A DNA stretch of 64,000 nucleotides, from positions 1-64,000 of the forward strand of contig JAPPOQ010000028.1 of the NCBI GenBank assembly GCA_028817895.1. The letters are read 5' to 3'. Of this stretch, positions 1 through 64,000 are shown piece by piece (the stretch's first letter is position 1; each line of letters opens with the position of its first letter). Source of the DNA: Ahrensia sp. GTDB lineage: Bacteria; Pseudomonadota; Alphaproteobacteria; Rhizobiales; Rhizobiaceae. Position numbers and translations under genes: made by a program. The notes below the pieces were generated by a model. It did no database searches and was not told where the DNA came from. It worked only from the letters and a program-made list of their open reading frames with translations.

Positions 1-1
1 G

Positions 2-88
2 CTGGGCATCGCGCGAGGATTTCGACGCCGCCAGAGCGGAAAAGACACCCAAGCAGATGAAGTGCAAGGCAATGAAAATGATAAGTAG
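2..88 (+). CDS. possible C-terminal tail of an upstream gene (partial)
   Basis: An open frame enters from the left edge and stops at TAG (86-88), giving 28 residues that end in a hydrophilic, acidic tail (..DEVQGNENDK). The gene before an RND permease is often its periplasmic adaptor, but nothing here identifies one. Another forward frame stays open to a TAA just before the RND start, and its translation looks less protein-like. Both the frame and the identity are uncertain. Confidence 0.2.
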   Translation: MGIARGFRRRQSGKDTQADEVQGNENDK

Positions 89-143
89 TCTGCAATCGTT
101 TGAACTCGGTTCTTTGCGCCCTGACTGTGTTGCGCGCGAACTT

Positions 144-159
144 GTGGTGCCCGCACCAC
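144..159. promoter_or_regulatory. inverted repeat upstream of RND gene
   Basis: The repeat is GTGGTGC-CC-GCACCAC, with perfect 7-bp arms and a 2-base centre. It lies about 80 bp before the RND permease start. The short centre fits a protein operator better than a terminator, and no T-run follows. The binding protein is unknown. Confidence 0.25.
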
Positions 160-235
160 GGCGTCGCACGCGCCTTGTCAGGCCACAAATTCCCTGCGCT
201 CAAACGATTCAATCTGGGCGAGATTTGCTCTAACC

Positions 236-3200
236 ATGGTCCGCGCAGCACCATCGGCGACAGGCGGTCTTGTCCGCCTTTTCGTACGGCATCGCAATGC
301 TGCCAATCTGGTCATGATCCTCATGGTGATCTTCGGCATTGTCGCCCTGGGTCGCATCAACACGCAGTTCTTTCCAACAACTGAAATTCCGGTCGTCACC
401 GTTACAGTGTCGTGGCCCGGCGCTTCCGCTGAAGATGTTGAGGCCAACATTCTGGAAGTCATGGAACCGGAACTGCGCTATCTGGACGGCGTAGACCGGG
501 TCACATCGCGCGCACGCGAGGGAACTGCCTCCATAGGCTTGGAATATGTCCAGGGCTGGGACATGAAGCAAGCGCAGCGCGAGGTGGAGACGGCGGCCAA
601 GGCCGTCACCAATCTGCCCGAGGATTCCGAAACGCCGGTTATCGTGCAACGCGCCTTCTTCGACCGTGTGGCGCGGCTGGCAGTTACCGGACCCGTGTCG
701 GAGAAGGCGCTGCGCTTTTACGCCAAGAAGATCCGTGATGACCTGATCGAGCGCGGCATCGACAAGGTTGCGTTTTCGGGAATGCGCTCACGCGAGTTGC
801 AAGTCGATATTCCGGAACGCGAGTTGCGGCGCCTCGACATGACGGTTGGAGATGTCTCGCAAATCATCGGCGCCAATTCTCGTGACCTTCCCTCCGGCCA
901 GATGGAAGGCTCGGTTGAGAAGCAGTTGCGTACCTTATCCGACATCGAAACGCCTGAGGCACTTGGGCGGCTTGAAGTTAAGAGTTTCGCATCCGGTGAG
1001 AAGGTTTTCCTGCGCGACATCGCGCAGATACGCGATGGCTTCGATGACAGCGAACCGCAGGGTTTCATGAACGGGCAGCGGGCCATTCAGATCGAGGTTC
1101 AGCGTGCCGAAACGGCTGACACGCTGGCGACCAATGCCATTCTGACCAACTACCTCAAGGAGATCGAAGGCACGCTGCCGGCGGGTCTTGAAATCAAGCA
1201 ATATGATGTGCGAGCCGAAAGCCTGACCGAACGCATTATGCTTTTGGTGACCAACGGGCTGGGCGGTCTACTGCTCGTCGTCGTTATCCTGTTCATTTTT
1301 CTGAATGCCCGTATCGCTTTTTGGGTCGCGGCGGGTATCCCCGTCGCCATGCTGGCGACAATCGGCATCATGTGGATGACGGGGCAATCGATCAATATGA
1401 TCTCGCTCTTCGGGCTGATCATGACGCTTGGCATTATCGTCGATGACGCAATCGTGGTCGGCGAACACACGGCGACGCGGTTTACGGCGGGCGATGAACC
1501 ATACGTCGCGGCGGAACGCGGAGCAGGCCGCATGGTGATGCCGGTTTCGGCGGCGATGATCACAACGGCAGCGGCCTTCGCGCCCATTCTGTTGATCCAG
1601 GGCGTGCTTGGCCAAATCATCGGTGTTCTGCCGCTTGTCGTGCTTTCGGTGATCGTCGCGAGCCTGATTGAGTGTTTTCTCATTCTACCCGGCCATCTGG
1701 CGCACACGCTGAGACCGCGCGCTGTGCGTCGCTGGTCCTATTGGCGCCAATTCACCATCGCGCTGATCATTGGCGTGTTTGTGATGTCCGTCGCAGAAGA
1801 GAATGCGGGCGGCTGGGCCATCGAACTGGCCGATAGCAGCATGGCCTTCATCCGCTCCTATCTCCCGCTGCCGCTCTTGCCATGGTCGATGCAGGATCTG
1901 GTAAGCCTCATTCAGGCGCAGCGCGCATCGACATCTTCCATGATGTTCATCATCGCATTGGCGATTATCGCCTACACCACATCTGTCATCATGGAGGCAC
2001 TGTTTTCCGCTTTTGCACTGTGGCGCAGGCGCGGCAAGAGCGACGATGAAATCATGCAGGACGGCAAGTTTCGCCGAGGCTTTGACAAGGCTTTCAACTG
2101 GTTTCGCGACCACCCATTCGACGCAATGGTGAGACTGTCCTTCCGCCTTCGCTATGTGACGGTCGCCCTCGCCTTTGCGTCGGTGATTATCGGCGCCTAT
2201 GCGATGATCGCCAGCGGTCGCGTCGGATTTGTCTTCTTCCCGTCCGCGGAGGCTGAGAACATCAATGCGCGCATCGTGTTCAATGCAGGCGTGCGTGAAG
2301 ACAAAGCCATCGACGTCATCAATCAAGTCGAGCAGGCGCTTTATCGCGCCGAGAAAGAAGTTGGCGGAGAGGAGAAGCTCGTCGTCGCCTCCTTCGCAAC
2401 CCTTGGCCGAGCAGGACGGTCAACCGGCGATAATGTGGCGAGCCTTCGCGTCCAACTCACCTCATCTGAAGTGCGCACCGTCCGCACACCGGACATCGTT
2501 CGCGCATGGCGCCACGCCGTGCCGAAGATCGCGGGTGTACGCCGGGTTGCGCTGTTTGAATCGCGCGGCGGCCCTCCCGGTCGCGACATTGATGTTCAGT
2601 TGCAGGGCACGGATATCAACAAGCTGAAGGAAGCTGCGACCGAGATCATCCCGCTGGTGGAGACAATCGACGGAATCTCCGGTGTCTCCGACGATCTGCC
2701 CTACGGCAAGCCGGAACTGACCATGGAACTCACGCCCCGAGGGGCCGCTCTCGGTTTCACCATCGATGATGTCGGACGACAATTGCGCAACGCCTTTGAG
2801 GGCGCGATTCCGCGTCGCTTTGCCGATGGTGACGATGAAATTACCGTTCGGGTGACGAAAATCATGCGCGGAGCTGGCACGGCGTCCCTTCGCAATTTCG
2901 ACTTACGCAGTCCGCAAGGTGATTTCGTTCCGCTGTCAAAGGTCGTAAATATTACCGAAAGCCAGGGCTTTGCCGCCATTGAGCGCATCGATGGCAAGGC
3001 GACCGTATCAGTTACCGCGGATCTCGATACCGACAAGAACACCACGGAAAGCGCACAGGCGGCATTGCAGATATCTGGGCTGGACGAACTTGTCTCCAAG
3101 CACGGCGTCACCTATCGCTTTTCAGGCCGTGACGAAGAACGCCGCGAAGCCTTTGCCGATCTGCAGATCGGCTCGGTCATCGCCATGAGTGTCATCTACA

Positions 3201-3700
3201 TCGTCCTGGCCTGGGTTTTTGCAAGTTACTCCCGCCCGATAGCGGTGATGCTGATCATCCCTTTCGGCATCGTGGGTGCTGTGCTCGGCCATGCCTTCAT
3301 GGAGATCAAACTGACCATTTTGTCGGTGATCGGATTGCTCGGGCTTGCGGGCATTCTGGTCAATGATTCCATCATTCTCGTCAGCCGCCTCGATGAAAGG
3401 CTGGAAGAGGGTGAAAGCGTCACGGAAGCCTGTATCGGTGCCAGCCGCGACCGACTGCGCGCCGTGCTGCTGACCTCGCTGACCACGATTGGCGGGCTCG
3501 TACCGCTCATGTTTGAAAAGAGCCTGCAAGCGCAGTTCCTGCTGCCGATGGCAACGACGATGGTGTTCGGACTTGCATCGGCCACGCTGCTGGTGCTGTT
3601 TCTGGTGCCGGCCTTTATCGGCATTGGCAACGACATCTCGCGCGCGTTCACACTACTGTTCGGCAACAAGCGCAAGCCTGTCATGCAACCGGCGGAGTAA
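236..3700 (+). CDS. RND-family efflux permease (AcrB/MexF-like)
   Basis: Inner-membrane proton-driven efflux pump of the hydrophobe/amphiphile RND family, 1154 residues against about 1040 for AcrB. Residues 24-41 form TM1. The periplasmic porter region follows, then TM2-TM6. The TM4 motif GLIMTLGIIVDDAIVVGE carries the paired proton-relay aspartates at 403-404. The second half repeats this plan and ends in a TM10-12 block with GLAGILVNDSIILVSRLDE. Between TM6 and TM7 (about residues 496-612) lies an unusual extra segment with two hydrophobic stretches. The ATG at 236 has only a weak purine tract upstream but begins with the expected cytoplasmic N-terminus. It meets trkH tail to tail across 11 bp. 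An adaptor subunit would be expected upstream, outside the window. The substrate cannot be predicted. Confidence 0.93.
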   Translation: MVRAAPSATGGLVRLFVRHRNAANLVMILMVIFGIVALGRINTQFFPTTEIPVVTVTVSWPGASAEDVEANILEVMEPELRYLDGVDRVTSRAREGTASIGLEYVQGWDMKQAQREVETAAKAVTNLPEDSETPVIVQRAFFDRVARLAVTGPVSEKALRFYAKKIRDDLIERGIDKVAFSGMRSRELQVDIPERELRRLDMTVGDVSQIIGANSRDLPSGQMEGSVEKQLRTLSDIETPEALGRLEVKSFASGEKVFLRDIAQIRDGFDDSEPQGFMNGQRAIQIEVQRAETADTLATNAILTNYLKEIEGTLPAGLEIKQYDVRAESLTERIMLLVTNGLGGLLLVVVILFIFLNARIAFWVAAGIPVAMLATIGIMWMTGQSINMISLFGLIMTLGIIVDDAIVVGEHTATRFTAGDEPYVAAERGAGRMVMPVSAAMITTAAAFAPILLIQGVLGQIIGVLPLVVLSVIVASLIECFLILPGHLAHTLRPRAVRRWSYWRQFTIALIIGVFVMSVAEENAGGWAIELADSSMAFIRSYLPLPLLPWSMQDLVSLIQAQRASTSSMMFIIALAIIAYTTSVIMEALFSAFALWRRRGKSDDEIMQDGKFRRGFDKAFNWFRDHPFDAMVRLSFRLRYVTVALAFASVIIGAYAMIASGRVGFVFFPSAEAENINARIVFNAGVREDKAIDVINQVEQALYRAEKEVGGEEKLVVASFATLGRAGRSTGDNVASLRVQLTSSEVRTVRTPDIVRAWRHAVPKIAGVRRVALFESRGGPPGRDIDVQLQGTDINKLKEAATEIIPLVETIDGISGVSDDLPYGKPELTMELTPRGAALGFTIDDVGRQLRNAFEGAIPRRFADGDDEITVRVTKIMRGAGTASLRNFDLRSPQGDFVPLSKVVNITESQGFAAIERIDGKATVSVTADLDTDKNTTESAQAALQISGLDELVSKHGVTYRFSGRDEERREAFADLQIGSVIAMSVIYIVLAWVFASYSRPIAVMLIIPFGIVGAVLGHAFMEIKLTILSVIGLLGLAGILVNDSIILVSRLDERLEEGESVTEACIGASRDRLRAVLLTSLTTIGGLVPLMFEKSLQAQFLLPMATTMVFGLASATLLVLFLVPAFIGIGNDISRAFTLLFGNKRKPVMQPAE

Positions 3701-3711
3701 GATCGCTCAGC

Positions 3712-5184
3712 CTACGCTCTCCAAAAGCGTGGCGACAGCATCACAAGAACGGTGAACAGTTCCAGTCGCCCGATCAGCATGGTTGCAGACAGGATCCATT
3801 TGGCAGCATCTGGCAGGGGTTCATAGTTGCCTGCGGGACCAATAATCGCGCCCAAACCAGGTCCGACATTGGAGATCGCCGATCCGGCGCCGGAAAGTGC
3901 CGTTACCGGATCGACTCCCACCAGGGAGAGAGCCGTGGCCGAAACTGCAAAGGTGAAGATGTAGAGGAAGAAAAAGCTGATGACGGCGGACACAACGTCA
4001 TTGGAGATCGGCTTGCCATTGTAGCGCTGCGTGAATACGCCATGCGGGTAGAGAACGCGCGCAATATGTTGGCGCAAGGTTGAAAACAGCACCTGGAAGC
4101 GGAAAATCTTGATGCCGCAAGATGTCGACCCGGCGCAGCCGCCGATAAACATGATGAAGAAGAACAGAGCGACAGCCACAGACCCCCAGCCATCATAGGC
4201 GGTGGTGGCGTAGCCGGTTCCGGTCAGAATCGAGGTGACGTTGACCGCTGCAAAGCGGAAGCCACTGGCACCTTCACGGACCCCAGCAGCCGATTCTATG
4301 GCGAAGGCCACAAGAATGAGAAAGGCCAAAAGAAGGAAGAATGTGCGCACCTGCCCGTCTTTGAAGAGCGGTGAAATCTGGCCCTGCACAACCTGCACAT
4401 AAAGCAGGAAGGGCAGCGACCCCATGATCATGAAGGTGACCGCAACCGTGTCGATGGCCGCGCTGTCGAAATGCCCAAGCGACGCATCGTGGTTGGAGAA
4501 GCCGCCCGTAGCGACGGTCGTCATGGCGTGGACGACCGCATCAAGCAAATTCATACCGGCTGCCAGATAGGCTAGCACGCAAAGAGCCGTGAGGTTCAGA
4601 AAAATCAGTGTCATGAATCCGGAAATCTGCCGTGCACGCGGCAAGATCTTGTCTGACGTTTCAAAGGCTTCTACCTTGAACAACTGCATGCCGCCGATTT
4701 GCAACATGGGCAGCACCGAAACAGCCATGACGATGATGCCCAAACCGCCGAGCCACTGGAGAATGCCTCGCCATAAGAGAATGCCTGGCTGAACTTCTCC
4801 CAGTTGCGGGATGACGGTCGCTCCGGTTGTTGTGATGCCGGAGATCGCTTCGAAAAAGGCATCGGTGAAGCTTGGCGTCGTGTTCGACCAGTAAAGCGGC
4901 AATGCGCCAAAGAAGGCGAGGAGCAGCCAGACCAGAACCGTCATAAGGAAAGCCTGGCGTGTGTTAAGCCCGCTGCTCGCCCCGCGTGTGGCGAGAAACA
5001 TGAATGCGCCCACCGTCAGCGTGGTCAGCGACGACAGGAAAATTGGAGCCGACGTTCCCGGTTCGATGGCTTCATTGACAAAGGCAGGAAGCAGCATCGC
5101 CAGCCCAAGAAAGCAAAGCAATACGCCGATCACCAGGATAATGGGTCGCGCATCCAGAACCGTTCTGATTGTGGCGGAAGCCAT
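3712..5184 (-). CDS. trkH: TrkH-type potassium uptake protein
   Basis: Membrane subunit of a Trk/Ktr-type K+ uptake system, 490 residues, the usual length for the family. Several hydrophobic hairpins are visible, together with filter-like pore loops (SGITTTGATV, TTVATGGFSNHD, TGTGYATT, SAISNVGPGLG). The conserved glycines in these loops form the K+ selectivity filter in TrkH. It lies 10 bp downstream of apaG on the same strand, so co-transcription is likely. TrkA is not in the window. Confidence 0.93.
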   Translation of the reverse strand: MASATIRTVLDARPIILVIGVLLCFLGLAMLLPAFVNEAIEPGTSAPIFLSSLTTLTVGAFMFLATRGASSGLNTRQAFLMTVLVWLLLAFFGALPLYWSNTTPSFTDAFFEAISGITTTGATVIPQLGEVQPGILLWRGILQWLGGLGIIVMAVSVLPMLQIGGMQLFKVEAFETSDKILPRARQISGFMTLIFLNLTALCVLAYLAAGMNLLDAVVHAMTTVATGGFSNHDASLGHFDSAAIDTVAVTFMIMGSLPFLLYVQVVQGQISPLFKDGQVRTFFLLLAFLILVAFAIESAAGVREGASGFRFAAVNVTSILTGTGYATTAYDGWGSVAVALFFFIMFIGGCAGSTSCGIKIFRFQVLFSTLRQHIARVLYPHGVFTQRYNGKPISNDVVSAVISFFFLYIFTFAVSATALSLVGVDPVTALSGAGSAISNVGPGLGAIIGPAGNYEPLPDAAKWILSATMLIGRLELFTVLVMLSPRFWRA

Positions 5185-5194
5185 GCGCAGCGTT

Positions 5195-5614
5195 TCAGTT
5201 CAGACGGCGTCTGTCGCCAGGCAGGTCCAGCGAGAACGCGGGGATCTGGGCCTCGAACGTCTGTCCGCCGGTGCGTTGCATCGTATAACTGCCGACCATG
5301 AAGCCCGAAGGTGTCGTGAGCGGGCAACCGGACGTGTACTGAAACGAGTCTCCGCTGTTGAGAATCGGTTGCTCGCCGACAACACCGGGCCCAACAACCT
5401 CCTCCATTTTTCCGTTGCCGTCGGTGATCCGCCATTTGCGAGACCGCAGTTGAACGGTCTCTTCACCATCATTGCGGATGTCGACATGATAGGCCCAGAC
5501 GTATCGCCCCTTGGCCGGGTCGGACTGATCGGCAAGATATTGTGGCTGCACGCGCACGCAGATGCCTTGCGTGATCTGCTGATAGGTTTCGCCGCTTTGT
5601 GCCCCGCTTGCCAT
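5195..5614 (-). CDS. apaG: ApaG (Co2+/Mg2+ efflux-associated, DUF525)
   Basis: A 139-residue protein of the ApaG/DUF525 family, an immunoglobulin-like beta-sandwich with a Gly-rich loop. The family signature is clear: VWAYHVDIRN, LRSRKWRITDGNG, GVVGEQPIL, YTSGCPLTTPSGFMVGSY. The biochemical role of ApaG is poorly defined; mutants of enteric bacteria are linked to Co2+ resistance and Mg2+ efflux. The ATG at 5614 has a GAAGGG tract about 10 bp upstream. A longer in-frame start at 5737 would add a non-conserved N-terminus. The gene precedes trkH in a probable two-gene unit and is divergent from the CDP-alcohol phosphatidyltransferase. Confidence 0.93.
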   Translation of the reverse strand: MASGAQSGETYQQITQGICVRVQPQYLADQSDPAKGRYVWAYHVDIRNDGEETVQLRSRKWRITDGNGKMEEVVGPGVVGEQPILNSGDSFQYTSGCPLTTPSGFMVGSYTMQRTGGQTFEAQIPAFSLDLPGDRRRLN

Positions 5615-5724
5615 GGCATGCGCACCCTTCAACTCGCCAGCGATTGGCAACAATGTGAATGCCATTTTAGGGCAAGTTGGCCCTATATTGAACCACTGTT
5701 TGAGGCGCAGCACTGCCGTGGACC

Positions 5725-6330
5725 ATGTTCGACACATCGATTAGAAAACGCATTGACCCAGCGCTCGACGCGATTGGCCGATGGCTGGCGTCGCACGAAA
5801 TCTCCGCAAATATGGTCACATGGGCCGGTTTTGTCATCGGCGTTCTGGCCGCGGCGGCGATAAGCGTTTCACTGTTTTGGCTCGGACTGACTCTGCTGTT
5901 GCTGTCAAGGCTTTGCGACGGACTGGATGGCGCTGTGGCGCGGGCCGGGGTGAAGAGCGATCTTGGGGGCTATTTGGACATCGTGCTGGATTTCGCCTTT
6001 TACGGGCTCATTCCGCTCGCTTTCATCGTGGCAGACCCCTCTGCCAACGCCATTGCCGGCGGTGTGCTACTTTTGACCTTCTACGTCAATGGAGCGAGCT
6101 TCCTCACCTACGCCCTGATGGCGGAAAAGAGGGGCTTAAGCGAGAGCGCCCGAGGTTCGAAATCTCTGCTCTACACAACCGGGCTGACGGAAGCGACGGA
6201 AACCATCGCAGCGTTCGTACTCATGTGCCTCCTCCCGGCATGGTTCGGCATGATCGCCTATGTCTTCGCGGCGATGGTGGTCTTTACGACGGCGAACCGC
6301 TTTCGCCTGGCCTATCGAAGTCTGCGATAG
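5725..6330 (+). CDS. CDP-alcohol phosphatidyltransferase family protein
   Basis: Integral membrane enzyme of 201 residues that would transfer a phosphatidyl group from CDP-diacylglycerol to an alcohol. The full family motif is present: D65-x2-D68-G69-x2-A72-R73, G81, D85 and D89, which bind the metal and CDP. Five or six hydrophobic segments follow. The acceptor alcohol (glycerol phosphate, inositol phosphate, choline or other) cannot be told from the motif. It is convergent with ybaB, whose stop lies 7 bp away. Confidence 0.9.
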   Translation: MFDTSIRKRIDPALDAIGRWLASHEISANMVTWAGFVIGVLAAAAISVSLFWLGLTLLLLSRLCDGLDGAVARAGVKSDLGGYLDIVLDFAFYGLIPLAFIVADPSANAIAGGVLLLTFYVNGASFLTYALMAEKRGLSESARGSKSLLYTTGLTEATETIAAFVLMCLLPAWFGMIAYVFAAMVVFTTANRFRLAYRSLR

Positions 6331-6336
6331 GCCCGT

Positions 6337-6660
6337 TCAAAACGGCAATTTCATGCCGGGCGGCAGCGGCAACCCTTCCGTAAGTTGGGCCGTCTTGTCG
6401 CGCTTGGCCTGCGCGACGCTTTCGGTCGCCAGATTGTGCGCGGCAACGATGAGGTCTTCGAGAATCTCACCTTCATCCTCCTTGAGCAATGATGAGTCGA
6501 TGCTTACGGCTTTCATTTCGCCGCGCCCGGAAAGTGTGACCTTCACCAGGCCCGCGCCAGATTCGCCCACGGCCTCAAGCTCTTCCAGCTCGGCTTGCAT
6601 GCTTTCCATCTTGGCCTGCATTTCCTTCACCTTGCCCATCATGCCCATCAGGTCTTTCAT
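6337..6660 (-). CDS. ybaB: YbaB/EbfC nucleoid-associated protein
   Basis: A 107-residue DNA-binding protein of the YbaB/EbfC family, a dimer that decorates the nucleoid. The N-terminus is a Met-rich helix (MKDLMGMMGKVKEMQAKME), followed by the family core (GLVKVTLSGRGEMKAVSID, LEDLIVAAHNLA). The ATG at 6660 was chosen because the family starts there; the upstream in-frame extension lies largely inside the dnaX 3' end. It follows dnaX by 28 bp, the order common in bacteria. The usual next gene, recR, is not here. Confidence 0.93.
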   Translation of the reverse strand: MKDLMGMMGKVKEMQAKMESMQAELEELEAVGESGAGLVKVTLSGRGEMKAVSIDSSLLKEDEGEILEDLIVAAHNLATESVAQAKRDKTAQLTEGLPLPPGMKLPF

Positions 6661-6688
6661 GCAGTGTCTCCGTGTCGATTGAGATGTT

Positions 6689-8614
6689 TCAGTTGAAATA
6701 GTCGTCCAACGCGCCTGCGCCGGGATCATCGTCTTCAAGAACCGGCCCATCTTCGGTTTCGCGGTCTGGGTCATCCAGGGCCGCCTGAAGGGCTGCCGCT
6801 TCTGAAAATTCGTCCGTGTCTTGCGCATGCGGGAAGCGAACCGCGACGATCTTGGAATCCGGGAAGGCCTTCAGCAGCGCTGCTACCGTCGGGTCAGCTT
6901 CTGCATCAGCGATGTTGCGCGCTTCTCTGGCTTCTTCAAGCTGCTTGATGGTCGCGCTGCCTGCTGTCTCGACCTGCTCGATCTCCCAAGGCTCGCCCGT
7001 CCAATCCAGAAGTCTGGACCGCAAAATGTGCTGCATGTCGCGCGGCGCATCGCCCACCGCGCTGAAAGTGATCTTGCCGCGCTCGAATGCCACGAGACTG
7101 AAATTGTTGCGCAACATGAGTTTGAAGCGGATGTCGCGCTTCTTTTCCGCGATGTCGAGCAAGTCTTCAAACGAGTTGATATCTTCAACCACCGCCTTCA
7201 ATGCAGGCTTTTCAGCCGCGGGCGCCGCCATTTCGGCGGGTTCGGCGTTTGCCACGACCAGCGCGGGACCATTGCCGACCTGACGCATGGACGGTCCATC
7301 ATGATCTGAAACCGCAGACATGGCTGACATAAACTGATTGCGTGCCGCGCCTGTAGCCATGTTTGATTCGGAACCCGAGCCGCCCGTCTGTCCAGATGCG
7401 CTTCCCGTTGCAGGCGTCCCGTTTGGCTTCGGATCATCGGCCAGTTGCTTTAGCGCTTCATCAAGCGTCGGCAAATCCGCAGCATGCGTCATGCGCACCA
7501 GCACCATATCCGCCGCTGCGAGAGGGCGGGATGCGCGCTGCACCTCTTCGATGCCTTTCAGCAGCATTTGCCAGGCGCGGCCTAGGATGCGCGGCGAAAG
7601 CCTTTCGGCAAAGCCTTGGCCGCGAAGCTTTTCGTCCTCGCTCAACGAAGGGTCCTTGGCGGCCTCTTTGACGTAGCGTAGCCGCGTAACGAAATGGACA
7701 AAATCGGCGAGATCAATGAGCACAGTCGCCGGGTCAGCGCCCGTATCGTATTGATCTTTCAGTTCATCCAGTGCGGCGCTGATATCGCCATTCATCACAT
7801 GTTCGAAAAGGTCGATGACGCGGCCACGGTCCGCCAGACCGAGCATGGATCGGATGGCATCTGCTCGCACGGCCCCGTCTCCCGACCCGGAGGCATGGGC
7901 AATGGCCTGATCGAACAGGGAAAGGCTATCGCGCACTGAGCCTTCGCCAGCCCGGGCAATCATAGCGAGTGCCGCATCTTCGGCTTCCACGCCCTCCTTG
8001 TTCGCAATCATGGCGAGATGCTGCGTAAGTTCGCCCGATTCGATGCGGCGCAAATCGAAACGCTGGCAGCGAGACAGAACGGTGATCGGCACTTTGCGGA
8101 TTTCGGTGGTAGCAAAGATGAACTTCACATGGGGCGGCGGCTCCTCGAGCGTTTTCAGCAAGCCGTTGAAGGCGGCTGTCGAGAGCATGTGCACTTCGTC
8201 GATAATGTAGACCTTGTAGCGCGTCGAAACCGGCTTGTAGCGCACCGCTGAAATGATTTCGCGAATGTCTCCAATGCCGGTATGCGACGCCGCATCCATC
8301 TCGATGACATCGACATGATTGCCCGCCATGATGGCCTGACAGTGCTCGCCCGGTTCCGGCATATCAAGCGATGGCTGCTTGACTGTGTCCGTTTCATAAT
8401 TGAGCGCACGGGCAAGAATGCGGGCCGTTGTGGTCTTTCCCACCCCGCGAACGCCGGTCAACATGTAGGCCTGCGCGATGCGATTGAGGGCAAAAGCATT
8501 GGTGAGCGTGCGCACCATCGGCTCCTGGCCGATCAGATCGTCAAAGGTCGAAGGGCGATATTTGCGGGCGAGTACGCGATAGTCTGAGGTGTCGGATTGT
8601 TCCCCTTCGCTCAT
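6689..8614 (-). CDS. dnaX: DNA polymerase III subunit gamma/tau
   Basis: Clamp-loader ATPase of the replisome, 641 residues from the ATG at 8614. Visible are the entry motif YRVLARKYRPSTFDDLIGQ, Walker A GVRGVGKTTTAR, Walker B-type DEVHML, the sensor ATTEIRKVP and the SRC motif TVLSRCQRFDLRR. A long tau-type tail ends in acidic residues. The zinc-binding loop is degenerate: three of the four cysteines of the E. coli protein are replaced and only one remains (GEHCQAIM). A longer start at 8710 would run up to the SRP RNA and lacks conservation. Downstream ybaB is probably co-transcribed. No frameshift signal for a short gamma form was identified. Confidence 0.96.
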   Translation of the reverse strand: MSEGEQSDTSDYRVLARKYRPSTFDDLIGQEPMVRTLTNAFALNRIAQAYMLTGVRGVGKTTTARILARALNYETDTVKQPSLDMPEPGEHCQAIMAGNHVDVIEMDAASHTGIGDIREIISAVRYKPVSTRYKVYIIDEVHMLSTAAFNGLLKTLEEPPPHVKFIFATTEIRKVPITVLSRCQRFDLRRIESGELTQHLAMIANKEGVEAEDAALAMIARAGEGSVRDSLSLFDQAIAHASGSGDGAVRADAIRSMLGLADRGRVIDLFEHVMNGDISAALDELKDQYDTGADPATVLIDLADFVHFVTRLRYVKEAAKDPSLSEDEKLRGQGFAERLSPRILGRAWQMLLKGIEEVQRASRPLAAADMVLVRMTHAADLPTLDEALKQLADDPKPNGTPATGSASGQTGGSGSESNMATGAARNQFMSAMSAVSDHDGPSMRQVGNGPALVVANAEPAEMAAPAAEKPALKAVVEDINSFEDLLDIAEKKRDIRFKLMLRNNFSLVAFERGKITFSAVGDAPRDMQHILRSRLLDWTGEPWEIEQVETAGSATIKQLEEAREARNIADAEADPTVAALLKAFPDSKIVAVRFPHAQDTDEFSEAAALQAALDDPDRETEDGPVLEDDDPGAGALDDYFN

Positions 8615-8715
8615 AAGCCGATCATCTGCCGTGCTGCTTTCCTGCGCAGGCAAGGCTTTGCCCTGCCGCCTCAGGCTCTCCCGAAATAGCGTGTACCGAT
8701 GGAACGGCACGAGGT

Positions 8716-8817
8716 GGAAGACTGACCTTGAGGTGACCCGCGCCGAAATCTCGTTGGGGCTGCTTCGTTCCCGACCTGACCCGGTTGGCGAGTGGCACGT
8801 CCACCAGCCAGCCTTCC
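8716..8817 (-). ncRNA. ffs: signal recognition particle RNA (small, 4.5S type)
   Basis: The minus strand carries the SRP domain IV signature GGTCAGGTCGGGAACGAAGC followed by AGCC, the Ffh-binding loop region. The ends pair: GGAAGGCTG at the 5' end matches CAGTCTTCC at the 3' end through 9 bp, including one G-U. The length of about 102 nt fits the small SRP RNA of alphaproteobacteria. It sits immediately upstream of dnaX in the same direction, a known arrangement. The exact ends are inferred from the closing stem. Confidence 0.92.
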
Positions 8818-8825
8818 AAGATCAG

Positions 8826-8854
8826 CATATCATGTGAGGAAGGACAGAAAGCAA
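8826..8854 (-). promoter_or_regulatory. probable ffs promoter
   Basis: On the minus strand a TTGCTT hexamer (8849-8854) and a GATATG hexamer (8826-8831) are separated by 17 bp. They place the start site about 9 bp downstream, at the predicted 5' end of the SRP RNA. The match to a sigma-70 consensus is moderate. Confidence 0.4.
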
Positions 8855-8889
8855 GCGTCTGGCTGAAAAAAGCTGGTAGTCTCGGTCTC

Positions 8890-9324
8890 ATGACGGGTGC
8901 AGGCACCACATGGCAGCTGGATGCGCGGCTCAAGGCCGACACGTTTCCAATTTCCAGCCTGAAAGCGGGCGAATTGCTGCTGATGAATGATGCCAGATGG
9001 CTGTGGCTCATACTGGTCCCTCGGCTGATCGATGCGCAGGAATGGCACGACATTCCTGAAGCCGATCTGCCCGATCTTTCTCACTGTCTTGCTCAAGTTG
9101 GGCGGCAATTGAAGGCGCATACAGGCTGCGAGAAGATCAACATCGCGGCTATCGGCAATATGGTGCGACAATTGCACATCCACATCATCGCGCGCGAAGT
9201 GGGCGACCCAAACTGGCCCGGCCCCGTTTGGGGGTATGGACAGCGTGCGGCCTATAGCGCAGACGAAGCGACGCGCAGTGTGAAAGACTTGCAGGCCCTG
9301 TTTGATGATCCGTCCCTTTATTGA
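8890..9324 (+). CDS. HIT domain protein
   Basis: Histidine-triad nucleotide hydrolase or transferase of 144 residues. The HIT motif appears as QLHIHIIAR followed by EVGDPNWPGPVWG, a form common in alphaproteobacteria. The ATG at 8890 is preferred because upstream codons in the same frame run through the SRP RNA and its promoter. It overlaps the start of nudC by 20 bp, so the two are probably translated as a unit. The substrate is unknown; members usually act on nucleoside phosphoramidates or dinucleotides. Confidence 0.88.
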   Translation: MTGAGTTWQLDARLKADTFPISSLKAGELLLMNDARWLWLILVPRLIDAQEWHDIPEADLPDLSHCLAQVGRQLKAHTGCEKINIAAIGNMVRQLHIHIIAREVGDPNWPGPVWGYGQRAAYSADEATRSVKDLQALFDDPSLY

Positions 9325-10297
9325 TCCCGCTTTCAATCCGCAGGAGCGCGGAGCAACCCTGGCCTTTGGCGGCAATCGGCTGGATCGCCTGTCTGAAGAG
9401 CGCAGTGACGATGGCGTCGAACGGGCGCTGGAGACCACGCAAACCCGTCTCATCGGAATCACGCAAGGCCGGACGCTTGTCAGACTTGAAGATCAGCAAA
9501 TGTGCTCCCTGATGCGGTTGAGTGAGATTGAACCTTATGCACCAAAGCTCGACCGGGCCGTTCTGCTTGGCTTTCAGGACGAGGCGCCGCGTCTGGCTGT
9601 CCCGCTGGGGCTCGACCCGCAGGATCAAGCACTCACACTGCCACAAGACATCAAGCTGATCGATTTCCGATCTCTGGCTGCACAGGGAACGCTTGATGGT
9701 GAAGAACTTGGGGTGGTCGCGCAGGGTGCTGCGACCCTGGCATGGCACAGCGCCGCCCTTTATTGCGGGCGCTGTGGTGGCCCCACGATTATGGGCGGCG
9801 GCGGCGTTAAGCGTGTGTGCACATCCTGCGGCCGCGAGAGCTTTCCGCGCACGGATGCGGTCGTAATCATGCTGACAATTTCAGGAGACAGATGCCTGCT
9901 TGGCCGTTCGCCGCATTTTCCACCGGGCATGTATTCGGCTTTGGCTGGCTTTATCGAAGCGGGAGAGTCGATTGAAATGGCCGTTCGCCGCGAAACCTTT
10001 GAGGAATCCGGCATTCGGGTCGGCGCAGTGCGCTATCATGCCTCGCAGCCCTGGCCGTTTCCGCATTCGTTGATGATCGGCTGCTATGGCGAAGCGTTGG
10101 AAACCGGCATTGATGCCGACATGGACGAACTCGAGGACTGTCGCTGGTTCTCGCGCGACGAGATTCTGGCTGTCATGCAAGGTAACGGACCAAAACAGGC
10201 GGACGGTTCCCCGGCCCTGTTCATTCCGCCGCCTATGGCGATTGCCAATCGCTTGATTACCGATTGGGTGAAAGAGGTCGTTAAAGGCGAGCCTTAG
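9305..10297 (+). CDS. nudC: NAD+ diphosphatase (Nudix hydrolase) NudC
   Basis: Hydrolyses NAD(H) to NMN(H) and AMP and can remove NAD caps from RNA; 330 residues. A four-cysteine zinc ribbon (CGRCGG ... CTSCGRESFPRTD) precedes the Nudix box GFIEAGESIEMAVRRETFEE with SGI after it. The NudC-specific SQPWPFPHSLM motif follows. The ATG at 9305 is preferred over the TTG at 9302. The gene overlaps the HIT gene at its start and the minus-strand gene at its end by 4 bp. Confidence 0.95.
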   Translation: MIRPFIDPAFNPQERGATLAFGGNRLDRLSEERSDDGVERALETTQTRLIGITQGRTLVRLEDQQMCSLMRLSEIEPYAPKLDRAVLLGFQDEAPRLAVPLGLDPQDQALTLPQDIKLIDFRSLAAQGTLDGEELGVVAQGAATLAWHSAALYCGRCGGPTIMGGGGVKRVCTSCGRESFPRTDAVVIMLTISGDRCLLGRSPHFPPGMYSALAGFIEAGESIEMAVRRETFEESGIRVGAVRYHASQPWPFPHSLMIGCYGEALETGIDADMDELEDCRWFSRDEILAVMQGNGPKQADGSPALFIPPPMAIANRLITDWVKEVVKGEP

Positions 10298-10710
10298 CCA
10301 GCGCGTTCCGGCGTCTCGTCGTCTTCCACGTCATAATCAGCAACGATTGGGCGCAGCGGCACGATATTGGCAGCGGTCGCAAGCGTCACCTTGGTGCGGG
10401 CCTGACGATCGCGAGCCTGTTCGCCCAGCGTCTTTTCAATATCGCGGGATTGCTGAAACACGATGTCGCCTGCATTGCCCATGGTGCGGCGTAGCGACAT
10501 GCGATCGCATGTTGCAGCCAGCAGAAGGCCAAGATGGTTCAGGTGGCGTTTGCCGTAACAAAAGGCAGCCAGATGGGCGCGATTTTCAAGCGGGAGCTTG
10601 CGCGCAATCTCCACGGCGTCCTTCGGCTCTGCCTGTGCAAGCTGGCCGAAGAGATTCTCTGGTATCGGGATACTGGCTTCGTTGAGTGAATGCTGTCGTG
10701 CTTGGGGCAT
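10294..10710 (-). CDS. hypothetical protein, Ala/Arg-rich helical
   Basis: A 138-residue protein that I do not assign to a named family. It looks soluble and mainly helical, with an Arg-rich middle (CDRMSLRRTMGNAG) and an acidic end (DYDVEDDETPERAG). No signal peptide or TM segment is seen. A strong AAGGAG lies 8 bp before the ATG at 10710, whereas the ATG at 10716 sits too close to it. The stop overlaps the nudC stop by 4 bp. Confidence 0.72.
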   Translation of the reverse strand: MPQARQHSLNEASIPIPENLFGQLAQAEPKDAVEIARKLPLENRAHLAAFCYGKRHLNHLGLLLAATCDRMSLRRTMGNAGDIVFQQSRDIEKTLGEQARDRQARTKVTLATAANIVPLRPIVADYDVEDDETPERAG

Positions 10711-10869
10711 GATCATCTCCTTTGTGGAGCCATGATGATGCTGTAGCGAGTCTTAACAGGATGTGAAAAATCTGAACAAAAAAATTCAGGGTTTATGAAG
10801 CCTTGTAGCGGCGTGTCGTAAACGAGAAGTTGAGAAAAGCAGTTAACAAGTCAACTAAATCAAAAAAGT

Positions 10870-11754
10870 TCACAGTTCTGCTCGAAATTCCTCAATGCCG
10901 GGCACTTCTACCCTGAGCGAAAACACTTCTCCGGCCTGCGGTTGCTTCGCCAGGACTTCCTCGCTCAGCCCTTCACGCGCCGATGTGATGTAGAGGGTCT
11001 TCAGATCATCACCACCAAAGCAGGGGCACGTGGGCTGACTGACAGGCAAGTCGATGACGCGATCCAGCGAACCGTCCGGCGCGTAGCGCGCGACTCGCGC
11101 GGCACCCCATTGTGCATTCCACAGATAGCCTTCGGCATCACAGACCGCGCCGTCAGGGTTAAGACCTTCGTCGCGAAGGTCGATATGGACCTCACGCTCA
11201 CCCATCGGGTTTCCCTGATCGTCGAGCGGCCAGCGCCAGATCACCTGTCTGGCCGTGTCTGACAGAAAAGCCGTCTTTCCATCCGGCGCAAAACAGGTGG
11301 CATTGGGCACGGTCACCTGATCGAAAAGCTGCTGCACCATGCCTGTCCTGTAGCGGTAATAGGCGCCAGCTCGCGGTTCCAGATTGTAGCCCATCGTGCC
11401 GATCCAGAACGATCCATCCGGCCCGATGCGACCATCATTGGAGCGGGTCAACTTGTTGTCGGCTTCCATGGGGGCAAGCGTTTCCCATGACCCGGAAGAG
11501 ATCGAAAAACGCTGCAGGCCACTTGCCGTGGCCACGATGAGCGTGTCGACATCGACCCAGCCAGCGGCGGATGCCGCTTCACCGAACTTCCAACTGCTCT
11601 TTTGTCCCCCATGCTGATTGGCGCCGTAAAGCGTTCCGGCAACGATGTCGAACCAGAACAATTGCTGCCGCAGCGGGTGCCACAGCGGGCCTTCTCCAAG
11701 CGTGCAGGCGGGGCCGAAGGATGTGAGTTGGGTGGTAGGCGCGTTGAGTTGCAT
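10870..11754 (-). CDS. SMP-30/gluconolactonase family sugar lactonase
   Basis: Six-bladed beta-propeller lactonase of 294 residues that would open a sugar-acid lactone using a bound divalent metal. Family landmarks are GEGPLWHPLRQQLFWFDI (metal-site Glu near the start), NDGRIGPDGSFWIGTMG, VPNATCFAPDGKTAFLSDT and LNPDGAVCDAEGYLWNAQW. It lies on the same strand as the IlvD/Edd dehydratase at 12458-14263, which would act on the sugar acid produced. The two are separated by the parDE remnant. Pathway membership is inferred; the sugar is unknown. Confidence 0.9.
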   Translation of the reverse strand: MQLNAPTTQLTSFGPACTLGEGPLWHPLRQQLFWFDIVAGTLYGANQHGGQKSSWKFGEAASAAGWVDVDTLIVATASGLQRFSISSGSWETLAPMEADNKLTRSNDGRIGPDGSFWIGTMGYNLEPRAGAYYRYRTGMVQQLFDQVTVPNATCFAPDGKTAFLSDTARQVIWRWPLDDQGNPMGEREVHIDLRDEGLNPDGAVCDAEGYLWNAQWGAARVARYAPDGSLDRVIDLPVSQPTCPCFGGDDLKTLYITSAREGLSEEVLAKQPQAGEVFSLRVEVPGIEEFRAEL

Positions 11755-11849
11755 TCTTGGAAATTGATCTGATCAGGAACCGGCGTGAGATGCCAGTTCT
11801 TAGCTCACCCGCTTACTCAGTGGAACCACGAAAACTGTTGAGCTGCCCA

Positions 11850-12143
11850 TCAAAGGAGGTGTGCAGGAAAGTCCTGAGCTTGATGAAGAATGCGAATGAC
11901 CGTCAACTCACTCAGCGATTCCTTGTAAAAGACAACGTGCGACTTCGCGAGTTGTGAGCGATAATCGGGAAGAATATGTGATGCATCCCGCCCCTGTACT
12001 TTGCCTGAAGCGAGATCTCGGCATATTCCGATAATCTGATCGACATAGCGTTCGGACTGGTCCAGGCCCTAGATTTCGAAGGTGTAGTCGTAGATGCTGT
12101 CAATATCGTTCTGCGCCGCAGGAGACAGTACCAAACGCCTCAT
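11850..12143 (-). pseudogene. parE: ParE-type toxin gene with in-frame amber stop
   Basis: Reading the minus strand from the ATG at 12143 gives a ParE/RelE-superfamily toxin: MRRLVLSPAAQNDIDSIYDY.. then TAG at codon 25 (12069-12071). The same frame continues as GLDQSERYVDQIIG, ILPDYRSQLAKSHVVFYKE and TVIRILHQAQDFPAHLL to a TGA at 11850. Family members have a tryptophan before GxxQAxxY, so TGG to TAG is the likely change. No other lesion is visible in the 97 codons. The start overlaps the antitoxin stop by ATGA, as in intact parDE operons. Expression would give a 24-residue stub unless the amber codon is suppressed. Confidence 0.85.
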
Positions 12144-12388
12144 TTGGCGGGATTCTCTGTTCGCTTTCTGGTCTTGAAGGCTTCGAGGTCAAATTCGGTT
12201 GGCGTTCCGCTATTCTCACCATCGATGAGCGCCTGACGCAGCGACGCAAGCTGGGTTTCTCTTTCTTCAAGCAGCCTCAATCCTGCCCGAACAACCTCGC
12301 TCGCAGATCCAAATCGACCGTCGGCCACTTGCGCACCGATGAACCGGTCGAAGTGATCTCCCAATACTATGGACGTGTTCTTCGCCAT
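12140..12388 (-). CDS. parD: ParD-type antitoxin (CC2985/ParD1 family)
   Basis: An 82-residue antitoxin with an N-terminal ribbon-helix-helix DNA-binding region (NTSIVLGDHFDRFI.. GRFGSASEVVRAGLRLLEE) and a C-terminal toxin-neutralising tail. The length and the ATGA overlap with the toxin frame match chromosomal parDE operons. Such antitoxins usually repress their own promoter, and palindromes lie directly upstream (12403-12431). The reading frame is intact although the toxin is interrupted. Confidence 0.9.
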   Translation of the reverse strand: MAKNTSIVLGDHFDRFIGAQVADGRFGSASEVVRAGLRLLEERETQLASLRQALIDGENSGTPTEFDLEAFKTRKRTENPAK

Positions 12389-12402
12389 GTGAACCGCGCC
12401 TT

Positions 12403-12431
12403 TGGTACCAATAAATCATGATACATGGTAC
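12403..12431. promoter_or_regulatory. putative ParD operator/promoter region
   Basis: The interval upstream of parD contains the palindrome TGGTACCA (12403-12410), ATCATGAT (12415-12422) and TGGTAC (12426-12431). GTACCA and TGGTAC also form an inverted pair around the centre. Ribbon-helix-helix antitoxins bind short repeated palindromes at this distance. The assignment is inferred from position and symmetry. Confidence 0.4.
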
Positions 12432-12457
12432 TCAAGGCGCCGACGCTCGGCAAGGCG

Positions 12458-14263
12458 TCAATGATTATCCCGCGGCACGATTTTCGCGACATCGCGATAT
12501 TTTGTGGCCGGTTTCAGCACCATGCCCTCCTCGAACTGGTCAACCATGCCGCGCTGGATCTCTTGCCAGGGAGTCTGGTGGGCGGGGACATAGTCCAACC
12601 CGCCATTTGCGAGTTTTGCATTGACCGCGCTGCGGCGCTCTTCAAGTTCGGCGTCGTCGATCAGAATGTTTGCCTCGCGCTTCTTCAAGTCGATCCGCAC
12701 ACGATCACCGGTTTTCAAAAGTGCCAGACCACCGCCAACGGCAGCTTCAGGTGACGCATTGAGAATGGAGGGAGAACCGGATGTCCCCGACTGACGGCCA
12801 TCACCAATGCAGGGCAGCGCAGTGATCCCACGCTTCAGCAACGCATCCGGCGGCTGCATGTTCACCACTTCGGCGCCGCCTGGATATCCGATCGGCCCGG
12901 CTCCGCGAATGAACAGCAATGTGTATTCGTCAATCTCAAGCGACGGATCATTGATGCGGGCGTGATAGTCCTCACGACCATCGAAAACGACTGCGCGCCC
13001 TTCAAACGCATCGGGATCATCGGGATTGGACAAATAGCGATCTTTGAACTCGTCAGAAATCACCGATGTTTTCATGATCGCGCTGTCGAAGAGATTGCCT
13101 TTCAGATTGAGGAAACCCGCCTGTTCTTTCATCGGCTCATCGAACGGCCAGATGACGTTTCGGTCCATCACTGGCACGCCATTGCAATTGTCTCCGATAG
13201 TCTTGCCATTAACCGTCATCGCGCCGGGATGCGGCAGTTTACCCTTTTCCAGCAGTTGATTGACGACGGCAGGCAGGCCCCCGGCATGGTGGTAATCCTC
13301 ACCCAGATATTCTCCAGCCGGTTGCAAATTGAGCATCAGCGGGATGTCCCAGCCGAGGTCTTCCCAATCCTGATTGTGAAGCTGGACGCCAAGGTGGTTT
13401 GCAATGGCTTTCAAATGGATGGGCGCATTGGTGGAGCCACCGATTGCCGAGTTGATGACAATGGCATTCTCAAAAGCCTCACGCGTCATGATGCCGGAAG
13501 GCTTCACATCTTCCCAGACCATCTCAACGATCCGCTTGCCCGTTAGATAAGCCATCTGGGCCCGTTCCTTGTGGACTGCGGGAATGGCTGCCGAGCCTGC
13601 CAGCGACATGCCAAGCGCTTCAGCCAACGAGTTCATGGTCGTTGCCGTGCCCATCGTGTTGCAATAGCCCGGTGACGGTGCGGAGGAGGCGACGATATCG
13701 GTGTATTCTTCGTAAGACAGATTGCCCGCCGAAAGCTCTTTCTTGGCATGCCATTTGATCGTGCCCGATCCGGTGCGCTGCCCCTTCCACCAGCCGTTCA
13801 GCATTGGGCCGACAGACAGGCCGATGGCGGGAATATTCGCCGTCGCTGCCGCCATGAATTGCGACGGCATGGTCTTGTCGCAGCCGATCGTGAGCACAAC
13901 TCCGTCAAGTGGATAGCCAAACAGCGTTTCAACCAGACCGAGATAGGCCAGATTGCGGTCGAGATTGGCCGTGGGGCGTTTGCCTGTTTCCTGAATGGGG
14001 TGGACCGGAAATTCAAAGGCAATCCCGCCCGCCTCACGAATGCCTTCGCGAACACGCTGTGCCAGAACAAGGTGATGGCGGTTGCATGGAGAGAGATCGG
14101 AACCGGATTGCGCGATGCCGATGATCGGCTTGCCGGATTGCAGCTCTTCCCGCGTCAGCCCGAAATTCATGTAGCGCTCAATGTAGAGCGCCGTCATATC
14201 GACATCGTCGGGATTGGCGAACCAGAGTTTGGAGCGCAGCGATTCGGGTGTTTTCTTGGCCAT
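12458..14263 (-). CDS. IlvD/Edd-family sugar-acid dehydratase
   Basis: Iron-sulfur dehydratase of 601 residues that removes water from an aldonic acid to give a 2-keto-3-deoxy acid. Cluster ligand regions are visible: GCDKTMPSQ and [17 protein letters not shown], with the expected early Cys region at [10 protein letters not shown]. The C-terminal [20 protein letters not shown] is typical of the arabinonate/xylonate branch rather than biosynthetic IlvD. The ATG at 14263 has GGAGG 6 bp upstream, and a longer start at 14278 is unlikely. The SMP-30 lactonase is its likely pathway partner, but the exact aldonate is not determined. Confidence 0.9.
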
Positions 14264-14367
14264 GTGCATCCTCCCCAAAAGATGCAGCGTTTGTTGAAAA
14301 TGCCGGGCAGATTGTCAAATGGCGTACGGCACCAATTCCCATAAGCAAACAAACTTGATCGCAGGTT

Positions 14368-14862
14368 TCATTTGCTCGCGGCGAGCATTCGATCGCGCAA
14401 AGCCTGGTTGACCTTCGCATATGATGGCAAGATCCAGGAAGAGTCCCAAAACCACACATAAAGACCCCGATCGACCTCGTACTGAGTGACCTTTGTGCCG
14501 CCTTCGACTTCCTCTAGCAGCCAGCGATGGTCGAATGTCAGAACACCCAAGAGTCCGCCTGACTGTCGCAGTTCTTCATGAGGCTGCACTGCATCAACAG
14601 ATGCAGTAATGTCGAGAACGTTTCCCTTTGGATCGACGACCCTGTTTTCGACGGTTCCCCCTTCAACGTAATCACCCGTCACGCTGGTAAAGACCGGATT
14701 CCACTCACCATAGGATGATGTGTCCATTAATACACGCCAGACCTCTGCCGGGGGCGCTGGAATGACAAGCTCAACTTCAAACGTCTTTCTTCCGGTGACC
14801 GCCAGCGTCAATGCCATCAGCACCAAGAGCGCAACCGCCCACTTTACAATTGTCCAGATCAT
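14368..14862 (-). CDS. SRPBCC-family protein with N-terminal membrane anchor
   Basis: A 164-residue protein with a hydrophobic N-terminal segment (WTIVKWAVALLVLMALTLAV) followed by a START-like ligand-binding fold: VELVIPAPPAEVWRVLMDT, YGEWNPV, then LTFDHRWLLEEVEGGTKVTQ. SRPBCC proteins bind hydrophobic ligands in a deep cavity. The ligand and role are unknown. It stands alone, about 100 bp upstream of the dehydratase start on the same strand. Confidence 0.8.
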   Translation of the reverse strand: MIWTIVKWAVALLVLMALTLAVTGRKTFEVELVIPAPPAEVWRVLMDTSSYGEWNPVFTSVTGDYVEGGTVENRVVDPKGNVLDITASVDAVQPHEELRQSGGLLGVLTFDHRWLLEEVEGGTKVTQYEVDRGLYVWFWDSSWILPSYAKVNQALRDRMLAASK

Positions 14863-15165
14863 TGAATGGGTGCTCGATTCGTAAATTTCTCTTCTGACGC
14901 TCTGAAACCACTCTTTCTTTGCTCAGTCCAGCGGTCAGATCGAGTTGGCAGCGCCGTCGTCACGACCTCATCGCACTTTACGAATTTGTCTCCTTAGCAA
15001 ATCGCTCCCCTTTTCCACACGACAACACCACCGTTCACCGAACCATGATCGAGTGTGATTGGCCCATGCGGGCAATCCGCTTCTAGATTGAGATGGACGA
15101 TGGAGGCCAATGCGCGGGAATATCACCCCAGCCTTGGCGTAGACTCTGCGAGGGAAGGCTTCTCA
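14863..15165. other. intergenic region, divergent promoters
   Basis: About 300 bp between the SRPBCC gene and the DUF3179 gene. No convincing gene, RNA or strong hairpin is seen. It must hold the promoters of both divergent neighbours. The plus-strand frame open from 15055 is taken as leader sequence, because the signal peptide and a GGGAAGG site point to a start at 15166. Confidence 0.5.
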
Positions 15166-16557
15166 ATGGCACATAGAGTTTTGAGCAGAATGACTGGCTT
15201 GGCCGCAATTGTGCTGGCTGCCCTCCTGACGGTCTGGCCAAGTTCCGCGCAGGCAGAAACAGCCTCGAAACTACCCGACTATGTGGTGAAGCAATTTGGT
15301 GTTCCGCCGGCAGTTCCTCAAGGTGACTTCTCCGAGGAGGTGAAGGCAGCTGTTCAGTCCGCTTTGGTCGATACCGCCCTCCACGCGCGATGGGATCAGG
15401 ACAAGGTTGCGGCCCTGCAAATCGTTGCAAAGTCGCAGGACCCGCGCATTGCCTGGACAATCACTGACCTGATGCGTTTTTCGGCGAACCCAAATGTGTC
15501 TCGCCAACTTTCGGCAGCGGCGGCTCAGCTGTTGAAGATTGATGCGCCACAAACCAATGAATGGGGCATTCTGACAGACCACCTTATCGCTTGGGACATT
15601 CCAGCCCCGCCGGATTATCTGGCTGCAAAGCGCGCGATCTTCACAAGCCTTGTCCCGGGTTGGGAGAAAATCTTCGTGGAGGGTGATATTGACTGGCGCC
15701 ACGTCTCATGGGGTGGCGTTTTGATAGACGGTCGCCCCTATGCCGAAACGGATGCGCTGTGCAATTGCATCCCTGCAGCGGACAATCCGCAGGTCAGCAG
15801 TGCCGAAGATGCGACCTGGCTGAAGGATGATGACATCGTCTTCGGCATCGAAGTGAATGGCGAATACAGGGCCTATCCGCGCCAGATCATGGAAGTGCGT
15901 GAAATGATCAACGACACGCTTGGTGGTCGTGATCTGGGCATTCCCTATTGCACCTTGTGCGGTGCTGCGCAGGCCTATTTCACCGACAGGGTGCCAGATG
16001 GGGTCGAGCGGCCCGTGCTGCGCACATCCGGGCTGCTGATCCGCTCCAACAAGGTGATGTATGATGTGCGCACCCATTCGGTGTTCGACACGTTCAAGGG
16101 CAATGCGGTAACCGGGCCGCTCGCCGAGATCGGCCTGAGGCTGGAGCAGGCCTCGGTCGTCACCACAGACTGGGGCACCTGGCGCAAGCAGCATCCTGAA
16201 ACCACGGTGCTGGTGGAAGCGCTTGCCCTTGGTCGCAACTTTGATTTCCGCAATGGTCGCGATGCAGACGGGCCGATCTTTCCGGTTGGAAATGTCGATC
16301 CGCGGCTTTCTGTCCATGAAGACATCATTGGCGTTATCACGCCCTCCGGCAAACCGATTGCCTTCCAGCGTTCCAAGGCGTTGGTCGCTTTGAAGGCGGG
16401 CAATGAGATAGCCGTGGAAGGTGTGAAGCTGGAACTGGATGCCGGCGGCATCAAAGCGGTGGGAACCGATGGCGCCGATCTCGGCAGTCATCAGGCCTTC
16501 TGGTTCGCCTGGTCGCAATTTTATCCCGGCACGCAATTGTGGACGGGTGAAGGCTGA
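15166..16557 (+). CDS. DUF3179 domain-containing exported protein
   Basis: A 463-residue protein with a signal peptide (MTGLAAIVLAALLTVWPSSAQAE, ending near residue 31) and a C-terminal DUF3179 domain from about residue 170. The domain carries CNC (199-201) and YCTLCGAAQAY (Cys 262 and 265), the cysteines that define the family and suggest metal or disulfide chemistry. Residues 35-150 form a helical region. The function of DUF3179 is not established. The start at 15166 is chosen for the GGGAAGG site and the signal peptide. It is transcribed towards arfB, 61 bp away. Confidence 0.85.
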   Translation: MAHRVLSRMTGLAAIVLAALLTVWPSSAQAETASKLPDYVVKQFGVPPAVPQGDFSEEVKAAVQSALVDTALHARWDQDKVAALQIVAKSQDPRIAWTITDLMRFSANPNVSRQLSAAAAQLLKIDAPQTNEWGILTDHLIAWDIPAPPDYLAAKRAIFTSLVPGWEKIFVEGDIDWRHVSWGGVLIDGRPYAETDALCNCIPAADNPQVSSAEDATWLKDDDIVFGIEVNGEYRAYPRQIMEVREMINDTLGGRDLGIPYCTLCGAAQAYFTDRVPDGVERPVLRTSGLLIRSNKVMYDVRTHSVFDTFKGNAVTGPLAEIGLRLEQASVVTTDWGTWRKQHPETTVLVEALALGRNFDFRNGRDADGPIFPVGNVDPRLSVHEDIIGVITPSGKPIAFQRSKALVALKAGNEIAVEGVKLELDAGGIKAVGTDGADLGSHQAFWFAWSQFYPGTQLWTGEG

Positions 16558-16618
16558 TCAATACTGGGCACCGCGGCCTTAGCCATCTGCGGCTACACAC
16601 GGGTCGCCATGGAGACCC

Positions 16619-17053
16619 ATGTCTGACGGCGATTTGAAAATCCGTGGCGCGCTTTTCATTCGCGAGAGCGATTTGCAAGAGAAGTTCATCCACTCCGGCG
16701 GTCCCGGCGGGCAAAATGTCAACAAAGTCGCGACGGGCGTGCAGTTGCGCTACAGCCCAAGGCAGACGCAAACGCTACCCTGGCCCGTGATCCTGAAGGC
16801 AGAGAAACTTGCCGGTTCAAAGCTGAACGCGGAAGGCGAGATTGTCATTCAGGCGACGCGCTTTCGCAGTCAGGAGCAGAATCGCGAAGATGCGCGCAAG
16901 CGCCTGGTCGCCTTGCTGGCAGAGGCGGCGGCCCCACCGCCAAAAAAGCGCAAACCGACGAAGCCCTCCCTTTCAGCGCGACGCAAGCGTATGGATTCCA
17001 AAACCAGACGCGGTGTCGTCAAGAAGCTGCGGGGACGGGTGGAGATGGAGTGA
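16619..17053 (+). CDS. arfB: alternative ribosome-rescue peptidyl-tRNA hydrolase ArfB
   Basis: Releases nascent chains from ribosomes stalled on non-stop mRNA; 144 residues. The class I release-factor GGQ motif is at residues 30-32 in SGGPGGQNVNK. The C-terminus is a basic tail (RRKRMDSKTRRGVVKKLRG) that inserts into the empty mRNA channel in known members. The length matches E. coli YaeJ. It converges on engB with a 13-bp gap. Confidence 0.94.
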   Translation: MSDGDLKIRGALFIRESDLQEKFIHSGGPGGQNVNKVATGVQLRYSPRQTQTLPWPVILKAEKLAGSKLNAEGEIVIQATRFRSQEQNREDARKRLVALLAEAAAPPPKKRKPTKPSLSARRKRMDSKTRRGVVKKLRGRVEME

Positions 17054-17066
17054 CGGCAAGCGCCCG

Positions 17067-17744
17067 TCACATGTGTAGCGCCTGCATGATCGCCGCCTTC
17101 AGATCATCGACGCCCTGCATGGTTTCACTCGACGTTGCGACAAGGGCCGGAAAAGCCGCAGGCCGCTTTGCAATTGCCGCCAGCGTTTCGTCTTCAAGCC
17201 GGGCAAGCGCGGGCGGCTTGATCTTGTCGGACTTGGTCAAAACAAGCTGGTAGGAGACAGCGGCTTTGTCGAGAAGATCGAAGATCTCTGCGTCATTCTT
17301 CTTGATGCCGTGGCGCGTATCGATGAGTACATAGACGCGCTGCAATGTCGTGCGGCCCTGCAGATAGGCGTAGATCAACTTCGTCCATTGATCGACAACA
17401 GCCTTTGGTGCCTTGGCAAAGCCGTAGCCCGGCATATCGACCATGGCGAGCGGTGGGATGCCATCTTCCGTTTCACCTTGCGGGACGAAGTAATTGAGTT
17501 CCTGCGTGCGTCCCGGCGTGTTTGACGTGCGCGCCAGCCCCGGCGTCTGCGTCAGCGCGTTGACCAGAGATGATTTTCCGACATTTGATCGTCCGGCAAA
17601 CGCAATTTCCGGCGGGCCTTCTGGCGGCAGAAATTTCATCGACGGCACGCCACGCAGAAAGCTCCACCCCTGCGCGAAGAATTTGCGCCCCAGTCCCTTA
17701 AGCCTTGCCTGTTCGGCCTGCTCTTCTGGCGAGGCTTGCCTCAC
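17067..17744 (-). CDS. engB: ribosome biogenesis GTPase EngB/YsxC
   Basis: GTPase for large-subunit assembly, 225 residues. G1 is GRSNVGKSS, the switch region is [13 protein letters not shown]3 is DMPGYG and G4 is TKSD. The N-terminal extension of about 35 residues is usual in alphaproteobacteria. Translation starts at GTG (17744). It sits 3 bp downstream of the LOG-family gene and is probably co-transcribed with it. Confidence 0.94.
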
Positions 17745-17747
17745 GTC

Positions 17748-18596
17748 TCAATCATCCAGTCCGTAATAGGAACTCACCAGCGACCAGCCCTGTTCGGCGG
17801 TGTCGACAATCGTGAACAGGTCCGGATCATCCGGTGCAATCGTACCCTCTTCCGCAAGCGCCTCTATATTGATGACGCGCTCCCAGAACTGCTTGCCAAA
17901 CAGCACGACCGGAATGCGTTCCATCCGCCCGGTTTGAATGAGTGTGAGCGTTTCGAAAAACTCATCCAGCGTACCAAAACCTCCGGGAAAGATGGCGACG
18001 CTGGAGGCACGCATCAAAAAATGCATCTTTCTGATCGCAAAATAGTGGAAGTTGAAGGAGAACTCCGGCGTCACATATTTGTTGGGCGCCTGCTCATGCG
18101 GCAATACGATGTTGAGGCCGATATTGGGTGCGCCGACATCAAGCGCGCCACGGGCACCCGCTTCCATGACGCCCGGCCCGCCGCCTGTCACCACAACATA
18201 TTCGCTGAAACCTGTTTTCTTGGAAGCAAGCGATGACAATTGCGCATAGCGTCGCGCCTCGTCGTAATATTTCGATGAGGCTTTGAGGCTTTTGGCCTGC
18301 GTTTCGTTTCTGGCCGCCCAGGGCTTTGTCCCCGGCTCGGCAATGCGTGCGCCGCCAAACAACACTGTCGTGGAGACAATGCCCGCTTCTTCCATCAGCA
18401 ATTCCGGCTTCATCAGTTCCAACTGCAGCCGGATCGGCCGCGTCTCATGGCGACACAGAAACTCCATGTCGTCAAAGGCGAGCTTGTAGGCTTGCGAGCG
18501 GGTCTGCGGCGTATCTGGGACCGTGCGCATCTGCTCGCGATCCTTGTGGGAACGCTTGAGCGGACTGCGCGGAATCGGCGTGGTCAGCTTGGTCAT
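17748..18596 (-). CDS. LOG-family (TIGR00730) Rossmann-fold protein
   Basis: A 282-residue member of the lysine-decarboxylase-like/LOG family, several of which are cytokinin-riboside-monophosphate phosphoribohydrolases. The signature PGGFGTLDEFFE is present, with VVTGGGPGVMEAGARGA upstream. The N-terminal extension of about 75 residues is longer than in small LOG proteins and resembles PpnN-like nucleotide nucleosidases. The ATG at 18596 is preferred over the TTG at 18632. Substrate specificity is not predicted. Confidence 0.88.
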   Translation of the reverse strand: MTKLTTPIPRSPLKRSHKDREQMRTVPDTPQTRSQAYKLAFDDMEFLCRHETRPIRLQLELMKPELLMEEAGIVSTTVLFGGARIAEPGTKPWAARNETQAKSLKASSKYYDEARRYAQLSSLASKKTGFSEYVVVTGGGPGVMEAGARGALDVGAPNIGLNIVLPHEQAPNKYVTPEFSFNFHYFAIRKMHFLMRASSVAIFPGGFGTLDEFFETLTLIQTGRMERIPVVLFGKQFWERVINIEALAEEGTIAPDDPDLFTIVDTAEQGWSLVSSYYGLDD

Positions 18597-18737
18597 CGGT
18601 GTCGCCAGAGGGCTGTTGGGTTTGTGCCGCAATAACGGGCAGCCGACGGCGCGTCAAAGCCTGGATCGGGCCTTGTCCGGTCGCACCAGCAATTTATAAG
18701 GGCAGCAGCATTCATTCTCGCAGACCGGACCCCTTTC

Positions 18738-19583
18738 ATGAGCACTACAAACCGCAAGGAGATCATCGAGGCAGCCTTTGAGGATCGAGACTCGATTGGA
18801 ACCGGAACGCAAGGCGAAATCCGCGATGCGGTGGAGGAAACTTTGGCCCTGCTCGATGCGGGCGATGAACGTGTGGCCGAGCGGAAAGATGATGGAAACT
18901 GGACCGTCAATCAATGGCTGAAAAAGGCGGTTCTTCTGTCCTTTCGTCTCAACGATATGGACGTCATCAAATCAGGCCCCGGGGGAGCGACCTGGTGGGA
19001 CAAGGTACCTTCTAAGTTTGATGGCTGGGGTGAAAATCACTTCCGCGCAGCCGGTTTTCGTGCCGTTCCAAACTGTGTTGTGCGCCACTCCGCCCATATC
19101 GCAAAAAACGTCGTATTGATGCCGAGTTTCGTCAATCTGGGCGCTTATGTCGATGACGGCACCATGGTGGATACATGGGCAACGGTCGGCTCCTGCGCGC
19201 AAATCGGCAAGAATGTGCATCTGTCGGGGGGCGTTGGCATTGGCGGTGTACTTGAGCCCCTGCAGGCTGGCCCTGTGATCATAGAGGACAATTGCTTTAT
19301 CGGCGCGCGTTCGGAAGTGGTGGAAGGCTGCATCGTTCGGGAAGGTGCCGTGCTCGGCATGGGCGTCTTCATTGGTCAATCCACCAAGATCGTTGATCGC
19401 ACGACAGGCTCCGTCACCTATGGCGAGGTGCCGCCCTATTCGGTTGTGGTCGCGGGCACCATGCCTGGCAAGCCGATGGGCAATGGCGAAGCTGGTCCTG
19501 GCCTCTACTGCGCTGTCATCGTGAAGACAGTCGATGAGAAAACGCGCTCCAAAACGGCAATCAACGAGCTTTTGCGCGACTGA
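18738..19583 (+). CDS. dapD: tetrahydrodipicolinate N-succinyltransferase DapD
   Basis: Lysine/diaminopimelate biosynthesis: succinylates tetrahydrodipicolinate using succinyl-CoA. It has 281 residues, within the usual 274-285. The left-handed beta-helix hexapeptide region spans about 100-230 ([52 protein letters not shown]). The start is the ATG at 18738. A terminator-like hairpin follows the stop. Confidence 0.97.
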
Positions 19584-19589
19584 CCCTTT

Positions 19590-19621
19590 TCACACTGTCG
19601 CCTGATCGCAGTGTGAGTTTT
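19590..19621 (+). terminator. rho-independent-type terminator after dapD
   Basis: The stem TCACACTG/CAGTGTGA has 8 perfect base pairs around an 11-base loop, followed by GTTTT. It lies 7 bp after the dapD stop. It is a modest but plausible intrinsic terminator. Confidence 0.6.
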
Positions 19622-19719
19622 GCAACAGTAAGGCTTGGTGTCGCCGGTGCACTCTGGGTCAAATCGCCTGACGGTCGCTGAACCGTTCAGGCCTGTCTGG
19701 CCACCAGGGAAGGATCGGT

Positions 19720-21387
19720 ATGCCAAAAAGCCACTCTGACATTCGTGAATTTGACGAAACTCTGTTTAAGGAATGGGAAGCCCTGGGACCGGAGGTGTTC
19801 CATGTTGTTGGCCTGTCCAAAGAGCAGATCGAGCAGGCGCAAAAGGAACTGGAAGGTTACATAGTGCTTCCGGGCCAGAAGACCTATTTCAAGGATCGGA
19901 TGCTTTCCAATCCGAAATTCTCCGAAGCGCCCTGCATGATCGTCTACTGCAAGAGCGAAAACGATGTTCGCATCGCCCTGAAACTCGTCACTTTCAACAA
20001 ACAAGCCTTCACGGTGCGTTCAGGCGGCCATTGCACGGCAGGATTTTCGGCGGGGTCGGGTATTCTGATCGACTTACGCAAGATGGACGGCATTCATATC
20101 GACCGGGAAGCTAGGACAGTCACTGTCGATGCCGGCGTCGCCTTTGGCGATCTTAACAAGCGGCTCGAAGACAAGCCCAACTATTGGCACGTGCCGGGCG
20201 GCGAATGCGAAGGCGTTTGCATTGGCGGCTATGTGCAGGGCGGTGGCATCGGATTCACATCCGGCGCGTTCGGCATGAATTGCGACAACGTGCTGGAAAT
20301 GCGTGTCATGCTTTATGACGGCTCGGTGGTCGTGGCCAACAGGCACCAAAATCGCGATCTGCTTTGGGCGATGTGCGGCGGTACAGGCGGTAATTTCGGA
20401 GTTCTGCTGACGGTAAAGTACGAACTGCGGCAGGTGAAACAGGTCGCCGGAGTCGCTCATGCCTATCCGATGGAAACGAAGGAAGACCTGGAAATTTGTG
20501 CCCAAATTCTGGACGCCATGCATGACTATGTCGGCGGACCTGGCGAACTCTACGATGATGCTGCGACTTTTCAGGCGCTGATGGTCTATCAGAACAAGTA
20601 CCACAAGAACGACTCGGACAAGCCGCTCTTTCCGGTCTTCATGTTGCGCATGATGTATGCGCGCGAAGGGGACGTCGATCCAGCCACCTTACTTGATGAT
20701 GCCAAAGCGCTGATGGAGCGGTTTAAGCGCAAGGGTTGCATCGTCCAGATCGAGCGCACCGGAACCTATCGTGAGATGCTGAAGGATCTCCTGGATGACC
20801 CGCAGGAACAGCCGGTCATCACATCCATGCCCTATCAGGACAAGGCCTCTCGACTGGTCACGAAGAAGATCAGCGAAACGGATTGGATCGATATTCTGTC
20901 CTATTTCAAGGACCAGACACCCAACAAGATGTCCTATATGTATCTTGAATATTATGGCGGTGCGATCCGCTCCGCACCGGAAGGGGAAAACGCTTTCGTG
21001 CATCGCCAAAGCGCGTTCGACGCGGTGATGGATGTTTTCTGGTACAAGCCAGACGAACGCGAGGCTGCGGAAGTCTATCTACAGGGCTGGATCAATCTGA
21101 TGGAGAAGCATTGGGATCATGGTGTCTATCAGAATTATGCGAGCCTGAACGTGCCGAACTATGTGGTCAATTACTGGGGCCACGCTGCGCCTGATCTATT
21201 CCGGGTCAAGAAGAAATATGACCCGGGAGACAATTTCACTTTTGCGCAGGAAATTCGCTATGCTTCGGCGGAAGAGTTACAAGTTGCTGCACCTTACAAG
21301 ATCAATTTCGACATATCGAGGGCGATCAACGCGCAGATCGATTATGCTGGCGGGGCGGCTCCGGGAGAGCATTCCGTGAGCCTATAG
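19720..21387 (+). CDS. FAD-binding oxidoreductase with BBE domain
   Basis: VAO/berberine-bridge-type flavoenzyme of 555 residues. The FAD domain contains RSGGHCTAGFS (His104) and GGECEGVCIGGYVQGGGIGF (Cys163), the two sites that tether FAD in bicovalent members. The C-terminal BBE motif appears as YQNYASLNVPNYVVNYWG with FAQEI near the end. No signal peptide is seen, so it is probably cytoplasmic. Substrates in this family are sugars, alcohols or alkaloids; none is assigned. The cyclase-regulator gene follows 23 bp downstream. Confidence 0.87.
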   Translation: MPKSHSDIREFDETLFKEWEALGPEVFHVVGLSKEQIEQAQKELEGYIVLPGQKTYFKDRMLSNPKFSEAPCMIVYCKSENDVRIALKLVTFNKQAFTVRSGGHCTAGFSAGSGILIDLRKMDGIHIDREARTVTVDAGVAFGDLNKRLEDKPNYWHVPGGECEGVCIGGYVQGGGIGFTSGAFGMNCDNVLEMRVMLYDGSVVVANRHQNRDLLWAMCGGTGGNFGVLLTVKYELRQVKQVAGVAHAYPMETKEDLEICAQILDAMHDYVGGPGELYDDAATFQALMVYQNKYHKNDSDKPLFPVFMLRMMYAREGDVDPATLLDDAKALMERFKRKGCIVQIERTGTYREMLKDLLDDPQEQPVITSMPYQDKASRLVTKKISETDWIDILSYFKDQTPNKMSYMYLEYYGGAIRSAPEGENAFVHRQSAFDAVMDVFWYKPDEREAAEVYLQGWINLMEKHWDHGVYQNYASLNVPNYVVNYWGHAAPDLFRVKKKYDPGDNFTFAQEIRYASAEELQVAAPYKINFDISRAINAQIDYAGGAAPGEHSVSL

Positions 21388-21410
21388 ACCGCAGTTGAGG
21401 GGGCTGCGCC

Positions 21411-24400
21411 ATGTTGGACATTCGCACATGGCTGGAAGGGCTGGGACTGGCTGTCTACGCTGACGCTTTCAGCGAGAATGACATCGATAAAGAGGTCCTT
21501 GGTGATCTGTCTGCTGACGATCTGAAGGATATCGGCGTCACTTCTGTGGGCCACAGACGCAGATTGCTGAAGGCCATTGAGGCCCTGGGTGCAGAAGGCC
21601 CGTCCGACATTGCTGTGACCGATACGGCACCAGCGTCACCCGAGAGGGCGACGGGCGCCGAGCGGCGCATGCTGACCGTGATGTTTTGTGATCTTGTCGG
21701 CTCGACTGCGCTTTCTGTGAGCAGTGATCCTGAAGATCTTCAGGAGTTTCTTTCAGACTTTCGAAGCACGATCACGCAAGCCATCACCTCGCTTGGCGGG
21801 CATATTGCGCAATTCGTCGGCGATGGTGTTCTGGCCTATTTCGGCTATCCGCAGTCGTCGGATCACGATGCCGAAAAGGCGGTTTCGGCAGCTTTGGCCG
21901 CAATCGAGGCTGTGTCGGCCATGCCCCTGTTCAATGATACGCGACCGGCGGTGCGCATCGGTATCGCCACAGGGCTGACGGTGGTTGGCGGTGTTGACCG
22001 GGATCGCGAACGCATGGGCGAGAGCGCGGTTGGAGAGACACTCAATCTTGCGGCGCGGCTTCAAGCTGTCGCCGAGCCGAATCAGATCGTGATCGCTCCG
22101 GCAACACGCCGCTTGGTGGGCGAGATGTTCGCCAGCCATTCCATTGGGCAGTTTGAACTGAAGGGTTTCGACACCCCCGTCGAGGCTTGGCAGGTCACCA
22201 AGCTGAGCGGGGCGGCCAGTCGTTTTGATGCTCTGCGTTCCGGCGGGATGAACAGTGCAGACTTTGTTGGTCGTGAAGCCGAGCTTTCTGTCCTGCGCGA
22301 CGGGCTGGCCGATGTTGAGGGCGGTGCGTGTCGACTGTTTCGCATTTCCGGCGAAGCCGGCGTCGGGAAATCGAGCCTGGCACGTCAGGTTTTCACGTCA
22401 GACATCAAGAAAGCGCCGCCGCTTGTTCTTCAGTGCTCACCATATCAGAAATCGACGCCGTTTCATCCACTGAAATACGTCCTGGAGCGTCAGAGTGGCA
22501 TCGACATTCGTGATGACATGTCAGCCAATCTGGCCCGGCTTCGCACGTTTCTTGGGCGCGAAACAGATGCGATGGATGATCGATTGGCGGTTGTTGCCGA
22601 GTTAATCGGCATCTCGGGGTTGGTCCCCAATCCGCTTGAGCATCTTTCCGCCTATCAACGCCGTTCACTGGAAGTCGATGCCCTCGCCAAGATCTTCACC
22701 AAGGCAATGCTGAACGCTTCCTGCGTGCTCATCGAAGATATCCAATGGATGGACCCTTCGACATCAGAAATCATGGAGAAGGTTGTCCCGCAATTGCGGT
22801 CGCATCCCACGCTATTGCTGGCGACAACCAGGCATGCCGCTTCGCCCAAATGGCTGGAAGATGGTGCGGCCACGTCTCTTCATCTGCGGCGCTTAAGGGC
22901 GGAGGAAAGCCGCCAGATGATCATCGGCCTGTGTGGCTCCACCAAGGTTCCTGACAATGTCGTGACCACGATCAGCGACCGCTGCGACGGTATCCCCATC
23001 TTTATCGAAGAGCTAACGCGCGGCTATCTCGAAGCGATCAGGGCACGCAGCGAAGACTGGGAGATTTCCCACATCCCGGCTTCCCTGTCGGAATCGATCA
23101 TGGCCCGGCTTGACCGTTTGCCAAATGGGCGCCTTATCGCGCCTATCGCAGCCGTGATCGGACGAGAATTTCCCACGGACATTCTCATTGCCGTGTCGGG
23201 TCTGGATGAAGCGGTTGTCGAACAAGGTGCCCGTGAATTGATCGAGGCGGGCATTCTTGCCCGCGGTCACAGTCCGTTCGGAGACGCAATTCGATTTCAA
23301 CAAATGATGGTGCGGGATGCCGCCTACGAATTGATGCTGCGGCGCGACCGGCGTGCCATGCATGCGCGAACAGCGGAAATTCTGACCGAGAAATTCCCCG
23401 CAATCTGCGAAGGCATGCCACATGTCATGGCGTTCCAATATCAATATGCGGGTGACGCTGAAGCGTCATCGGCTCAATGGGAACGTGCCGGAGACGCTGC
23501 TGCGAAGCGTTCAGCCTATGTGGAAGCTGCCGAGCATTTCCGAAACGCCTTGTTGATGCTGGCTGAAATCGGTGGAGAGAGCGACAATACGGAGCGCGAG
23601 CTTGCGCTTCGCCTCAACCTGATGGGCGCACTCATCGCGGGTCAGGGTTACTCTTCACCCGACGTTCTCACGCAGGTTGAACGCATCACGCTTTTGGGCA
23701 AACGGCTTGGAGAAACCGCACAGATCATACCTGCTCTGGCCTCTCGCTGGGTGATGCTTGGCAGTTCGGGCGACGCATATGGTTCGCTCGAACTGGCAAG
23801 GCAGGCGGCTGATCTTGCCGAAAGCGGCACAGATGCTGACCGGCTGCTTTCCTGGCGCATGTGCGGAACGTCGCTGCTGTTTTGCGCCAGACCGGACGAA
23901 GCGATTGAACGCTATGATGCTTTCATGGAGTTGTATGACGCGAGTCAGCATGCGGAAGCCTTGCGTGCCGTTCATGGCGACCATGCGCTCATGGTTCAGC
24001 TGGGACTTGCCGAAGCCTATACGCTGAAAAACGAGCCCGACCAGGCCAACCAATGGCGCGCAAGCGCAATCGAAGCGGCGCGCGCATCCAAACGCGCTCA
24101 TGATATCGGACACGTGCTGGCCTATGCCGGGTGCCTCCATGCCTTGCTTCTTGGTCAACATGAAGAATTTGCGCGCTACGCCGTTGAACTGAAAGAGCAG
24201 ACCGTGGCCAGCAAACTGCCCTTCTGGGAAGGCCATGGCGATCTCTTTGCGGGTCTGTTGAACGTCCAAAAGGGCAGACCGGATGAAGGGTTTGAACAGG
24301 CACGGCTTGGCGTCAAAAAGCTGCGAGAGGTCAATGCCTTCTCCAACTGCTGGTATATTTGGCTGGCTGACGCCTGTGTCGATCACGGACATCTGGAAGA

Positions 24401-24638
24401 AGCCGCATCGCTCCTCACCTATGCCCGCCCATCGCTGGAACTGGGCGATATGCGCTTTGCACCGGAGTTCCGCCGTGTCCGCGCCAAACTGGCTCGAAAG
24501 CGCGGCATGCCAGACGACCGCGTCGCCCGGGCTCTCAATGAGGCAATGGAAATTGCCCGTTCACGCGGACTGGCCATTTTTGAACCTCGAATCCAGGCCG
24601 ATCTCGATGCGCTTCAACCCATGCTCAAGGCGGTGTAG
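21411..24638 (+). CDS. SAM-adenylate/guanylate cyclase-ATPase-TPR regulator
   Basis: A 1075-residue multidomain signalling protein. Residues 1-60 form a SAM domain. Residues 85-265 form a class III nucleotide cyclase domain with metal aspartates D94 (CDLVGST) and D138 (FVGDGVLAYFG) and the transition-state pair N212/R216 (ETLNLAARLQ). Residues 285-600 form a STAND-like ATPase with P-loop GEAGVGKSS (314-322) and Walker B-like VLIEDIQWMD. The C-terminal half is TPR-like helical repeats. The usual substrate-specifying lysine of the cyclase is not obvious (AQFVGDG), so activity and base preference are open. It is cytoplasmic, with no TM segment. The start is the ATG at 21411. Confidence 0.9.
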   Translation: MLDIRTWLEGLGLAVYADAFSENDIDKEVLGDLSADDLKDIGVTSVGHRRRLLKAIEALGAEGPSDIAVTDTAPASPERATGAERRMLTVMFCDLVGSTALSVSSDPEDLQEFLSDFRSTITQAITSLGGHIAQFVGDGVLAYFGYPQSSDHDAEKAVSAALAAIEAVSAMPLFNDTRPAVRIGIATGLTVVGGVDRDRERMGESAVGETLNLAARLQAVAEPNQIVIAPATRRLVGEMFASHSIGQFELKGFDTPVEAWQVTKLSGAASRFDALRSGGMNSADFVGREAELSVLRDGLADVEGGACRLFRISGEAGVGKSSLARQVFTSDIKKAPPLVLQCSPYQKSTPFHPLKYVLERQSGIDIRDDMSANLARLRTFLGRETDAMDDRLAVVAELIGISGLVPNPLEHLSAYQRRSLEVDALAKIFTKAMLNASCVLIEDIQWMDPSTSEIMEKVVPQLRSHPTLLLATTRHAASPKWLEDGAATSLHLRRLRAEESRQMIIGLCGSTKVPDNVVTTISDRCDGIPIFIEELTRGYLEAIRARSEDWEISHIPASLSESIMARLDRLPNGRLIAPIAAVIGREFPTDILIAVSGLDEAVVEQGARELIEAGILARGHSPFGDAIRFQQMMVRDAAYELMLRRDRRAMHARTAEILTEKFPAICEGMPHVMAFQYQYAGDAEASSAQWERAGDAAAKRSAYVEAAEHFRNALLMLAEIGGESDNTERELALRLNLMGALIAGQGYSSPDVLTQVERITLLGKRLGETAQIIPALASRWVMLGSSGDAYGSLELARQAADLAESGTDADRLLSWRMCGTSLLFCARPDEAIERYDAFMELYDASQHAEALRAVHGDHALMVQLGLAEAYTLKNEPDQANQWRASAIEAARASKRAHDIGHVLAYAGCLHALLLGQHEEFARYAVELKEQTVASKLPFWEGHGDLFAGLLNVQKGRPDEGFEQARLGVKKLREVNAFSNCWYIWLADACVDHGHLEEAASLLTYARPSLELGDMRFAPEFRRVRAKLARKRGMPDDRVARALNEAMEIARSRGLAIFEPRIQADLDALQPMLKAV

Positions 24639-24683
24639 ACAGACACAAAGCGCACGGTCAGCGCGAGGCACGGGAGGCGGGGT

Positions 24684-25553
24684 ATGATCGACATAACGGT
24701 TGGAAGCACAAAGCGCAGTTTCGATATTGATGATCCCGAATTGCCCAACTGGGTGGAAGATGAGGCGTTCACCTCGGGCGGATATGTCTATTCGGAAAAG
24801 CTGAGACGCTCCGACTATGAGGAAGAGCTGGAAGCCCTGCAGTTGGAACTTGTGAAGCTGCAAGCCCATCGCGCCGAGACCGGCATGCGCATGATCATCC
24901 TGTTTGAAGGTCGCGACGCGGCGGGCAAAGGCGGAACGATCAAGACCTTTCGCGAATATTTGAAACCGAGGACCGCCCGGGTCGTCGCCCTGCCCGCGCC
25001 AACGGATGTTGAACGGGGCCAATGGTATTTCCAGCGCTATGTGCAGCACTTCCCGACTTCAGGTGAACTCGTGCTGTTTGATCGCTCCTGGTACAATCGC
25101 GGCGGTGTAGAACCGGTTATGGGGTTTTGCACACCGGAACAGAACGCGCAGTTTCTGGAGCAGGCCCCGGCCTTTGAGAAACAGATCGTCGATGACGGCC
25201 TTCACTTCTTCAAGATCTGGCTCAATGTCGGTCAGGAAATGCAGATCAAGCGCTTTCACGATCGCAGACACAATCCGCTGAAATCCTGGAAACTGTCGCC
25301 CATCGATATGCAGGCCCTGCAAAAGTGGGACGCCTATACGCAGGCTCGCGATGCGATGCTGGCTGCAACTCACAGCACCTATGCGCCATGGACCATCGTG
25401 CGGTCAAACGACAAGCGCCGTGCGCGGCTCAACACTATTCGCCATGTGCTGAGCCAGGTTGATTATGCCGACAAGGACGAGGCAGCCATAGGCGAGATTG
25501 ATGAAGCCATCCTCGGTCATCCACCGCACTTCCTGAACGAATTCGGTTCCTAA
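24684..25553 (+). CDS. ppk2: polyphosphate kinase 2
   Basis: Transfers phosphate between polyphosphate and nucleoside di- or monophosphates; 289 residues, class I PPK2 size. The Walker A motif is [16 protein letters not shown], beginning near residue 75. The lid and Walker B-like region follow ([20 protein letters not shown]). The length and single domain suggest a nucleoside-diphosphate-forming or -using class I enzyme. It is 45 bp after the cyclase gene. Its stop codon overlaps that of the convergent oxidoreductase. Confidence 0.94.
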
Positions 25554-26632
25554 TTCGCTGCCGTTCCAGGAATAACGCCGGTGAGATCATCGCTGACCTC
25601 CCCGTCGAGAATGTAGCGGGCAAAACCGGGTGCGATGACGGGCGCTCTCAGATAACCGGATCCGGCATGACCCAGGCTGAAATAGACGTCGGGACTGATC
25701 TTTGAACGGCCCAGACGGACCTTCCCGTCGGCTACCTTGGTGCGCAAACCGGCATTGACTTCAATCAAGGGCAGATCACGAACGCCGGGCAAAATTGGCT
25801 CGGCATGCGCGTAAAGGCGTTCGATGACCGAAGGATCGACATCAAGGCTCTCCACACCAGCTTCATAGGTCGTGCCCACGATGAGACGGGTCTCGTCGGC
25901 CGGGACCATGTTGCCGCTGCGGTGTTTGATCATGTGGCGAATTGGTTCGCCAAGCCCGCTCATATCGAGAACCAGATTGACCCCGCGTACAGCGCGCGCC
26001 TCCGGCATGTCGGCTGGACGACCAAATAGGGCATTGGCGCCCATAGCGTTGCACAGCACCAATTTCTCATGGTTCACGCGACGCCCGTCTGCCGAAACAA
26101 CGCCAGCCTCTTCGATTTTGGCAACCGATGCGTGTTCCAAAACAACAGCGCCTCGGGCACGAAGCGCCCGTGCCAGAGCGGTGCAAACAAGACGTCCATT
26201 GACCCAACGCACATGGGGTAGGAACACCGCACTGCCAATGGCATGAGATATCGCCGGTTCGCGGGCAATCGCGTCCGTAACGGCCAAACGCTGAAACGGC
26301 GTTCCTTCGGCTTTACGCTCGGCAGTATTGGTTTCCAACTGTTCAACATCAGCGGGCAGCGCCACGCGCAACTGACCCGCATCGCGAAAGCCGACCCGCG
26401 TCCCGCTTTCCGCTTCAAGCACTGCTACGAAGTCCGGCCAGGCAGATAGCGATGCCCGCTCCAGCCTGCGCATTGGCGTGTCACCCAGTCGGGGTTCCAG
26501 ATAGCAGGTCGCCACGCCGCTGGCGCCACTTGCGACAGTACCCGCCTCAAGCACGGTCACTTCCGCGCCGCGCTTCGTCAATTCCCAAGCGAGCGAAAGG
26601 CCTGCAATGCCCGCACCGATAATTGTGATCAT
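25550..26632 (-). CDS. FAD-dependent oxidoreductase (DAO family), MnmC(o)-like
   Basis: D-amino-acid-oxidase-fold flavoprotein of 360 residues beginning with the dinucleotide motif [21 protein letters not shown] glycine-rich C-terminus ([20 protein letters not shown]) completes the FAD site. The ATG at 26632 overlaps the mnmD stop by ATGA, so translation is coupled. In E. coli these two activities are fused as MnmC, whose oxidase half removes the carboxymethyl group of cmnm5s2U34. Here it may be the separate oxidase, or a ThiO/glycine-oxidase-like enzyme; the pairing favours tRNA modification. The longer upstream frame lies inside mnmD and is rejected. Confidence 0.85.
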
Positions 26633-27354
26633 GTCTTGATGCCCGAAATCATGTCGCGTTTTCTGCCAAAGCCCGGGCGTTTTTCGATTGTGAAGCCCGC
26701 AGACTGCAAATTTCTGCGCACCCAACCGGCGGCGGTGTAGCTTGCAACCGTGCCGGCCGCCACGGTTTTGCAGGCCACCTTCTGCATAAGCTGTTGTGAC
26801 CACATATCGGCATTTCTGTCCGGCGAAAAACCGTCGAGATACCAGGCATTGGCTGCTGCAAACGGCTCAAGAGCAGACTCGGCCTGCCCGATCACACAAA
26901 GGAGACGGGTTTGATCATCGAGTCGGAGCGGCACCTGATGCGCGATCATTTGACCATCGCCATCGAATAGCTCATCTCGCAGTGCCTCAAACAACGGCTG
27001 TAAATGCGGCCAGGCAGAAAGCGCCCGCGCCGCTTCCTTAGCGCGTATCGGCCAGGCCTCGACGCTTTGAAACAGCAATTCCTGCTCAGCCTTTCGCGTG
27101 GCCTGCCAGGCGTACCAGGTCTCCAGAAAATTGAGACCGGTTCCAAACCCCAGCTCACTGATCACAAAATGATCGCTCCCACACCATCGGTCTGGCAACC
27201 CATTGCCCGCCAGAAAGACGTGACGTGTTTCCGCGCTGCCATCCTGCTTTGAAAAATAATGGTCATTGAAGCGCTTGGAGAAGGGCAGAACCGGATGGGG
27301 AACTTCTGTTCCATCGCCATTGTCCCACCTGATTTCATTGTCTGCTGCGTTCAT
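26629..27354 (-). CDS. mnmD: tRNA 5-methylaminomethyl-2-thiouridine methyltransferase
   Basis: SAM-dependent methyltransferase of 241 residues for the last step of mnm5s2U34 in tRNA wobble position. Characteristic features are HPVLPFSKRFNDHYFS near the N-terminus, ELGFGTGLNFLETW (SAM binding) and AWYLDGFSPDRNADMWS. It corresponds to the N-terminal half of E. coli MnmC. It overlaps the following oxidoreductase by 4 bp and diverges from sppA. Confidence 0.93.
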   Translation of the reverse strand: MNAADNEIRWDNGDGTEVPHPVLPFSKRFNDHYFSKQDGSAETRHVFLAGNGLPDRWCGSDHFVISELGFGTGLNFLETWYAWQATRKAEQELLFQSVEAWPIRAKEAARALSAWPHLQPLFEALRDELFDGDGQMIAHQVPLRLDDQTRLLCVIGQAESALEPFAAANAWYLDGFSPDRNADMWSQQLMQKVACKTVAAGTVASYTAAGWVRRNLQSAGFTIEKRPGFGRKRDMISGIKT

Positions 27355-27457
27355 CGTCGCCCTTTGTAAAGCCGGTGCGCCCTCGCTTCTGCCGCCTTGC
27401 GCAGCGGCCTATGCGGGACTACAAGGCCAGCACCGCAACCGACGAAACGGGGCGTTT

Positions 27458-28420
27458 ATGGTGCTGGACGTAGACAGTTTCATTGACCGTCGGCAGCTGC
27501 GGCGCAAGCTGTCGTTTTGGCGCATAGCGGCGTTGCTGGCCATTATTGCCGCCATCACTTCGCTGCTATCAGCGGTTGGCGCGTTTTCCGGCTTTGGACA
27601 GCCAGTTCAACATATCGCCAGGGTTTCCATCTCAGGTGTCATCACGGAAGACAAACCGCTCATCGAGATGCTGGAGCGTATTGGCAAGGACGATCAGGTC
27701 AAAGGCATCGTTCTGTCGATCGATTCGCCGGGAGGCACCACCGTGGGTGGTGAGGCAATCTACGGAGCCGTCCGCAAGCTGAGCGAAAAGAAACCGGTCG
27801 TGACCAGCGTCGGCACGCTGGCAGCTTCTGCAGGATATATGATCGCCAGCGCATCAGACCACATCGTGGCACGCCGATCTTCTATCGTTGGCTCAATCGG
27901 TGTGATCTTCCAGTATCCGCAGGCGACCGAGTTGCTCGACAAGATCGGCGTCGATGTGAAGGAGATCAAATCGTCGCCGCTAAAGGCGGAACCATCGCCG
28001 TTCAACCCCACACCGCCTGAAGCGGTTACAGCGATCCAGGAGCTGGTTGACGACAGCTATCGATGGTTTGTCGATCTCGTCGCCGAACGTCGGTCGCTGG
28101 AGCGCGATGAAGTCTTGAAGATCGCGGACGGGCGCGTCTTTTCAGGTGGCCGCGGGCTAGACCTTAAGCTTGTCGACGCTGTTGGCGGAGAAGACCTCGC
28201 CAAGAAATGGCTTGTTGAGAAAAAAGGGCTTGATGAGACACTGAAGCTGCTCGACTGGAAACCGGAGCGGCCAACGGATGGCCTGATTTTCAACACGGCA
28301 GCAACGAGGTGGCTGGCGGGCCTTTTGGGTGTCGAATGGGGGAAACTCGACACGAAGTTGCCCGGACAGGTCGAAAAAAGGCTGTTTCTTGACGGGCTTT
28401 TGTCGATTTGGCACGGTTAG
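27458..28420 (+). CDS. sppA: signal peptide peptidase SppA, short form
   Basis: Membrane-bound serine protease of the S49 family that degrades cleaved signal peptides; 320 residues. One TM segment (about 22-45) is followed by a single protease domain. The nucleophile S124 ([10 protein letters not shown]) and general base K176 (KSSPLKAEP) are 52 residues apart, as in the Ser/Lys dyad of short SppA. SIDSPGG at 87-93 is the oxyanion-strand motif. The ATG at 27458 was chosen from the family start; a longer frame from 27266 would overlap mnmD. The ihfB gene follows by 61 bp. Confidence 0.93.
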
Positions 28421-28481
28421 GCGGGGTGCGACATCTTGGCAGATTGCCAGGACCACCCTTCGGGAGAGGAAAGACCGAAAC

Positions 28482-28766
28482 ATGATCAAATCTGAACTGG
28501 TTCAGATCGTCGCTGAACAGAATCCGCATCTGTTTCAGCGTGATGTGGAAAACATCGTCAATGCCATCCTTGAAGAGATCAGCAATGCGCTGGCACAGGG
28601 AAACCGCGTGGAGCTTCGCGGTTTCGGCGCATTTTCCGTCAAACACCGTGCTGCTCGTACTGGCCGCAATCCACGCACTGGGGAGCGTGTGGATGTGGAG
28701 GAGAAATGGGTGCCTTTCTTCAAAACGGGGAAGGACCTGCGCGAGCGTCTCAACGCTGAGGTCTGA
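28482..28766 (+). CDS. ihfB: integration host factor subunit beta
   Basis: Small DNA-bending protein of 94 residues, the exact family length. It begins [17 protein letters not shown], and the beta-arm DNA-intercalating motif is [10 protein letters not shown]. Partnered with IhfA, encoded elsewhere, it shapes promoters and recombination complexes. The ATG at 28482 has a GGGAGAGGAAAG tract upstream. Its place between sppA and a LapA-domain gene is standard for Hyphomicrobiales. Confidence 0.96.
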
Positions 28767-28867
28767 CAGACATATCGGACAGATTGGCCGCGTCGCCCCT
28801 TTTTGACCGCGGCATAATGAGCTAGGTCTGCGCAGGAAATCGCTCTTGCGAAGGCTGTGCAATTGAC

Positions 28868-29248
28868 ATGCTGAATCGGCTGACGACGCTCTTCATTCTG
28901 GTGCCTGTGGGTATCATTGTTCTGGCCCTTGCCGTTGCCAATCGCCAGTCAGTCACCCTTGCCGTGCCGCCAGATGTCAATGGTGAGCCCTTGTTTTCGG
29001 CAACCATGCCAATGTTTGCGGTCGTTTTTGTAAGCGTTTTGATCGGCATGGTCATTGGCAGCTGCGCGACATGGTTTAAGCAGGGCCGGTATCGCAAAGA
29101 TGCGCGGGTCCAAAAGTCTCAGGTGCGTCAGGCAACCAGTGAGGCTGAGAAGCAGAAGGAACGCGCGGATGCTCTGGCATCGGAGCTTACCGCAGGTGAA
29201 GCCGCGCGCGCCAAGCTGGGTCTGCCCGCTCCTGCAAAATCAGGCTGA
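28868..29248 (+). CDS. LapA-domain (DUF1049) membrane protein
   Basis: A 126-residue inner-membrane protein with two TM segments (about 8-24 and 47-67) followed by a cytoplasmic coiled-coil tail rich in Glu, Lys and Ala (TSEAEKQKERADALASEL). This matches the LapA/DUF1049 pattern. E. coli LapA acts with LapB in control of lipopolysaccharide synthesis; no LapB is in the window. The final codons overlap the end of the convergent reductase gene by 9 bp. Confidence 0.85.
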   Translation: MLNRLTTLFILVPVGIIVLALAVANRQSVTLAVPPDVNGEPLFSATMPMFAVVFVSVLIGMVIGSCATWFKQGRYRKDARVQKSQVRQATSEAEKQKERADALASELTAGEAARAKLGLPAPAKSG

Positions 29249-30457
29249 CTGATAGGCGGCCTTTATTGCCGCGAGGTCTCCCGCCTCCAGCAGCGCGCGA
29301 TCCGGCGCGAATCCATCGGCAATCATGCGACGAGCCAACATGTGTTCGCCACCGCTGTTGATGGTTTCCACGCAAATCAGTTCGTCATCCAACAGGTGAT
29401 AGACGCTCGCCAGCGAGCCATTGCGCTCGACACTGATGCGATCGGCATCGGGAACGGAAAGCCCCGCGATCTGCAATTTCATCGGCCCGATGTCCGACCA
29501 GAACCAGGGCAGGCTGGTGAAGGGCGTTTCGCGACCGGTGAGCGTTTTTGCAAGAGCACGCGCTTGATCCGCTGCATTTTGCACCGATTCCAGCCGCAGG
29601 ACCTCTGCGCGATGATGTTGGGGGAAGCGCACACAGTCTCCGATGGCGAAGATGCGCCCATCATCGGTACGCATATGCGTGTCGACGACAACACCGTCAT
29701 CTGTTTCGAGACCGCACTGTCGCGCAAGGTCCGTATCCGGCACAGCACCGATGCCAACAAGGACAAGATCGGTTTCGAGCTCTTCACCACCACCAAGCAG
29801 AGCAGCACTGACACGCTCATGCTCGCCCTTGATGGCCTCGATTTTGGTGCCGCAGCGAATGTCAAGACCTGCACCTCGACAGGCACGCAAAACATGATCT
29901 GCGATCTCGGCGCTTGCGGCACGGCCCAGAATGCTGGGCGCCGCCTCCAAAACCGTGACCGAATGCCCCAGCGTCGCCAGCATGGCCGCACTTTCCATAC
30001 CGATGAAACCGCCACCCACGACCACAATCTTGCGCTTCTGTTCCAGATATTGGCGAATCTGACGCGCGTCCTCCGCGCTGCGCAGATGCATCACGCCCCG
30101 AAGCTCCACGCCGGGACAGTCCAGCCGTCGTGCTTTGGTTCCAGTCGCCAGGACAAGATGATGGTAGGAGAAGTCGCCTCTGTCCGTCTCGACCTTGCCG
30201 GCGTCTCGTTCGATCGCGGTCACAGGACAGTTCAGCCGCAAATCGATGGCATTCTGTTCAAAAAACGCGTCCCCGCGCAACAGCTTCAGGCTCTCATCCC
30301 GCGATTTGAGGAAGGACTTGGAAAGCGGAGGGCGGTGGTAGGGTGTATCAGGCTCCTGTGACAGCAGCGTGATGGGCGCCTCATATCCCTCTTCGCGCAG
30401 GCTCGCGGCCAATTGGGTGCCGCCATGACCAGCACCGATGATCACCGTTCCACTCAT
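29240..30457 (-). CDS. ferredoxin/rubredoxin reductase-like FAD oxidoreductase
   Basis: NAD(P)H-dependent flavoprotein of 405 residues. The FAD motif is at the N-terminus (TVIIGAGHGGTQLAASLREE), the NAD motif near 145 (IVVVGGGFIGMESAAML) and a second FAD motif near 270 (GRIFAIGDC). The C-terminal reductase domain (LPWFWSDIGPMKLQIAGL) is typical of reductases feeding P450s or Rieske oxygenases. No ferredoxin, P450 or oxygenase gene is adjacent, so the electron acceptor is unknown. It starts the accessory half of the window. Confidence 0.88.
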   Translation of the reverse strand: MSGTVIIGAGHGGTQLAASLREEGYEAPITLLSQEPDTPYHRPPLSKSFLKSRDESLKLLRGDAFFEQNAIDLRLNCPVTAIERDAGKVETDRGDFSYHHLVLATGTKARRLDCPGVELRGVMHLRSAEDARQIRQYLEQKRKIVVVGGGFIGMESAAMLATLGHSVTVLEAAPSILGRAASAEIADHVLRACRGAGLDIRCGTKIEAIKGEHERVSAALLGGGEELETDLVLVGIGAVPDTDLARQCGLETDDGVVVDTHMRTDDGRIFAIGDCVRFPQHHRAEVLRLESVQNAADQARALAKTLTGRETPFTSLPWFWSDIGPMKLQIAGLSVPDADRISVERNGSLASVYHLLDDELICVETINSGGEHMLARRMIADGFAPDRALLEAGDLAAIKAAYQSA

Positions 30458-30610
30458 TCAATCCGCCGGTCCCAGGCAATCAGGTTTGCGGGCTGCCCCA
30501 TGTTTAGCCAGTGTTTTTGCGCAGCTTGCATTCAAGGTAAAGACGTTTGGTGACACCAGGGCGGCATCTGTGTCATCTGCGCAGACAGCTGTCCGCGATA
30601 AGGAGCGACC

Positions 30611-31852
30611 ATGGGCGACGCCAAAACCATTCTTGTGATTGGAACCTACGATACCAAAGGCGATGAACTCGCCTATCTCGCAGAGCGAATCCGTACCCAG
30701 GGCGGCGAGGTGATGACGATGGATGTCAGCGTTCTGGGCGATCCTCCGCACCCCGTTGATATTTCCAAGCATGAGGTCGCTGAAGCCGCCAGTTCCTCCA
30801 TCGACACGGCCATAGGTCAGCAAGACGAGAACGCAGCCATGCAGATCATGGCGCGCGGCGCATCTACTCTCACTGCAAAGCTGCATGTTGAGGGCAAAAT
30901 CGACGCAATGATTTGCCTTGGCGGAACAATGGGCACCGATCTCGCACTTGATTGCGCGAAAGCGCTGCCGATGGGCGTACCCAAATACATCATCTCCACG
31001 GTTGCCTTCTCGCCCCTCATTCCCGCCGACCGTTTGTCAGCCGATGTGCAGATGATCCTTTGGGCCGGCGGTCTTTACGGGTTGAACGCCGTCTGCAAAT
31101 CGTCACTCAGCCAGGCCGCCGGGGCGGTTCTGGGGGCGGCGCGCGCTGTGGAGCCTCCCGCTTCCGCGCGACCAGTCATCGGCATGACGAGCCTCGGCTC
31201 CTCCTGCCTATCTTACATGAAATTGCTGAAACCCGCTCTTGAAGATCGCGGCTTTGAAGTTGCGATCTTTCACGCAACCGGCATGGGCGGAATGGCATTT
31301 GAGACCATCGCCGCGCAGGGTGGGTTCACCTGCGTGATGGATTTTGCCCTGCCGGAACTGGGAAACTGGCTGGCGGGCTCAGTGGTGCATTCCGGCCCCA
31401 ACCGCCTGACCTCGGCGGGTAAGGCGGGCATTCCTCAGATCGTTGCGCCCGGTTGCCTCGATCTGATCGATTTTGCCGGGTGGCAGGACATTCCCGAACG
31501 CTACAGCGACAGGCCCTTCCACGCCCACAATCGGCTGATCAAGTCTTCGGGGCTTAATGCGCAGGAGCGGCGCGAAACGGCCAAGGCCATGGGTGAGCGT
31601 TTGGCCGTCGCGACAGCGCCGGTTCACGTTCTTCTTCCCACACAGGGCATTGAGGAATGGGATCGACCGGGTGAACCGGCCCATGACCCGGAGGCGCTCG
31701 CTGCTTTTTGTGATGAGATGCAGAAGGCGATAAAGCCTCCCGCCCTTTTGAGCGCAATCGACTGCCACATCAACGATCGGGCCTTTGCCGACACTGCGCT
31801 GGACATTCTCGATGGATGGATCGCTGACGGCACGGTCAACACGAAGGCGTGA
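30611..31852 (+). CDS. Tm-1-like ATP-binding domain protein (UPF0261)
   Basis: A 413-residue protein of the UPF0261/Tm-1-like family (begins GDAKTILVIGTYDTKGDELAYL; later CLGGTMGTDLALDCAKALPMGVPK and the Gly-rich GATGMGGMAFETIA-type segment). It corresponds to the N-terminal nucleotide-binding region of plant Tm-1; the TIM-barrel half is absent. Bacterial homologues recur in catabolic clusters but have no firm biochemical role. GGAG lies 6 bp before the ATG. It converges with the TRAP large permease. Confidence 0.85.
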   Translation: MGDAKTILVIGTYDTKGDELAYLAERIRTQGGEVMTMDVSVLGDPPHPVDISKHEVAEAASSSIDTAIGQQDENAAMQIMARGASTLTAKLHVEGKIDAMICLGGTMGTDLALDCAKALPMGVPKYIISTVAFSPLIPADRLSADVQMILWAGGLYGLNAVCKSSLSQAAGAVLGAARAVEPPASARPVIGMTSLGSSCLSYMKLLKPALEDRGFEVAIFHATGMGGMAFETIAAQGGFTCVMDFALPELGNWLAGSVVHSGPNRLTSAGKAGIPQIVAPGCLDLIDFAGWQDIPERYSDRPFHAHNRLIKSSGLNAQERRETAKAMGERLAVATAPVHVLLPTQGIEEWDRPGEPAHDPEALAAFCDEMQKAIKPPALLSAIDCHINDRAFADTALDILDGWIADGTVNTKA

Positions 31853-31874
31853 CATCGCGGGTAATGTTGAAAGT

Positions 31875-33164
31875 TCACATGTAGGACGGCAGCAACAGGG
31901 CAATGCCCGGAACAAGTGCCAAAAGCACGAGCCGCGCAATATCTGCGATCCAGAAGGGCGTCACCCCGCGAAATATGGTCGATACTTTCACGTCCTTCAG
32001 CACCCCCTTAAGCACAAACACGTTGAGCCCAATGGGAGGCGTGATCAGGCTGATCTCGGTTGCGACCACCACCAGTATGCCGAACCAGATAATATCGAAG
32101 CCAAGTGCCTCAACGACAGGAGAAAATATTGGAACGGTAAGCAGGATCATCGACAGCGATTCAAACACACAGCCGAGCAGCAGATAGATCGCCAGAATGA
32201 TGAAGATCACACCAAGTGGAGAGGCATCAAACGAATTGACGATGCCGATCAGCGCATCCGGCAGGCCTGCGCGATTGACGAAATTCGAAAAGATCAGCGC
32301 GCCAAACAAAACGAGGAACAGCTTGGCTGTTGTGAGCACCGTTTCACGGCACACTTCCATCAGCACTTTCAGATTGAGTGCGCCGCGCAACCAAGTGATC
32401 ACAATGGCACCTGCCGCGCCCATGCCGGCGGCTTCTGTCGGGGTGAAGGCGCCAATGTAAATGCCGCCTATCACAAAAATGAACAGGCCAAGCGTCGCCC
32501 AGACATCACGCAACGCGACGAGACGATCTCCCCAGCCAGTACGGTCACCAGCCGGACCCGCTTCCGGGTTTCGGCTGACCACGAAAAACACCGCGGCCAA
32601 GTAGAAAAGAACACCGATCAGCCCCGGAAGAATGCCGGCAATGAAAAGTTTGCCCACTGACGCTTCCGTCAACAGGCCGTAGATAACGAGGATCACGCTT
32701 GGCGGGATCAGAATGCCGAGCGTGCCGCCCGCCGCGATGGAAGCGCTGGCAAGACCATCATCATATTTGTATCGGCGCATCTCCGGCATGGCGACTTTCG
32801 ACATGGTTGCAGCAGTTGCCAGCGAAGACCCGCAAATCGCGGAAAACATGCCGCAAGCACAGATGGTCGACATGGCAAGGCCGCCCTTGCGGTGACCCAA
32901 AAACACATAGGCTGCGCGGTAAAGCTCGCGCGCCATGCCGCCGCGTTCCACCATCAAACCCATCAGAATGAACAAAGGAACGACCGAAAGGCCGTAGGAT
33001 TGCCCCGAGTCAATCACCAGTCGCGCGGCACTTGAGATCGCAGCGCGATAGCTCGACAATTCGGCAAATCCGACAACGCCAACCAGGCCCAACGCAACGC
33101 CAAGCGGCATGCGCATGAAGGCCAGCACCAATACGGCGGCGAATCCGATCAGGGCAGCTGTCAT
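31875..33164 (-). CDS. dctM: TRAP transporter large permease (DctM)
   Basis: Membrane subunit of 429 residues with about 12 TM segments that couples Na+ influx to solute uptake. DctM landmarks include PLFILMGLMVERGG, CACGMFSAICGSSLATAATM and GTLGILIPPSVILVIYG. The start overlaps the dctQ stop by ATGA. With dctP and dctQ it forms a complete transporter transcribed away from the NicX-like operon. Confidence 0.94.
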   Translation of the reverse strand: MTAALIGFAAVLVLAFMRMPLGVALGLVGVVGFAELSSYRAAISSAARLVIDSGQSYGLSVVPLFILMGLMVERGGMARELYRAAYVFLGHRKGGLAMSTICACGMFSAICGSSLATAATMSKVAMPEMRRYKYDDGLASASIAAGGTLGILIPPSVILVIYGLLTEASVGKLFIAGILPGLIGVLFYLAAVFFVVSRNPEAGPAGDRTGWGDRLVALRDVWATLGLFIFVIGGIYIGAFTPTEAAGMGAAGAIVITWLRGALNLKVLMEVCRETVLTTAKLFLVLFGALIFSNFVNRAGLPDALIGIVNSFDASPLGVIFIILAIYLLLGCVFESLSMILLTVPIFSPVVEALGFDIIWFGILVVVATEISLITPPIGLNVFVLKGVLKDVKVSTIFRGVTPFWIADIARLVLLALVPGIALLLPSYM

Positions 33165-33703
33165 GGCTCAGCCCGTTCCCCTTTTTCCGCTTGCTCCACT
33201 TCCTGCATTTGACCGGGGCGGGAAAGGAGCACCAATGCGCGCAGCAGACTCACGATGGCCGCGCAGAAAATGGCGGCGGTGATCAGGCCAACCACCGGAT
33301 ATCGAGGTATGCGCAAATATTCGGTGATGTCGCCATCGTCCCAAGCGCGCAGAGCATAATCGTAAACGCGATCGCCCAGAGCCAAGGCTACACCGACCGT
33401 GACGAACAGAAACAGCACGGTCACGAACCAACCGAGTTTGCCGCGACCAAGCTGCGGAATCAGATCCACATTGATGTGGTCATTGCGCAAAAACATCAGC
33501 GGGAAGACCAGAAAAATCATCAGCCCCATGCAGATCTGCACCAGTTCCACCGCCCCAACCAGAGGACTGCGGAAGAAATAACGGCCAATCACATCAATGC
33601 AGGTGAGAACGACGAGCGCCAGAAGAACCAGCGATGCCAGCCCCGCGAGAAAAAGGCTGGCGGAGCGCGCCAGCCTTTCCAACCGGTACATGATCAACCG
33701 CAT
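33161..33703 (-). CDS. dctQ: TRAP transporter small permease (DctQ)
   Basis: A 180-residue membrane protein with four TM segments, the size of DctQ subunits. The segment DVIGRYFFRSPLVGAVELVQ is the family signature. The ATG at 33703 is used; an in-frame ATG at 33691 is possible. It lies 12 bp after dctP and overlaps dctM by 4 bp. Confidence 0.92.
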   Translation of the reverse strand: MRLIMYRLERLARSASLFLAGLASLVLLALVVLTCIDVIGRYFFRSPLVGAVELVQICMGLMIFLVFPLMFLRNDHINVDLIPQLGRGKLGWFVTVLFLFVTVGVALALGDRVYDYALRAWDDGDITEYLRIPRYPVVGLITAAIFCAAIVSLLRALVLLSRPGQMQEVEQAEKGERAEP

Positions 33704-33715
33704 GGCGGTTTTCGC

Positions 33716-34723
33716 TTATTTCAGCTGCGACTTCATGAAGTCCAGCGCCGCCGTGGCATCGACGCCGCGGCTTTCCACTTCTTTCATGACTTCTGCCTGA
33801 ATACCCGCTGTCTTTTCCTTGAAATAGGCGCGTTCCTCGGCGCTGGCTTCCACCAGTTCAATGCCACTTTCCTTCGATGCTTCAAGACCGATCTGGTCCG
33901 CCTCATCCCAGAAGCGACCGATCGTGCGGGCCATGTCCACGCCACGAACCTTATCCACACAGGCGCGGTGATCGTCAGACAGGCCTTCATAGCTGTCCTG
34001 GTTCAAAATGAACGCGAAGGATGTTGTATAGGTGCCATCGGGATTGACGAAGGCATATTTTGTCAACTCGTTGATCTTGAAGGAATGCAACGTCTCAATG
34101 GGGAAGAACACGCCTTCCGCGACACCTGAAGAAATCGCCTCATAGACAGCTGGTGCCGGCATGTTGACCCCGGCCACGCCGAGCGCCGAACCCACCTGAT
34201 TGGCAACACCGCCGCCAACACGCAATTTCATACCCTCAAGCTGCTTGTAGGATGTCACTTTTTCCTTCGTGTTGATAACTCCCGGGCCATGCACAAAGTT
34301 CGCCAGAACTTCGACACCCTTGGCTTCTTTTGCATCGGCGAAAAACTTCTCATGCGTTGCCTGGAAAGCAGCGGACAGTGTCTCTGCATTGGCACCAAGA
34401 CCAGGAAGTTCAGCCAGTTTGGTGGTCAGAAACTTACCCTTCGTATAGCCATGCACGATCCAGCCAAGATCGGCGACACCATCACGCACCGTGTCATATT
34501 GTGCCGGCGGCGGAGCCAGACCGTTTTCAAGTTTCACACTCAACGTGCCGTTGGAGCAGGCCTGCAACTGCTCATTGAACCAGGGGTAAACCTTGGTGGC
34601 CATCGCATGCTTGGGTCCGGCCCAATGCGACATGGTCAGCACCTTGGTTTCAGCCTGTGCTATGGATGAGAACGCTGCCACGCCGACAGCAGAAGCGAGC
34701 AAGCACTTAAGAACAGATTTCAT
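33716..34723 (-). CDS. dctP: TRAP transporter substrate-binding protein (DctP)
   Basis: Periplasmic binding protein of 335 residues with a signal peptide (LLASAVGVAAFSSIAQAET) and DctP-fold motifs: VLTMSHWAGPKHAM, LEGMKLRVGGGVANQVGSALG and AVYEAISSGVAEGVFFPIET. The arginine in KLRVGG is at the position that binds the ligand carboxylate in TRAP receptors, so an organic acid is likely. The ATG at 34723 carries the signal peptide and a GGGAGG site upstream. It diverges from the NicX-like gene. Confidence 0.93.
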   Translation of the reverse strand: MKSVLKCLLASAVGVAAFSSIAQAETKVLTMSHWAGPKHAMATKVYPWFNEQLQACSNGTLSVKLENGLAPPPAQYDTVRDGVADLGWIVHGYTKGKFLTTKLAELPGLGANAETLSAAFQATHEKFFADAKEAKGVEVLANFVHGPGVINTKEKVTSYKQLEGMKLRVGGGVANQVGSALGVAGVNMPAPAVYEAISSGVAEGVFFPIETLHSFKINELTKYAFVNPDGTYTTSFAFILNQDSYEGLSDDHRACVDKVRGVDMARTIGRFWDEADQIGLEASKESGIELVEASAEERAYFKEKTAGIQAEVMKEVESRGVDATAALDFMKSQLK

Positions 34724-34834
34724 ATCAACCTCCCAGTTGTGATGTTCCGGATGTGATCTTCCGGTTGCGATATGTGGACCGCGCAAAGACACCGCATCTG
34801 TTTCACGCGGCCCCAAGCCCCTCCCTCAAGCTCC

Positions 34835-34851
34835 GCTGTGTTGCACACAGC
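34835..34851. promoter_or_regulatory. palindrome between dctP and nicX-like gene
   Basis: GCTGTG-TTGCA-CACAGC, with perfect 6-bp arms and a 5-bp centre, lies in the 260-bp divergent intergenic region. Its position suits an operator controlling both directions. A 9-bp direct repeat CCAGTTTGG (34879-34887 and 34958-34966) also occurs between it and the downstream start. No regulator gene is adjacent. Confidence 0.35.
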
Positions 34852-34983
34852 CTGCTATTTTGTCCAGTTCATATGCATCCAGTTTGGCACTTGCACCGGA
34901 TCGACATTCGCGCCGCGGCGTGATCAATTGGCAGGCTCGGAAATGGCCGAAACGCTGCCAGTTTGGACAGTCAGTATCGTTTG

Positions 34984-36030
34984 ATGTTTACAGATCGTAT
35001 CGAAGGAAAGTGGATCGACTGCTTTGCTCGCAATTTTGTCCTGAGCGGAGTTGCGAAGGGCGATGAGGTCATTGTCCTTTCAGAGACGCAGTCGCGCAAG
35101 ATCAATGTGCAGCTTGCGGAACTTGCCCTGCTCCAGCTTGGCGCAAAGCCAGCCCATGTCTGCGTCACGTCTCCTGCACAAAGCGCACCCATTCCGGTTC
35201 GGTCGACCGGGGCCTCGACGGCGCTGCGGTTTCACTCGCCGGTCATGGCTGCACTCTCATTCGGAGGGTTGGTGGTGGATTGCACTGTGGAAGGTCTGCT
35301 CCATGCCGCTGAACTTCCGACAATCCTGAAATCCGGCACAAGAGTGTTGATGATATCCAACGAACACCCCGATGTTCTGGAACGGCTTGGCAGCGATGAG
35401 ACCCTCAAGGACCGTGTGAAAACGGGCATGAAGATGATGCGCGGTGCCAGGCAGATGCATGTCACGTCAAAAGCGGGGTCCGATCTCATTATTGATCTTG
35501 AAGGCGCGGTGGTCGGCGGCGGATGGGGCTTCACAACCACCCCCGGCACGATCACAAACTGGCCCGGCGGTTTGTGCCTTGCCTTCCCCGCAGGTGGAAC
35601 CACCAATGGCACATTGGTTCTCAATACCGGTGATCAGAACCTGACTTTCAAGCGCTATATGGAAAGCCCTGTCCGGCTGACCATCGAGAACGACTACGTT
35701 ACGGACATTGCAGGCGACGGACTGGATGCCATGCTCACACGCGCTGCCATCGAGGTTTGGGAGGATGCGGATGCCTATGCCGTGTCGCATGTTGGCTGGG
35801 GCATGAATCATCGGGCGAAATGGGCTGCCATGGCGCATTACGACAAGGGCGATCACAATGGCACGGAGCAACGCGTCTTTGCTGGAAACTTCTTGTTCTC
35901 CACGGGCGCAAATGAGATCGCGAAACGCTACACCCAGGGTCATTTCGACCTGCCCATGCGCGACTGTTCGATCACATTGGATGGAAGAACAGTCGTGGAA
36001 GACGGCCAGCTTGTCGAGGCGCTGGCATGA
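34984..36030 (+). CDS. NicX-like 2,5-dihydroxypyridine dioxygenase family
   Basis: A 348-residue protein of the M29-like/NicX family of Fe(II) ring-cleaving dioxygenases. It follows Pseudomonas NicX over most of its length as I recall that sequence, including RQMHVTSKAGSDLI, NWPGGLCLAFP, GTLVLNTGDQNLTFKRY, YAVSHVGWGMNHRAKW and VFAGNFLFSTG. The metal ligands of NicX (two His and one Asp) map to H269 and the HxD pair H320/D322 in QGHFDLP. The real substrate may be another hydroxylated ring. The ATG at 34984 is preferred; a TTG at 34963 would add 7 residues. The stop overlaps the next start by ATGA. Confidence 0.8.
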   Translation: MFTDRIEGKWIDCFARNFVLSGVAKGDEVIVLSETQSRKINVQLAELALLQLGAKPAHVCVTSPAQSAPIPVRSTGASTALRFHSPVMAALSFGGLVVDCTVEGLLHAAELPTILKSGTRVLMISNEHPDVLERLGSDETLKDRVKTGMKMMRGARQMHVTSKAGSDLIIDLEGAVVGGGWGFTTTPGTITNWPGGLCLAFPAGGTTNGTLVLNTGDQNLTFKRYMESPVRLTIENDYVTDIAGDGLDAMLTRAAIEVWEDADAYAVSHVGWGMNHRAKWAAMAHYDKGDHNGTEQRVFAGNFLFSTGANEIAKRYTQGHFDLPMRDCSITLDGRTVVEDGQLVEALA

Positions 36031-36806
36031 GTGTGTCCTACGTCTCGCATGGCACATCGGAAAAGGCGGTCATCTATCTGCACGGTGTTGGCAGCGGCAA
36101 GGAAGGCTGGATGGCGCAGCGCGATGCGACGGTCGAGGCCGGCTTCCGCTTTGTCGCGATCGACGCACCGGGCTTTGGCTCCACGCCGTTGCCAGATGCT
36201 GCGGGCTTTGGGTCACATGTTCAAAGCGTTCTCGATGTCATGCAACAGGAGGGCCTGGAGGAGGCCGTGCTATGCGGCCATTCCATGGGTGGCATGACGG
36301 CACAAGAGTTTTACGCCCAGCACCCGCAACGCGCGAGCGCACTCGTGCTTTCGGGAACAAGCCCGGCCTTTGGCAAAGCCAATGGAGACTTCCAAAAGGC
36401 TTTTCTGCGAGCCCGGTTCGAGCCCTTTGACCAGGGCATGAGCATGCCGGAATTTGCAAACGCTTTCAGTGCAGACTTGCTCGGCTCGGCGGCAAGCGAC
36501 GACGCATTGCGCCAAATCATCGAAGTTATGTCGCCGGTTTCCATTCCAGCCTATCGCAGGGCGGTGGAAACTCTGACGCATTTTGACCGGCGCGATAATC
36601 TGCCATCCATAAGCGTGCCTGTCCTGCTGATCGCGGGAGAAGAAGACGAGAACGCGCCCGCCAAGATGATGGAAAAGATGGCTTCCTACATTTCCAACGC
36701 GACTTATGTAGAATTGGAGAAGACGGGCCATATGGCGCCGGTGGAAAATGCTGACGCCTTCAACCAGAATCTGGGCGCATTTTTGAGCCGACTGGGCTTG
36801 ACGTGA
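36027..36806 (+). CDS. alpha/beta hydrolase (NicD/PcaD-like)
   Basis: A 259-residue alpha/beta-fold hydrolase with nucleophile S86 in GHSMGG, probable acid D207 in GEEDENAP and base H235 in TGHMAPVEN. The oxyanion-hole region is YLHGVGSGKEGW. In nicotinate catabolism NicD deformylates the product of NicX, and an ATGA overlap with the NicX-like gene supports a next-step role. Similarity also fits enol-lactonases such as PcaD. Cytoplasmic. Confidence 0.85.
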   Translation: MSVSYVSHGTSEKAVIYLHGVGSGKEGWMAQRDATVEAGFRFVAIDAPGFGSTPLPDAAGFGSHVQSVLDVMQQEGLEEAVLCGHSMGGMTAQEFYAQHPQRASALVLSGTSPAFGKANGDFQKAFLRARFEPFDQGMSMPEFANAFSADLLGSAASDDALRQIIEVMSPVSIPAYRRAVETLTHFDRRDNLPSISVPVLLIAGEEDENAPAKMMEKMASYISNATYVELEKTGHMAPVENADAFNQNLGAFLSRLGLT

Positions 36807-36817
36807 GGGGGTGATCC

Positions 36818-38041
36818 ATGGACGCAATCGTTGATGAAGACGTTCCGATCGTCACCAGCGCATCAAGCGAAGATGAGTTGATCGCCGCCGCACGCTGGCT
36901 TGGACAGAACCGCTTTGCGGAACGTGCCGACATTTACGACCGCGAGGCGAGCTTTCCCTTTGACAATTACGCGGAATTGCGGGCTGCGGGTTTCCTGGGC
37001 CTCACCATTCCCGCTGACCATGGCGGCATCGGCGCGTCCTTTGAGACCTATTGCAAGGTTGCGGCAGAACTTGCCCGCTGGTGCGGCGCGACCGCCCTCA
37101 CCTTCAACATGCATGCGCAAACCATGTTCTGGACCGGATCAGTCTTCGACGCTTTGCCGGGCTTCGATGATGACCGCGCGATTCAGAACAGACGACGCGC
37201 GCAAATCTACGCCAAGGTCATTCAGGACGGCATCTTGTTCGCGCAGCCCTTTTCAGAACCAAACTCCGCCGCCGCCGCGGGAAAGGCCCCGTTTGGAACG
37301 ACCGCGCGTCGTGTCGAAGGCGGCTGGGTCGTCAACGGCGTGAAGCATTTCGCATCCCTTTCGGGCGCGGCGGGCTATTACTCAATGGTCTGCACAATTG
37401 AGGGAGACGAAGACAAGGACAAGATCACCAATGCCGTCTATCTGTGCGTGCCTGGTGACGCGGAAGGCTTTGAGATCTTCGGTGATTGGGACCCCGTCGG
37501 CATGCGGGCAACCGTTTCCCGCGCGCTGAAAATGACGGAAGTGTTTGTGCCGGACGATCTGCAACTGCTGCCGCCGGGTGCCTATTACCGTTTGGCGCTG
37601 AAATGGCCGCACATGTTCTTCACCCTCAGCCCCACCTATTTGGGCATCTCTCAGGCGGCGTTTGAGTTCGCCGTGGATTATTTGAAGGGCGGCCTTCGCG
37701 ACATCCCGGCAAAGCAACAGGCTGTCGCCCGCATGCGGCTGCTACTGGAACAGTCCCGCGCGCTGTTTGAGACAACGATTGCCGAGGCGGGTTACGCACC
37801 GAGCAAGGATCAGCGCCTGCGCGCCTATGCGGCACAGCACACGATCATGGAGCATGCACCGGAAATCTGCGCGCTCGCCATGCGCACCTGCGGCGGCCGC
37901 ACGTTGCTGAAGAGCTTTCCACTGGAGCGTCTTTATCGGGAAAGTCGTTGCGGCTCTCTCATGTTGCCCTGGACAGCAGAAATTGCGGAGCACCGCCTCG
38001 GCGAGGAAAGCCTGTTTGAGCCGGGCGAGCGCACGGGCTGA
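36818..38041 (+). CDS. acyl-CoA dehydrogenase-family flavoprotein
   Basis: A 407-residue protein with the acyl-CoA dehydrogenase layout: helical N-terminus (FDNYAELRAAGFLGLTIPADHGG), beta domain (FAQPFSEPNS.. WVVNGVKHFASLSGAAGYY) and helical C-terminus. It could oxidise a CoA thioester or, like some family members, act as a flavin monooxygenase. The catalytic glutamate was not assigned with confidence. It lies between the hydrolase (12 bp) and the CoA ligase (10 bp). Confidence 0.87.
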   Translation: MDAIVDEDVPIVTSASSEDELIAAARWLGQNRFAERADIYDREASFPFDNYAELRAAGFLGLTIPADHGGIGASFETYCKVAAELARWCGATALTFNMHAQTMFWTGSVFDALPGFDDDRAIQNRRRAQIYAKVIQDGILFAQPFSEPNSAAAAGKAPFGTTARRVEGGWVVNGVKHFASLSGAAGYYSMVCTIEGDEDKDKITNAVYLCVPGDAEGFEIFGDWDPVGMRATVSRALKMTEVFVPDDLQLLPPGAYYRLALKWPHMFFTLSPTYLGISQAAFEFAVDYLKGGLRDIPAKQQAVARMRLLLEQSRALFETTIAEAGYAPSKDQRLRAYAAQHTIMEHAPEICALAMRTCGGRTLLKSFPLERLYRESRCGSLMLPWTAEIAEHRLGEESLFEPGERTG

Positions 38042-38050
38042 CTCAAGCAT

Positions 38051-39538
38051 ATGGATCTGACGGAACGCCTCGACCGATGGGCCGAACATGCTGGCGATGA
38101 AACGGCTATTGTCTTTGAAGGCAGCAGCATCTCCTTCACCGACTTGCGAGACCGCTCACGCGTCACAGCGGCGATTCTGCATCACCACTTCAAGGTGATG
38201 GTCGGAGACCGCGTCGCATATCTTGGTCTCAACCAGCCGGCCATGATCGAAATGGTCTTTGCCTGCGCGAAGCTTGGCGCCATCTTCACACCATTCAACA
38301 CGCGACTGGCCCGGGATGAATATGCCTATCTGCTCAGCGACAGCGAACCGACCGTCTGTTTCTTTGCACCAGAATTCGCAGCCACCATTGCCGATTTGGA
38401 CAGCGCGCTTTGCACCTTCGCACCAACTGGCGATCTAGAGGCATCAATCGACCTTCCAGATGTCGAAGCGCAGCGAGATATCTCCGCGCCCTTGCTGCTG
38501 GTCTACACATCCGGCACGACGGGCCGTCCAAAGGGTGTTGTCCTGCCTCAAAGTGCGGTGTTGGCAACAATCGAGAACGGACATGAGCTGTATCAATTCG
38601 CGCCGGGCCAGAAGGTTCTGATCACCCTGCCGCTTTTTCATGTTGGCGGTTTGTGCATATTGCTGCTTCCAGCACTGGTGCATGGCGCGACAGTGCATCT
38701 GCATGCACGCTTCGATCCGCAGGCGACCGTGGATGCCCTCGAACAAGACGGCATCACATCGACAATTCTGGTTCCGGCGCAAATGGCTGCGATGATGGCG
38801 TTGAACGAGTGGCAGACGAGCCAGTTTCCCGCGCTCACCCATATCGTCGTCGGGTCCTCGATCATACCCATGCATCAGATCAGGGCGTGGCATGATCGCG
38901 GTGTGCCGGTCAGCCAGATTTATGGCGCGACCGAGACCGGTCCGTCTGCCATCGGCCTGCCGCTCGCCGACAGCCGCTGTAAGGAAGGGTCGGCCGGCAT
39001 TGCACTCAGGCATTGCGCCATAGAGGTGCGAGACGGAGACGGGACGCCCTGCGCGGACGGTGAAAATGGCGAGATCTGGGTCAGGGGCGACAACGTGATG
39101 AGCCACTATTGGCGCAACCCACAACAGACCGCCCAAGTGCTGGTCGACGGGTGGTACAATACGGGCGATATCGGCCATCGCGACGCTGATGGGTTTTTCT
39201 GGATCGTCGACCGGTCCAAGGATGTCATTATTTCCGGCGGTGAGAATATCTACCCGGCGGAGGTTGAGGCCGTCGCGCTGCAACATCCGGCCATTGCAGC
39301 GATTGCCGTAGTTGGAAAACCCGACCCGCATTGGGGCGAGACGCCGGTTGCCGCAGTTGAAACCAAACCGGGCACAATGCTGACCGAAGTCGACTTCACC
39401 CGCTTCTTTGAGGATAAGCTGGCGCGCTACAAACAGCCCAAATCACTGCTTGTGTTTGACCAGCTACCACGCAACGCTATGGGCAAGATCGACAAGGTCG
39501 CGCTGCGCAAGCATGTTGCTGGAAAAGGTCCAGACTGA
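38051..39538 (+). CDS. AMP-dependent acid-CoA ligase
   Basis: Class I adenylate-forming enzyme of 495 residues. The AMP-binding core LVYTSGTTGRPKGVVL spans 150-165. The adenine motif is YGATETGPS, the hinge region is DRSKDVIISGGENIYPAEVE, and the catalytic lysine is in RNAMGKIDK near the end. It would activate a carboxylic acid as acyl-CoA for the neighbouring dehydrogenase. Whether the acid is aliphatic or aromatic is not determined. Confidence 0.9.
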   Translation: MDLTERLDRWAEHAGDETAIVFEGSSISFTDLRDRSRVTAAILHHHFKVMVGDRVAYLGLNQPAMIEMVFACAKLGAIFTPFNTRLARDEYAYLLSDSEPTVCFFAPEFAATIADLDSALCTFAPTGDLEASIDLPDVEAQRDISAPLLLVYTSGTTGRPKGVVLPQSAVLATIENGHELYQFAPGQKVLITLPLFHVGGLCILLLPALVHGATVHLHARFDPQATVDALEQDGITSTILVPAQMAAMMALNEWQTSQFPALTHIVVGSSIIPMHQIRAWHDRGVPVSQIYGATETGPSAIGLPLADSRCKEGSAGIALRHCAIEVRDGDGTPCADGENGEIWVRGDNVMSHYWRNPQQTAQVLVDGWYNTGDIGHRDADGFFWIVDRSKDVIISGGENIYPAEVEAVALQHPAIAAIAVVGKPDPHWGETPVAAVETKPGTMLTEVDFTRFFEDKLARYKQPKSLLVFDQLPRNAMGKIDKVALRKHVAGKGPD

Positions 39539-39577
39539 GGCGCTTCGGCCCAAAAACTCGGGGTTGGGGAGGCCCGG

Positions 39578-41164
39578 ATGACCAAACGCATTAAGAATAT
39601 TTTGTTCATCATGGCCGATCAGCTGCGCTGGGACTACCTGTCCTGCTACGGTCATCCGCATCTTCACACACCGCATATTGATGCTCTTGCGAAACGCGGA
39701 GTAACTTTCGATGGGGCCTATGTGCAGTCGCCGGTCTGCGGCCCTTCCCGCGCCAGCTGCTATACGGGTCGAACCGTGTTCAGCCATGGCGCCACCTGGA
39801 ATTTCGTACCCTTGCCAATCGGCGAAAAGACGCTTGGGGAATATCTCGCTCCGGTTGGCGTGCGCACCGCTGTTGTCGGCAAGACGCATATGATGGCCGA
39901 CAAGGAAGGCATGGCCCGGCTTGGCCTCAATGCCGAAACCGAGATCGGGATGCTCATTTCGCAACCCGGCTTTGAACCCTTTGAGCGCGATGATGGTTTA
40001 CATCCGCATCGGGGCCTGGAAATGCGCGGTGGCAAATTGCGCTACAATGACTGGCTCAACGAGCAGGGTTATGAGGGCAAAAACCCCTGGAACGATTATG
40101 TCAATTCCGCCGAAGGCGACGATGGTTCCGTTCTTTCCGGCTGGGAATTGCGCCATTCCAGCCTGCCCGCACGGGTAAAAGAGCAGCATTCCGAGACAGC
40201 CTATATGACGCAACGTGCGAAAGAGTTCATTGCTGATGCAGGCGATACACCCTGGCTGTGTCATCTTTCCTACATCAAACCGCACTGGCCCTATATTGCT
40301 CCAGCGCCCTACCACGCCATGTATGGGCCGGACACGTTTTTGCCCGTCATTCGCGATGAGCGCGAGAGGAGTGATCCCAACCCGGTCTATGGCGCCTTCA
40401 TGAACGCTTCCGTCGCGCAGACTTTTTCTCGCGATGAGGTGCGTGAAACCGTTCTGCCGGCCTATATGGGGCTGGTGAAGCAGATCGATGATCACATCGG
40501 CGATCTGTTCGCGCATATGGAGCAGCTTGGCATCATGGATGAGACCATGATCGTCTTCACATCCGACCATGGCGATTATCTGGGTGATCACTGGATGGGC
40601 GAGAAAGAACTGTTCCACGAAGTCTCCGTGCGTGTGCCGCTCATTATCGTTGACCCGCGCGAGCAAGCCGACGCCACGCGCGGTACGAGGAACGCGGATT
40701 TTGTGGAAGCCATCGACCTGGTGCCGACTTTCATGGAACTGATGGATGCGCCGCCAGCGCCGCATCGCCTTGAGGGGCGCTCGCTTGTGCCGCTGCTGGA
40801 GGGCGACACGCCGGACGACTGGCGCGATGCCGTCTTCTCCGAGATCGACTATGCGATTTATCCGGCTCGCGAAGCACTGGACGTGCATGTGTCGGATGCC
40901 CGGGGTTACATGCTTCGAACAGAGCGCTGGAAGCTTGTCTATTTCAAGAGTTTCCCCTCGCAACTGTTCGATCTGGAGAACGATCCGAACGAGTTCGTCG
41001 ATCTTGGCCGCGATCCGGCTCATGCAAGCGTGGTGGAGGAGCTGAAGGACAAGCTGTTCCGACGGCTGCTTGACCGAAAGAACCGGGTTGCCATGGATGA
41101 TGAAACCATTGCTGGCCTGCGCAACATCGAGGACAAGGTCGGGGTCATCATCGGTCGATGGTAA
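39578..41164 (+). CDS. sulfatase / phosphonate monoester hydrolase family
   Basis: Alkaline-phosphatase-superfamily hydrolase of 528 residues. Metal residues are in IMADQLRWDY (D14, Q15). The formylglycine motif CGPSRASCYTGR begins at C54, so Cys-type maturation is required. FTSDHGDYLGDH supplies the late metal ligands. The segment YIKPHWPYIAPAPYHAMY resembles rhizobial phosphonate monoester hydrolases, so the substrate may be a sulfate ester or a phosphonate/phosphate ester. No signal peptide is seen. It closes the NicX-like operon and lies 39 bp after the ligase. Confidence 0.88.
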   Translation: MTKRIKNILFIMADQLRWDYLSCYGHPHLHTPHIDALAKRGVTFDGAYVQSPVCGPSRASCYTGRTVFSHGATWNFVPLPIGEKTLGEYLAPVGVRTAVVGKTHMMADKEGMARLGLNAETEIGMLISQPGFEPFERDDGLHPHRGLEMRGGKLRYNDWLNEQGYEGKNPWNDYVNSAEGDDGSVLSGWELRHSSLPARVKEQHSETAYMTQRAKEFIADAGDTPWLCHLSYIKPHWPYIAPAPYHAMYGPDTFLPVIRDERERSDPNPVYGAFMNASVAQTFSRDEVRETVLPAYMGLVKQIDDHIGDLFAHMEQLGIMDETMIVFTSDHGDYLGDHWMGEKELFHEVSVRVPLIIVDPREQADATRGTRNADFVEAIDLVPTFMELMDAPPAPHRLEGRSLVPLLEGDTPDDWRDAVFSEIDYAIYPAREALDVHVSDARGYMLRTERWKLVYFKSFPSQLFDLENDPNEFVDLGRDPAHASVVEELKDKLFRRLLDRKNRVAMDDETIAGLRNIEDKVGVIIGRW

Positions 41165-41203
41165 CTGCGCTCAATGCGAATTGGCGATTGCGGATCAGCA
41201 TCA

Positions 41204-41221
41204 AGACATGACAAGATGTCT
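41204..41221. promoter_or_regulatory. inverted repeat upstream of TAXI receptor gene
   Basis: AGACAT-GACAAG-ATGTCT, with perfect 6-bp arms, lies 40 bp after the sulfatase stop and 100 bp before the TAXI receptor start. No T-run follows, so an operator is more likely than a terminator. It is unassigned. Confidence 0.3.
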
Positions 41222-41321
41222 GTAATCCGTTTGCGCTTTTGGAGGAGAGGCTTTCGGATAACACGTTGAGGCAAAACGAGCCAAAGCAAGAAAGGCCGTA
41301 TGGCCAATTGGGAGGACAAAT

Positions 41322-42386
41322 ATGAAATCATTGAAGAAACTGGCGGCTTTTGGGGCCGCAATGGGGCTTGCCGCATTCCTGTCGGCCAGCGCCAATGCCG
41401 CTGAAAACCTGACCGCCGAAACGGCGTCGCCGGGTGGCTCGATCCATCTGTCTTTGGCTCATCTGACCGAAATGGCCGGCAAGAAGGGCATCGCCAACAT
41501 TCAGCTGGCCGACGGGCAGACGCTCACAAATTCCGTGCAGAATGTGGCTGAGGGCAAGACCGACATTGCCGGCACGCCCTACATTTTGCCATTCCTGTTG
41601 GACAAGGGCCGTGGCCCCTACTCCAAACTCGGAGCGGAGAAGGGCGCCGAGCTCGCTTCCAATTTGCGCGCACTGTACCCTGTCACGCTCGGTATTTTTG
41701 CGCTCTACGCCTACGATTCGAACAACATTTCCGGATGGGACGGTCTTGAAGGCAAGACCATTCTGAACGGCCCGCCCCGCGGCGCTGCCGTGACCAATGC
41801 TCGCGCTGTGATCCAGCTTACGGCAGGACTGAAGGAAGGCGAGGGCTACAAGGGCACGCAGGTTAATTGGGGTCAGGCGACCAAGACCATCATGGATGGT
41901 TCCGTGGAAGCCGTTGTGCTGCCCGTTCTGTTTCCAGACAGCCGCATCACGCAGGCCGTCTCAGCAGGCAAGATGACAGTCTGGTCCATTCCCAAGGACA
42001 AGTGGGAAACCGAAGCGTTCCAGAAATATCTGCGAGCACCGGGTTCCGCACCGGTGGAAATCCCGGTTGCCGATGCGACCATGCCGGAAGGCGTGACGAT
42101 CGTTTCCGAGGATGACACCTTTCGCGGGCTGGCCACCATTGGCGGCGATATCGTCCACAAAGACATGCCCTTCGAGCTCGCCAAGGCATTGACCAAGGCT
42201 CATATCGACACGCTGGACGAGTTGAAGGCGAAAGCGCCCTTCGCAGCGCAGGCCGGTTACGGCATTGTCGACACGGTGCGCTCCGGCATGTGCGGACCAA
42301 ACCCGCTGAAGTATCACGCTGGTGCAGTCGCAGCCTGGGAAGAGGCCGGTTACACGATTGACGATTGCGCCAAGCCGGCGAGCTAG
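41322..42386 (+). CDS. TAXI-family TRAP solute receptor
   Basis: Periplasmic binding protein of 354 residues, TAXI type, which pairs with fused TRAP permeases. The signal peptide ends near residue 26 (MGLAAFLSASANAAE). Receptor features include LTAETASPGGSIHLSL, NISGWDGLEGKTILNGPPRG and VGWG-like NWGQATKTIMDGSVEAVVLP. A strong GGGAGG site precedes the ATG. A hairpin separates it from the permease gene. Confidence 0.9.
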   Translation: MKSLKKLAAFGAAMGLAAFLSASANAAENLTAETASPGGSIHLSLAHLTEMAGKKGIANIQLADGQTLTNSVQNVAEGKTDIAGTPYILPFLLDKGRGPYSKLGAEKGAELASNLRALYPVTLGIFALYAYDSNNISGWDGLEGKTILNGPPRGAAVTNARAVIQLTAGLKEGEGYKGTQVNWGQATKTIMDGSVEAVVLPVLFPDSRITQAVSAGKMTVWSIPKDKWETEAFQKYLRAPGSAPVEIPVADATMPEGVTIVSEDDTFRGLATIGGDIVHKDMPFELAKALTKAHIDTLDELKAKAPFAAQAGYGIVDTVRSGMCGPNPLKYHAGAVAAWEEAGYTIDDCAKPAS

Positions 42387-42412
42387 AAGCATCGCTTCGA
42401 CACGATCGCATA

Positions 42413-42446
42413 AAGGCGCCCGGTCACCCATCTGGCCGGGCGCTTT
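42413..42446 (+). terminator. hairpin between TAXI receptor and permease genes
   Basis: GCGCCCGG and CCGGGCGC pair perfectly over 8 bp around a 12-base loop, flanked by AA(G) and TTT that extend the stem. It lies 27 bp after the receptor stop. Such hairpins often make partial terminators or protect the receptor mRNA, giving more receptor than permease. Confidence 0.55.
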
Positions 42447-42481
42447 CACGTCGCATGTGACGACGAGAGGCATAACAACCA

Positions 42482-44848
42482 GTGTCTGACAGGCCGTCAA
42501 CAAACGAAAGCAAGCGCGACTTCGGGTTGACGCTCGTTTATTGGCTGGCGCTCGCGCTCGTCATCATCGGCCTGTTGAACTCCATGCCGGGAATCCCCGG
42601 TCTGGACGATGCAGCCGTTGCGCTGACCGGCTGGAAAGATCTGGTCATCCGAAAGTACCCGTATGAGTATTTTTACCCCCTTGCCTTCGCGCTGATGATG
42701 CTTGTCGTCGCGCTCAAGCATTCGCTGTGGCGCGATTATGCAGGGGCGTCTTCGGTAAAGCGAGGCGCGGGCGCGCTTCTTGATATCGCGCTCATCATTG
42801 CCGCTCTCGGCATCTCAGCGACCTACCTCATCGAGATCGAAGCGGTCTGCATCATCGATCAGATCACCGGCGAGCGGGCGCAGCTGATCGCAAAGAGCCT
42901 GGCCGAGGAGCGCGAATTTGCCGAGCTTTACGGCCTTCCCGTGCCTGACACCGTAGAAGACCCGCAATGCATCAACACGACGGGCGGATGGCTTGTCGCG
43001 ATTATGGGCGCGGCGGTGATCATCTTTCTTGCCTATAATGTGAAAGTGTGGGGCCTGCCGCTTGTGCTCGTCGCCATCGCCATCACCGCCTATACGATCA
43101 TCACCGTGCTGGTCTGGTATGTGCACGGCCCCGATGACATCAACAAATATCTGATGACCAAGCTTGGCGGCGAGCCGCGCCTGCTGTCCGACGGTCGGCC
43201 GCGCCTGCATGACGCGCTGATCAACAATTCGACCGGTTTGCTCGGCCGGTTCATGGACATCATCCTGAACACGGTTTTTCCCTATATCGTTTTGGGAGGC
43301 TTGTTCGGTGCGTCCGCAGGCGGGCGCTCACTCATCAAACTCGCCTTCTTGTGGACCCGAAAGCTGCGCGGCGGACCGGCCCATGCGGCAATCGTGTCGT
43401 CCGCCATGTTCGGCACAATCTCCGGCGGACCGGTGGTCAATGTCCTTTCAACAGGCGTGCTGACGATCCCCATGATGATCAAGCGGGGGTTCTCAAAAAC
43501 CTTTGCAGGCGGCATGGAGGCAGCGGCCTCTTCGGGCGGCTCCATCATGCCGCCGGTGATGGGCGTTGCGGCGTTCGTTTTGGCCGCACTCACGGCTGTG
43601 CCCTATCGAGAAGTGATCATCGCCGCCGCGATCCCGGCACTTGCCTATTTCCTGTGCCTGTTCCTGTCCGCCGTGTTCCAGTCGCGCAAGCAAGGGCTGG
43701 AAGCCATCGGGAAGGTGACTGACGACATGATGTTGTCGCAGGCCGACAAGCTCAATCTGATCATGATCTTCGGTCCGATCCTGCTGATTCTGATACTGCT
43801 TTTAACACCCAAGGAGGCTGTTGGCTGCGGAATCATAGGAACGTTGTTTGGCGTCCAGACGACCGTTGATGCCAGCGGCAGTTGCGCCGCGGGTGACCTG
43901 CCCTGGTTCTTTAAGCTGGTTCAGAATTCGGCTGGCGATGCGGGAAGCGCGGGCTGGTGGGCAGTGTTCCTGCTTTGCTTCCTGCTGTTTCTCGACAAGG
44001 ACATGCGCGCGCGCCCCAAAAAGTTGCTCGATGCCTTTGCTGAATCCGGCATTTTGATTTCGACCCTCTATCTGATGTTTTTGGCCGTCTCGATCATCGA
44101 CTTCTGCCTGAATTTCACCGGGCTTTCCGATTTCATCGCGCTGGATGTGTTGGGATGGTTGCGGGCGCTCGACCTTGGCGGGGCTGGATCTGGCCTGTTC
44201 CAGTTCATGGCCCTGCTCACAACGATGGCACTGGCAGTATTTTTGGGAATGGGTATGCCGGCTGTTCCCGCCTACATCAATGTCGCGCTGCTGATGGGGC
44301 CGTTGTTGACGGGACTGGGACTGTCGCTCTTCACGGCACATATGTTCATCTTTTACTTCGCCGTCGCCTCCGCCATTACGCCGCCTGTTGCGATTGCCGC
44401 CTTTGCGGCTGCCTCGATCACCAAGGCCGACCCAATGGCAACGGGCTTTTCCGCCGTACGATCGGGTATCGTCATGTTTGTCATCCCCTTCGTCTTTGCG
44501 ATGTATCCCGAGATTCTTCTCATCCCAGCCGCCGTACTCGACCCGACATCGCTTCCATCAGCGGCGAAATATTTGCCGGGCTATGACGGAACGCTTGATG
44601 TTGGAGCGCTCATTTGGCTGCTGGTTCGATTGGTTCTGGCCCTTTACCTGCTGGCCAGCGGATTGGCGCGCTTTGACCGCAACAAGCTTGATCTTTGGGA
44701 ATGGGTCCTGCGGCTGGCGCTGGCGGCGCTGGTCCTGTCCGGCGATCCGCTCATCCATGGTGCTGCGCTGCTGGCGTCAATTGCGCTGCTTGCAGTTCAT
44801 ACCATGCGTGCGCGCAGCCAGTCACAAGTCGCGACGCCGCCCGCATGA
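42482..44848 (+). CDS. TRAP transporter fused permease (4TM/12TM)
   Basis: A 788-residue membrane protein joining DctQ- and DctM-like parts, as in TAXI systems. The N-terminal third holds several TM segments. The DctM core has FGTISGGPVVNVLSTGVLTI and SSGGSIMPPVMGVAAF. Later GMGMPAVPAYINVALLMGP and SAITPPVAIAAFAAASI form the second half, and extra hydrophobic segments end the protein. The GTG or ATG-like start at 42482 lacks a strong ribosome site. Its stop abuts that of the convergent GH1 gene. Confidence 0.91.
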   Translation: MSDRPSTNESKRDFGLTLVYWLALALVIIGLLNSMPGIPGLDDAAVALTGWKDLVIRKYPYEYFYPLAFALMMLVVALKHSLWRDYAGASSVKRGAGALLDIALIIAALGISATYLIEIEAVCIIDQITGERAQLIAKSLAEEREFAELYGLPVPDTVEDPQCINTTGGWLVAIMGAAVIIFLAYNVKVWGLPLVLVAIAITAYTIITVLVWYVHGPDDINKYLMTKLGGEPRLLSDGRPRLHDALINNSTGLLGRFMDIILNTVFPYIVLGGLFGASAGGRSLIKLAFLWTRKLRGGPAHAAIVSSAMFGTISGGPVVNVLSTGVLTIPMMIKRGFSKTFAGGMEAAASSGGSIMPPVMGVAAFVLAALTAVPYREVIIAAAIPALAYFLCLFLSAVFQSRKQGLEAIGKVTDDMMLSQADKLNLIMIFGPILLILILLLTPKEAVGCGIIGTLFGVQTTVDASGSCAAGDLPWFFKLVQNSAGDAGSAGWWAVFLLCFLLFLDKDMRARPKKLLDAFAESGILISTLYLMFLAVSIIDFCLNFTGLSDFIALDVLGWLRALDLGGAGSGLFQFMALLTTMALAVFLGMGMPAVPAYINVALLMGPLLTGLGLSLFTAHMFIFYFAVASAITPPVAIAAFAAASITKADPMATGFSAVRSGIVMFVIPFVFAMYPEILLIPAAVLDPTSLPSAAKYLPGYDGTLDVGALIWLLVRLVLALYLLASGLARFDRNKLDLWEWVLRLALAALVLSGDPLIHGAALLASIALLAVHTMRARSQSQVATPPA

Positions 44849-46186
44849 TCAGCCTGAAAGCGCGCCCCTCAATTGATACCAGGACCGCTTCGGCGTCCGC
44901 TTCATCGTGTCAAAGTCGACATGAACGAGGCCGAACCGTTTATCATATCCAAGCGACCACTCGTAATTGTCGAGCAATGACCAGATGAAATAACCCTTCA
45001 GCGGTACGCCATGGGTGATCGCGCGCCGCACTTGTTCAAGGTGAGCGTTGAGATAACGGATGCGCTGGTCGTCATTGACTGCGCCTTGCTCCAGCACATC
45101 ATGCCCGGCCATGCCGTTTTCCGTCACATAGATGGGCAAGTCCCCTGTGTAGTCTCGTTGTGCCCATGTAAGAAAGTGATGCAGGCCCTCAGGGTAAATC
45201 TCCCAGTCTACGGAGGTCTTTTCCAGCGGACCTTCAACCTCCCTCACCGCGGGCCAGATGCTGGTGCCATCATCCGCGATCAGCTTGCGCGTATAGTAGT
45301 TGATGCCAAGCCAATCGACCGGTGCAGCGATTGTGTCGAAATCATCCTGCCAGTTCGCTGGCAGATGCGGTTCCAGTCCGTCCAGCACATCTAGCGGATA
45401 GGCGCGCCGGAACACCCCACCCAGAAACCAGCGATTATAGATCCCATCATAAAGCCGCGCGGCAGCGCGTGATGCGTCGCTGTCATCGGCTGCTTGCGCA
45501 TATTCGAAATTCATCACCACACCGATATTGCTGGCACCCATTGCCCACATCGCTTCCACCGCGCGACCATGCGCCAGCAGGGTATGATGCATGGCATGCG
45601 CGGCGGCGCGAATGTCTCGCAGACCAGGCGCGTGGTGGCCCAAAAAGTGGCTCAACCATGCAATGCACCAGGGCTCGTTGAAGGTGGCAGCAGCGTCAAT
45701 GCGGTCGCCAAGTCGCTTCATCACGATCTGCGCATAGTCAGCGAAACGGCCTGCGATGTCGCGGTTCTGCCAACCGCCCAGCGTTGCCAGAGGGGCCGGC
45801 AAATCCCAATGATACAAGGTCAGGTAAGGGCTGATACCGCGCTCCAGCATGCCGTCGACAAGCCGATCGTAAAAGTCGAGACCCTCTTCATTGGCCGCGC
45901 CGCTGCCCAACGGTTGCACACGCGCCCATGACGTTGAGAAGCGATAGGCATCAAAGCCGGCATCGCGGATCAGATCGAGGTCTTCCGCCCATCGGTGATA
46001 GTGGTCGCACGCAATCGAACCATCTTCGCCCCGCATGGTGTTACCCGGCGTTGCGGCAAACGTGTCCCAGTGGGACATGCCGCAACCGCCAAAGGACGAG
46101 CCTTCAATCTGATAGCTCGACGTCGCGGTGCCAAATGTAAACTCTTCGGGAAAGTCCGCCCGATTGAGGGCGATGGTGGCGCTCAT
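44849..46186 (-). CDS. GH1 family beta-glucosidase
   Basis: Retaining glycosidase of 445 residues. The acid/base E171 is in TFNEPWC and the nucleophile E355 in YVTENGMA. Other family landmarks are FGTATSSYQIEGS at the start and YKRFGLVHVD-like DKRFGLVHVDFDT at the end. No signal peptide, so it acts on imported glucosides or disaccharides. The ATG at 46186 overlaps the stop of the LacI gene by ATGA, so the two are translated as a unit. Confidence 0.95.
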   Translation of the reverse strand: MSATIALNRADFPEEFTFGTATSSYQIEGSSFGGCGMSHWDTFAATPGNTMRGEDGSIACDHYHRWAEDLDLIRDAGFDAYRFSTSWARVQPLGSGAANEEGLDFYDRLVDGMLERGISPYLTLYHWDLPAPLATLGGWQNRDIAGRFADYAQIVMKRLGDRIDAAATFNEPWCIAWLSHFLGHHAPGLRDIRAAAHAMHHTLLAHGRAVEAMWAMGASNIGVVMNFEYAQAADDSDASRAAARLYDGIYNRWFLGGVFRRAYPLDVLDGLEPHLPANWQDDFDTIAAPVDWLGINYYTRKLIADDGTSIWPAVREVEGPLEKTSVDWEIYPEGLHHFLTWAQRDYTGDLPIYVTENGMAGHDVLEQGAVNDDQRIRYLNAHLEQVRRAITHGVPLKGYFIWSLLDNYEWSLGYDKRFGLVHVDFDTMKRTPKRSWYQLRGALSG

Positions 46187-47232
46187 GCAGCCCTGCTTTG
46201 CCGAACGGGACGCGTTGACCGACCAAGCACCAGGTCGGCCTCCCACAATTCCTGACGCGGCGTATCGTCATCGGCAGTGATTTGCTCAATAAGCATCTGA
46301 GCGGCTCGGCGCCCTGCCGCCTGAATGGAAGAGCGCAGGCTGGTAAAAAGGGGCAGCCCGCCTGTTTCCAGCGGGCGCAGAAACGACAGCTGATCATCAT
46401 AGGTGATGACAGAAACATCCTCGCCCAAAGTCTGGCCAGCTTCCGACAAGGCGCGGTGACCACCCATCGCCGGCAATATGCTGGCGTAGATGATGGCGGT
46501 GGGCGGGTTTCTGAGACGCAGAAATCCCAGTGTCGCGTCATAGCCATAGGGCTCGTTCATATCAGCACTTGTCATGAGCGTTGCGTCAATCGTCAGACCA
46601 TTCGCCTCAAGACCCTCGCAAAAACCCGCACGGCGGCGGGCCGCGAAGTTCATGGTCTCCAGCCCATTCACAAGCGCAATACGCCGATGACCGAGATCGA
46701 CAAGGCAATCAACGGCACGCCGGAAGGCGCGGGCATTGTTCACGTCAAGCCAGGAATAGTCGCCATCCACCGTGTCGCTGCGGCCATGCACGATGAACGG
46801 CACATCTAGTGAGCGCAGCAAGTCGATGCGGGCATCATTTACCTCTGGACCATGAACCACAACACCGTCGACCCGGTTGCGACCAGCGAAATCACGATAG
46901 ACATCTTCCTCATCCTGCGTGGACACCACCCTGAGCAGCGCATCATAACCGGCTTGAGAGTAGTGCTCCCCCGCCCCGGCCAGAAAATCGGCAAAATGCG
47001 GATTGATCATCATGTGCTGCGAGAGCGGGATGACATGACCGATTTGCCCCGTACGGCCGGTGGCGAGATTGGCCGCGCTGTTGTTGGGGCGATAGTTCAT
47101 CTGCCGGGCAGCAGCTACGACGCGTTCGCGCGTTCGCTCGCTGACTTCGGGGAACCCGTTCAGCGCGCGGCTGACCGTTGTCTGCGACAAACCCAGCTGC
47201 TGCGACAGCGATTTGAGACTGACCCTGCTCAC
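46183..47232 (-). CDS. aglR: LacI-family regulator of the glucoside locus (AglR-like)
   Basis: A 349-residue repressor from a GTG start at 47232. The N-terminal helix-turn-helix is RVSLKSLSQQLGLSQTTVSR with ALNGFPEVSE after it, then the hinge and a periplasmic-binding-protein-like sugar domain. The longer frame up to 47346 is rejected because it would cover one of two palindromic operators and adds 38 non-family residues. The gene is divergent from aglE, as aglR is in Sinorhizobium meliloti, and probably represses both directions. Confidence 0.88.
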   Translation of the reverse strand: MSRVSLKSLSQQLGLSQTTVSRALNGFPEVSERTRERVVAAARQMNYRPNNSAANLATGRTGQIGHVIPLSQHMMINPHFADFLAGAGEHYSQAGYDALLRVVSTQDEEDVYRDFAGRNRVDGVVVHGPEVNDARIDLLRSLDVPFIVHGRSDTVDGDYSWLDVNNARAFRRAVDCLVDLGHRRIALVNGLETMNFAARRRAGFCEGLEANGLTIDATLMTSADMNEPYGYDATLGFLRLRNPPTAIIYASILPAMGGHRALSEAGQTLGEDVSVITYDDQLSFLRPLETGGLPLFTSLRSSIQAAGRRAAQMLIEQITADDDTPRQELWEADLVLGRSTRPVRQSRAA

Positions 47233-47294
47233 CGTTTCCCGATCTTCATGTCCCTGATTTTCTCGCACTCTTGATCCGATGATACCGGTCGCAG

Positions 47295-47308
47295 CCAAAG
47301 CGCTTTGG
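47295..47308. promoter_or_regulatory. LacI-type operator O1
   Basis: CCAAAGCGCTTTGG is a perfect 14-bp palindrome with the central CG typical of LacI/GalR-family sites. It lies 63 bp upstream of the proposed lacI-type start and is repeated at 47404-47417. Confidence 0.8.
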
Positions 47309-47403
47309 AAAACTTTCAAAATTGCTCGAAGCATCACTCTAGCCACAAACTCAATCTCTCAGCAACATTGACTAGTGGGCAAAAAATGGCGAAGCTCAAC
47401 TAT

Positions 47404-47417
47404 CCAAAGCGCTTTGA
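47404..47417. promoter_or_regulatory. LacI-type operator O2
   Basis: CCAAAGCGCTTTGA matches O1 at 13 of 14 positions and keeps a perfect 12-bp palindromic core (47405-47416). It is 62 bp upstream of the aglE start. The centres of the two sites are 109 bp apart, about 10.4 helical turns, suitable for looping by a tetramer or dimer of dimers. Confidence 0.8.
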
Positions 47418-47478
47418 AGATTGCGCTGTTATTCTATGCCAACGAAAAGCACCAGAAAGGTGCCAGGGAGTTTCCAAT

Positions 47479-48840
47479 ATGAAAAAGACGCTGATCTCGG
47501 CAGTTGTGTCACTGGGACTTTGTTCCACCGCAGCCTTGGCCGACGGACATGCCAATTTGAAGTTTGCGCCGGGCGAAGGTGCCTTCAACTGGGCGAGCTA
47601 TGAGGAATTCAAGAACGCCACCGATCTGTCCGGTCAGACACTTACGATTTTCGGCCCTTGGCGCGGCGATGACCAGACGCTGGTCGAAAACATGTTGGCC
47701 TATTTCGAAGCCGCAACGGGCGCCAGCGTCGATTACGCGTCTTCTGAAAACTACGAGCAGCAGATCGTGATCGACACGCAGGCAGGCTCTCCGCCCAATA
47801 TCGCCGTCCTGCCGCAGCCTGGCCTGATTGCAAATCTCGCTGCCAAAGGGTTGCTCACACCGCTTGGCGAAGACACGGCAAATTGGATGAAGGAGAACTA
47901 TGCGGCCGGGCAGTCCTGGGTCGATCTTGGCTCCTACCCCAATGCAAATGGTGAGAAGGAGTTCTTCGCCTTCTCTTATAAGGCCGATGTGAAATCGCTC
48001 GTCTGGTATTCGCCGGAAAACTTTGAGGATGCGGGCTATGACGTGCCACAGTCCATGGAGGAGTTGAAGGCGCTGACCGATCAAATCGTTGCTGATGGGG
48101 GAACACCCTGGTGCATCGGGCTGGGCTCTGGCGGCGCCACGGGCTGGCCTGCGACCGACTGGGTTGAGGATTTGCTGCTGCGCACGCAGACACCCGATGT
48201 CTACGACCAGTGGGTGAACAACGAACTGAAATTTGATGATCCGAAAATCATCGCGGCCATCGAAGAATTCGGAGCTTTCGCTCGCAACGATGCCTATGTC
48301 GATGGCGGTGCAGGCGCAGTGGCGACGACGGATTTCCGCGACTCTCCGAAAGGTCTCTTCGCGTCACCGCCCAAATGCTACATGCATCGTCAGGCTTCTT
48401 TCATTCCTTCCTTCTTCCCGGATGGCACCGTCGTTGGTGAGGACGTCGATTTCTTTTACTTCCCGGCCTATGCCGACAAAGATCTTGGCAAGCCGGTTCT
48501 GGGTGCGGGAACACTGGCGATCATCACCAAAGACTCGCCCGCTGCACAGGCCTTCATCGACTGGCTGAAGACACCGATCGCGCATGAGATCTGGATGGCT
48601 CAGGGTGGTTTGCTCAGCCAGCACAAGGGTGTGAACCCTGATGTCTATGCCAATGAAGCGGCGAGAAAGCAGGGCGATATTCTGTTGAATGCTACCACGT
48701 TCCGCTTTGACGGCTCGGATCTGATGCCCGGCAAGATCGGCGCCGGCGCATTCTGGACCGGTATGGTGGACTATGCCGGCGGTAAGGACGCAAAAGAGGT
48801 TGCCAGCGAGATTCAGAAAACCTGGGATTCGCTGAACTGA
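47479..48840 (+). CDS. aglE: alpha-glucoside ABC transporter substrate-binding protein
   Basis: Periplasmic receptor of 453 residues, cluster-B sugar-binding type. The signal peptide is MKKTLISAVVSLGLCSTAALA. Internal features include SENYEQQIVIDTQAGSPPNI and WCIGLGSGGATGWPATDWVE. The gene order that follows (two permeases, GH13, ATPase) is that of aglEFGAK, whose receptor binds sucrose, maltose and trehalose. The ATG at 47479 has GGGAG upstream; a longer frame from 47305 would contain the operator. Confidence 0.93.
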   Translation: MKKTLISAVVSLGLCSTAALADGHANLKFAPGEGAFNWASYEEFKNATDLSGQTLTIFGPWRGDDQTLVENMLAYFEAATGASVDYASSENYEQQIVIDTQAGSPPNIAVLPQPGLIANLAAKGLLTPLGEDTANWMKENYAAGQSWVDLGSYPNANGEKEFFAFSYKADVKSLVWYSPENFEDAGYDVPQSMEELKALTDQIVADGGTPWCIGLGSGGATGWPATDWVEDLLLRTQTPDVYDQWVNNELKFDDPKIIAAIEEFGAFARNDAYVDGGAGAVATTDFRDSPKGLFASPPKCYMHRQASFIPSFFPDGTVVGEDVDFFYFPAYADKDLGKPVLGAGTLAIITKDSPAAQAFIDWLKTPIAHEIWMAQGGLLSQHKGVNPDVYANEAARKQGDILLNATTFRFDGSDLMPGKIGAGAFWTGMVDYAGGKDAKEVASEIQKTWDSLN

Positions 48841-48858
48841 GTTGGGGCGAAAGCGACG

Positions 48859-48894
48859 GGGTCTTCCGGAAAAGTGACAGGGACCGGAAGACCC
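48859..48894 (+). terminator. hairpin between aglE and aglF
   Basis: GGGTCTTCCGG and CCGGAAGACCC form a perfect 11-bp stem with a 14-base loop, 18 bp after the aglE stop. The tail is only mildly T-rich. It probably acts as a partial terminator or RNA stabiliser so that receptor exceeds permease. The remaining 220 bp before aglF shows no gene. Confidence 0.65.
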
Positions 48895-49116
48895 TGTTGT
48901 CTTGGTGAACGAGCGGACAAGACCAACTCATTTGGCCAGTTTTCCAAACCACGCAGGCCGTGTCGATTGTGGGTTCTGTTCTGATTTTCTCAGAGTCGCG
49001 CAAAGCTGTAACCGGTAGTGCCTCAGAGGCGATGCAGCGTTGCGTAGCGTGTCGCATGAACCAACTCAGAAGCATGCGTTCCTGAAACCAGTCAGGCCCA
49101 GAGGAAAAGAAGTCAG

Positions 49117-50136
49117 ATGTCGCAACTCATCTTCGCATTGATCACCATGATCATCGGCGTTGGCGGCTGTGTTGCCTATTTCTACGGAACGAACTGGTTG
49201 CTCGACAAGGCCCTGCCTGCTTCAGGCCCCGGCATGACGCCGGCACAGGCCAGTTTCAATATCAACCGCGCCAATGCGATCCGGCCATGGCTGTTTCTCG
49301 GTCCGGCCCTGCTGCTGTTGACGGCCTATCTCATTTATCCTGTCTTTGACTCCGTTCGACTGTCTCTGAAGGACAATCAGGGCATCGAGTGGGTCGGCCT
49401 CGGCAACTATGTCTGGATGGTCAACGATCCGCTGTTTCGCGAGTCGATGTTCAACAATCTGCTGTGGTTGATCGTGGTCCCGACTCTGGCGACCTTCTTT
49501 GGACTCATCATAGCCGCGCTGACCGACCGAATCTGGTGGGGCAATATCGCCAAGACCATTATTTTCATGCCCATGGCGATTTCTTTTGTCGGCGCCACAG
49601 TGATCTGGAAATTTGTCTATGATTATCGCTCGGAAGGCTCGGAGCAGATTGGCATATTGAACGCTGTCGTCACCGCACTTGGCGGTGAGCCTCAGGCCTG
49701 GATCACCATTACCCCATACTGGAACAGTATTTTTCTGATGGTGATCCTGATCTGGATCCAGACCGGTTTTGCCATGGTCATCCTTTCCGCTGCGCTGCGC
49801 GGCGTGCCGGAGGAAACGATTGAGGCCGCCGTTATCGATGGTGCCAATCCGATCCAGATTTTCTTCAAGATTATCGTGCCGCAGATCTGGGGCACGATCG
49901 CCGTTGTGTGGACCACCATCACCATTCTCGTGCTGAAGGTTTTCGATATCGTGCTGGCCATGACCAACGGTCAGTGGAACACGCAGGTGCTCGCCAATCT
50001 GATGTTTGACTGGATGTTCCGCGGCGGCGGAGATTTCGGACGGGGCGCCGCGATCGCGGTCGTGATCATGGTGCTCGTAATCCCGATCATGGTTTGGAAC
50101 ATCCGACGGGCCAATGCCGAAATGGGAGGGCATTGA
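49117..50136 (+). CDS. aglF: alpha-glucoside ABC permease AglF
   Basis: MalF-type permease of 339 residues with TM segments at the N-terminus (LIFALITMIIGVGGCVAYF), near 60-80, and four more. The EAA loop contacting the ATPase is EETIEAAVIDGANPIQIFFK. AGAGGAAAAGAAG precedes the ATG. It is followed directly by aglG. Confidence 0.93.
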   Translation: MSQLIFALITMIIGVGGCVAYFYGTNWLLDKALPASGPGMTPAQASFNINRANAIRPWLFLGPALLLLTAYLIYPVFDSVRLSLKDNQGIEWVGLGNYVWMVNDPLFRESMFNNLLWLIVVPTLATFFGLIIAALTDRIWWGNIAKTIIFMPMAISFVGATVIWKFVYDYRSEGSEQIGILNAVVTALGGEPQAWITITPYWNSIFLMVILIWIQTGFAMVILSAALRGVPEETIEAAVIDGANPIQIFFKIIVPQIWGTIAVVWTTITILVLKVFDIVLAMTNGQWNTQVLANLMFDWMFRGGGDFGRGAAIAVVIMVLVIPIMVWNIRRANAEMGGH

Positions 50137-50137
50137 G

Positions 50138-51301
50138 ATGGCCGCCGCAGCAAAACGGCGTTGGTTGAGCGGCTCTCCGCTGACGCTGGCCGTTCACCTT
50201 TCAGCATTCCTGCTTGTAGCGCTTTGGCTGTTGCCAACGCTTGGCCTTTTCATCTCTTCCGTGCGCGACAAGGACCAGATCGCGACGTCCGGCTGGTGGA
50301 CGGCTTTGACTGCAACCGAGCAGCGCCAGATCTATCGTGCGCCGGGCGCAGACGGACAGAACGAACGTGATAGCCAGTTTGTCATCTCCGGCAATGTGCT
50401 GGAGGGCGGAACGGGTACAATTTCAGCCTTTGGCATTTCAAGCCGCGAGGTGGAGCAATTTGCTGCCGGAGACACTGCAGAGCTTCGAAACGGGGCGAAG
50501 CTGACGGTTCAGGCCAATGGTGATTTCGAAATCATCAGGGACGAGGCGTTCGAGCGCAGCCGTGGTCAGCGCATCTTTTTCACCGCGACCACCCCACCGC
50601 GCTTTACGCTTGAAAATTACGGCCTGGTGATCAATGCGGAAAGTCTTGGGCAAAGCTTCATCAACTCGCTGACGGTGGCGATCCCGGCAACGATCATACC
50701 CATCCTGATCGCAGCCTTTGCCGCCTATGCACTCTCCTGGATGGAGTTTCCGGGCAGGGCCATTCTCATCGCTGTCGTGGTGGGGCTGCTCGTAGTGCCG
50801 TTGCAGATGTCACTGATTCCGCTGCTGACGGCCTACAACAGCATCGGTGACCTGTTCGGCGTTCCAAGCAAAACCTATCTTGGAATTTGGCTTGCCCATA
50901 CGGGCTTCGGTCTGCCCTTGGCGATCTATTTACTGCGAAACTATATTGCCGGTCTGCCGCGCGAAATCATGGAATCGGCGCGAGTGGATGGTGCAACGGA
51001 TTTTCAGATTTTCCTGAAGATCATCCTGCCGCTGTCCTTCCCGGCCCTTGCCTCTTTCGCAATCTTCCAGTTTCTGTGGGTCTGGAACGATCTTCTGGTT
51101 GCGCTCGTGTTCCTGGGCGCCGGTGATGACGAATTGGTGCTGACCGGACGCCTCGTTAATCTTCTGGGGTCGCGTGGCGGAGACTGGCACATTCTGACCG
51201 CCTCCGCCTTCATCACGATCATCGTGCCACTGATCGTGTTCCTGTCTCTGCAACGCTATCTGGTCCGGGGTCTTTTGGCCGGGTCGGTCAAGGGAGGCTG
51301 A
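50138..51301 (+). CDS. aglG: alpha-glucoside ABC permease AglG
   Basis: MalG-type permease of 387 residues. A large periplasmic insert of about 110 residues lies between TM1 and TM2, then five TM segments. The EAA loop is REIMESARVDGATDFQIFLK. The ATG at 50138 is 1 bp after the aglF stop and has GGGAGGG upstream; an earlier ATG at 50114 lies inside aglF. Confidence 0.93.
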   Translation: MAAAAKRRWLSGSPLTLAVHLSAFLLVALWLLPTLGLFISSVRDKDQIATSGWWTALTATEQRQIYRAPGADGQNERDSQFVISGNVLEGGTGTISAFGISSREVEQFAAGDTAELRNGAKLTVQANGDFEIIRDEAFERSRGQRIFFTATTPPRFTLENYGLVINAESLGQSFINSLTVAIPATIIPILIAAFAAYALSWMEFPGRAILIAVVVGLLVVPLQMSLIPLLTAYNSIGDLFGVPSKTYLGIWLAHTGFGLPLAIYLLRNYIAGLPREIMESARVDGATDFQIFLKIILPLSFPALASFAIFQFLWVWNDLLVALVFLGAGDDELVLTGRLVNLLGSRGGDWHILTASAFITIIVPLIVFLSLQRYLVRGLLAGSVKGG

Positions 51302-51311
51302 GTCACCCGTC

Positions 51312-52982
51312 ATGACCATCGCTACTCTGCAACGCCCAAACGGAAAGCGCACCATCGATTTGTCCGACAAGGATTGGTGGCGCGGTGCCGTGATCTACCA
51401 AATCTATCCGCGCTCCTTCATGGATTTGTCGGGCGACGGTGTGGGTGATCTCGCGGGCATCGCCGCCCGCATGAATTACATTGCGTCATTGGGCGTCGAT
51501 GCGATTTGGATTTCGCCCTTCTTCCCTTCGCCGATGAAAGATTTCGGCTACGACGTTTCCGACTACACCAATGTTGATCCGATGTTCGGCACGCTTCATG
51601 ACTTCGACCAGGTCATACAGGAAGCCCATGCCAATGGCGTGCGGGTGATGATCGACCAGGTCATTTCGCACACCTCAGACCAGCATGCCTGGTTTGGTGA
51701 AAGCGCATCGAGCCGCGATAATGACAAGGCCGATTGGTATGTCTGGGCGGATGCCAAACCGGATGGATCGCCTCCCAACAATTGGCTGTCGATCTTCGGC
51801 GGCTCGGCCTGGCAGTGGCACAGTGGACGCTGCCAATACTATCTGCACAATTTCCTGACATCGCAGCCTGATCTCAACTTCCACAATCGGGATGTGCAGG
51901 ACGCGCTGCTGGACACGGTTCGCTTCTGGCTTGAGCGGGGAGTCGACGGGTTTCGGCTCGATACGATCAACTTCTACTTTCACGACAAGCAGTTGCGCGA
52001 CAATCCGGCTTTGAGCGAAGCCGACCGCAACGATTCCATCGCCCCCAAGGTCAACCCCTACAACTATCAGAACCACATCCACGACAAGAACCAACCGGAG
52101 AATCTGAAGTTCCTGGAACGACTCCGCACCGTCATGGATGAGTATCCAGCTATCGCTGCCGTGGGCGAAGTCGGCGACGCGCAATATGGTCTGAAGCTCA
52201 TTTCCGACTACACGTCAGGCGATGAGCGGATGCAGATGTGCTACTCATTTGATTTCCTGTCGCCCGAATTGCCGACCGTGGAGCGCATCGCAAATGTTCT
52301 CACCAAGATGCAAGAGGCAGCGCCGGATGGATGGCTGTGCTGGGCTTTCTCCAATCATGACGTCATGCGCCACGCCTCTCGCTGGGGCGCATCGGTTGCG
52401 GACCAGACCAACTATCTGAAACTGCTATCGGCTCTCTTGTTTTCGCTTCGCGGTTCCGTGTGCATCTATCAAGGTGAAGAATTGGGGCTGACAGAAGCCG
52501 ATATCGCCTTTGAGGACTTGCAGGACCCTTACGGCAAGCAATTCTGGCCGGAGTTCAAGGGACGAGACGGTTGCCGCACGCCAATGGTTTGGGACGAGAG
52601 AGAGCAGAATTGCGGATTCTCGAACGCTGAAACCTGGTTGCCGATTCCTCCCGAACATAGGGCGTTGGCCGTTTCCGAGCAGGACCATCTGCCCGCCTCG
52701 CTTCTCAACCACTACCGACAGATGCTCACCTTCAGAGCCGAAAATCTCCCGCTTTCAAAGGGTGATCTGGAGATTGTAATCGCTACAGGCCCTGTCCTTG
52801 CCTTCACACGCAGACATGAAAACCAGCGCATCTTCTGCGCGTTCAATATGAGCGAGGATGAGCAAACCATCGACGCTCCGGAAAGGTTGGGCGAGGTTCT
52901 TGAAGGCCACGGCTTCGCCTGCCGCATGGATGAAGAAACGATCACTCTTGAAGCCTGGAACGCGTTCTATGCTCGTACCTGA
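51312..52982 (+). CDS. aglA: GH13 alpha-glucosidase AglA
   Basis: Cytoplasmic alpha-glucosidase or oligo-1,6-glucosidase type of 556 residues. Catalytic residues are nucleophile D217 (GFRLDTINF), acid/base E286 (AAVGEVGDA) and D350 (AFSNHD). The N-terminus YQIYPRSFMDLSGDGVGDL is the usual GH13_23/GH13_30-like start. It is placed between the permeases and the ATPase, as in the S. meliloti agl operon, and splits imported sucrose, maltose or related glucosides. Confidence 0.95.
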   Translation: MTIATLQRPNGKRTIDLSDKDWWRGAVIYQIYPRSFMDLSGDGVGDLAGIAARMNYIASLGVDAIWISPFFPSPMKDFGYDVSDYTNVDPMFGTLHDFDQVIQEAHANGVRVMIDQVISHTSDQHAWFGESASSRDNDKADWYVWADAKPDGSPPNNWLSIFGGSAWQWHSGRCQYYLHNFLTSQPDLNFHNRDVQDALLDTVRFWLERGVDGFRLDTINFYFHDKQLRDNPALSEADRNDSIAPKVNPYNYQNHIHDKNQPENLKFLERLRTVMDEYPAIAAVGEVGDAQYGLKLISDYTSGDERMQMCYSFDFLSPELPTVERIANVLTKMQEAAPDGWLCWAFSNHDVMRHASRWGASVADQTNYLKLLSALLFSLRGSVCIYQGEELGLTEADIAFEDLQDPYGKQFWPEFKGRDGCRTPMVWDEREQNCGFSNAETWLPIPPEHRALAVSEQDHLPASLLNHYRQMLTFRAENLPLSKGDLEIVIATGPVLAFTRRHENQRIFCAFNMSEDEQTIDAPERLGEVLEGHGFACRMDEETITLEAWNAFYART

Positions 52983-53012
52983 TGCCGTCATGACAACTGG
53001 AAGGGGGAGGCC

Positions 53013-54104
53013 ATGACCGCCGTTACCTTGCGCAACATCAAGAAGGCCTATGGCCCTGTTGAAGTGATTCACGGCGTTGACCTGGACATTCAGGATGGCG
53101 AGTTCGTCGTTTTCGTCGGCCCGTCAGGCTGTGGCAAATCCACACTTTTGCGCATGATCGCCGGGTTGGAGAGCATCACCGGCGGCGACATGCATATTGG
53201 CGGCGATCTCGTCAATGACGTTCCGCCATCCCAACGCGGCATCGCTATGGTGTTCCAGTCCTACGCGCTCTACCCGCACATGACGGTGTATGACAATATG
53301 GCATTTGGCATGCGCATCGCCAAAGCCTCACGTTCCGAGATCGAAGAGCGCCTTCAGGCGGCAGCCGAAATCTTGCAACTCACACCCTATCTTGATCGGT
53401 TGCCGAAAGCCCTGTCGGGTGGTCAGAGGCAACGCGTTGCGATCGGTCGCGCCATCTGCCGCGACCCCAAAGTCTTTCTGTTTGATGAGCCGCTTTCCAA
53501 CCTGGATGCCGCGTTACGCGTCGCCACCCGCATTGAAATCGCCAAGCTGAAAGAGAGCCTCCCGGACTCCACGATGATTTATGTGACCCATGATCAGGTG
53601 GAAGCCATGACGCTGGCTGACCGCATCGTCGTCTTGTCTGCCGGGCGCATCGAGCAGGTCGGTTCACCCATCGAACTCTATGAGCGACCAGCCAATCTTT
53701 TCGTGGCACAGTTCATCGGATCGCCGGCCATGAATGTCGTGCCCGCGACCATTACAAAGGCCGGCAAGTCCACAAAGGTGAGCATTCAGGGGCAGAGCGG
53801 TGAAATTTCTGTGCCCATCGCAACGCCAGAGCAGATGACCGGAAAATCAGTGAGCCTCGGTTTCCGGCCCGAAGACATGCATGTCGATACCGGGAAGAAG
53901 ACCCATGTCACCGGAGAAATCACTCTAGTGGAATCGCTGGGGGAAGTGACCAATCTCTATGTTGACGTGGGCGATGTTGCAGAGCCGATCGTTGCAAAGG
54001 TGGCGGGCACCCACGACTACAAGCGGCACTCGAAAATTGGCATCAGCGCAGATACGACCAAGATGCATTTGTTCGACGAAGAAGGTCGCTCATTGGCCGT
54101 GTGA
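53013..54104 (+). CDS. aglK: alpha-glucoside ABC ATPase AglK
   Basis: MalK/UgpC-type ATPase of 363 residues. Walker A GPSGCGKST, the signature LSGGQRQRVAIGRA and Walker B LFDEPLSNLDA are all present, followed by the TOBE regulatory domain (SLGFRPEDMHV). It drives the AglE/F/G complex. GGGGAGG lies before the ATG. Its 3' end overlaps the convergent MBL-fold gene by 15 bp. Confidence 0.95.
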   Translation: MTAVTLRNIKKAYGPVEVIHGVDLDIQDGEFVVFVGPSGCGKSTLLRMIAGLESITGGDMHIGGDLVNDVPPSQRGIAMVFQSYALYPHMTVYDNMAFGMRIAKASRSEIEERLQAAAEILQLTPYLDRLPKALSGGQRQRVAIGRAICRDPKVFLFDEPLSNLDAALRVATRIEIAKLKESLPDSTMIYVTHDQVEAMTLADRIVVLSAGRIEQVGSPIELYERPANLFVAQFIGSPAMNVVPATITKAGKSTKVSIQGQSGEISVPIATPEQMTGKSVSLGFRPEDMHVDTGKKTHVTGEITLVESLGEVTNLYVDVGDVAEPIVAKVAGTHDYKRHSKIGISADTTKMHLFDEEGRSLAV

Positions 54105-54962
54105 TTGGGGCGCGGCGAGATCAATCACCATCAGATCCTCAGCAATATCGGCCTTGCCTGAAAAGTGCGCGCGCATGTGATAGAGCATCTTGTCGCGTGA
54201 CGTCGCGTCATCCATCGCGGTGCGCAGATGAGTGAGCAGCAGCTGTTTGACTCGGCAACGCCCGGCAAGCTGTGCAATCTCCACCGCATCCGGCGACATG
54301 GACCGAATGAAGGGATGGGCTTCGTCGCCCACCATGCGGTAGCACCAATGGATCAACAGATCGGCACCGCGCGCCAACGTCTCCACGTCATCGCAAAGGG
54401 CCGTGTCTCCGGTGTAGACAAATGACGCATCGGCTGTGTCCAGGCGAAACGCCATGCAGGTGAGTTGCGGTTGCGCGTGTGGTGCGTTGCAGCTTGAAAG
54501 GCACCACAGGCCAGCATCAATGCGATGACCCGGTTCAATCTCCACGACATGCGGTTCAGGCCAAGGCCGAGGCAACACGCCACCACGCTCTTCCCAGACT
54601 TCCTGGCTGCCAGGGTTTTCCGTTCGCGCGATCAAATCCGTTGCAAACACGCCATGGCGTCCAAACAGCTTTTCAGTGATCTCTGCGATTGGGGGCGGGC
54701 CGAACACTTTGACGGGCGCACCGCCTTCATCCCAGGCTGCATGCACGAGCCGGGCATAATCCATCATGTGGTCGGAATGCAGATGTGTGAAAAAAATATG
54801 GGTGATGTCTGACGGTCTGCGACCAGACTGGATCAGGCGGTCAAAGACTCCGCCGCCGCAATCAAGCAAGACCCTGTCTTCGCCAATTTCCACCAGATAG
54901 CCGGAGGATGCGCGCCGCACGCTTGGCTCGGGACAACCTGTTCCCAGACAGATGATCTTCAT
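54090..54962 (-). CDS. metallo-beta-lactamase-fold hydrolase
   Basis: A 290-residue MBL-fold enzyme with the RNase Z/arylsulfatase-like layout. The metal motif THLHSDH supplies H60, H62, D64 and H65. Later ligands are in VYTGDTALCDD and LLLTHL. It may hydrolyse an ester, lactone or sulfate ester. The start overlaps the sulfatase stop by ATGA, so both act together and probably sequentially. Cytoplasmic. Confidence 0.86.
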   Translation of the reverse strand: MKIICLGTGCPEPSVRRASSGYLVEIGEDRVLLDCGGGVFDRLIQSGRRPSDITHIFFTHLHSDHMMDYARLVHAAWDEGGAPVKVFGPPPIAEITEKLFGRHGVFATDLIARTENPGSQEVWEERGGVLPRPWPEPHVVEIEPGHRIDAGLWCLSSCNAPHAQPQLTCMAFRLDTADASFVYTGDTALCDDVETLARGADLLIHWCYRMVGDEAHPFIRSMSPDAVEIAQLAGRCRVKQLLLTHLRTAMDDATSRDKMLYHMRAHFSGKADIAEDLMVIDLAAPQSHGQ

Positions 54963-56416
54963 GATGCAGGCAGTTCCGGTGGCGGTGTTGCAGCGGGTGC
55001 GCCCAGCTTGAGCGCGGCTTCGCGCCCGCCATAGGCTTCCACCATGGCCGCCTGATCGCCATGCGCCATGGCGTCAACACTATCAGGATCGCAAATGGCG
55101 CGAAGCGCCTCGTCGAGTTCTTCAAGCTTGCCGGCACAACCCGGTTCCCCGGCCAGGTTTTGGAGTTCCTGCAGATCATGCGCCAGATCGAACAATTCGG
55201 GTTCGAAGCCGACATAGTGGATGTATTTCCAATCGCCCTTACGGATCATGAAGGCTCCGCTGACCGCACCCGCTGCATGATATTCGCTGAAGACAACCCG
55301 TTGGTCGTCTTCGCTTCGTGACGCGATGTCCGGCAATGGCATCCCCGGTCCATTCTCCGGCAGTCTGGTTCCGAAATGATCGACAATCGTTGCGGAAAGA
55401 TCGAGCAGGCTGACGGGCGTGTGGCATTCACCAACATCGATGTCAGGTCCCGCCATGATCATTGGAACCGCCACGGCCTCTTCATACATGTTGGATTTGC
55501 CCCACAGACCACGCGCGCCAACATTGTCGCCATGGTCGGATGTGTAGACCACAGTTGTGTTTTCGCTCAGCCCGGTTTCTTCCAGCGCAGTCAGGATGCG
55601 CCCGACATTGTGGTCAAGCCAGCTGCACAAGCCGTAATAGGATGCCATCGCAGCGAGACGCTCGTCAGCGTCGCGAAACTGATCTTCAGACGGTGCAATC
55701 GCATTCTGGCGCTCCACCCAGGGATGAAGCCCATGGCCTTGTGAGGGGTGAAGCTTTGCCGGAGGTAACCCCTCATGCGGATAGAGCTTGTAAAACTCAT
55801 GCGGAACGACAAGCGGAAAATGCGGGGCGACAAGGCCGACATACAGACACCAAGGTCGGCTTTCCTTTCCACTGCGCTGCCTGAACCAGTCGCAACTTCG
55901 TTCAACCACAGCCGAATCATAATGCGTATAGGTGCTGTGGCCTGGACCGATATACTCGCCCAACATGCGACGCGGCATTTCGACGCGCTCGTCCTCTTTG
56001 CGCATGGAAGCCCACACCATCCCGACGCCATCGGCAACATGCATCGGTATGTGTTCAATGTCGAAGCCAGCCGGGTCCTCGTCGCTGCGATAGTGCAGCT
56101 TGCCAATGCTTTCCACACCAATACCGATTTGCTGCAAAGCGTGACCCCAACCTTTCGGCTCCCCCCGATATGGCATGGCATTGTCCCATAGCCTGTTGCA
56201 GTGGACATACTGGCCGGAGGCAAAAGAGGCCCGCGCCGGTACGCAGATCGGGCTTGGTGTGTAGGCTCGTGTGAAGCGGGTTCCCCGCGCCGCCAGCGCA
56301 TCGATATTGGGGGTCTGGATAGAGATTTCGTTGCGCCATTCGCACGCGCAGCCCAACGCCCGCGACTGGTGTTCATCCGACATGATCACCAGCAGATTGG
56401 TTTTTTGCTCCACCAT
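54959..56416 (-). CDS. sulfatase (CxPAR type)
   Basis: A type I sulfatase of 485 residues. The formylglycine motif is CVPARAS with C58. Metal residues are in VIMSDEHQ near the N-terminus and YTSDHGDNVG later. No signal peptide, so the substrate is probably imported first. The ATG directly abuts the stop of the MarR gene, and the gene end overlaps the MBL-fold gene. The substrate is unknown, and choline-sulfatase-like function is only one option. Confidence 0.9.
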   Translation of the reverse strand: MVEQKTNLLVIMSDEHQSRALGCACEWRNEISIQTPNIDALAARGTRFTRAYTPSPICVPARASFASGQYVHCNRLWDNAMPYRGEPKGWGHALQQIGIGVESIGKLHYRSDEDPAGFDIEHIPMHVADGVGMVWASMRKEDERVEMPRRMLGEYIGPGHSTYTHYDSAVVERSCDWFRQRSGKESRPWCLYVGLVAPHFPLVVPHEFYKLYPHEGLPPAKLHPSQGHGLHPWVERQNAIAPSEDQFRDADERLAAMASYYGLCSWLDHNVGRILTALEETGLSENTTVVYTSDHGDNVGARGLWGKSNMYEEAVAVPMIMAGPDIDVGECHTPVSLLDLSATIVDHFGTRLPENGPGMPLPDIASRSEDDQRVVFSEYHAAGAVSGAFMIRKGDWKYIHYVGFEPELFDLAHDLQELQNLAGEPGCAGKLEELDEALRAICDPDSVDAMAHGDQAAMVEAYGGREAALKLGAPAATPPPELPAS

Positions 56417-56875
56417 TCAGAAATTGATGCGTTCTGAGTTTGTTTGCAGCTTCTCCAAGGCTGAGAAGACGCTCTTTATCTCATCATCCGTCAGATTGTG
56501 CAGGAGGTAGTCCTGCCGTTTGCGCATGATCACGATGATACGCTCGTAGATAGCTTTGCCCTTTTGGGTGAGCGACAACAAAATGCGGCGTTGGTCTTTC
56601 GGGTCCGTTTCACCTTCCACCAGACCAAGCTCGATGACCTGCTTCAGACCCCGGCTGAACAGACCCTTGTCCATATTGGCGCGTTCGATGATAGCGCCTG
56701 ACGATATCTCCGGTCCAAAAGCGTGCACCATGAAGACGATGCGCCATTGAACCAAGCTCAAATCGGCATGCTTCTTCAAGATTGCTGCTGCCTGTGCGTT
56801 CAACTTTGGATTCAGAACAGAAATTCGGTATGTGACGAAACGCGAAAGTTCTTGCGCCCCTGATACTTGTGTCAT
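56417..56875 (-). CDS. MarR-family transcriptional regulator
   Basis: A 152-residue winged-helix regulator. The recognition region is GAIIERANMDKGLFSRGLKQ and the wing is EGETDPKDQRRILLSLT, both typical of MarR. The ATG at 56875 is taken; the frame open to 57217 would run through the intergenic region and into tctC. It is the first gene of the MarR-sulfatase-MBL unit and diverges from tctC, so it likely represses both until a substrate or intermediate binds. Confidence 0.9.
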   Translation of the reverse strand: MTQVSGAQELSRFVTYRISVLNPKLNAQAAAILKKHADLSLVQWRIVFMVHAFGPEISSGAIIERANMDKGLFSRGLKQVIELGLVEGETDPKDQRRILLSLTQKGKAIYERIIVIMRKRQDYLLHNLTDDEIKSVFSALEKLQTNSERINF

Positions 56876-56931
56876 GTCTTTCTCGCCCGGATTTGGCAAA
56901 GTCCGCCCCGGATAGCATGCGTCCAATGCGC

Positions 56932-56943
56932 TTGACCGGTCAA
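56932..56943. promoter_or_regulatory. putative MarR operator
   Basis: TTGACCGGTCAA is a perfect 12-bp palindrome in the 118-bp gap between the MarR gene and tctC. Its first six bases resemble a -35 hexamer for tctC, so binding would block the promoter. Assignment to this MarR protein is inferred from position. Confidence 0.55.
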
Positions 56944-56993
56944 CCAAGCTGTGAAACTTTAAACTCACAATACATCGATTGGGAGTGTTATCG

Positions 56994-57944
56994 ATGCGCA
57001 AACTTGTACTGACGGCCTTGGCTCTGGGGGGCATGGTCGCAGCAAATATCAGTTCAGCCTTCGCCGAATGGGCGCCGCCTGGACCCATAAAACTGACAAT
57101 TGCATTTCGAGCCGGCGGTGGAGCAGACACCCAGGCCCGTTTGATCGCCGAGCATCTTGAAGCCGAGAAGGGCTGGAAGATCATACCGGAAAACGTGACC
57201 GGCAAGGGCGGCATCAACGCCCTGAAGGCGCTGAAGGATCAACCCAATGACGGGACCGCGATCGCGATCGTTGTAACGGAGTCGCTGGGCTACAATCTGG
57301 TGGCCGCGAAAAATTCCGGCTTGTCGGTAAGCGACTTCACACCGCTTACAACGACCGCCGGATTCCAGATGGGCGTCGTTGCGAAAACCGAAAAGGGCTG
57401 GAAAACCTTTTCCGATGTGATCGAGGCTGCAAAGGGCGGCCAGGCCATCCGGTTCGGCGTGATGAGCCCGAAGCTTGACGATCTGGCCTATATGCTGGGC
57501 AAGGCCCATGGGGTCGAGTTCAACACGGTCATGCTGCGCGGCGGCAAGGGCGTGATGAATGGTTTGAATGCCGGAGACATCGATGTCGGCTGGGGAGCGG
57601 GAATTCAAAACGCCGCGGTTCAGTCCGGTGACATGGTCAACCTTGCATCCGGGCTGTCCACCAAACTGAGCATCTCGCCAGACGCTCCGACGATGGAAGA
57701 GTTGGGTGTGAAATTCAACGCCGACGGCTATTTCGTGTTTGTCGCACCCGCTGGATTGCCAAACGAAGCCCGCACGGCTCTTTCCGAAGCGCTTTCATCC
57801 GTTGCTGCCGATGAGGCCACCAAGGCCGGAGGCATGATCAAGAAAGCCTTTGGCGGCGCGCAGATCATCAAGGGCGACGAGCTTGACGCCATCGTCAGCG
57901 CAGCAGCTGACGCATCAGCCGAATTGATGAATGCTGCCGAATAG
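56994..57944 (+). CDS. tctC: tripartite tricarboxylate transporter receptor (TctC)
   Basis: Periplasmic receptor of 316 residues. The signal peptide is about residues 1-25 (LALGGMVAANISSAFAE). Bug/TctC-fold features are IAFRAGGGADTQARLI and VTGKGGINALKAL. Bug receptors bind carboxylates through water-bridged loops. GGGAG lies 8 bp before the ATG at 56994; an earlier in-frame start at 56979 is weaker. Confidence 0.92.
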   Translation: MRKLVLTALALGGMVAANISSAFAEWAPPGPIKLTIAFRAGGGADTQARLIAEHLEAEKGWKIIPENVTGKGGINALKALKDQPNDGTAIAIVVTESLGYNLVAAKNSGLSVSDFTPLTTTAGFQMGVVAKTEKGWKTFSDVIEAAKGGQAIRFGVMSPKLDDLAYMLGKAHGVEFNTVMLRGGKGVMNGLNAGDIDVGWGAGIQNAAVQSGDMVNLASGLSTKLSISPDAPTMEELGVKFNADGYFVFVAPAGLPNEARTALSEALSSVAADEATKAGGMIKKAFGGAQIIKGDELDAIVSAAADASAELMNAAE

Positions 57945-57987
57945 ATCCGGGGCGACGGATCAGCGGCAGATTGGAGGGCAACGGGTC

Positions 57988-58035
57988 ATGTATCCGTTGT
58001 CCTTTCTCGTTCCAGCACCGACCGGCTCGCAATGA
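57988..58035 (+). CDS. possible 15-residue leader peptide before tctB
   Basis: A short frame (MYPLSFLVPAPTGSQ) begins 10 bp after a GGAGG site and its TGA overlaps the tctB ATG as ATGA. Its start codon lies in the loop of a hairpin with arms CAACGG (57979-57984) and CCGTTG (57994-57999). It may couple translation into tctB, whose own ATG lacks a ribosome site. Expression is not demonstrated. Confidence 0.3.
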   Translation: MYPLSFLVPAPTGSQ

Positions 58036-58601
58036 AGCAGGAAACACTGCCGACCACGCACACTGATTTGATTGTCGCAATCGTCGTTTGCCTGGTGGCA
58101 GCTCTCATCGGCCTGGCCTGGATTCCGCTCGATGTCGAGACTGGAATATTCGAGAAGGTCCGCAGAAAGTTCGAGATCGGGGATGCCTTCGCCCCCGCCA
58201 TGGCCACGGCTTTGCTGGCGACAGGTGGTGTGCTGTTGCTGGTGGAAGCATTTCGCAATCCCGGCTCAACGCGCATCAACCGAAAGAGCGCTGCCTTTAT
58301 GGCCATACTCGTCGCTCTGTTTGCAGCCAGTTTCACCGTCATGCTGTTTGCCGGATCGCTGGCAATTTCTTTGTTCGGCAATGCAGGCGATGAGTACAGA
58401 CTGCTGCGAGACACACCGCCGTGGAAATATCTGGGATTCTTGCTGGGCGGCACGATCATGGTCAGTGCCCTGATCGGTCTTGTCGAGCGGCGCTTGACGA
58501 TCTTGGGCGTCCTCACCGGGATCGGCGCGAGCCTGATCATCATTTTCATCTACGACCTGCCATTCGATGATCTGCTCCTGCCACCCAATGGAGACTACTG
58601 A
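58032..58601 (+). CDS. tctB: tripartite tricarboxylate transporter TctB subunit
   Basis: Small membrane subunit of 189 residues with four TM segments (IVAIVVCLVAALIGLAW; AMATALLATGGVLLLV; AFMAILVALFAASF; ILGVLTGIGASLIIIFI). It has the usual TctB layout and size. The stop overlaps the tctA start by 1 bp (TGATG). Confidence 0.88.
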   Translation: MKQETLPTTHTDLIVAIVVCLVAALIGLAWIPLDVETGIFEKVRRKFEIGDAFAPAMATALLATGGVLLLVEAFRNPGSTRINRKSAAFMAILVALFAASFTVMLFAGSLAISLFGNAGDEYRLLRDTPPWKYLGFLLGGTIMVSALIGLVERRLTILGVLTGIGASLIIIFIYDLPFDDLLLPPNGDY

Positions 58602-60190
58602 TGGAAGTCTCAACCTATTTGTGGCTGGGCATTGAGGCCGTCTTTGCCGGCCCCACCGCTTTTTCCATTCTTGGCGTGTCGGTCTCCATCGCCCTGACCA
58701 TGGTGTTTGCCGGCTTCCTTCTTGGCATCGTGGTTGGCAGCACACCGGGTCTTGCCGGTCCGATGGCGATGGCGATCTCTCTGCCCATTCTCATCTCGAT
58801 CTTTGGGTATTCGCCGGATGCGCTCTTGCCGGTGTTCGGCTTCCTCATCGGCATCATGAAAGGGGCGACCGTTGGCGGCGCTGTGCCCGCCATCCTGTTC
58901 AATACGCCGGGCACGCCAGACGCTTTCATGACCACGCTGGATGGCCATCCCATGGCGCGAAAGGGTGAGGCGGCGAGGGCTTTGCGTGTTGCGCATGTTT
59001 CCTCCGCCTCTGGCGACACATTTTCCGATGTAGCGTTGATTGTCTGCGCTCCCTTTCTGGCAATCCTTGTGGAAGCCTATCTGGACCTTCCCGAAAAGAC
59101 GGCTCTGCTGATCCTCTCCATGGCGTTTATCGCAGCGGTGGTGGGTGGCTCTCCGGCCAAGGGGCTGATTTCAGCTGCGCTCGGCCTGCTCGCAGCCTCT
59201 GTCGGAACCGGTGAAGACTTCACCCCGCGATTGACCTTTGGCTTTGACAGCCTTGCTTCGGGATTTCCCATCGTCACCGCAGTGCTTGGTGTTCTTATAT
59301 TGGGGGAAGTTTTCAAGGCCATCGAGGAAATGTGGCACGAACGCGGTCGAGACGCGGCAACAACCAATGAGCAGATACAAAGACCGGGACGGCTCGACCG
59401 TGAAACGCTGCGCCGCATATTTCCCTATGTGGTGCGCTCCTCCTTAATTGGAACGGCGATCGGAGCGTTGCCCGGCATCGGATCAACACTCGCCGCAACG
59501 CTTGGCTACACGTCCGGCAAGCTGCTGCACGCACGGCGCAAGGCCGACGACGAACCGGCCTTCGGCGACGGAATCCCCGAAGGTATTGCCGCGACGGAGG
59601 CCGCAAACTCTTCCGTATCAGGTGCCAATCTGATTCCGGTTTTGTCGCTCGGAGTGCCCGGAAACGCCGCCGCGGTGTTTCTCATTCTGGCTGCCGATTC
59701 GATCGGCGGTTTCAACCCGGGACCTTCCGTCTTTCGCTTCACGACAGACAGCATCAACCCTGAACTGGTGATCGCCTTCGGCCTGTTCACGATGATGATG
59801 GTGGCCAATCTGGTGAACTGGACGATTGGAGGTGTCTTCATGCGCTCCATGGGCGCGATGACGCGCATTCCCAAACACCGTCTGCTCCCCGTCATTCTAC
59901 TTTTGACGCTCACGGCGATCTACATTCAGGAAACCAAGATGGCCGCGCTCTGGTTTGCTGTCGGTTTCGGATTGCTTGGCTATGTGATGCGGCGGCTCGC
60001 CATCTCACCCCTCCCCTTCATTATCGCTTTCATTCTTGGCGGGCGTCTGGAAGAGACGGCACGGCAGGCCTTTTCGGCCACGGGCGGCGACCCGTGGTTT
60101 CTGTTCAGTTCCGCGACATCGATTGCACTGCTGGTCATGACTGTCGCGGTGGTCGCCGTGCTGTCAGCCAGGGGAAGAGCTTTAGTATGA
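58601..60190 (+). CDS. tctA: tripartite tricarboxylate transporter TctA permease
   Basis: Large permease of 529 residues with about 12 TM segments. TctA signatures are FLLGIVVGSTPGLAGPMAMA and the repeated GTAIGALPGIGSTLAATLGY, the two GxxxGxxPGxG-type loops. Together with TctC and TctB it forms a complete secondary carboxylate importer. It overlaps the following hydrolase by ATGA. Confidence 0.94.
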   Translation: MEVSTYLWLGIEAVFAGPTAFSILGVSVSIALTMVFAGFLLGIVVGSTPGLAGPMAMAISLPILISIFGYSPDALLPVFGFLIGIMKGATVGGAVPAILFNTPGTPDAFMTTLDGHPMARKGEAARALRVAHVSSASGDTFSDVALIVCAPFLAILVEAYLDLPEKTALLILSMAFIAAVVGGSPAKGLISAALGLLAASVGTGEDFTPRLTFGFDSLASGFPIVTAVLGVLILGEVFKAIEEMWHERGRDAATTNEQIQRPGRLDRETLRRIFPYVVRSSLIGTAIGALPGIGSTLAATLGYTSGKLLHARRKADDEPAFGDGIPEGIAATEAANSSVSGANLIPVLSLGVPGNAAAVFLILAADSIGGFNPGPSVFRFTTDSINPELVIAFGLFTMMMVANLVNWTIGGVFMRSMGAMTRIPKHRLLPVILLLTLTAIYIQETKMAALWFAVGFGLLGYVMRRLAISPLPFIIAFILGGRLEETARQAFSATGGDPWFLFSSATSIALLVMTVAVVAVLSARGRALV

Positions 60191-60888
60191 CCTTTGTCCT
60201 GGTTCACGGTGGCTGGCATGGGGGCTGGTGTTGGAAGGAGGTTGCAAAGCGGCTTCGCGCCGAAGGCCATGAGGTCTTCACACCGACACTCACAGGTCTT
60301 GGGGAGCGTCGTCATTTGATCAAGGCCGTTGAGGGGCCACAAACGCATGTTGAAGACATTTGCAATGTGTTGCTGTTCGAAGAGCTCAGTGATGTGGTGC
60401 TGGTCGGTCATTCCTATGGCGGCATGATCATCACCGGCGTGGCCTCGCAGATGCCGGACCGCATCCGCACGCTCGTTTACGTCGATGCCTTCGTCCCGGA
60501 TCGCGACCAACTGCCAGCCAGCAAAATGTCAACGCCGGAACGCGCAGCGCAGATGACAGCCGCTATTCAAGACGATGACACAATAACACCGAATGGGTTC
60601 GAGCGCTGGACGGACAATTCCGAAACCTTGGCCTGGCTGAAGACGATGTGCACCCCGCATCCGGCCAGTTGTTTCGACAAGGGTGTGCGGTTGACGGGCG
60701 CTGAGAAGCAAGTTGGCCAGCGCATGTTCATCAAGGCAGGGCGCAATCCTCTCTCGCCCTTTGATCAGTTCCACGAACGCTATCGCGATGACCCACAATG
60801 GCGGGTGCACAGCGTCGATGCGCTTCACGACATCATGCTCGATGCACCTGACGAGCTGACCCGACTGCTGCTGGAGACGACACGATGA
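60187..60888 (+). CDS. alpha/beta hydrolase (SABP2/EstC-like esterase)
   Basis: A 233-residue esterase-type hydrolase. The N-terminus FVLVHGGWHGGWCWKE holds the oxyanion-hole loop, the nucleophile S76 is in LVGHSYGGM, and a late histidine is in HSVDALHDIML. The fold resembles salicylate-methyl-esterase and pyrethroid-esterase relatives. The ATG at 60187 overlaps the tctA stop; the longer frame from 60094 lies inside tctA. It is coupled to the sulfatase gene by another ATGA. Confidence 0.87.
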   Translation: MTFVLVHGGWHGGWCWKEVAKRLRAEGHEVFTPTLTGLGERRHLIKAVEGPQTHVEDICNVLLFEELSDVVLVGHSYGGMIITGVASQMPDRIRTLVYVDAFVPDRDQLPASKMSTPERAAQMTAAIQDDDTITPNGFERWTDNSETLAWLKTMCTPHPASCFDKGVRLTGAEKQVGQRMFIKAGRNPLSPFDQFHERYRDDPQWRVHSVDALHDIMLDAPDELTRLLLETTR

Positions 60889-62411
60889 AACGGCCCAACA
60901 TTCTGCTGATCTCTGCCGATCAACAACGAGCAGACTGTTTCGGCTTCGAGGGTCGCGCCATTCAGACGCCGCATCTCGACCAACTTGCGGCCAACGGCAC
61001 CCATTTTGCCGCCTGCATCACCCCCTGCGTGGTCTGCCAACCGGCGCGAGCGTCCATTCTGACCGGTCAGCTTTGTCGTACCAATGGCGTGCATGACAAT
61101 GGCATCGATCTGGATCCAGCAATCGGCGAGAAGGGCTTTGCGGGAGCGTTGGCGGCAAGTGGCTACGACACGGCTTTTTTCGGCAAGGCCCATTTTTCGA
61201 CCTACCACACATTCGAGCCGACCGGCACGCCTGAATGCATCGCCTCATCAGCCAGTTATGATGAAGCCTGGAACGGGCCCTATATGGGGTTCGATCATGT
61301 TGAGATGATGCTTGTCGGCCACAATTGGTTTCTGCCGGAAAAACCTCCACGCGGGCAGCACTTTGAACGCTGGTACTATGCCGATGGCCGGGGCGATGAG
61401 AAAAATGCGCTTTACCGTGCTAATGCGGGCGACACGAAACAGGCCGCGCAGACCTGGCATTCCAAGCTGCCAACGGCCTGGCATAACTCAACCTGGACTG
61501 CGGATCGAGCCATCGACTGGATCAAGTCCCGCTCACACGAAACGCCCTTTTGCGCCTGGGTGAGTTTTCCTGACCCGCATCACCCATTTGACTGCCCGGA
61601 ACCCTGGTCCCGACTGCATGATCCGGCGAAAGTCGACTTGCCTTCGAACCGCAAACGAAGCTTTGAGGGGCGTCCCTGGTGGCATGAAGCTGTGCTGACG
61701 TCGGAACCGACTGGCAGCGCGCAAAGTGCCGACATTCGCAAATCTTACAGCCGCATCGTCGAGCAAAGCGATGAGCAGTTGCGGGAAATTATCGCCAACA
61801 CTTATGGGCAGATCGGGCTGATAGACCATCAGGTCGGACGTTTGATGATTGCTCTGCAAGAGGCTGGCATCACGGAGGACACGTTGGTCGTCTACATCTC
61901 CGATCACGGCGACTGGCTTGGCGACCATGGACTGATCCTCAAAGGACCGATGCACTATGAAGGCGTGTTGCGCGTCCCAATGATCTGGTCGGGGCCGGGT
62001 GTGCCGAAGGGCAAACGCGTCGAAGACCCGGTCTCCACGCTCGATCTCGCAGCGACCTTCTGCGACTACGCGCACGCCACTGCCTTGCTCGACCAGCATG
62101 GAGAGAGCCTGCGCCCACTCATCGAAACGAATGAGGCACACCGAGACATTGCGCGCAATGAATGGGAACTGCTTCCAACTCGTGCCGGCGTCGCCCTCAG
62201 CCTGCGCACGGTGCGCAGCAAGACCCACAAACTGACTTACGATCTTCAAAGCGGTGCTGGTGAGATGTACGATCTCGTTGCTGACCCTCACGAGCTGACC
62301 AACATCTTCGACCATCCCGCAGCCGCCGAGATACGCGAAACGCTCATGCAGGCAATCCATGCGCGACCCGATGATATGCGGCCGGTTCAGGAGCAAGTCG
62401 GCATGGCGTGA
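60885..62411 (+). CDS. sulfatase (CxPAR type)
   Basis: A type I sulfatase of 508 residues. Metal residues are D12 and Q13 (ISADQQRADC). The formylglycine motif is CQPARASILTGQ with C51, and late metal residues are in YISDHGDWLGDHG. No signal peptide. Final gene of the tctCBA-hydrolase unit, starting inside the stop codon of the esterase. A formylglycine-generating enzyme is needed for activity and is not in the window. Confidence 0.91.
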   Translation: MKRPNILLISADQQRADCFGFEGRAIQTPHLDQLAANGTHFAACITPCVVCQPARASILTGQLCRTNGVHDNGIDLDPAIGEKGFAGALAASGYDTAFFGKAHFSTYHTFEPTGTPECIASSASYDEAWNGPYMGFDHVEMMLVGHNWFLPEKPPRGQHFERWYYADGRGDEKNALYRANAGDTKQAAQTWHSKLPTAWHNSTWTADRAIDWIKSRSHETPFCAWVSFPDPHHPFDCPEPWSRLHDPAKVDLPSNRKRSFEGRPWWHEAVLTSEPTGSAQSADIRKSYSRIVEQSDEQLREIIANTYGQIGLIDHQVGRLMIALQEAGITEDTLVVYISDHGDWLGDHGLILKGPMHYEGVLRVPMIWSGPGVPKGKRVEDPVSTLDLAATFCDYAHATALLDQHGESLRPLIETNEAHRDIARNEWELLPTRAGVALSLRTVRSKTHKLTYDLQSGAGEMYDLVADPHELTNIFDHPAAAEIRETLMQAIHARPDDMRPVQEQVGMA

Positions 62412-62545
62412 CGCGAAGCACGGGTGGGCTTTCGGATTGCCAGTCGGGAAGCGTCGGCATCTACGCGTTCTGACACAAAACTGCAATATGGGCGTCGTTA
62501 GTGCGGCATTGCCAACGATACTCTTGCCAACCACGTGACCGGACA

Positions 62546-63211
62546 ATGTCATCCAGCTTCTCACAGCGTCTTGCGGCAGAAGGGGTAGGGACAGCGTTTC
62601 TGCTCGCCACGGTGGTAGGCTCAGGCATCATGGCGGAGGCGCTGGCCGGGGGAAACGTTGCTATCGCCCTGCTTGGCAACACAATTCCCACCGGCGCCAT
62701 TCTGGTGGTTCTGATCACCATGTTGGGCCCGATTTCCGGCGCGCATTTCAACCCGGCGGTGACGCTTGTCTTCGCTCTGCGCCGCGAAATCGATGTGAAA
62801 GCGTCGCTTGGTTATGTGGCTGTTCAGATCATCGGCGGGCTGCTGGGAGTGCTGACTGCACATCTGATGTTCGGTCTCGACATGATGCAGTTCTCGCAAA
62901 AAATACGCAGCGGCGGGTCGCAATGGTTTGCCGAGGGCGTCGCGACGTTCGGGCTTGTCATGACCATATTGCTGACATTGAAAGCGCGCCAACACGCCGT
63001 CGCCATGGCTGTCGGCTTGTACATCACCGCCGCCTATTGGTTTACGGCGTCCACATCCTTTGCCAATCCGGCTGTCACCATTGCGCGCGGCTTTTCTGAT
63101 ACGTTTGCGGGCATCCGCCCGGTGGATGTCGCATCTTTCATTGCTGCGCAACTCGTAGCCGCCGTGATCGCGCTGTGGTTTTGCAATTGGCTCTTGTCGC
63201 GAAAGGACTGA
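62546..63211 (+). CDS. aqpS: MIP-family channel, AqpS-like
   Basis: Membrane channel of 221 residues with six hydrophobic segments. The two pore motifs are HFNPAVTL and FANPAVTI with a following arginine. In S. meliloti AqpS lets arsenite leave the cell after ArsC reduces arsenate. Pairing with arsC here supports that role, although glycerol or water transport is possible. The ATG at 62546 has no strong ribosome site. The stop overlaps an in-frame ATG of arsC. Confidence 0.87.
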   Translation: MSSSFSQRLAAEGVGTAFLLATVVGSGIMAEALAGGNVAIALLGNTIPTGAILVVLITMLGPISGAHFNPAVTLVFALRREIDVKASLGYVAVQIIGGLLGVLTAHLMFGLDMMQFSQKIRSGGSQWFAEGVATFGLVMTILLTLKARQHAVAMAVGLYITAAYWFTASTSFANPAVTIARGFSDTFAGIRPVDVASFIAAQLVAAVIALWFCNWLLSRKD

Positions 63212-63216
63212 TGGCC

Positions 63217-63564
63217 ATGACGATTGTCATTCATCACAACGAGGAATGCGGCACCTCGCGCAACGCGCTGGCGATGATCCGGGAAGCAGGCATTGAGCCC
63301 ATCATCATCGACTATCTCAAGACGGGCTGGACAGTCCCACAGTTGCAGGCCCTGTTTGCTGCAGCAGATCTGACCCCGCGCCAGGCACTGCGGGAGACAA
63401 AATCCCCGGCGAAGGACTTGGGTTTGCTGGCGGAGGGCATCGCCGATGATACCCTGTTGCAGGCCATGATTGAGCGCCCGGTTCTGGTCAATCGTCCGAT
63501 TGTTTGCTCTCCTAAAGGCGTGCGGCTTTGCCGACCTTCCGAAACCGTTCGCGAGCTGTTGTAG
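63217..63564 (+). CDS. arsC: glutaredoxin-type arsenate reductase
   Basis: A 115-residue ArsC of the R773 type. The catalytic Cys11 is in ECGTSRNALAM, and arginines that stabilise the oxyanion lie in TPRQALR, IERPV and VNRPI. AAGGA is 9 bp before the ATG at 63217; an ATG at 63211 is possible but too close. It reduces arsenate to arsenite with glutathione and glutaredoxin. Neither arsR nor arsH is seen. Confidence 0.92.
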   Translation: MTIVIHHNEECGTSRNALAMIREAGIEPIIIDYLKTGWTVPQLQALFAAADLTPRQALRETKSPAKDLGLLAEGIADDTLLQAMIERPVLVNRPIVCSPKGVRLCRPSETVRELL

Positions 63565-63748
63565 CGCCGACTGCACATGAAGACAGGCAACCAATGCAAT
63601 CCGTGATGGCACGACAAGAAAACCGATGTTGAACGCCTTAGCCTGCATGGTCTAACGTCACGAAGCGCCGAGCCATTTTCGGATAGCCACATGTCAGGGA
63701 TTCTCTCCGGCCCTGCGGCGCACCTTTCCCCAATCGCGGCTCAGCCGT

Positions 63749-64000
63749 TCAATCGGTCCGGCGGCCATCCGAGCCAAAAAAGTGCAGGCGGGACTCGTCG
63801 AATCGCAATCCGATTTCGTGTCCCTTCAGGTCAGTGCCGCTGTCCGGCACGCGCACGGTGAGCACGCCAAGCGAGGAACAATTGACGTAGAGAAACGTAT
63901 CCGACCCCAGATACTCGGCCACTTCTACCGTTCCACGACAATGCGCGTCGTTACCCTTGGTCACCGTGATATGCTCCGGGCGCACACCAAGATGCTCGAC
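63749..64000 (-). CDS. sugar-type ABC ATPase, C-terminal end (partial)
   Basis: The last 83 residues of an ATP-binding subunit of the MalK/UgpC type, truncated at the right edge. The fragment begins at LGVRPEHITV, the start of the TOBE domain, followed by EVAEYLGSDTFLYVNC and LRFDESRLHFF. The ATPase core lies outside the window, so neither the substrate nor the other subunits can be named. Between arsC and this gene (63565-63748) I see no gene. Confidence 0.85.
   Translation of the reverse strand, partial: VEHLGVRPEHITVTKGNDAHCRGTVEVAEYLGSDTFLYVNCSSLGVLTVRVPDSGTDLKGHEIGLRFDESRLHFFGSDGRRTD

Follow-up and report, generated by a model that had tools for sequence, protein, structure and literature searches.

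A divergent MarR-TctCBA-sulfatase gene cassette with a predicted role in the uptake and desulfation of sulfated carboxylates

The 64-kb stretch of DNA analysed here (the window) carries a seven-gene divergent unit, encoding an MBL-fold hydrolase, a sulfatase (A) and a MarR-family regulator in one direction and the transporter subunits TctC, TctB and TctA and a second sulfatase (B) in the other. We think it somewhat probable that this unit is a catabolic cassette through which a sulfated carboxylate is imported, desulfated in the cytoplasm and its product oxidised. Gene content, conservation, a palindrome between the two arms and the active sites are observed directly in the sequences. An earlier note had proposed a carboxylate importer and two sulfatases under one MarR regulator, dedicated to a sulfated carboxylate, and the joint conservation of these genes supports that proposal.

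Results

All eight genes that the earlier note had placed in this interval are present. The minus strand carries the genes for the MBL-fold hydrolase (54090-54962; PF12706, 59 bits against a cut-off of 27), sulfatase A (54959-56416; PF00884, 131 bits, cut-off 25) and the MarR-family regulator (56417-56875; PF12802, 40 bits, cut-off 27). On the plus strand are found tctC, for the periplasmic solute-binding protein of a tripartite tricarboxylate transporter (TTT) system (56994-57944; PF03401, 57.8 bits, cut-off 27), tctB and tctA, for its small and large membrane subunits (58032-58601 and 58601-60190; TctA matches PF01970 with 333 bits, cut-off 28.9), a gene for an alpha/beta-hydrolase, the "esterase" of the note (60187, with an ATG start, to 60888; PF12697, 78 bits, cut-off 26.3), and the sulfatase B gene (60885-62411; PF00884, 136 bits). 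Curated Pfam cut-offs are exceeded by the MBL protein, both sulfatases, MarR, TctC, TctA and the alpha/beta-hydrolase. TctB has no Pfam hit and was identified from its place between tctC and tctA, its size (189 aa) and its 34-47% identity to same-place proteins in relatives, one of them annotated as TctB family. The junctions described as overlapped or abutted are indeed so: the sulfatase A and MBL genes overlap by 4 bp, the TGA of marR directly abuts the ATG of sulfatase A, and overlaps of 4 bp join tctA to the alpha/beta-hydrolase gene and the latter to the sulfatase B gene. tctB and tctA overlap by 1 bp; the exceptions to this tight packing are the tctC-tctB gap (87 bp) and the divergent marR-tctC gap (118 bp). 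Flanking genes judged unrelated to the cassette encode an ABC ATPase (53013-54104, convergent with the MBL gene and overlapping it by 15 bp) and, 3' of sulfatase B, an aquaporin (62540-63211) followed by ArsC (63208-63564).

Assignment of the transporter to the TTT type is based on a TctC-family binding protein together with a TctA-family permease, both above their Pfam cut-offs. The PF03401 match of TctC begins at residue 48. Its nearest solved relatives are BugD, terephthalate-binding and other TctC-family proteins, all of them weak matches (at most 46.4 bits). From the gene neighborhood, the ligand of TctC would be a sulfated carboxylate.

Orthologues of MarR occupy the same place in relatives, and the marR-tctC gap holds a conserved palindrome, TTGACnnGTCAA. 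With two mismatches or fewer, this palindrome is present in 19 of 19 intergenic regions as compared to 4.8% of control windows, the best site having at most one mismatch in 15 of the 19; it was first noticed in the same loci as those counted here. The exact sequence TTGACNNGTCAA occurs only once in the window (56932-56943; 0.12 occurrences expected). We propose this site, TTGACCGGTCAA (56932-56943, not assigned to a strand), as the predicted operator, where MarR, bound between the divergent operons, would repress both until released by an inducer, either the substrate or its desulfated product. A sigma-70 promoter scan of positions 56800 to 62700 returned none; thus, an overlap between the palindrome and a -35 box was seen by eye only.

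Both sulfatases are of the S1, formylglycine type and carry the C-x-P-x-R signature, as CVPAR (Cys58) in A and CQPAR (Cys51) in B. The catalytic residues of sulfatase A are invariant in 21 of 21 sequences and Cys51 and Arg55 of sulfatase B in 15 of 15 (window included in both cases). The PF00884 matches begin at residue 7 in A and residue 4 in B, too close to the N terminus of either protein for a signal peptide to fit; both enzymes are therefore probably cytoplasmic. The closest solved relative of sulfatase B is 6pt4, an exo-2S-iota-carrageenan S1 sulfatase (154 bits); that of sulfatase A is the choline sulfatase 6fny (197 bits), and one sulfatase A orthologue is annotated betC. Identification of sulfatase A as a choline sulfatase was rejected, as it scores 252 bits with TIGR03417 against a cut-off of 433. 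Moreover, Glu386, which in BetC recognises the quaternary ammonium of choline (PMC5870055), is replaced by A382, and the aligned position is Ala, Val, Ile or Met, never acidic, across the 21 sequences. The genome (assembly 99.85% complete, 46 contigs) gave no match to PF03781 for FGE or to TIGR03942 for anSME, leaving sulfatase maturation unexplained. Five relatives have genes annotated as FGE family within the stretch around the locus; the one scanned against NCBIfam, from locus L172, matched only the GldK and EgtB models, below cut-off.

The earlier note would have been at fault had the gene set not been conserved together elsewhere. Seven of its eight genes are found together at eight other loci (L120, L121, L135, L166-L169 and L187) in four genera, five of these copies (L121, L166-L169) belonging to a single genus. 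Reduced forms of the cassette are spread more widely than the full set. Counting was done on 32 sulfatase A loci (identity of at least 47%, window included; left out were L127-L134 and L175 at 42-46%, the short duplicate loci L145-L152, and L177, where the gene is split in two pieces of 45 and 49%) and on 19 sulfatase B loci (at least 61%, window included; left out were L170 and L179 at 47%, L177 at 32% and the short duplicates L153-L157). A TctCBA of the cassette type is absent from 13 of the 32 sulfatase A loci, and L188 has TctCBA, MarR and the MBL protein without either sulfatase. Of 247 genomes drawn from the family, five, the window's included, encode a TctC orthologue at E up to 1e-40, and all five lie beside a sulfatase A orthologue, an association exceeding chance. 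A draw of 380 genomes gave TctC at 12 places in 10 genomes, corresponding to 10 cassettes, among them the sulfatase-free L188, and two distant transporters. Individual copies vary: a ComA-like gene occupies the sulfatase B slot at L122, a metallophosphoesterase gene lies behind sulfatase B at L187, and this last copy may be broken, in view of an in-frame stop in its tctC match. On plasmid unnamed3 of Sulfitobacter sp. SK012 both arms lie side by side, each with its own TctCBA. The cassette is compact and horizontally scattered, moving among bacteria. The claim that no named system has this set agrees with our failure to find a description of it in searches of open-licence PubMed Central.

The eighth gene fared differently. 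We compared 91 loci that have the esterase gene or a related one and saw tctA at one, the window's own (10 of the other 90 loci span only about 1.5 kb per side). The esterase was rejected as a core gene, with no match to it inside any relative's cassette; the sole match among the loci of cassette relatives, at 33%, lies among the homogentisate genes of L142, and in genome G004, where an esterase relative and a cassette are both present, the two are some 70 kb apart. A counter-case is provided by three Chelativorans loci in which a distant sulfatase (30-31% identical to sulfatase B) immediately precedes an esterase relative and TctCBA is absent. The protein's nearest solved relatives are 6tj2 and the plant hydroxynitrile lyases/SABP2; it is a hydroxynitrile lyase/methylesterase-like local addition specific to this locus. 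The MBL-fold hydrolase has 10 orthologues (54-58% identity) and is an accessory member kept in one cassette branch. Its HxHxDH motif (HLHSDH) is present, with His, His, Asp and His invariant in 11 sequences, window included. As a single sequence its nearest solved chain is 8gyg, labelled 'Arysulfatase' (65.4 bits), in a near tie with 1zkp (64.9); in a profile search 8gyg ranks fifth, behind other MBL proteins. The protein falls in the ElaC/AtsA-like region of the superfamily and is possibly an S4-type sulfatase or a lactonase.

Genes for 2-hydroxyacid oxidases recur next to the sulfatase genes of relatives. At 5 of the 19 sulfatase B loci (L139, L171, L172, L173 and L178) the gene that immediately follows sulfatase B encodes an LldD-type FMN oxidase; L139 and L171 are nearly identical and represent one lineage. 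The three scanned among the first four pass the NF008398 cut-off of NCBIfam, and the L178 protein falls below it (262 vs 376). A GlcD-type FAD oxidase gene immediately follows sulfatase A at two of the 32 sulfatase A loci (L138, L140) and lies within about 5 kb of it at three more (L136, L137, L144) and about 6 kb away at L163. The opposite neighbouring same-strand pairs, A with LldD or B with GlcD, were not seen among these matches, which cover an initial set of loci plus L187-L190; the oxidase profiles derive from the very loci in which oxidases are counted. More than one lineage is involved (the L178 LldD-type protein is 33% identical to the rest; the L137 and L144 GlcD-type proteins, 28-34%). 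Among the eight other full copies, a nearby oxidase gene is present at L135 only, in another operon, since it is convergent to sulfatase B. Neither profile matched anything in the window, where a PF01565 FAD-binding protein lacking PF02913 is encoded at 19720-21387, 33 kb from the cassette.

Discussion

The recurrence of 2-hydroxyacid oxidases points to a 2-hydroxy acid as the product of desulfation. In the mechanism that we propose, the substrate, a sulfooxy-carboxylate with two charges, would be captured by TctC in the periplasm and pass intact through TctBA into the cell; sulfatases A and B, with formylglycine generated from Cys58 and Cys51, would then hydrolyse the sulfate ester in the cytoplasm. 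Flavin oxidases, encoded within the operon in some relatives and necessarily elsewhere in the present genome, would convert the released hydroxy acid (most likely a 2-hydroxycarboxylate) to the 2-oxo acid. The MBL protein and the local alpha/beta-hydrolase might act as accessory hydrolases widening the substrate range. Substrate class, cellular location, chemistry, stereochemistry and repression are all elements that we infer. Several observations weigh against this reading: the window has no oxidase match and the other full copies only the one at L135, many sulfatase A loci lack this TctCBA, L188 lacks both sulfatases, L122 and L187 carry deviating genes, aromatic genes adjoin several relatives, and neither FGE nor anSME was matched in the genome.

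It is possible, if on the unlikely side, that the substrate is instead a sulfated aromatic carboxylate, such as a sulfated hydroxybenzoate, hydroxyphenylacetate or hydroxyphenyl-lactate, and that the enzymes are arylsulfatases that expose a phenol, which ring-cleavage routes would then take up. Terephthalate-binding proteins are distant relatives of TctC, sulfatase A of S. mediterraneus (L142) is preceded upstream by a homogentisate gene cluster, and Rieske oxygenase genes are found in L135, L136 and L161. At L163 a flavin hydroxylase gene adjoins sulfatase A (nearest model 3-hydroxybenzoate 6-monooxygenase, 287 bits against a cut-off of 459), further members of the family occur in L161 and L165, and L188 encodes a salicylyl-CoA 5-hydroxylase above cut-off. 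However, the genes in L161, L163, L165 and L188 are convergent to the cassette and hence outside its operon, and L161, L163 and L165, being of a single genus, count once; their hydroxylase was the only aromatic gene family in three or more loci when 24 loci and the window were clustered (L187 and L188 left out). Where extra genes do lie within the operon, as at several loci, they encode 2-hydroxyacid oxidases. Sulfated aromatics, one of two substrate classes suggested by the earlier note, are kept as a rival; for the other, sulfated uronates, no support was found, the oxidases pointing to a 2-hydroxy acid.

Within the 2-hydroxy acid reading, the sulfatases may differ in the enantiomer that they serve. 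Sulfatase A, with its GlcD-type partners, would plausibly serve the (R) form and sulfatase B, with its LldD-type partners, the (S) form. A complete two-armed, stereo-complementary route for chiral 2-sulfooxycarboxylates, for example (R)- and (S)-lactate sulfate, sharing one TctCBA and one MarR, is a speculative and rather unlikely extension. The title of a 2010 paper by Denger and Cook, cited in work on the sulfolactate locus (PMC5812351), speaks of a racemase activity of two dehydrogenases, which suggests opposite stereospecificity. Sulfolactate is a sulfonate, with a C-S bond, and the locus for its SlcHFG importer is not known to hold sulfatases. That importer, reported from Roseovarius nubinhibens and Chromohalobacter salexigens, is likewise of the TTT type and its ligand a sulfur-bearing C3 2-hydroxy acid, but its locus is described with the tctB homologue downstream of tctA, unlike the tctC-tctB-tctA order found here (PMC5812351).

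Other known systems resemble parts of the cassette. BetC of Sinorhizobium meliloti (6fny) shares the catalytic residues of sulfatase A but differs in its Glu386, in the family score and in the transporter that accompanies it. S1 sulfatases of the 6pt4 type are secreted polysaccharide enzymes, whereas sulfatase B could not accommodate a signal peptide and the cassette holds no carbohydrate gene. AtsA of Pseudoalteromonas carrageenovora, described as an S4 arylsulfatase of MBL fold in a clade near RNase Z, shares fold and HxHxDH motif with the cassette's MBL protein (PMC5066984), a likeness by description, but the profile of the latter ranks other MBL proteins above an arylsulfatase.

Bacteria are known to scavenge small organosulfates, and the cassette could serve low-specificity uptake and desulfation for the sake of sulfate rather than carbon. 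Universal stress protein genes linked to several cassette copies fit such a role, which we nonetheless consider improbable: marine relatives presumably live with excess sulfate, regulation is predicted to be by a MarR of the ligand type, which has a conserved palindrome of its own and is not a known sulfur-starvation regulator, and 2-hydroxyacid oxidases are linked. That an ordinary betC-type choline-sulfate or tricarboxylate locus has been misread as special is very hard to credit, given the TIGR03417 score, the loss of Glu386 and the carboxylate-type transporter, despite the kinship with 6fny, the betC annotation and, in other operons near L135 and L136, Rieske oxygenase genes and (L135, below cut-offs) a sarcosine-oxidase-like gene, types that may take part in betaine demethylation.

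Small carboxylic acids esterified with sulfate form a pool that is poorly tracked, and searches of open-licence PubMed Central showed no route dedicated to their uptake and desulfation. Being small, mobile and under MarR control, with a conserved palindrome, a single transporter and a pair of sulfatases, the cassette offers a concrete handle on the substrate. If our reading is true, the range of ligands considered possible for the large TctC family would extend to sulfated carboxylates, and the hydroxy acids released in the cell would most likely serve as food. Small hydroxy-acid organosulfates are reported to have been measured in aerosols, and we know of no earlier dedicated biological sink for them. 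Should the two-armed reading hold, the cassette would represent such a sink.

Gene content of the cassette and its conservation

The eight genes that the earlier note had placed between 54090 and 62411 are all present at those positions, and its claim of overlapping or abutting junctions holds except between tctC and tctB (87 bp) and in the divergent gap (118 bp). Pfam and NCBIfam assign an MBL-fold hydrolase, two S1 sulfatases (A and B), a MarR regulator, the binding protein (TctC) and a membrane subunit (TctA) of a tripartite tricarboxylate transporter (TTT), and an alpha/beta-hydrolase, here called the esterase; the second membrane subunit, TctB, has no Pfam match. An ABC ATPase gene ending inside the MBL gene, and the aquaporin and ArsC genes behind sulfatase B, were judged to lie outside the cassette. 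The latter two (62540-63564) overlap and, with an ArsC NCBIfam score just above the cut-off (109.9 vs 106.05), look from sequence like an aquaporin-ArsC arsenic pair. Elsewhere in the window (21411-24638) is encoded a 1075-aa protein with a SAM domain, an adenylate/guanylate cyclase domain and an AAA ATPase domain.

The earlier note had treated the eight genes as one set. Seven of them do occur together, in the same divergent order, at eight other loci (L120, L121, L135, L166, L167, L168, L169 and L187) from four genera, one of which supplies five of the loci; the esterase is absent from all eight. L187, the full copy in the window's own genus, has an in-frame stop in its tctC match. The interval between tctA and sulfatase B, which houses the esterase in the window (60187-60888), is in relatives either empty or occupied by a gene for a universal stress protein (L121, L169, L178 and the locus L142 of S. 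mediterraneus); an alpha/beta-hydrolase was found there in the window only, L187 lacking it. Among 247 genomes of the window's family (its own genome being counted throughout), the esterase (1e-40) is found in 11, and the window's own is the sole cassette among its 11 places. No tctA match was detected at any of 90 other loci with esterase relatives (10 of the 90 short). The protein is closest to 6tj2, plant hydroxynitrile lyases and methylesterases. It does not belong to the conserved set and is best regarded as having been added locally. At three Chelativorans loci (L041, L049 and L050), a distant S1 sulfatase (30-31% to sulfatase B) lies immediately upstream of an esterase relative; thus, a sulfatase-esterase link exists elsewhere, without the TctCBA transporter.

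A palindrome in the MarR-tctC gap

The gap between the divergent arms contains the palindrome TTGACCGGTCAA (56932-56943); the exact sequence TTGACNNGTCAA occurs once in the window, against 0.12 expected. At 19 loci with the same divergent MarR-tctC pair, several of them close relatives, the best site has no mismatch in 8, at most one in 15 and at most two in all 19, the palindrome having originally been spotted in the very regions used for this count. The corresponding frequencies were 0, 0.35% and 4.8% in 3,726 equal-length windows from the same loci, and 0, 0.45% and 7.1% in 3,800 shuffles. Many relatives carry two copies, overlapping or neighbouring. The natural reading is that the palindrome is the predicted MarR operator governing both arms.

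The hydrolytic enzymes and sulfatase maturation

Both sulfatases carry the Cys-type signature. In an alignment to 6fny, sulfatase A retains the catalytic residues of the Sinorhizobium (S. meliloti) choline sulfatase in 21 of 21 sequences, whereas the position of Glu386, the residue that reads the choline ammonium according to the residue roles in PMC5870055, is occupied by Ala, Val, Ile or Met; the score against TIGR03417 is far below the cut-off (252 against 433). Sulfatase B is closest to carrageenan and other S1 enzymes. The Pfam matches start at residue 7 (sulfatase A) and residue 4 (sulfatase B), too near the N-terminus to accommodate a signal peptide, so that desulfation would be expected inside the cell, after import. 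MBL orthologues (54-58% identity) are found in 10 other cassettes, and MBL is kept in L188 despite the absence of sulfatases. PMC5066984 places the clade of AtsA-kind sulfatases near RNase Z; MBL could be such a sulfatase, or a lactonase.

Neither FGE (PF03781) nor the anaerobic maturase anSME (TIGR03942) was found in the window's own genome (assembly 99.85% complete), which has 8 sulfatase-family genes (9 matches), several with the Cys signature. Genes annotated as FGE-family lie within the fetched stretch of five relatives; one of them, scanned with NCBIfam, matched only the GldK and EgtB models, below cut-off, so that these genes are unproven as FGEs.

The window contains a second sulfatase operon (34963-44848), encoding an unknown 355-aa protein, an alpha/beta-hydrolase, an acyl-CoA-dehydrogenase-like protein, a CoA ligase, a third Cys-type sulfatase (39578-41164; PehA-like, CGPSR), a TAXI-TRAP receptor and a fused TRAP permease. 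Relatives of the third sulfatase lie about 2 kb or less from sulfatase B in L120, L142 and L178.

Oxidase genes beside the sulfatases

Five of the 19 loci with sulfatase B (L139, L171, L172, L173 and L178) have an FMN alpha-hydroxyacid (LldD-type) oxidase gene immediately after it, on the same strand and 3-12 bp away. All three enzymes scanned from the first four loci exceed the L-lactate dehydrogenase subfamily cut-off; that of L178 matches PF01070, scores 262 against this cut-off of 376 and is 33% identical to the others. Immediately behind sulfatase A, a GlcD-type FAD oxidase gene is found at 2 of 32 loci (L138, 4-bp overlap; L140, 38 bp). Others lie about 5 kb or less from sulfatase A (L136, on the other strand, L137 and L144) or about 6 kb away (L163). 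The GlcD-type proteins of these loci and of L135 have TIGR00387 as best match, below cut-off; the four scanned (L135, L137, L138, L144) all contain PF01565/PF02913. None of the loci compared showed the converse pairing in adjoining genes of the same strand. Sulfitobacter SK012 plasmid unnamed3 carries both arrangements in adjoining arms, TctABC/MarR-sulfatase A-GlcD type and MarR/TctCBA-stress protein-sulfatase B-alpha-hydroxyacid oxidase-third sulfatase. In 80 esterase-fetched loci the LldD profile matched once (317 bits) and the GlcD profile four times (all <125 bits), a comparison biased by the profiles having been made from cassette loci.

The substrates of LldD-type enzymes are L-2-hydroxy acids, those of GlcD-type enzymes D-2-hydroxy acids and glycolate. 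From these specificities and the pairing of the oxidases with the two sulfatases, sulfatases A and B may serve opposite enantiomers of 2-hydroxy acid sulfate esters. Several observations speak against such a substrate. Profiles detected no LldD- or GlcD-type oxidase in the 64-kb window, where a PF01565 protein (19720-21387) lacks PF02913; among the eight other full copies an oxidase is found near L135 only, and is convergent. Aromatic genes adjoin L142, L161, L163, L165 and L188, and Rieske oxygenase genes adjoin L135 and L136. In L122 the sulfatase B slot holds a ComA-like gene (13222-14034; 4-bp overlap with tctA), whose match to the phosphosulfolactate synthase family falls short of the NCBIfam cut-off. 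L188 (6778-12551) has stress protein, TctABC, MarR and MBL genes and neither sulfatase; its neighbours include a kynureninase-domain gene, a benzoate-CoA-ligase-like gene (just under cut-off) and a salicylyl-CoA 5-hydroxylase gene.

Another locus of the window's genus, L189 (7707-14252), encodes LysR, a more distant TctC (36%), TctA, a GlcD-type FAD oxidase and an enzyme resembling taurine dioxygenase (292 bits vs a cut-off of 313). It would again pair TTT import and a 2-hydroxyacid-type oxidase with a possible sulfur-removing enzyme.

Distribution of the cassette

In the 247-genome family sample, 5 genomes have TctC (E <=1e-40), 5 have MBL (1e-40), 3 have sulfatase B (1e-90) and 11 have sulfatase A (1e-90; 15 places). 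One kind of locus houses 5/5 TctC, 3/3 sulfatase B and 4/5 MBL places. In a larger sample of 380 genomes, TctC has 12 places in 10 genomes, 10 of the 12 being cassettes; sulfatase A (1e-150) is present in 9 of 367 genomes of the class. TctCBA is present at 19 and absent from 13 of 32 sulfatase-A loci (matches of at least 47% identity).

Reduced forms lack MBL (L139, L160, L171) or sulfatase B (L122), or consist of sulfatase A, MarR and TctCBA only (L123, L138, L140, L141, L159). TctCBA also occurs with sulfatase B and no sulfatase A, adjoined by LysR (L172, L173) or MarR (L178), and with MarR and MBL without either sulfatase (L188). In the S. mediterraneus locus a single strand carries the genes for sulfatase A, TctCBA, the stress protein and sulfatase B.

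As the earlier note had supposed, no named system with such a set was found in the open-licence PubMed Central literature searched, which covered sulfatases alongside TTT, TctC, TctA or MarR, organosulfates in Rhodobacteraceae or Roseobacter, and hydroxy-acid or lactate sulfates. The parts belong to known families; it is their combination that was not found described in the literature searched. Where the host of a TctCBA form is named, the form lies on a plasmid of Sulfitobacter, Paracoccus, Tritonibacter, Alisedimentitalea or Rhodobacteraceae M382, and the cassette is present in 2 of the 7 genomes listed for the window's genus (the window and one other). This distribution pattern suggests a mobile catabolic unit.
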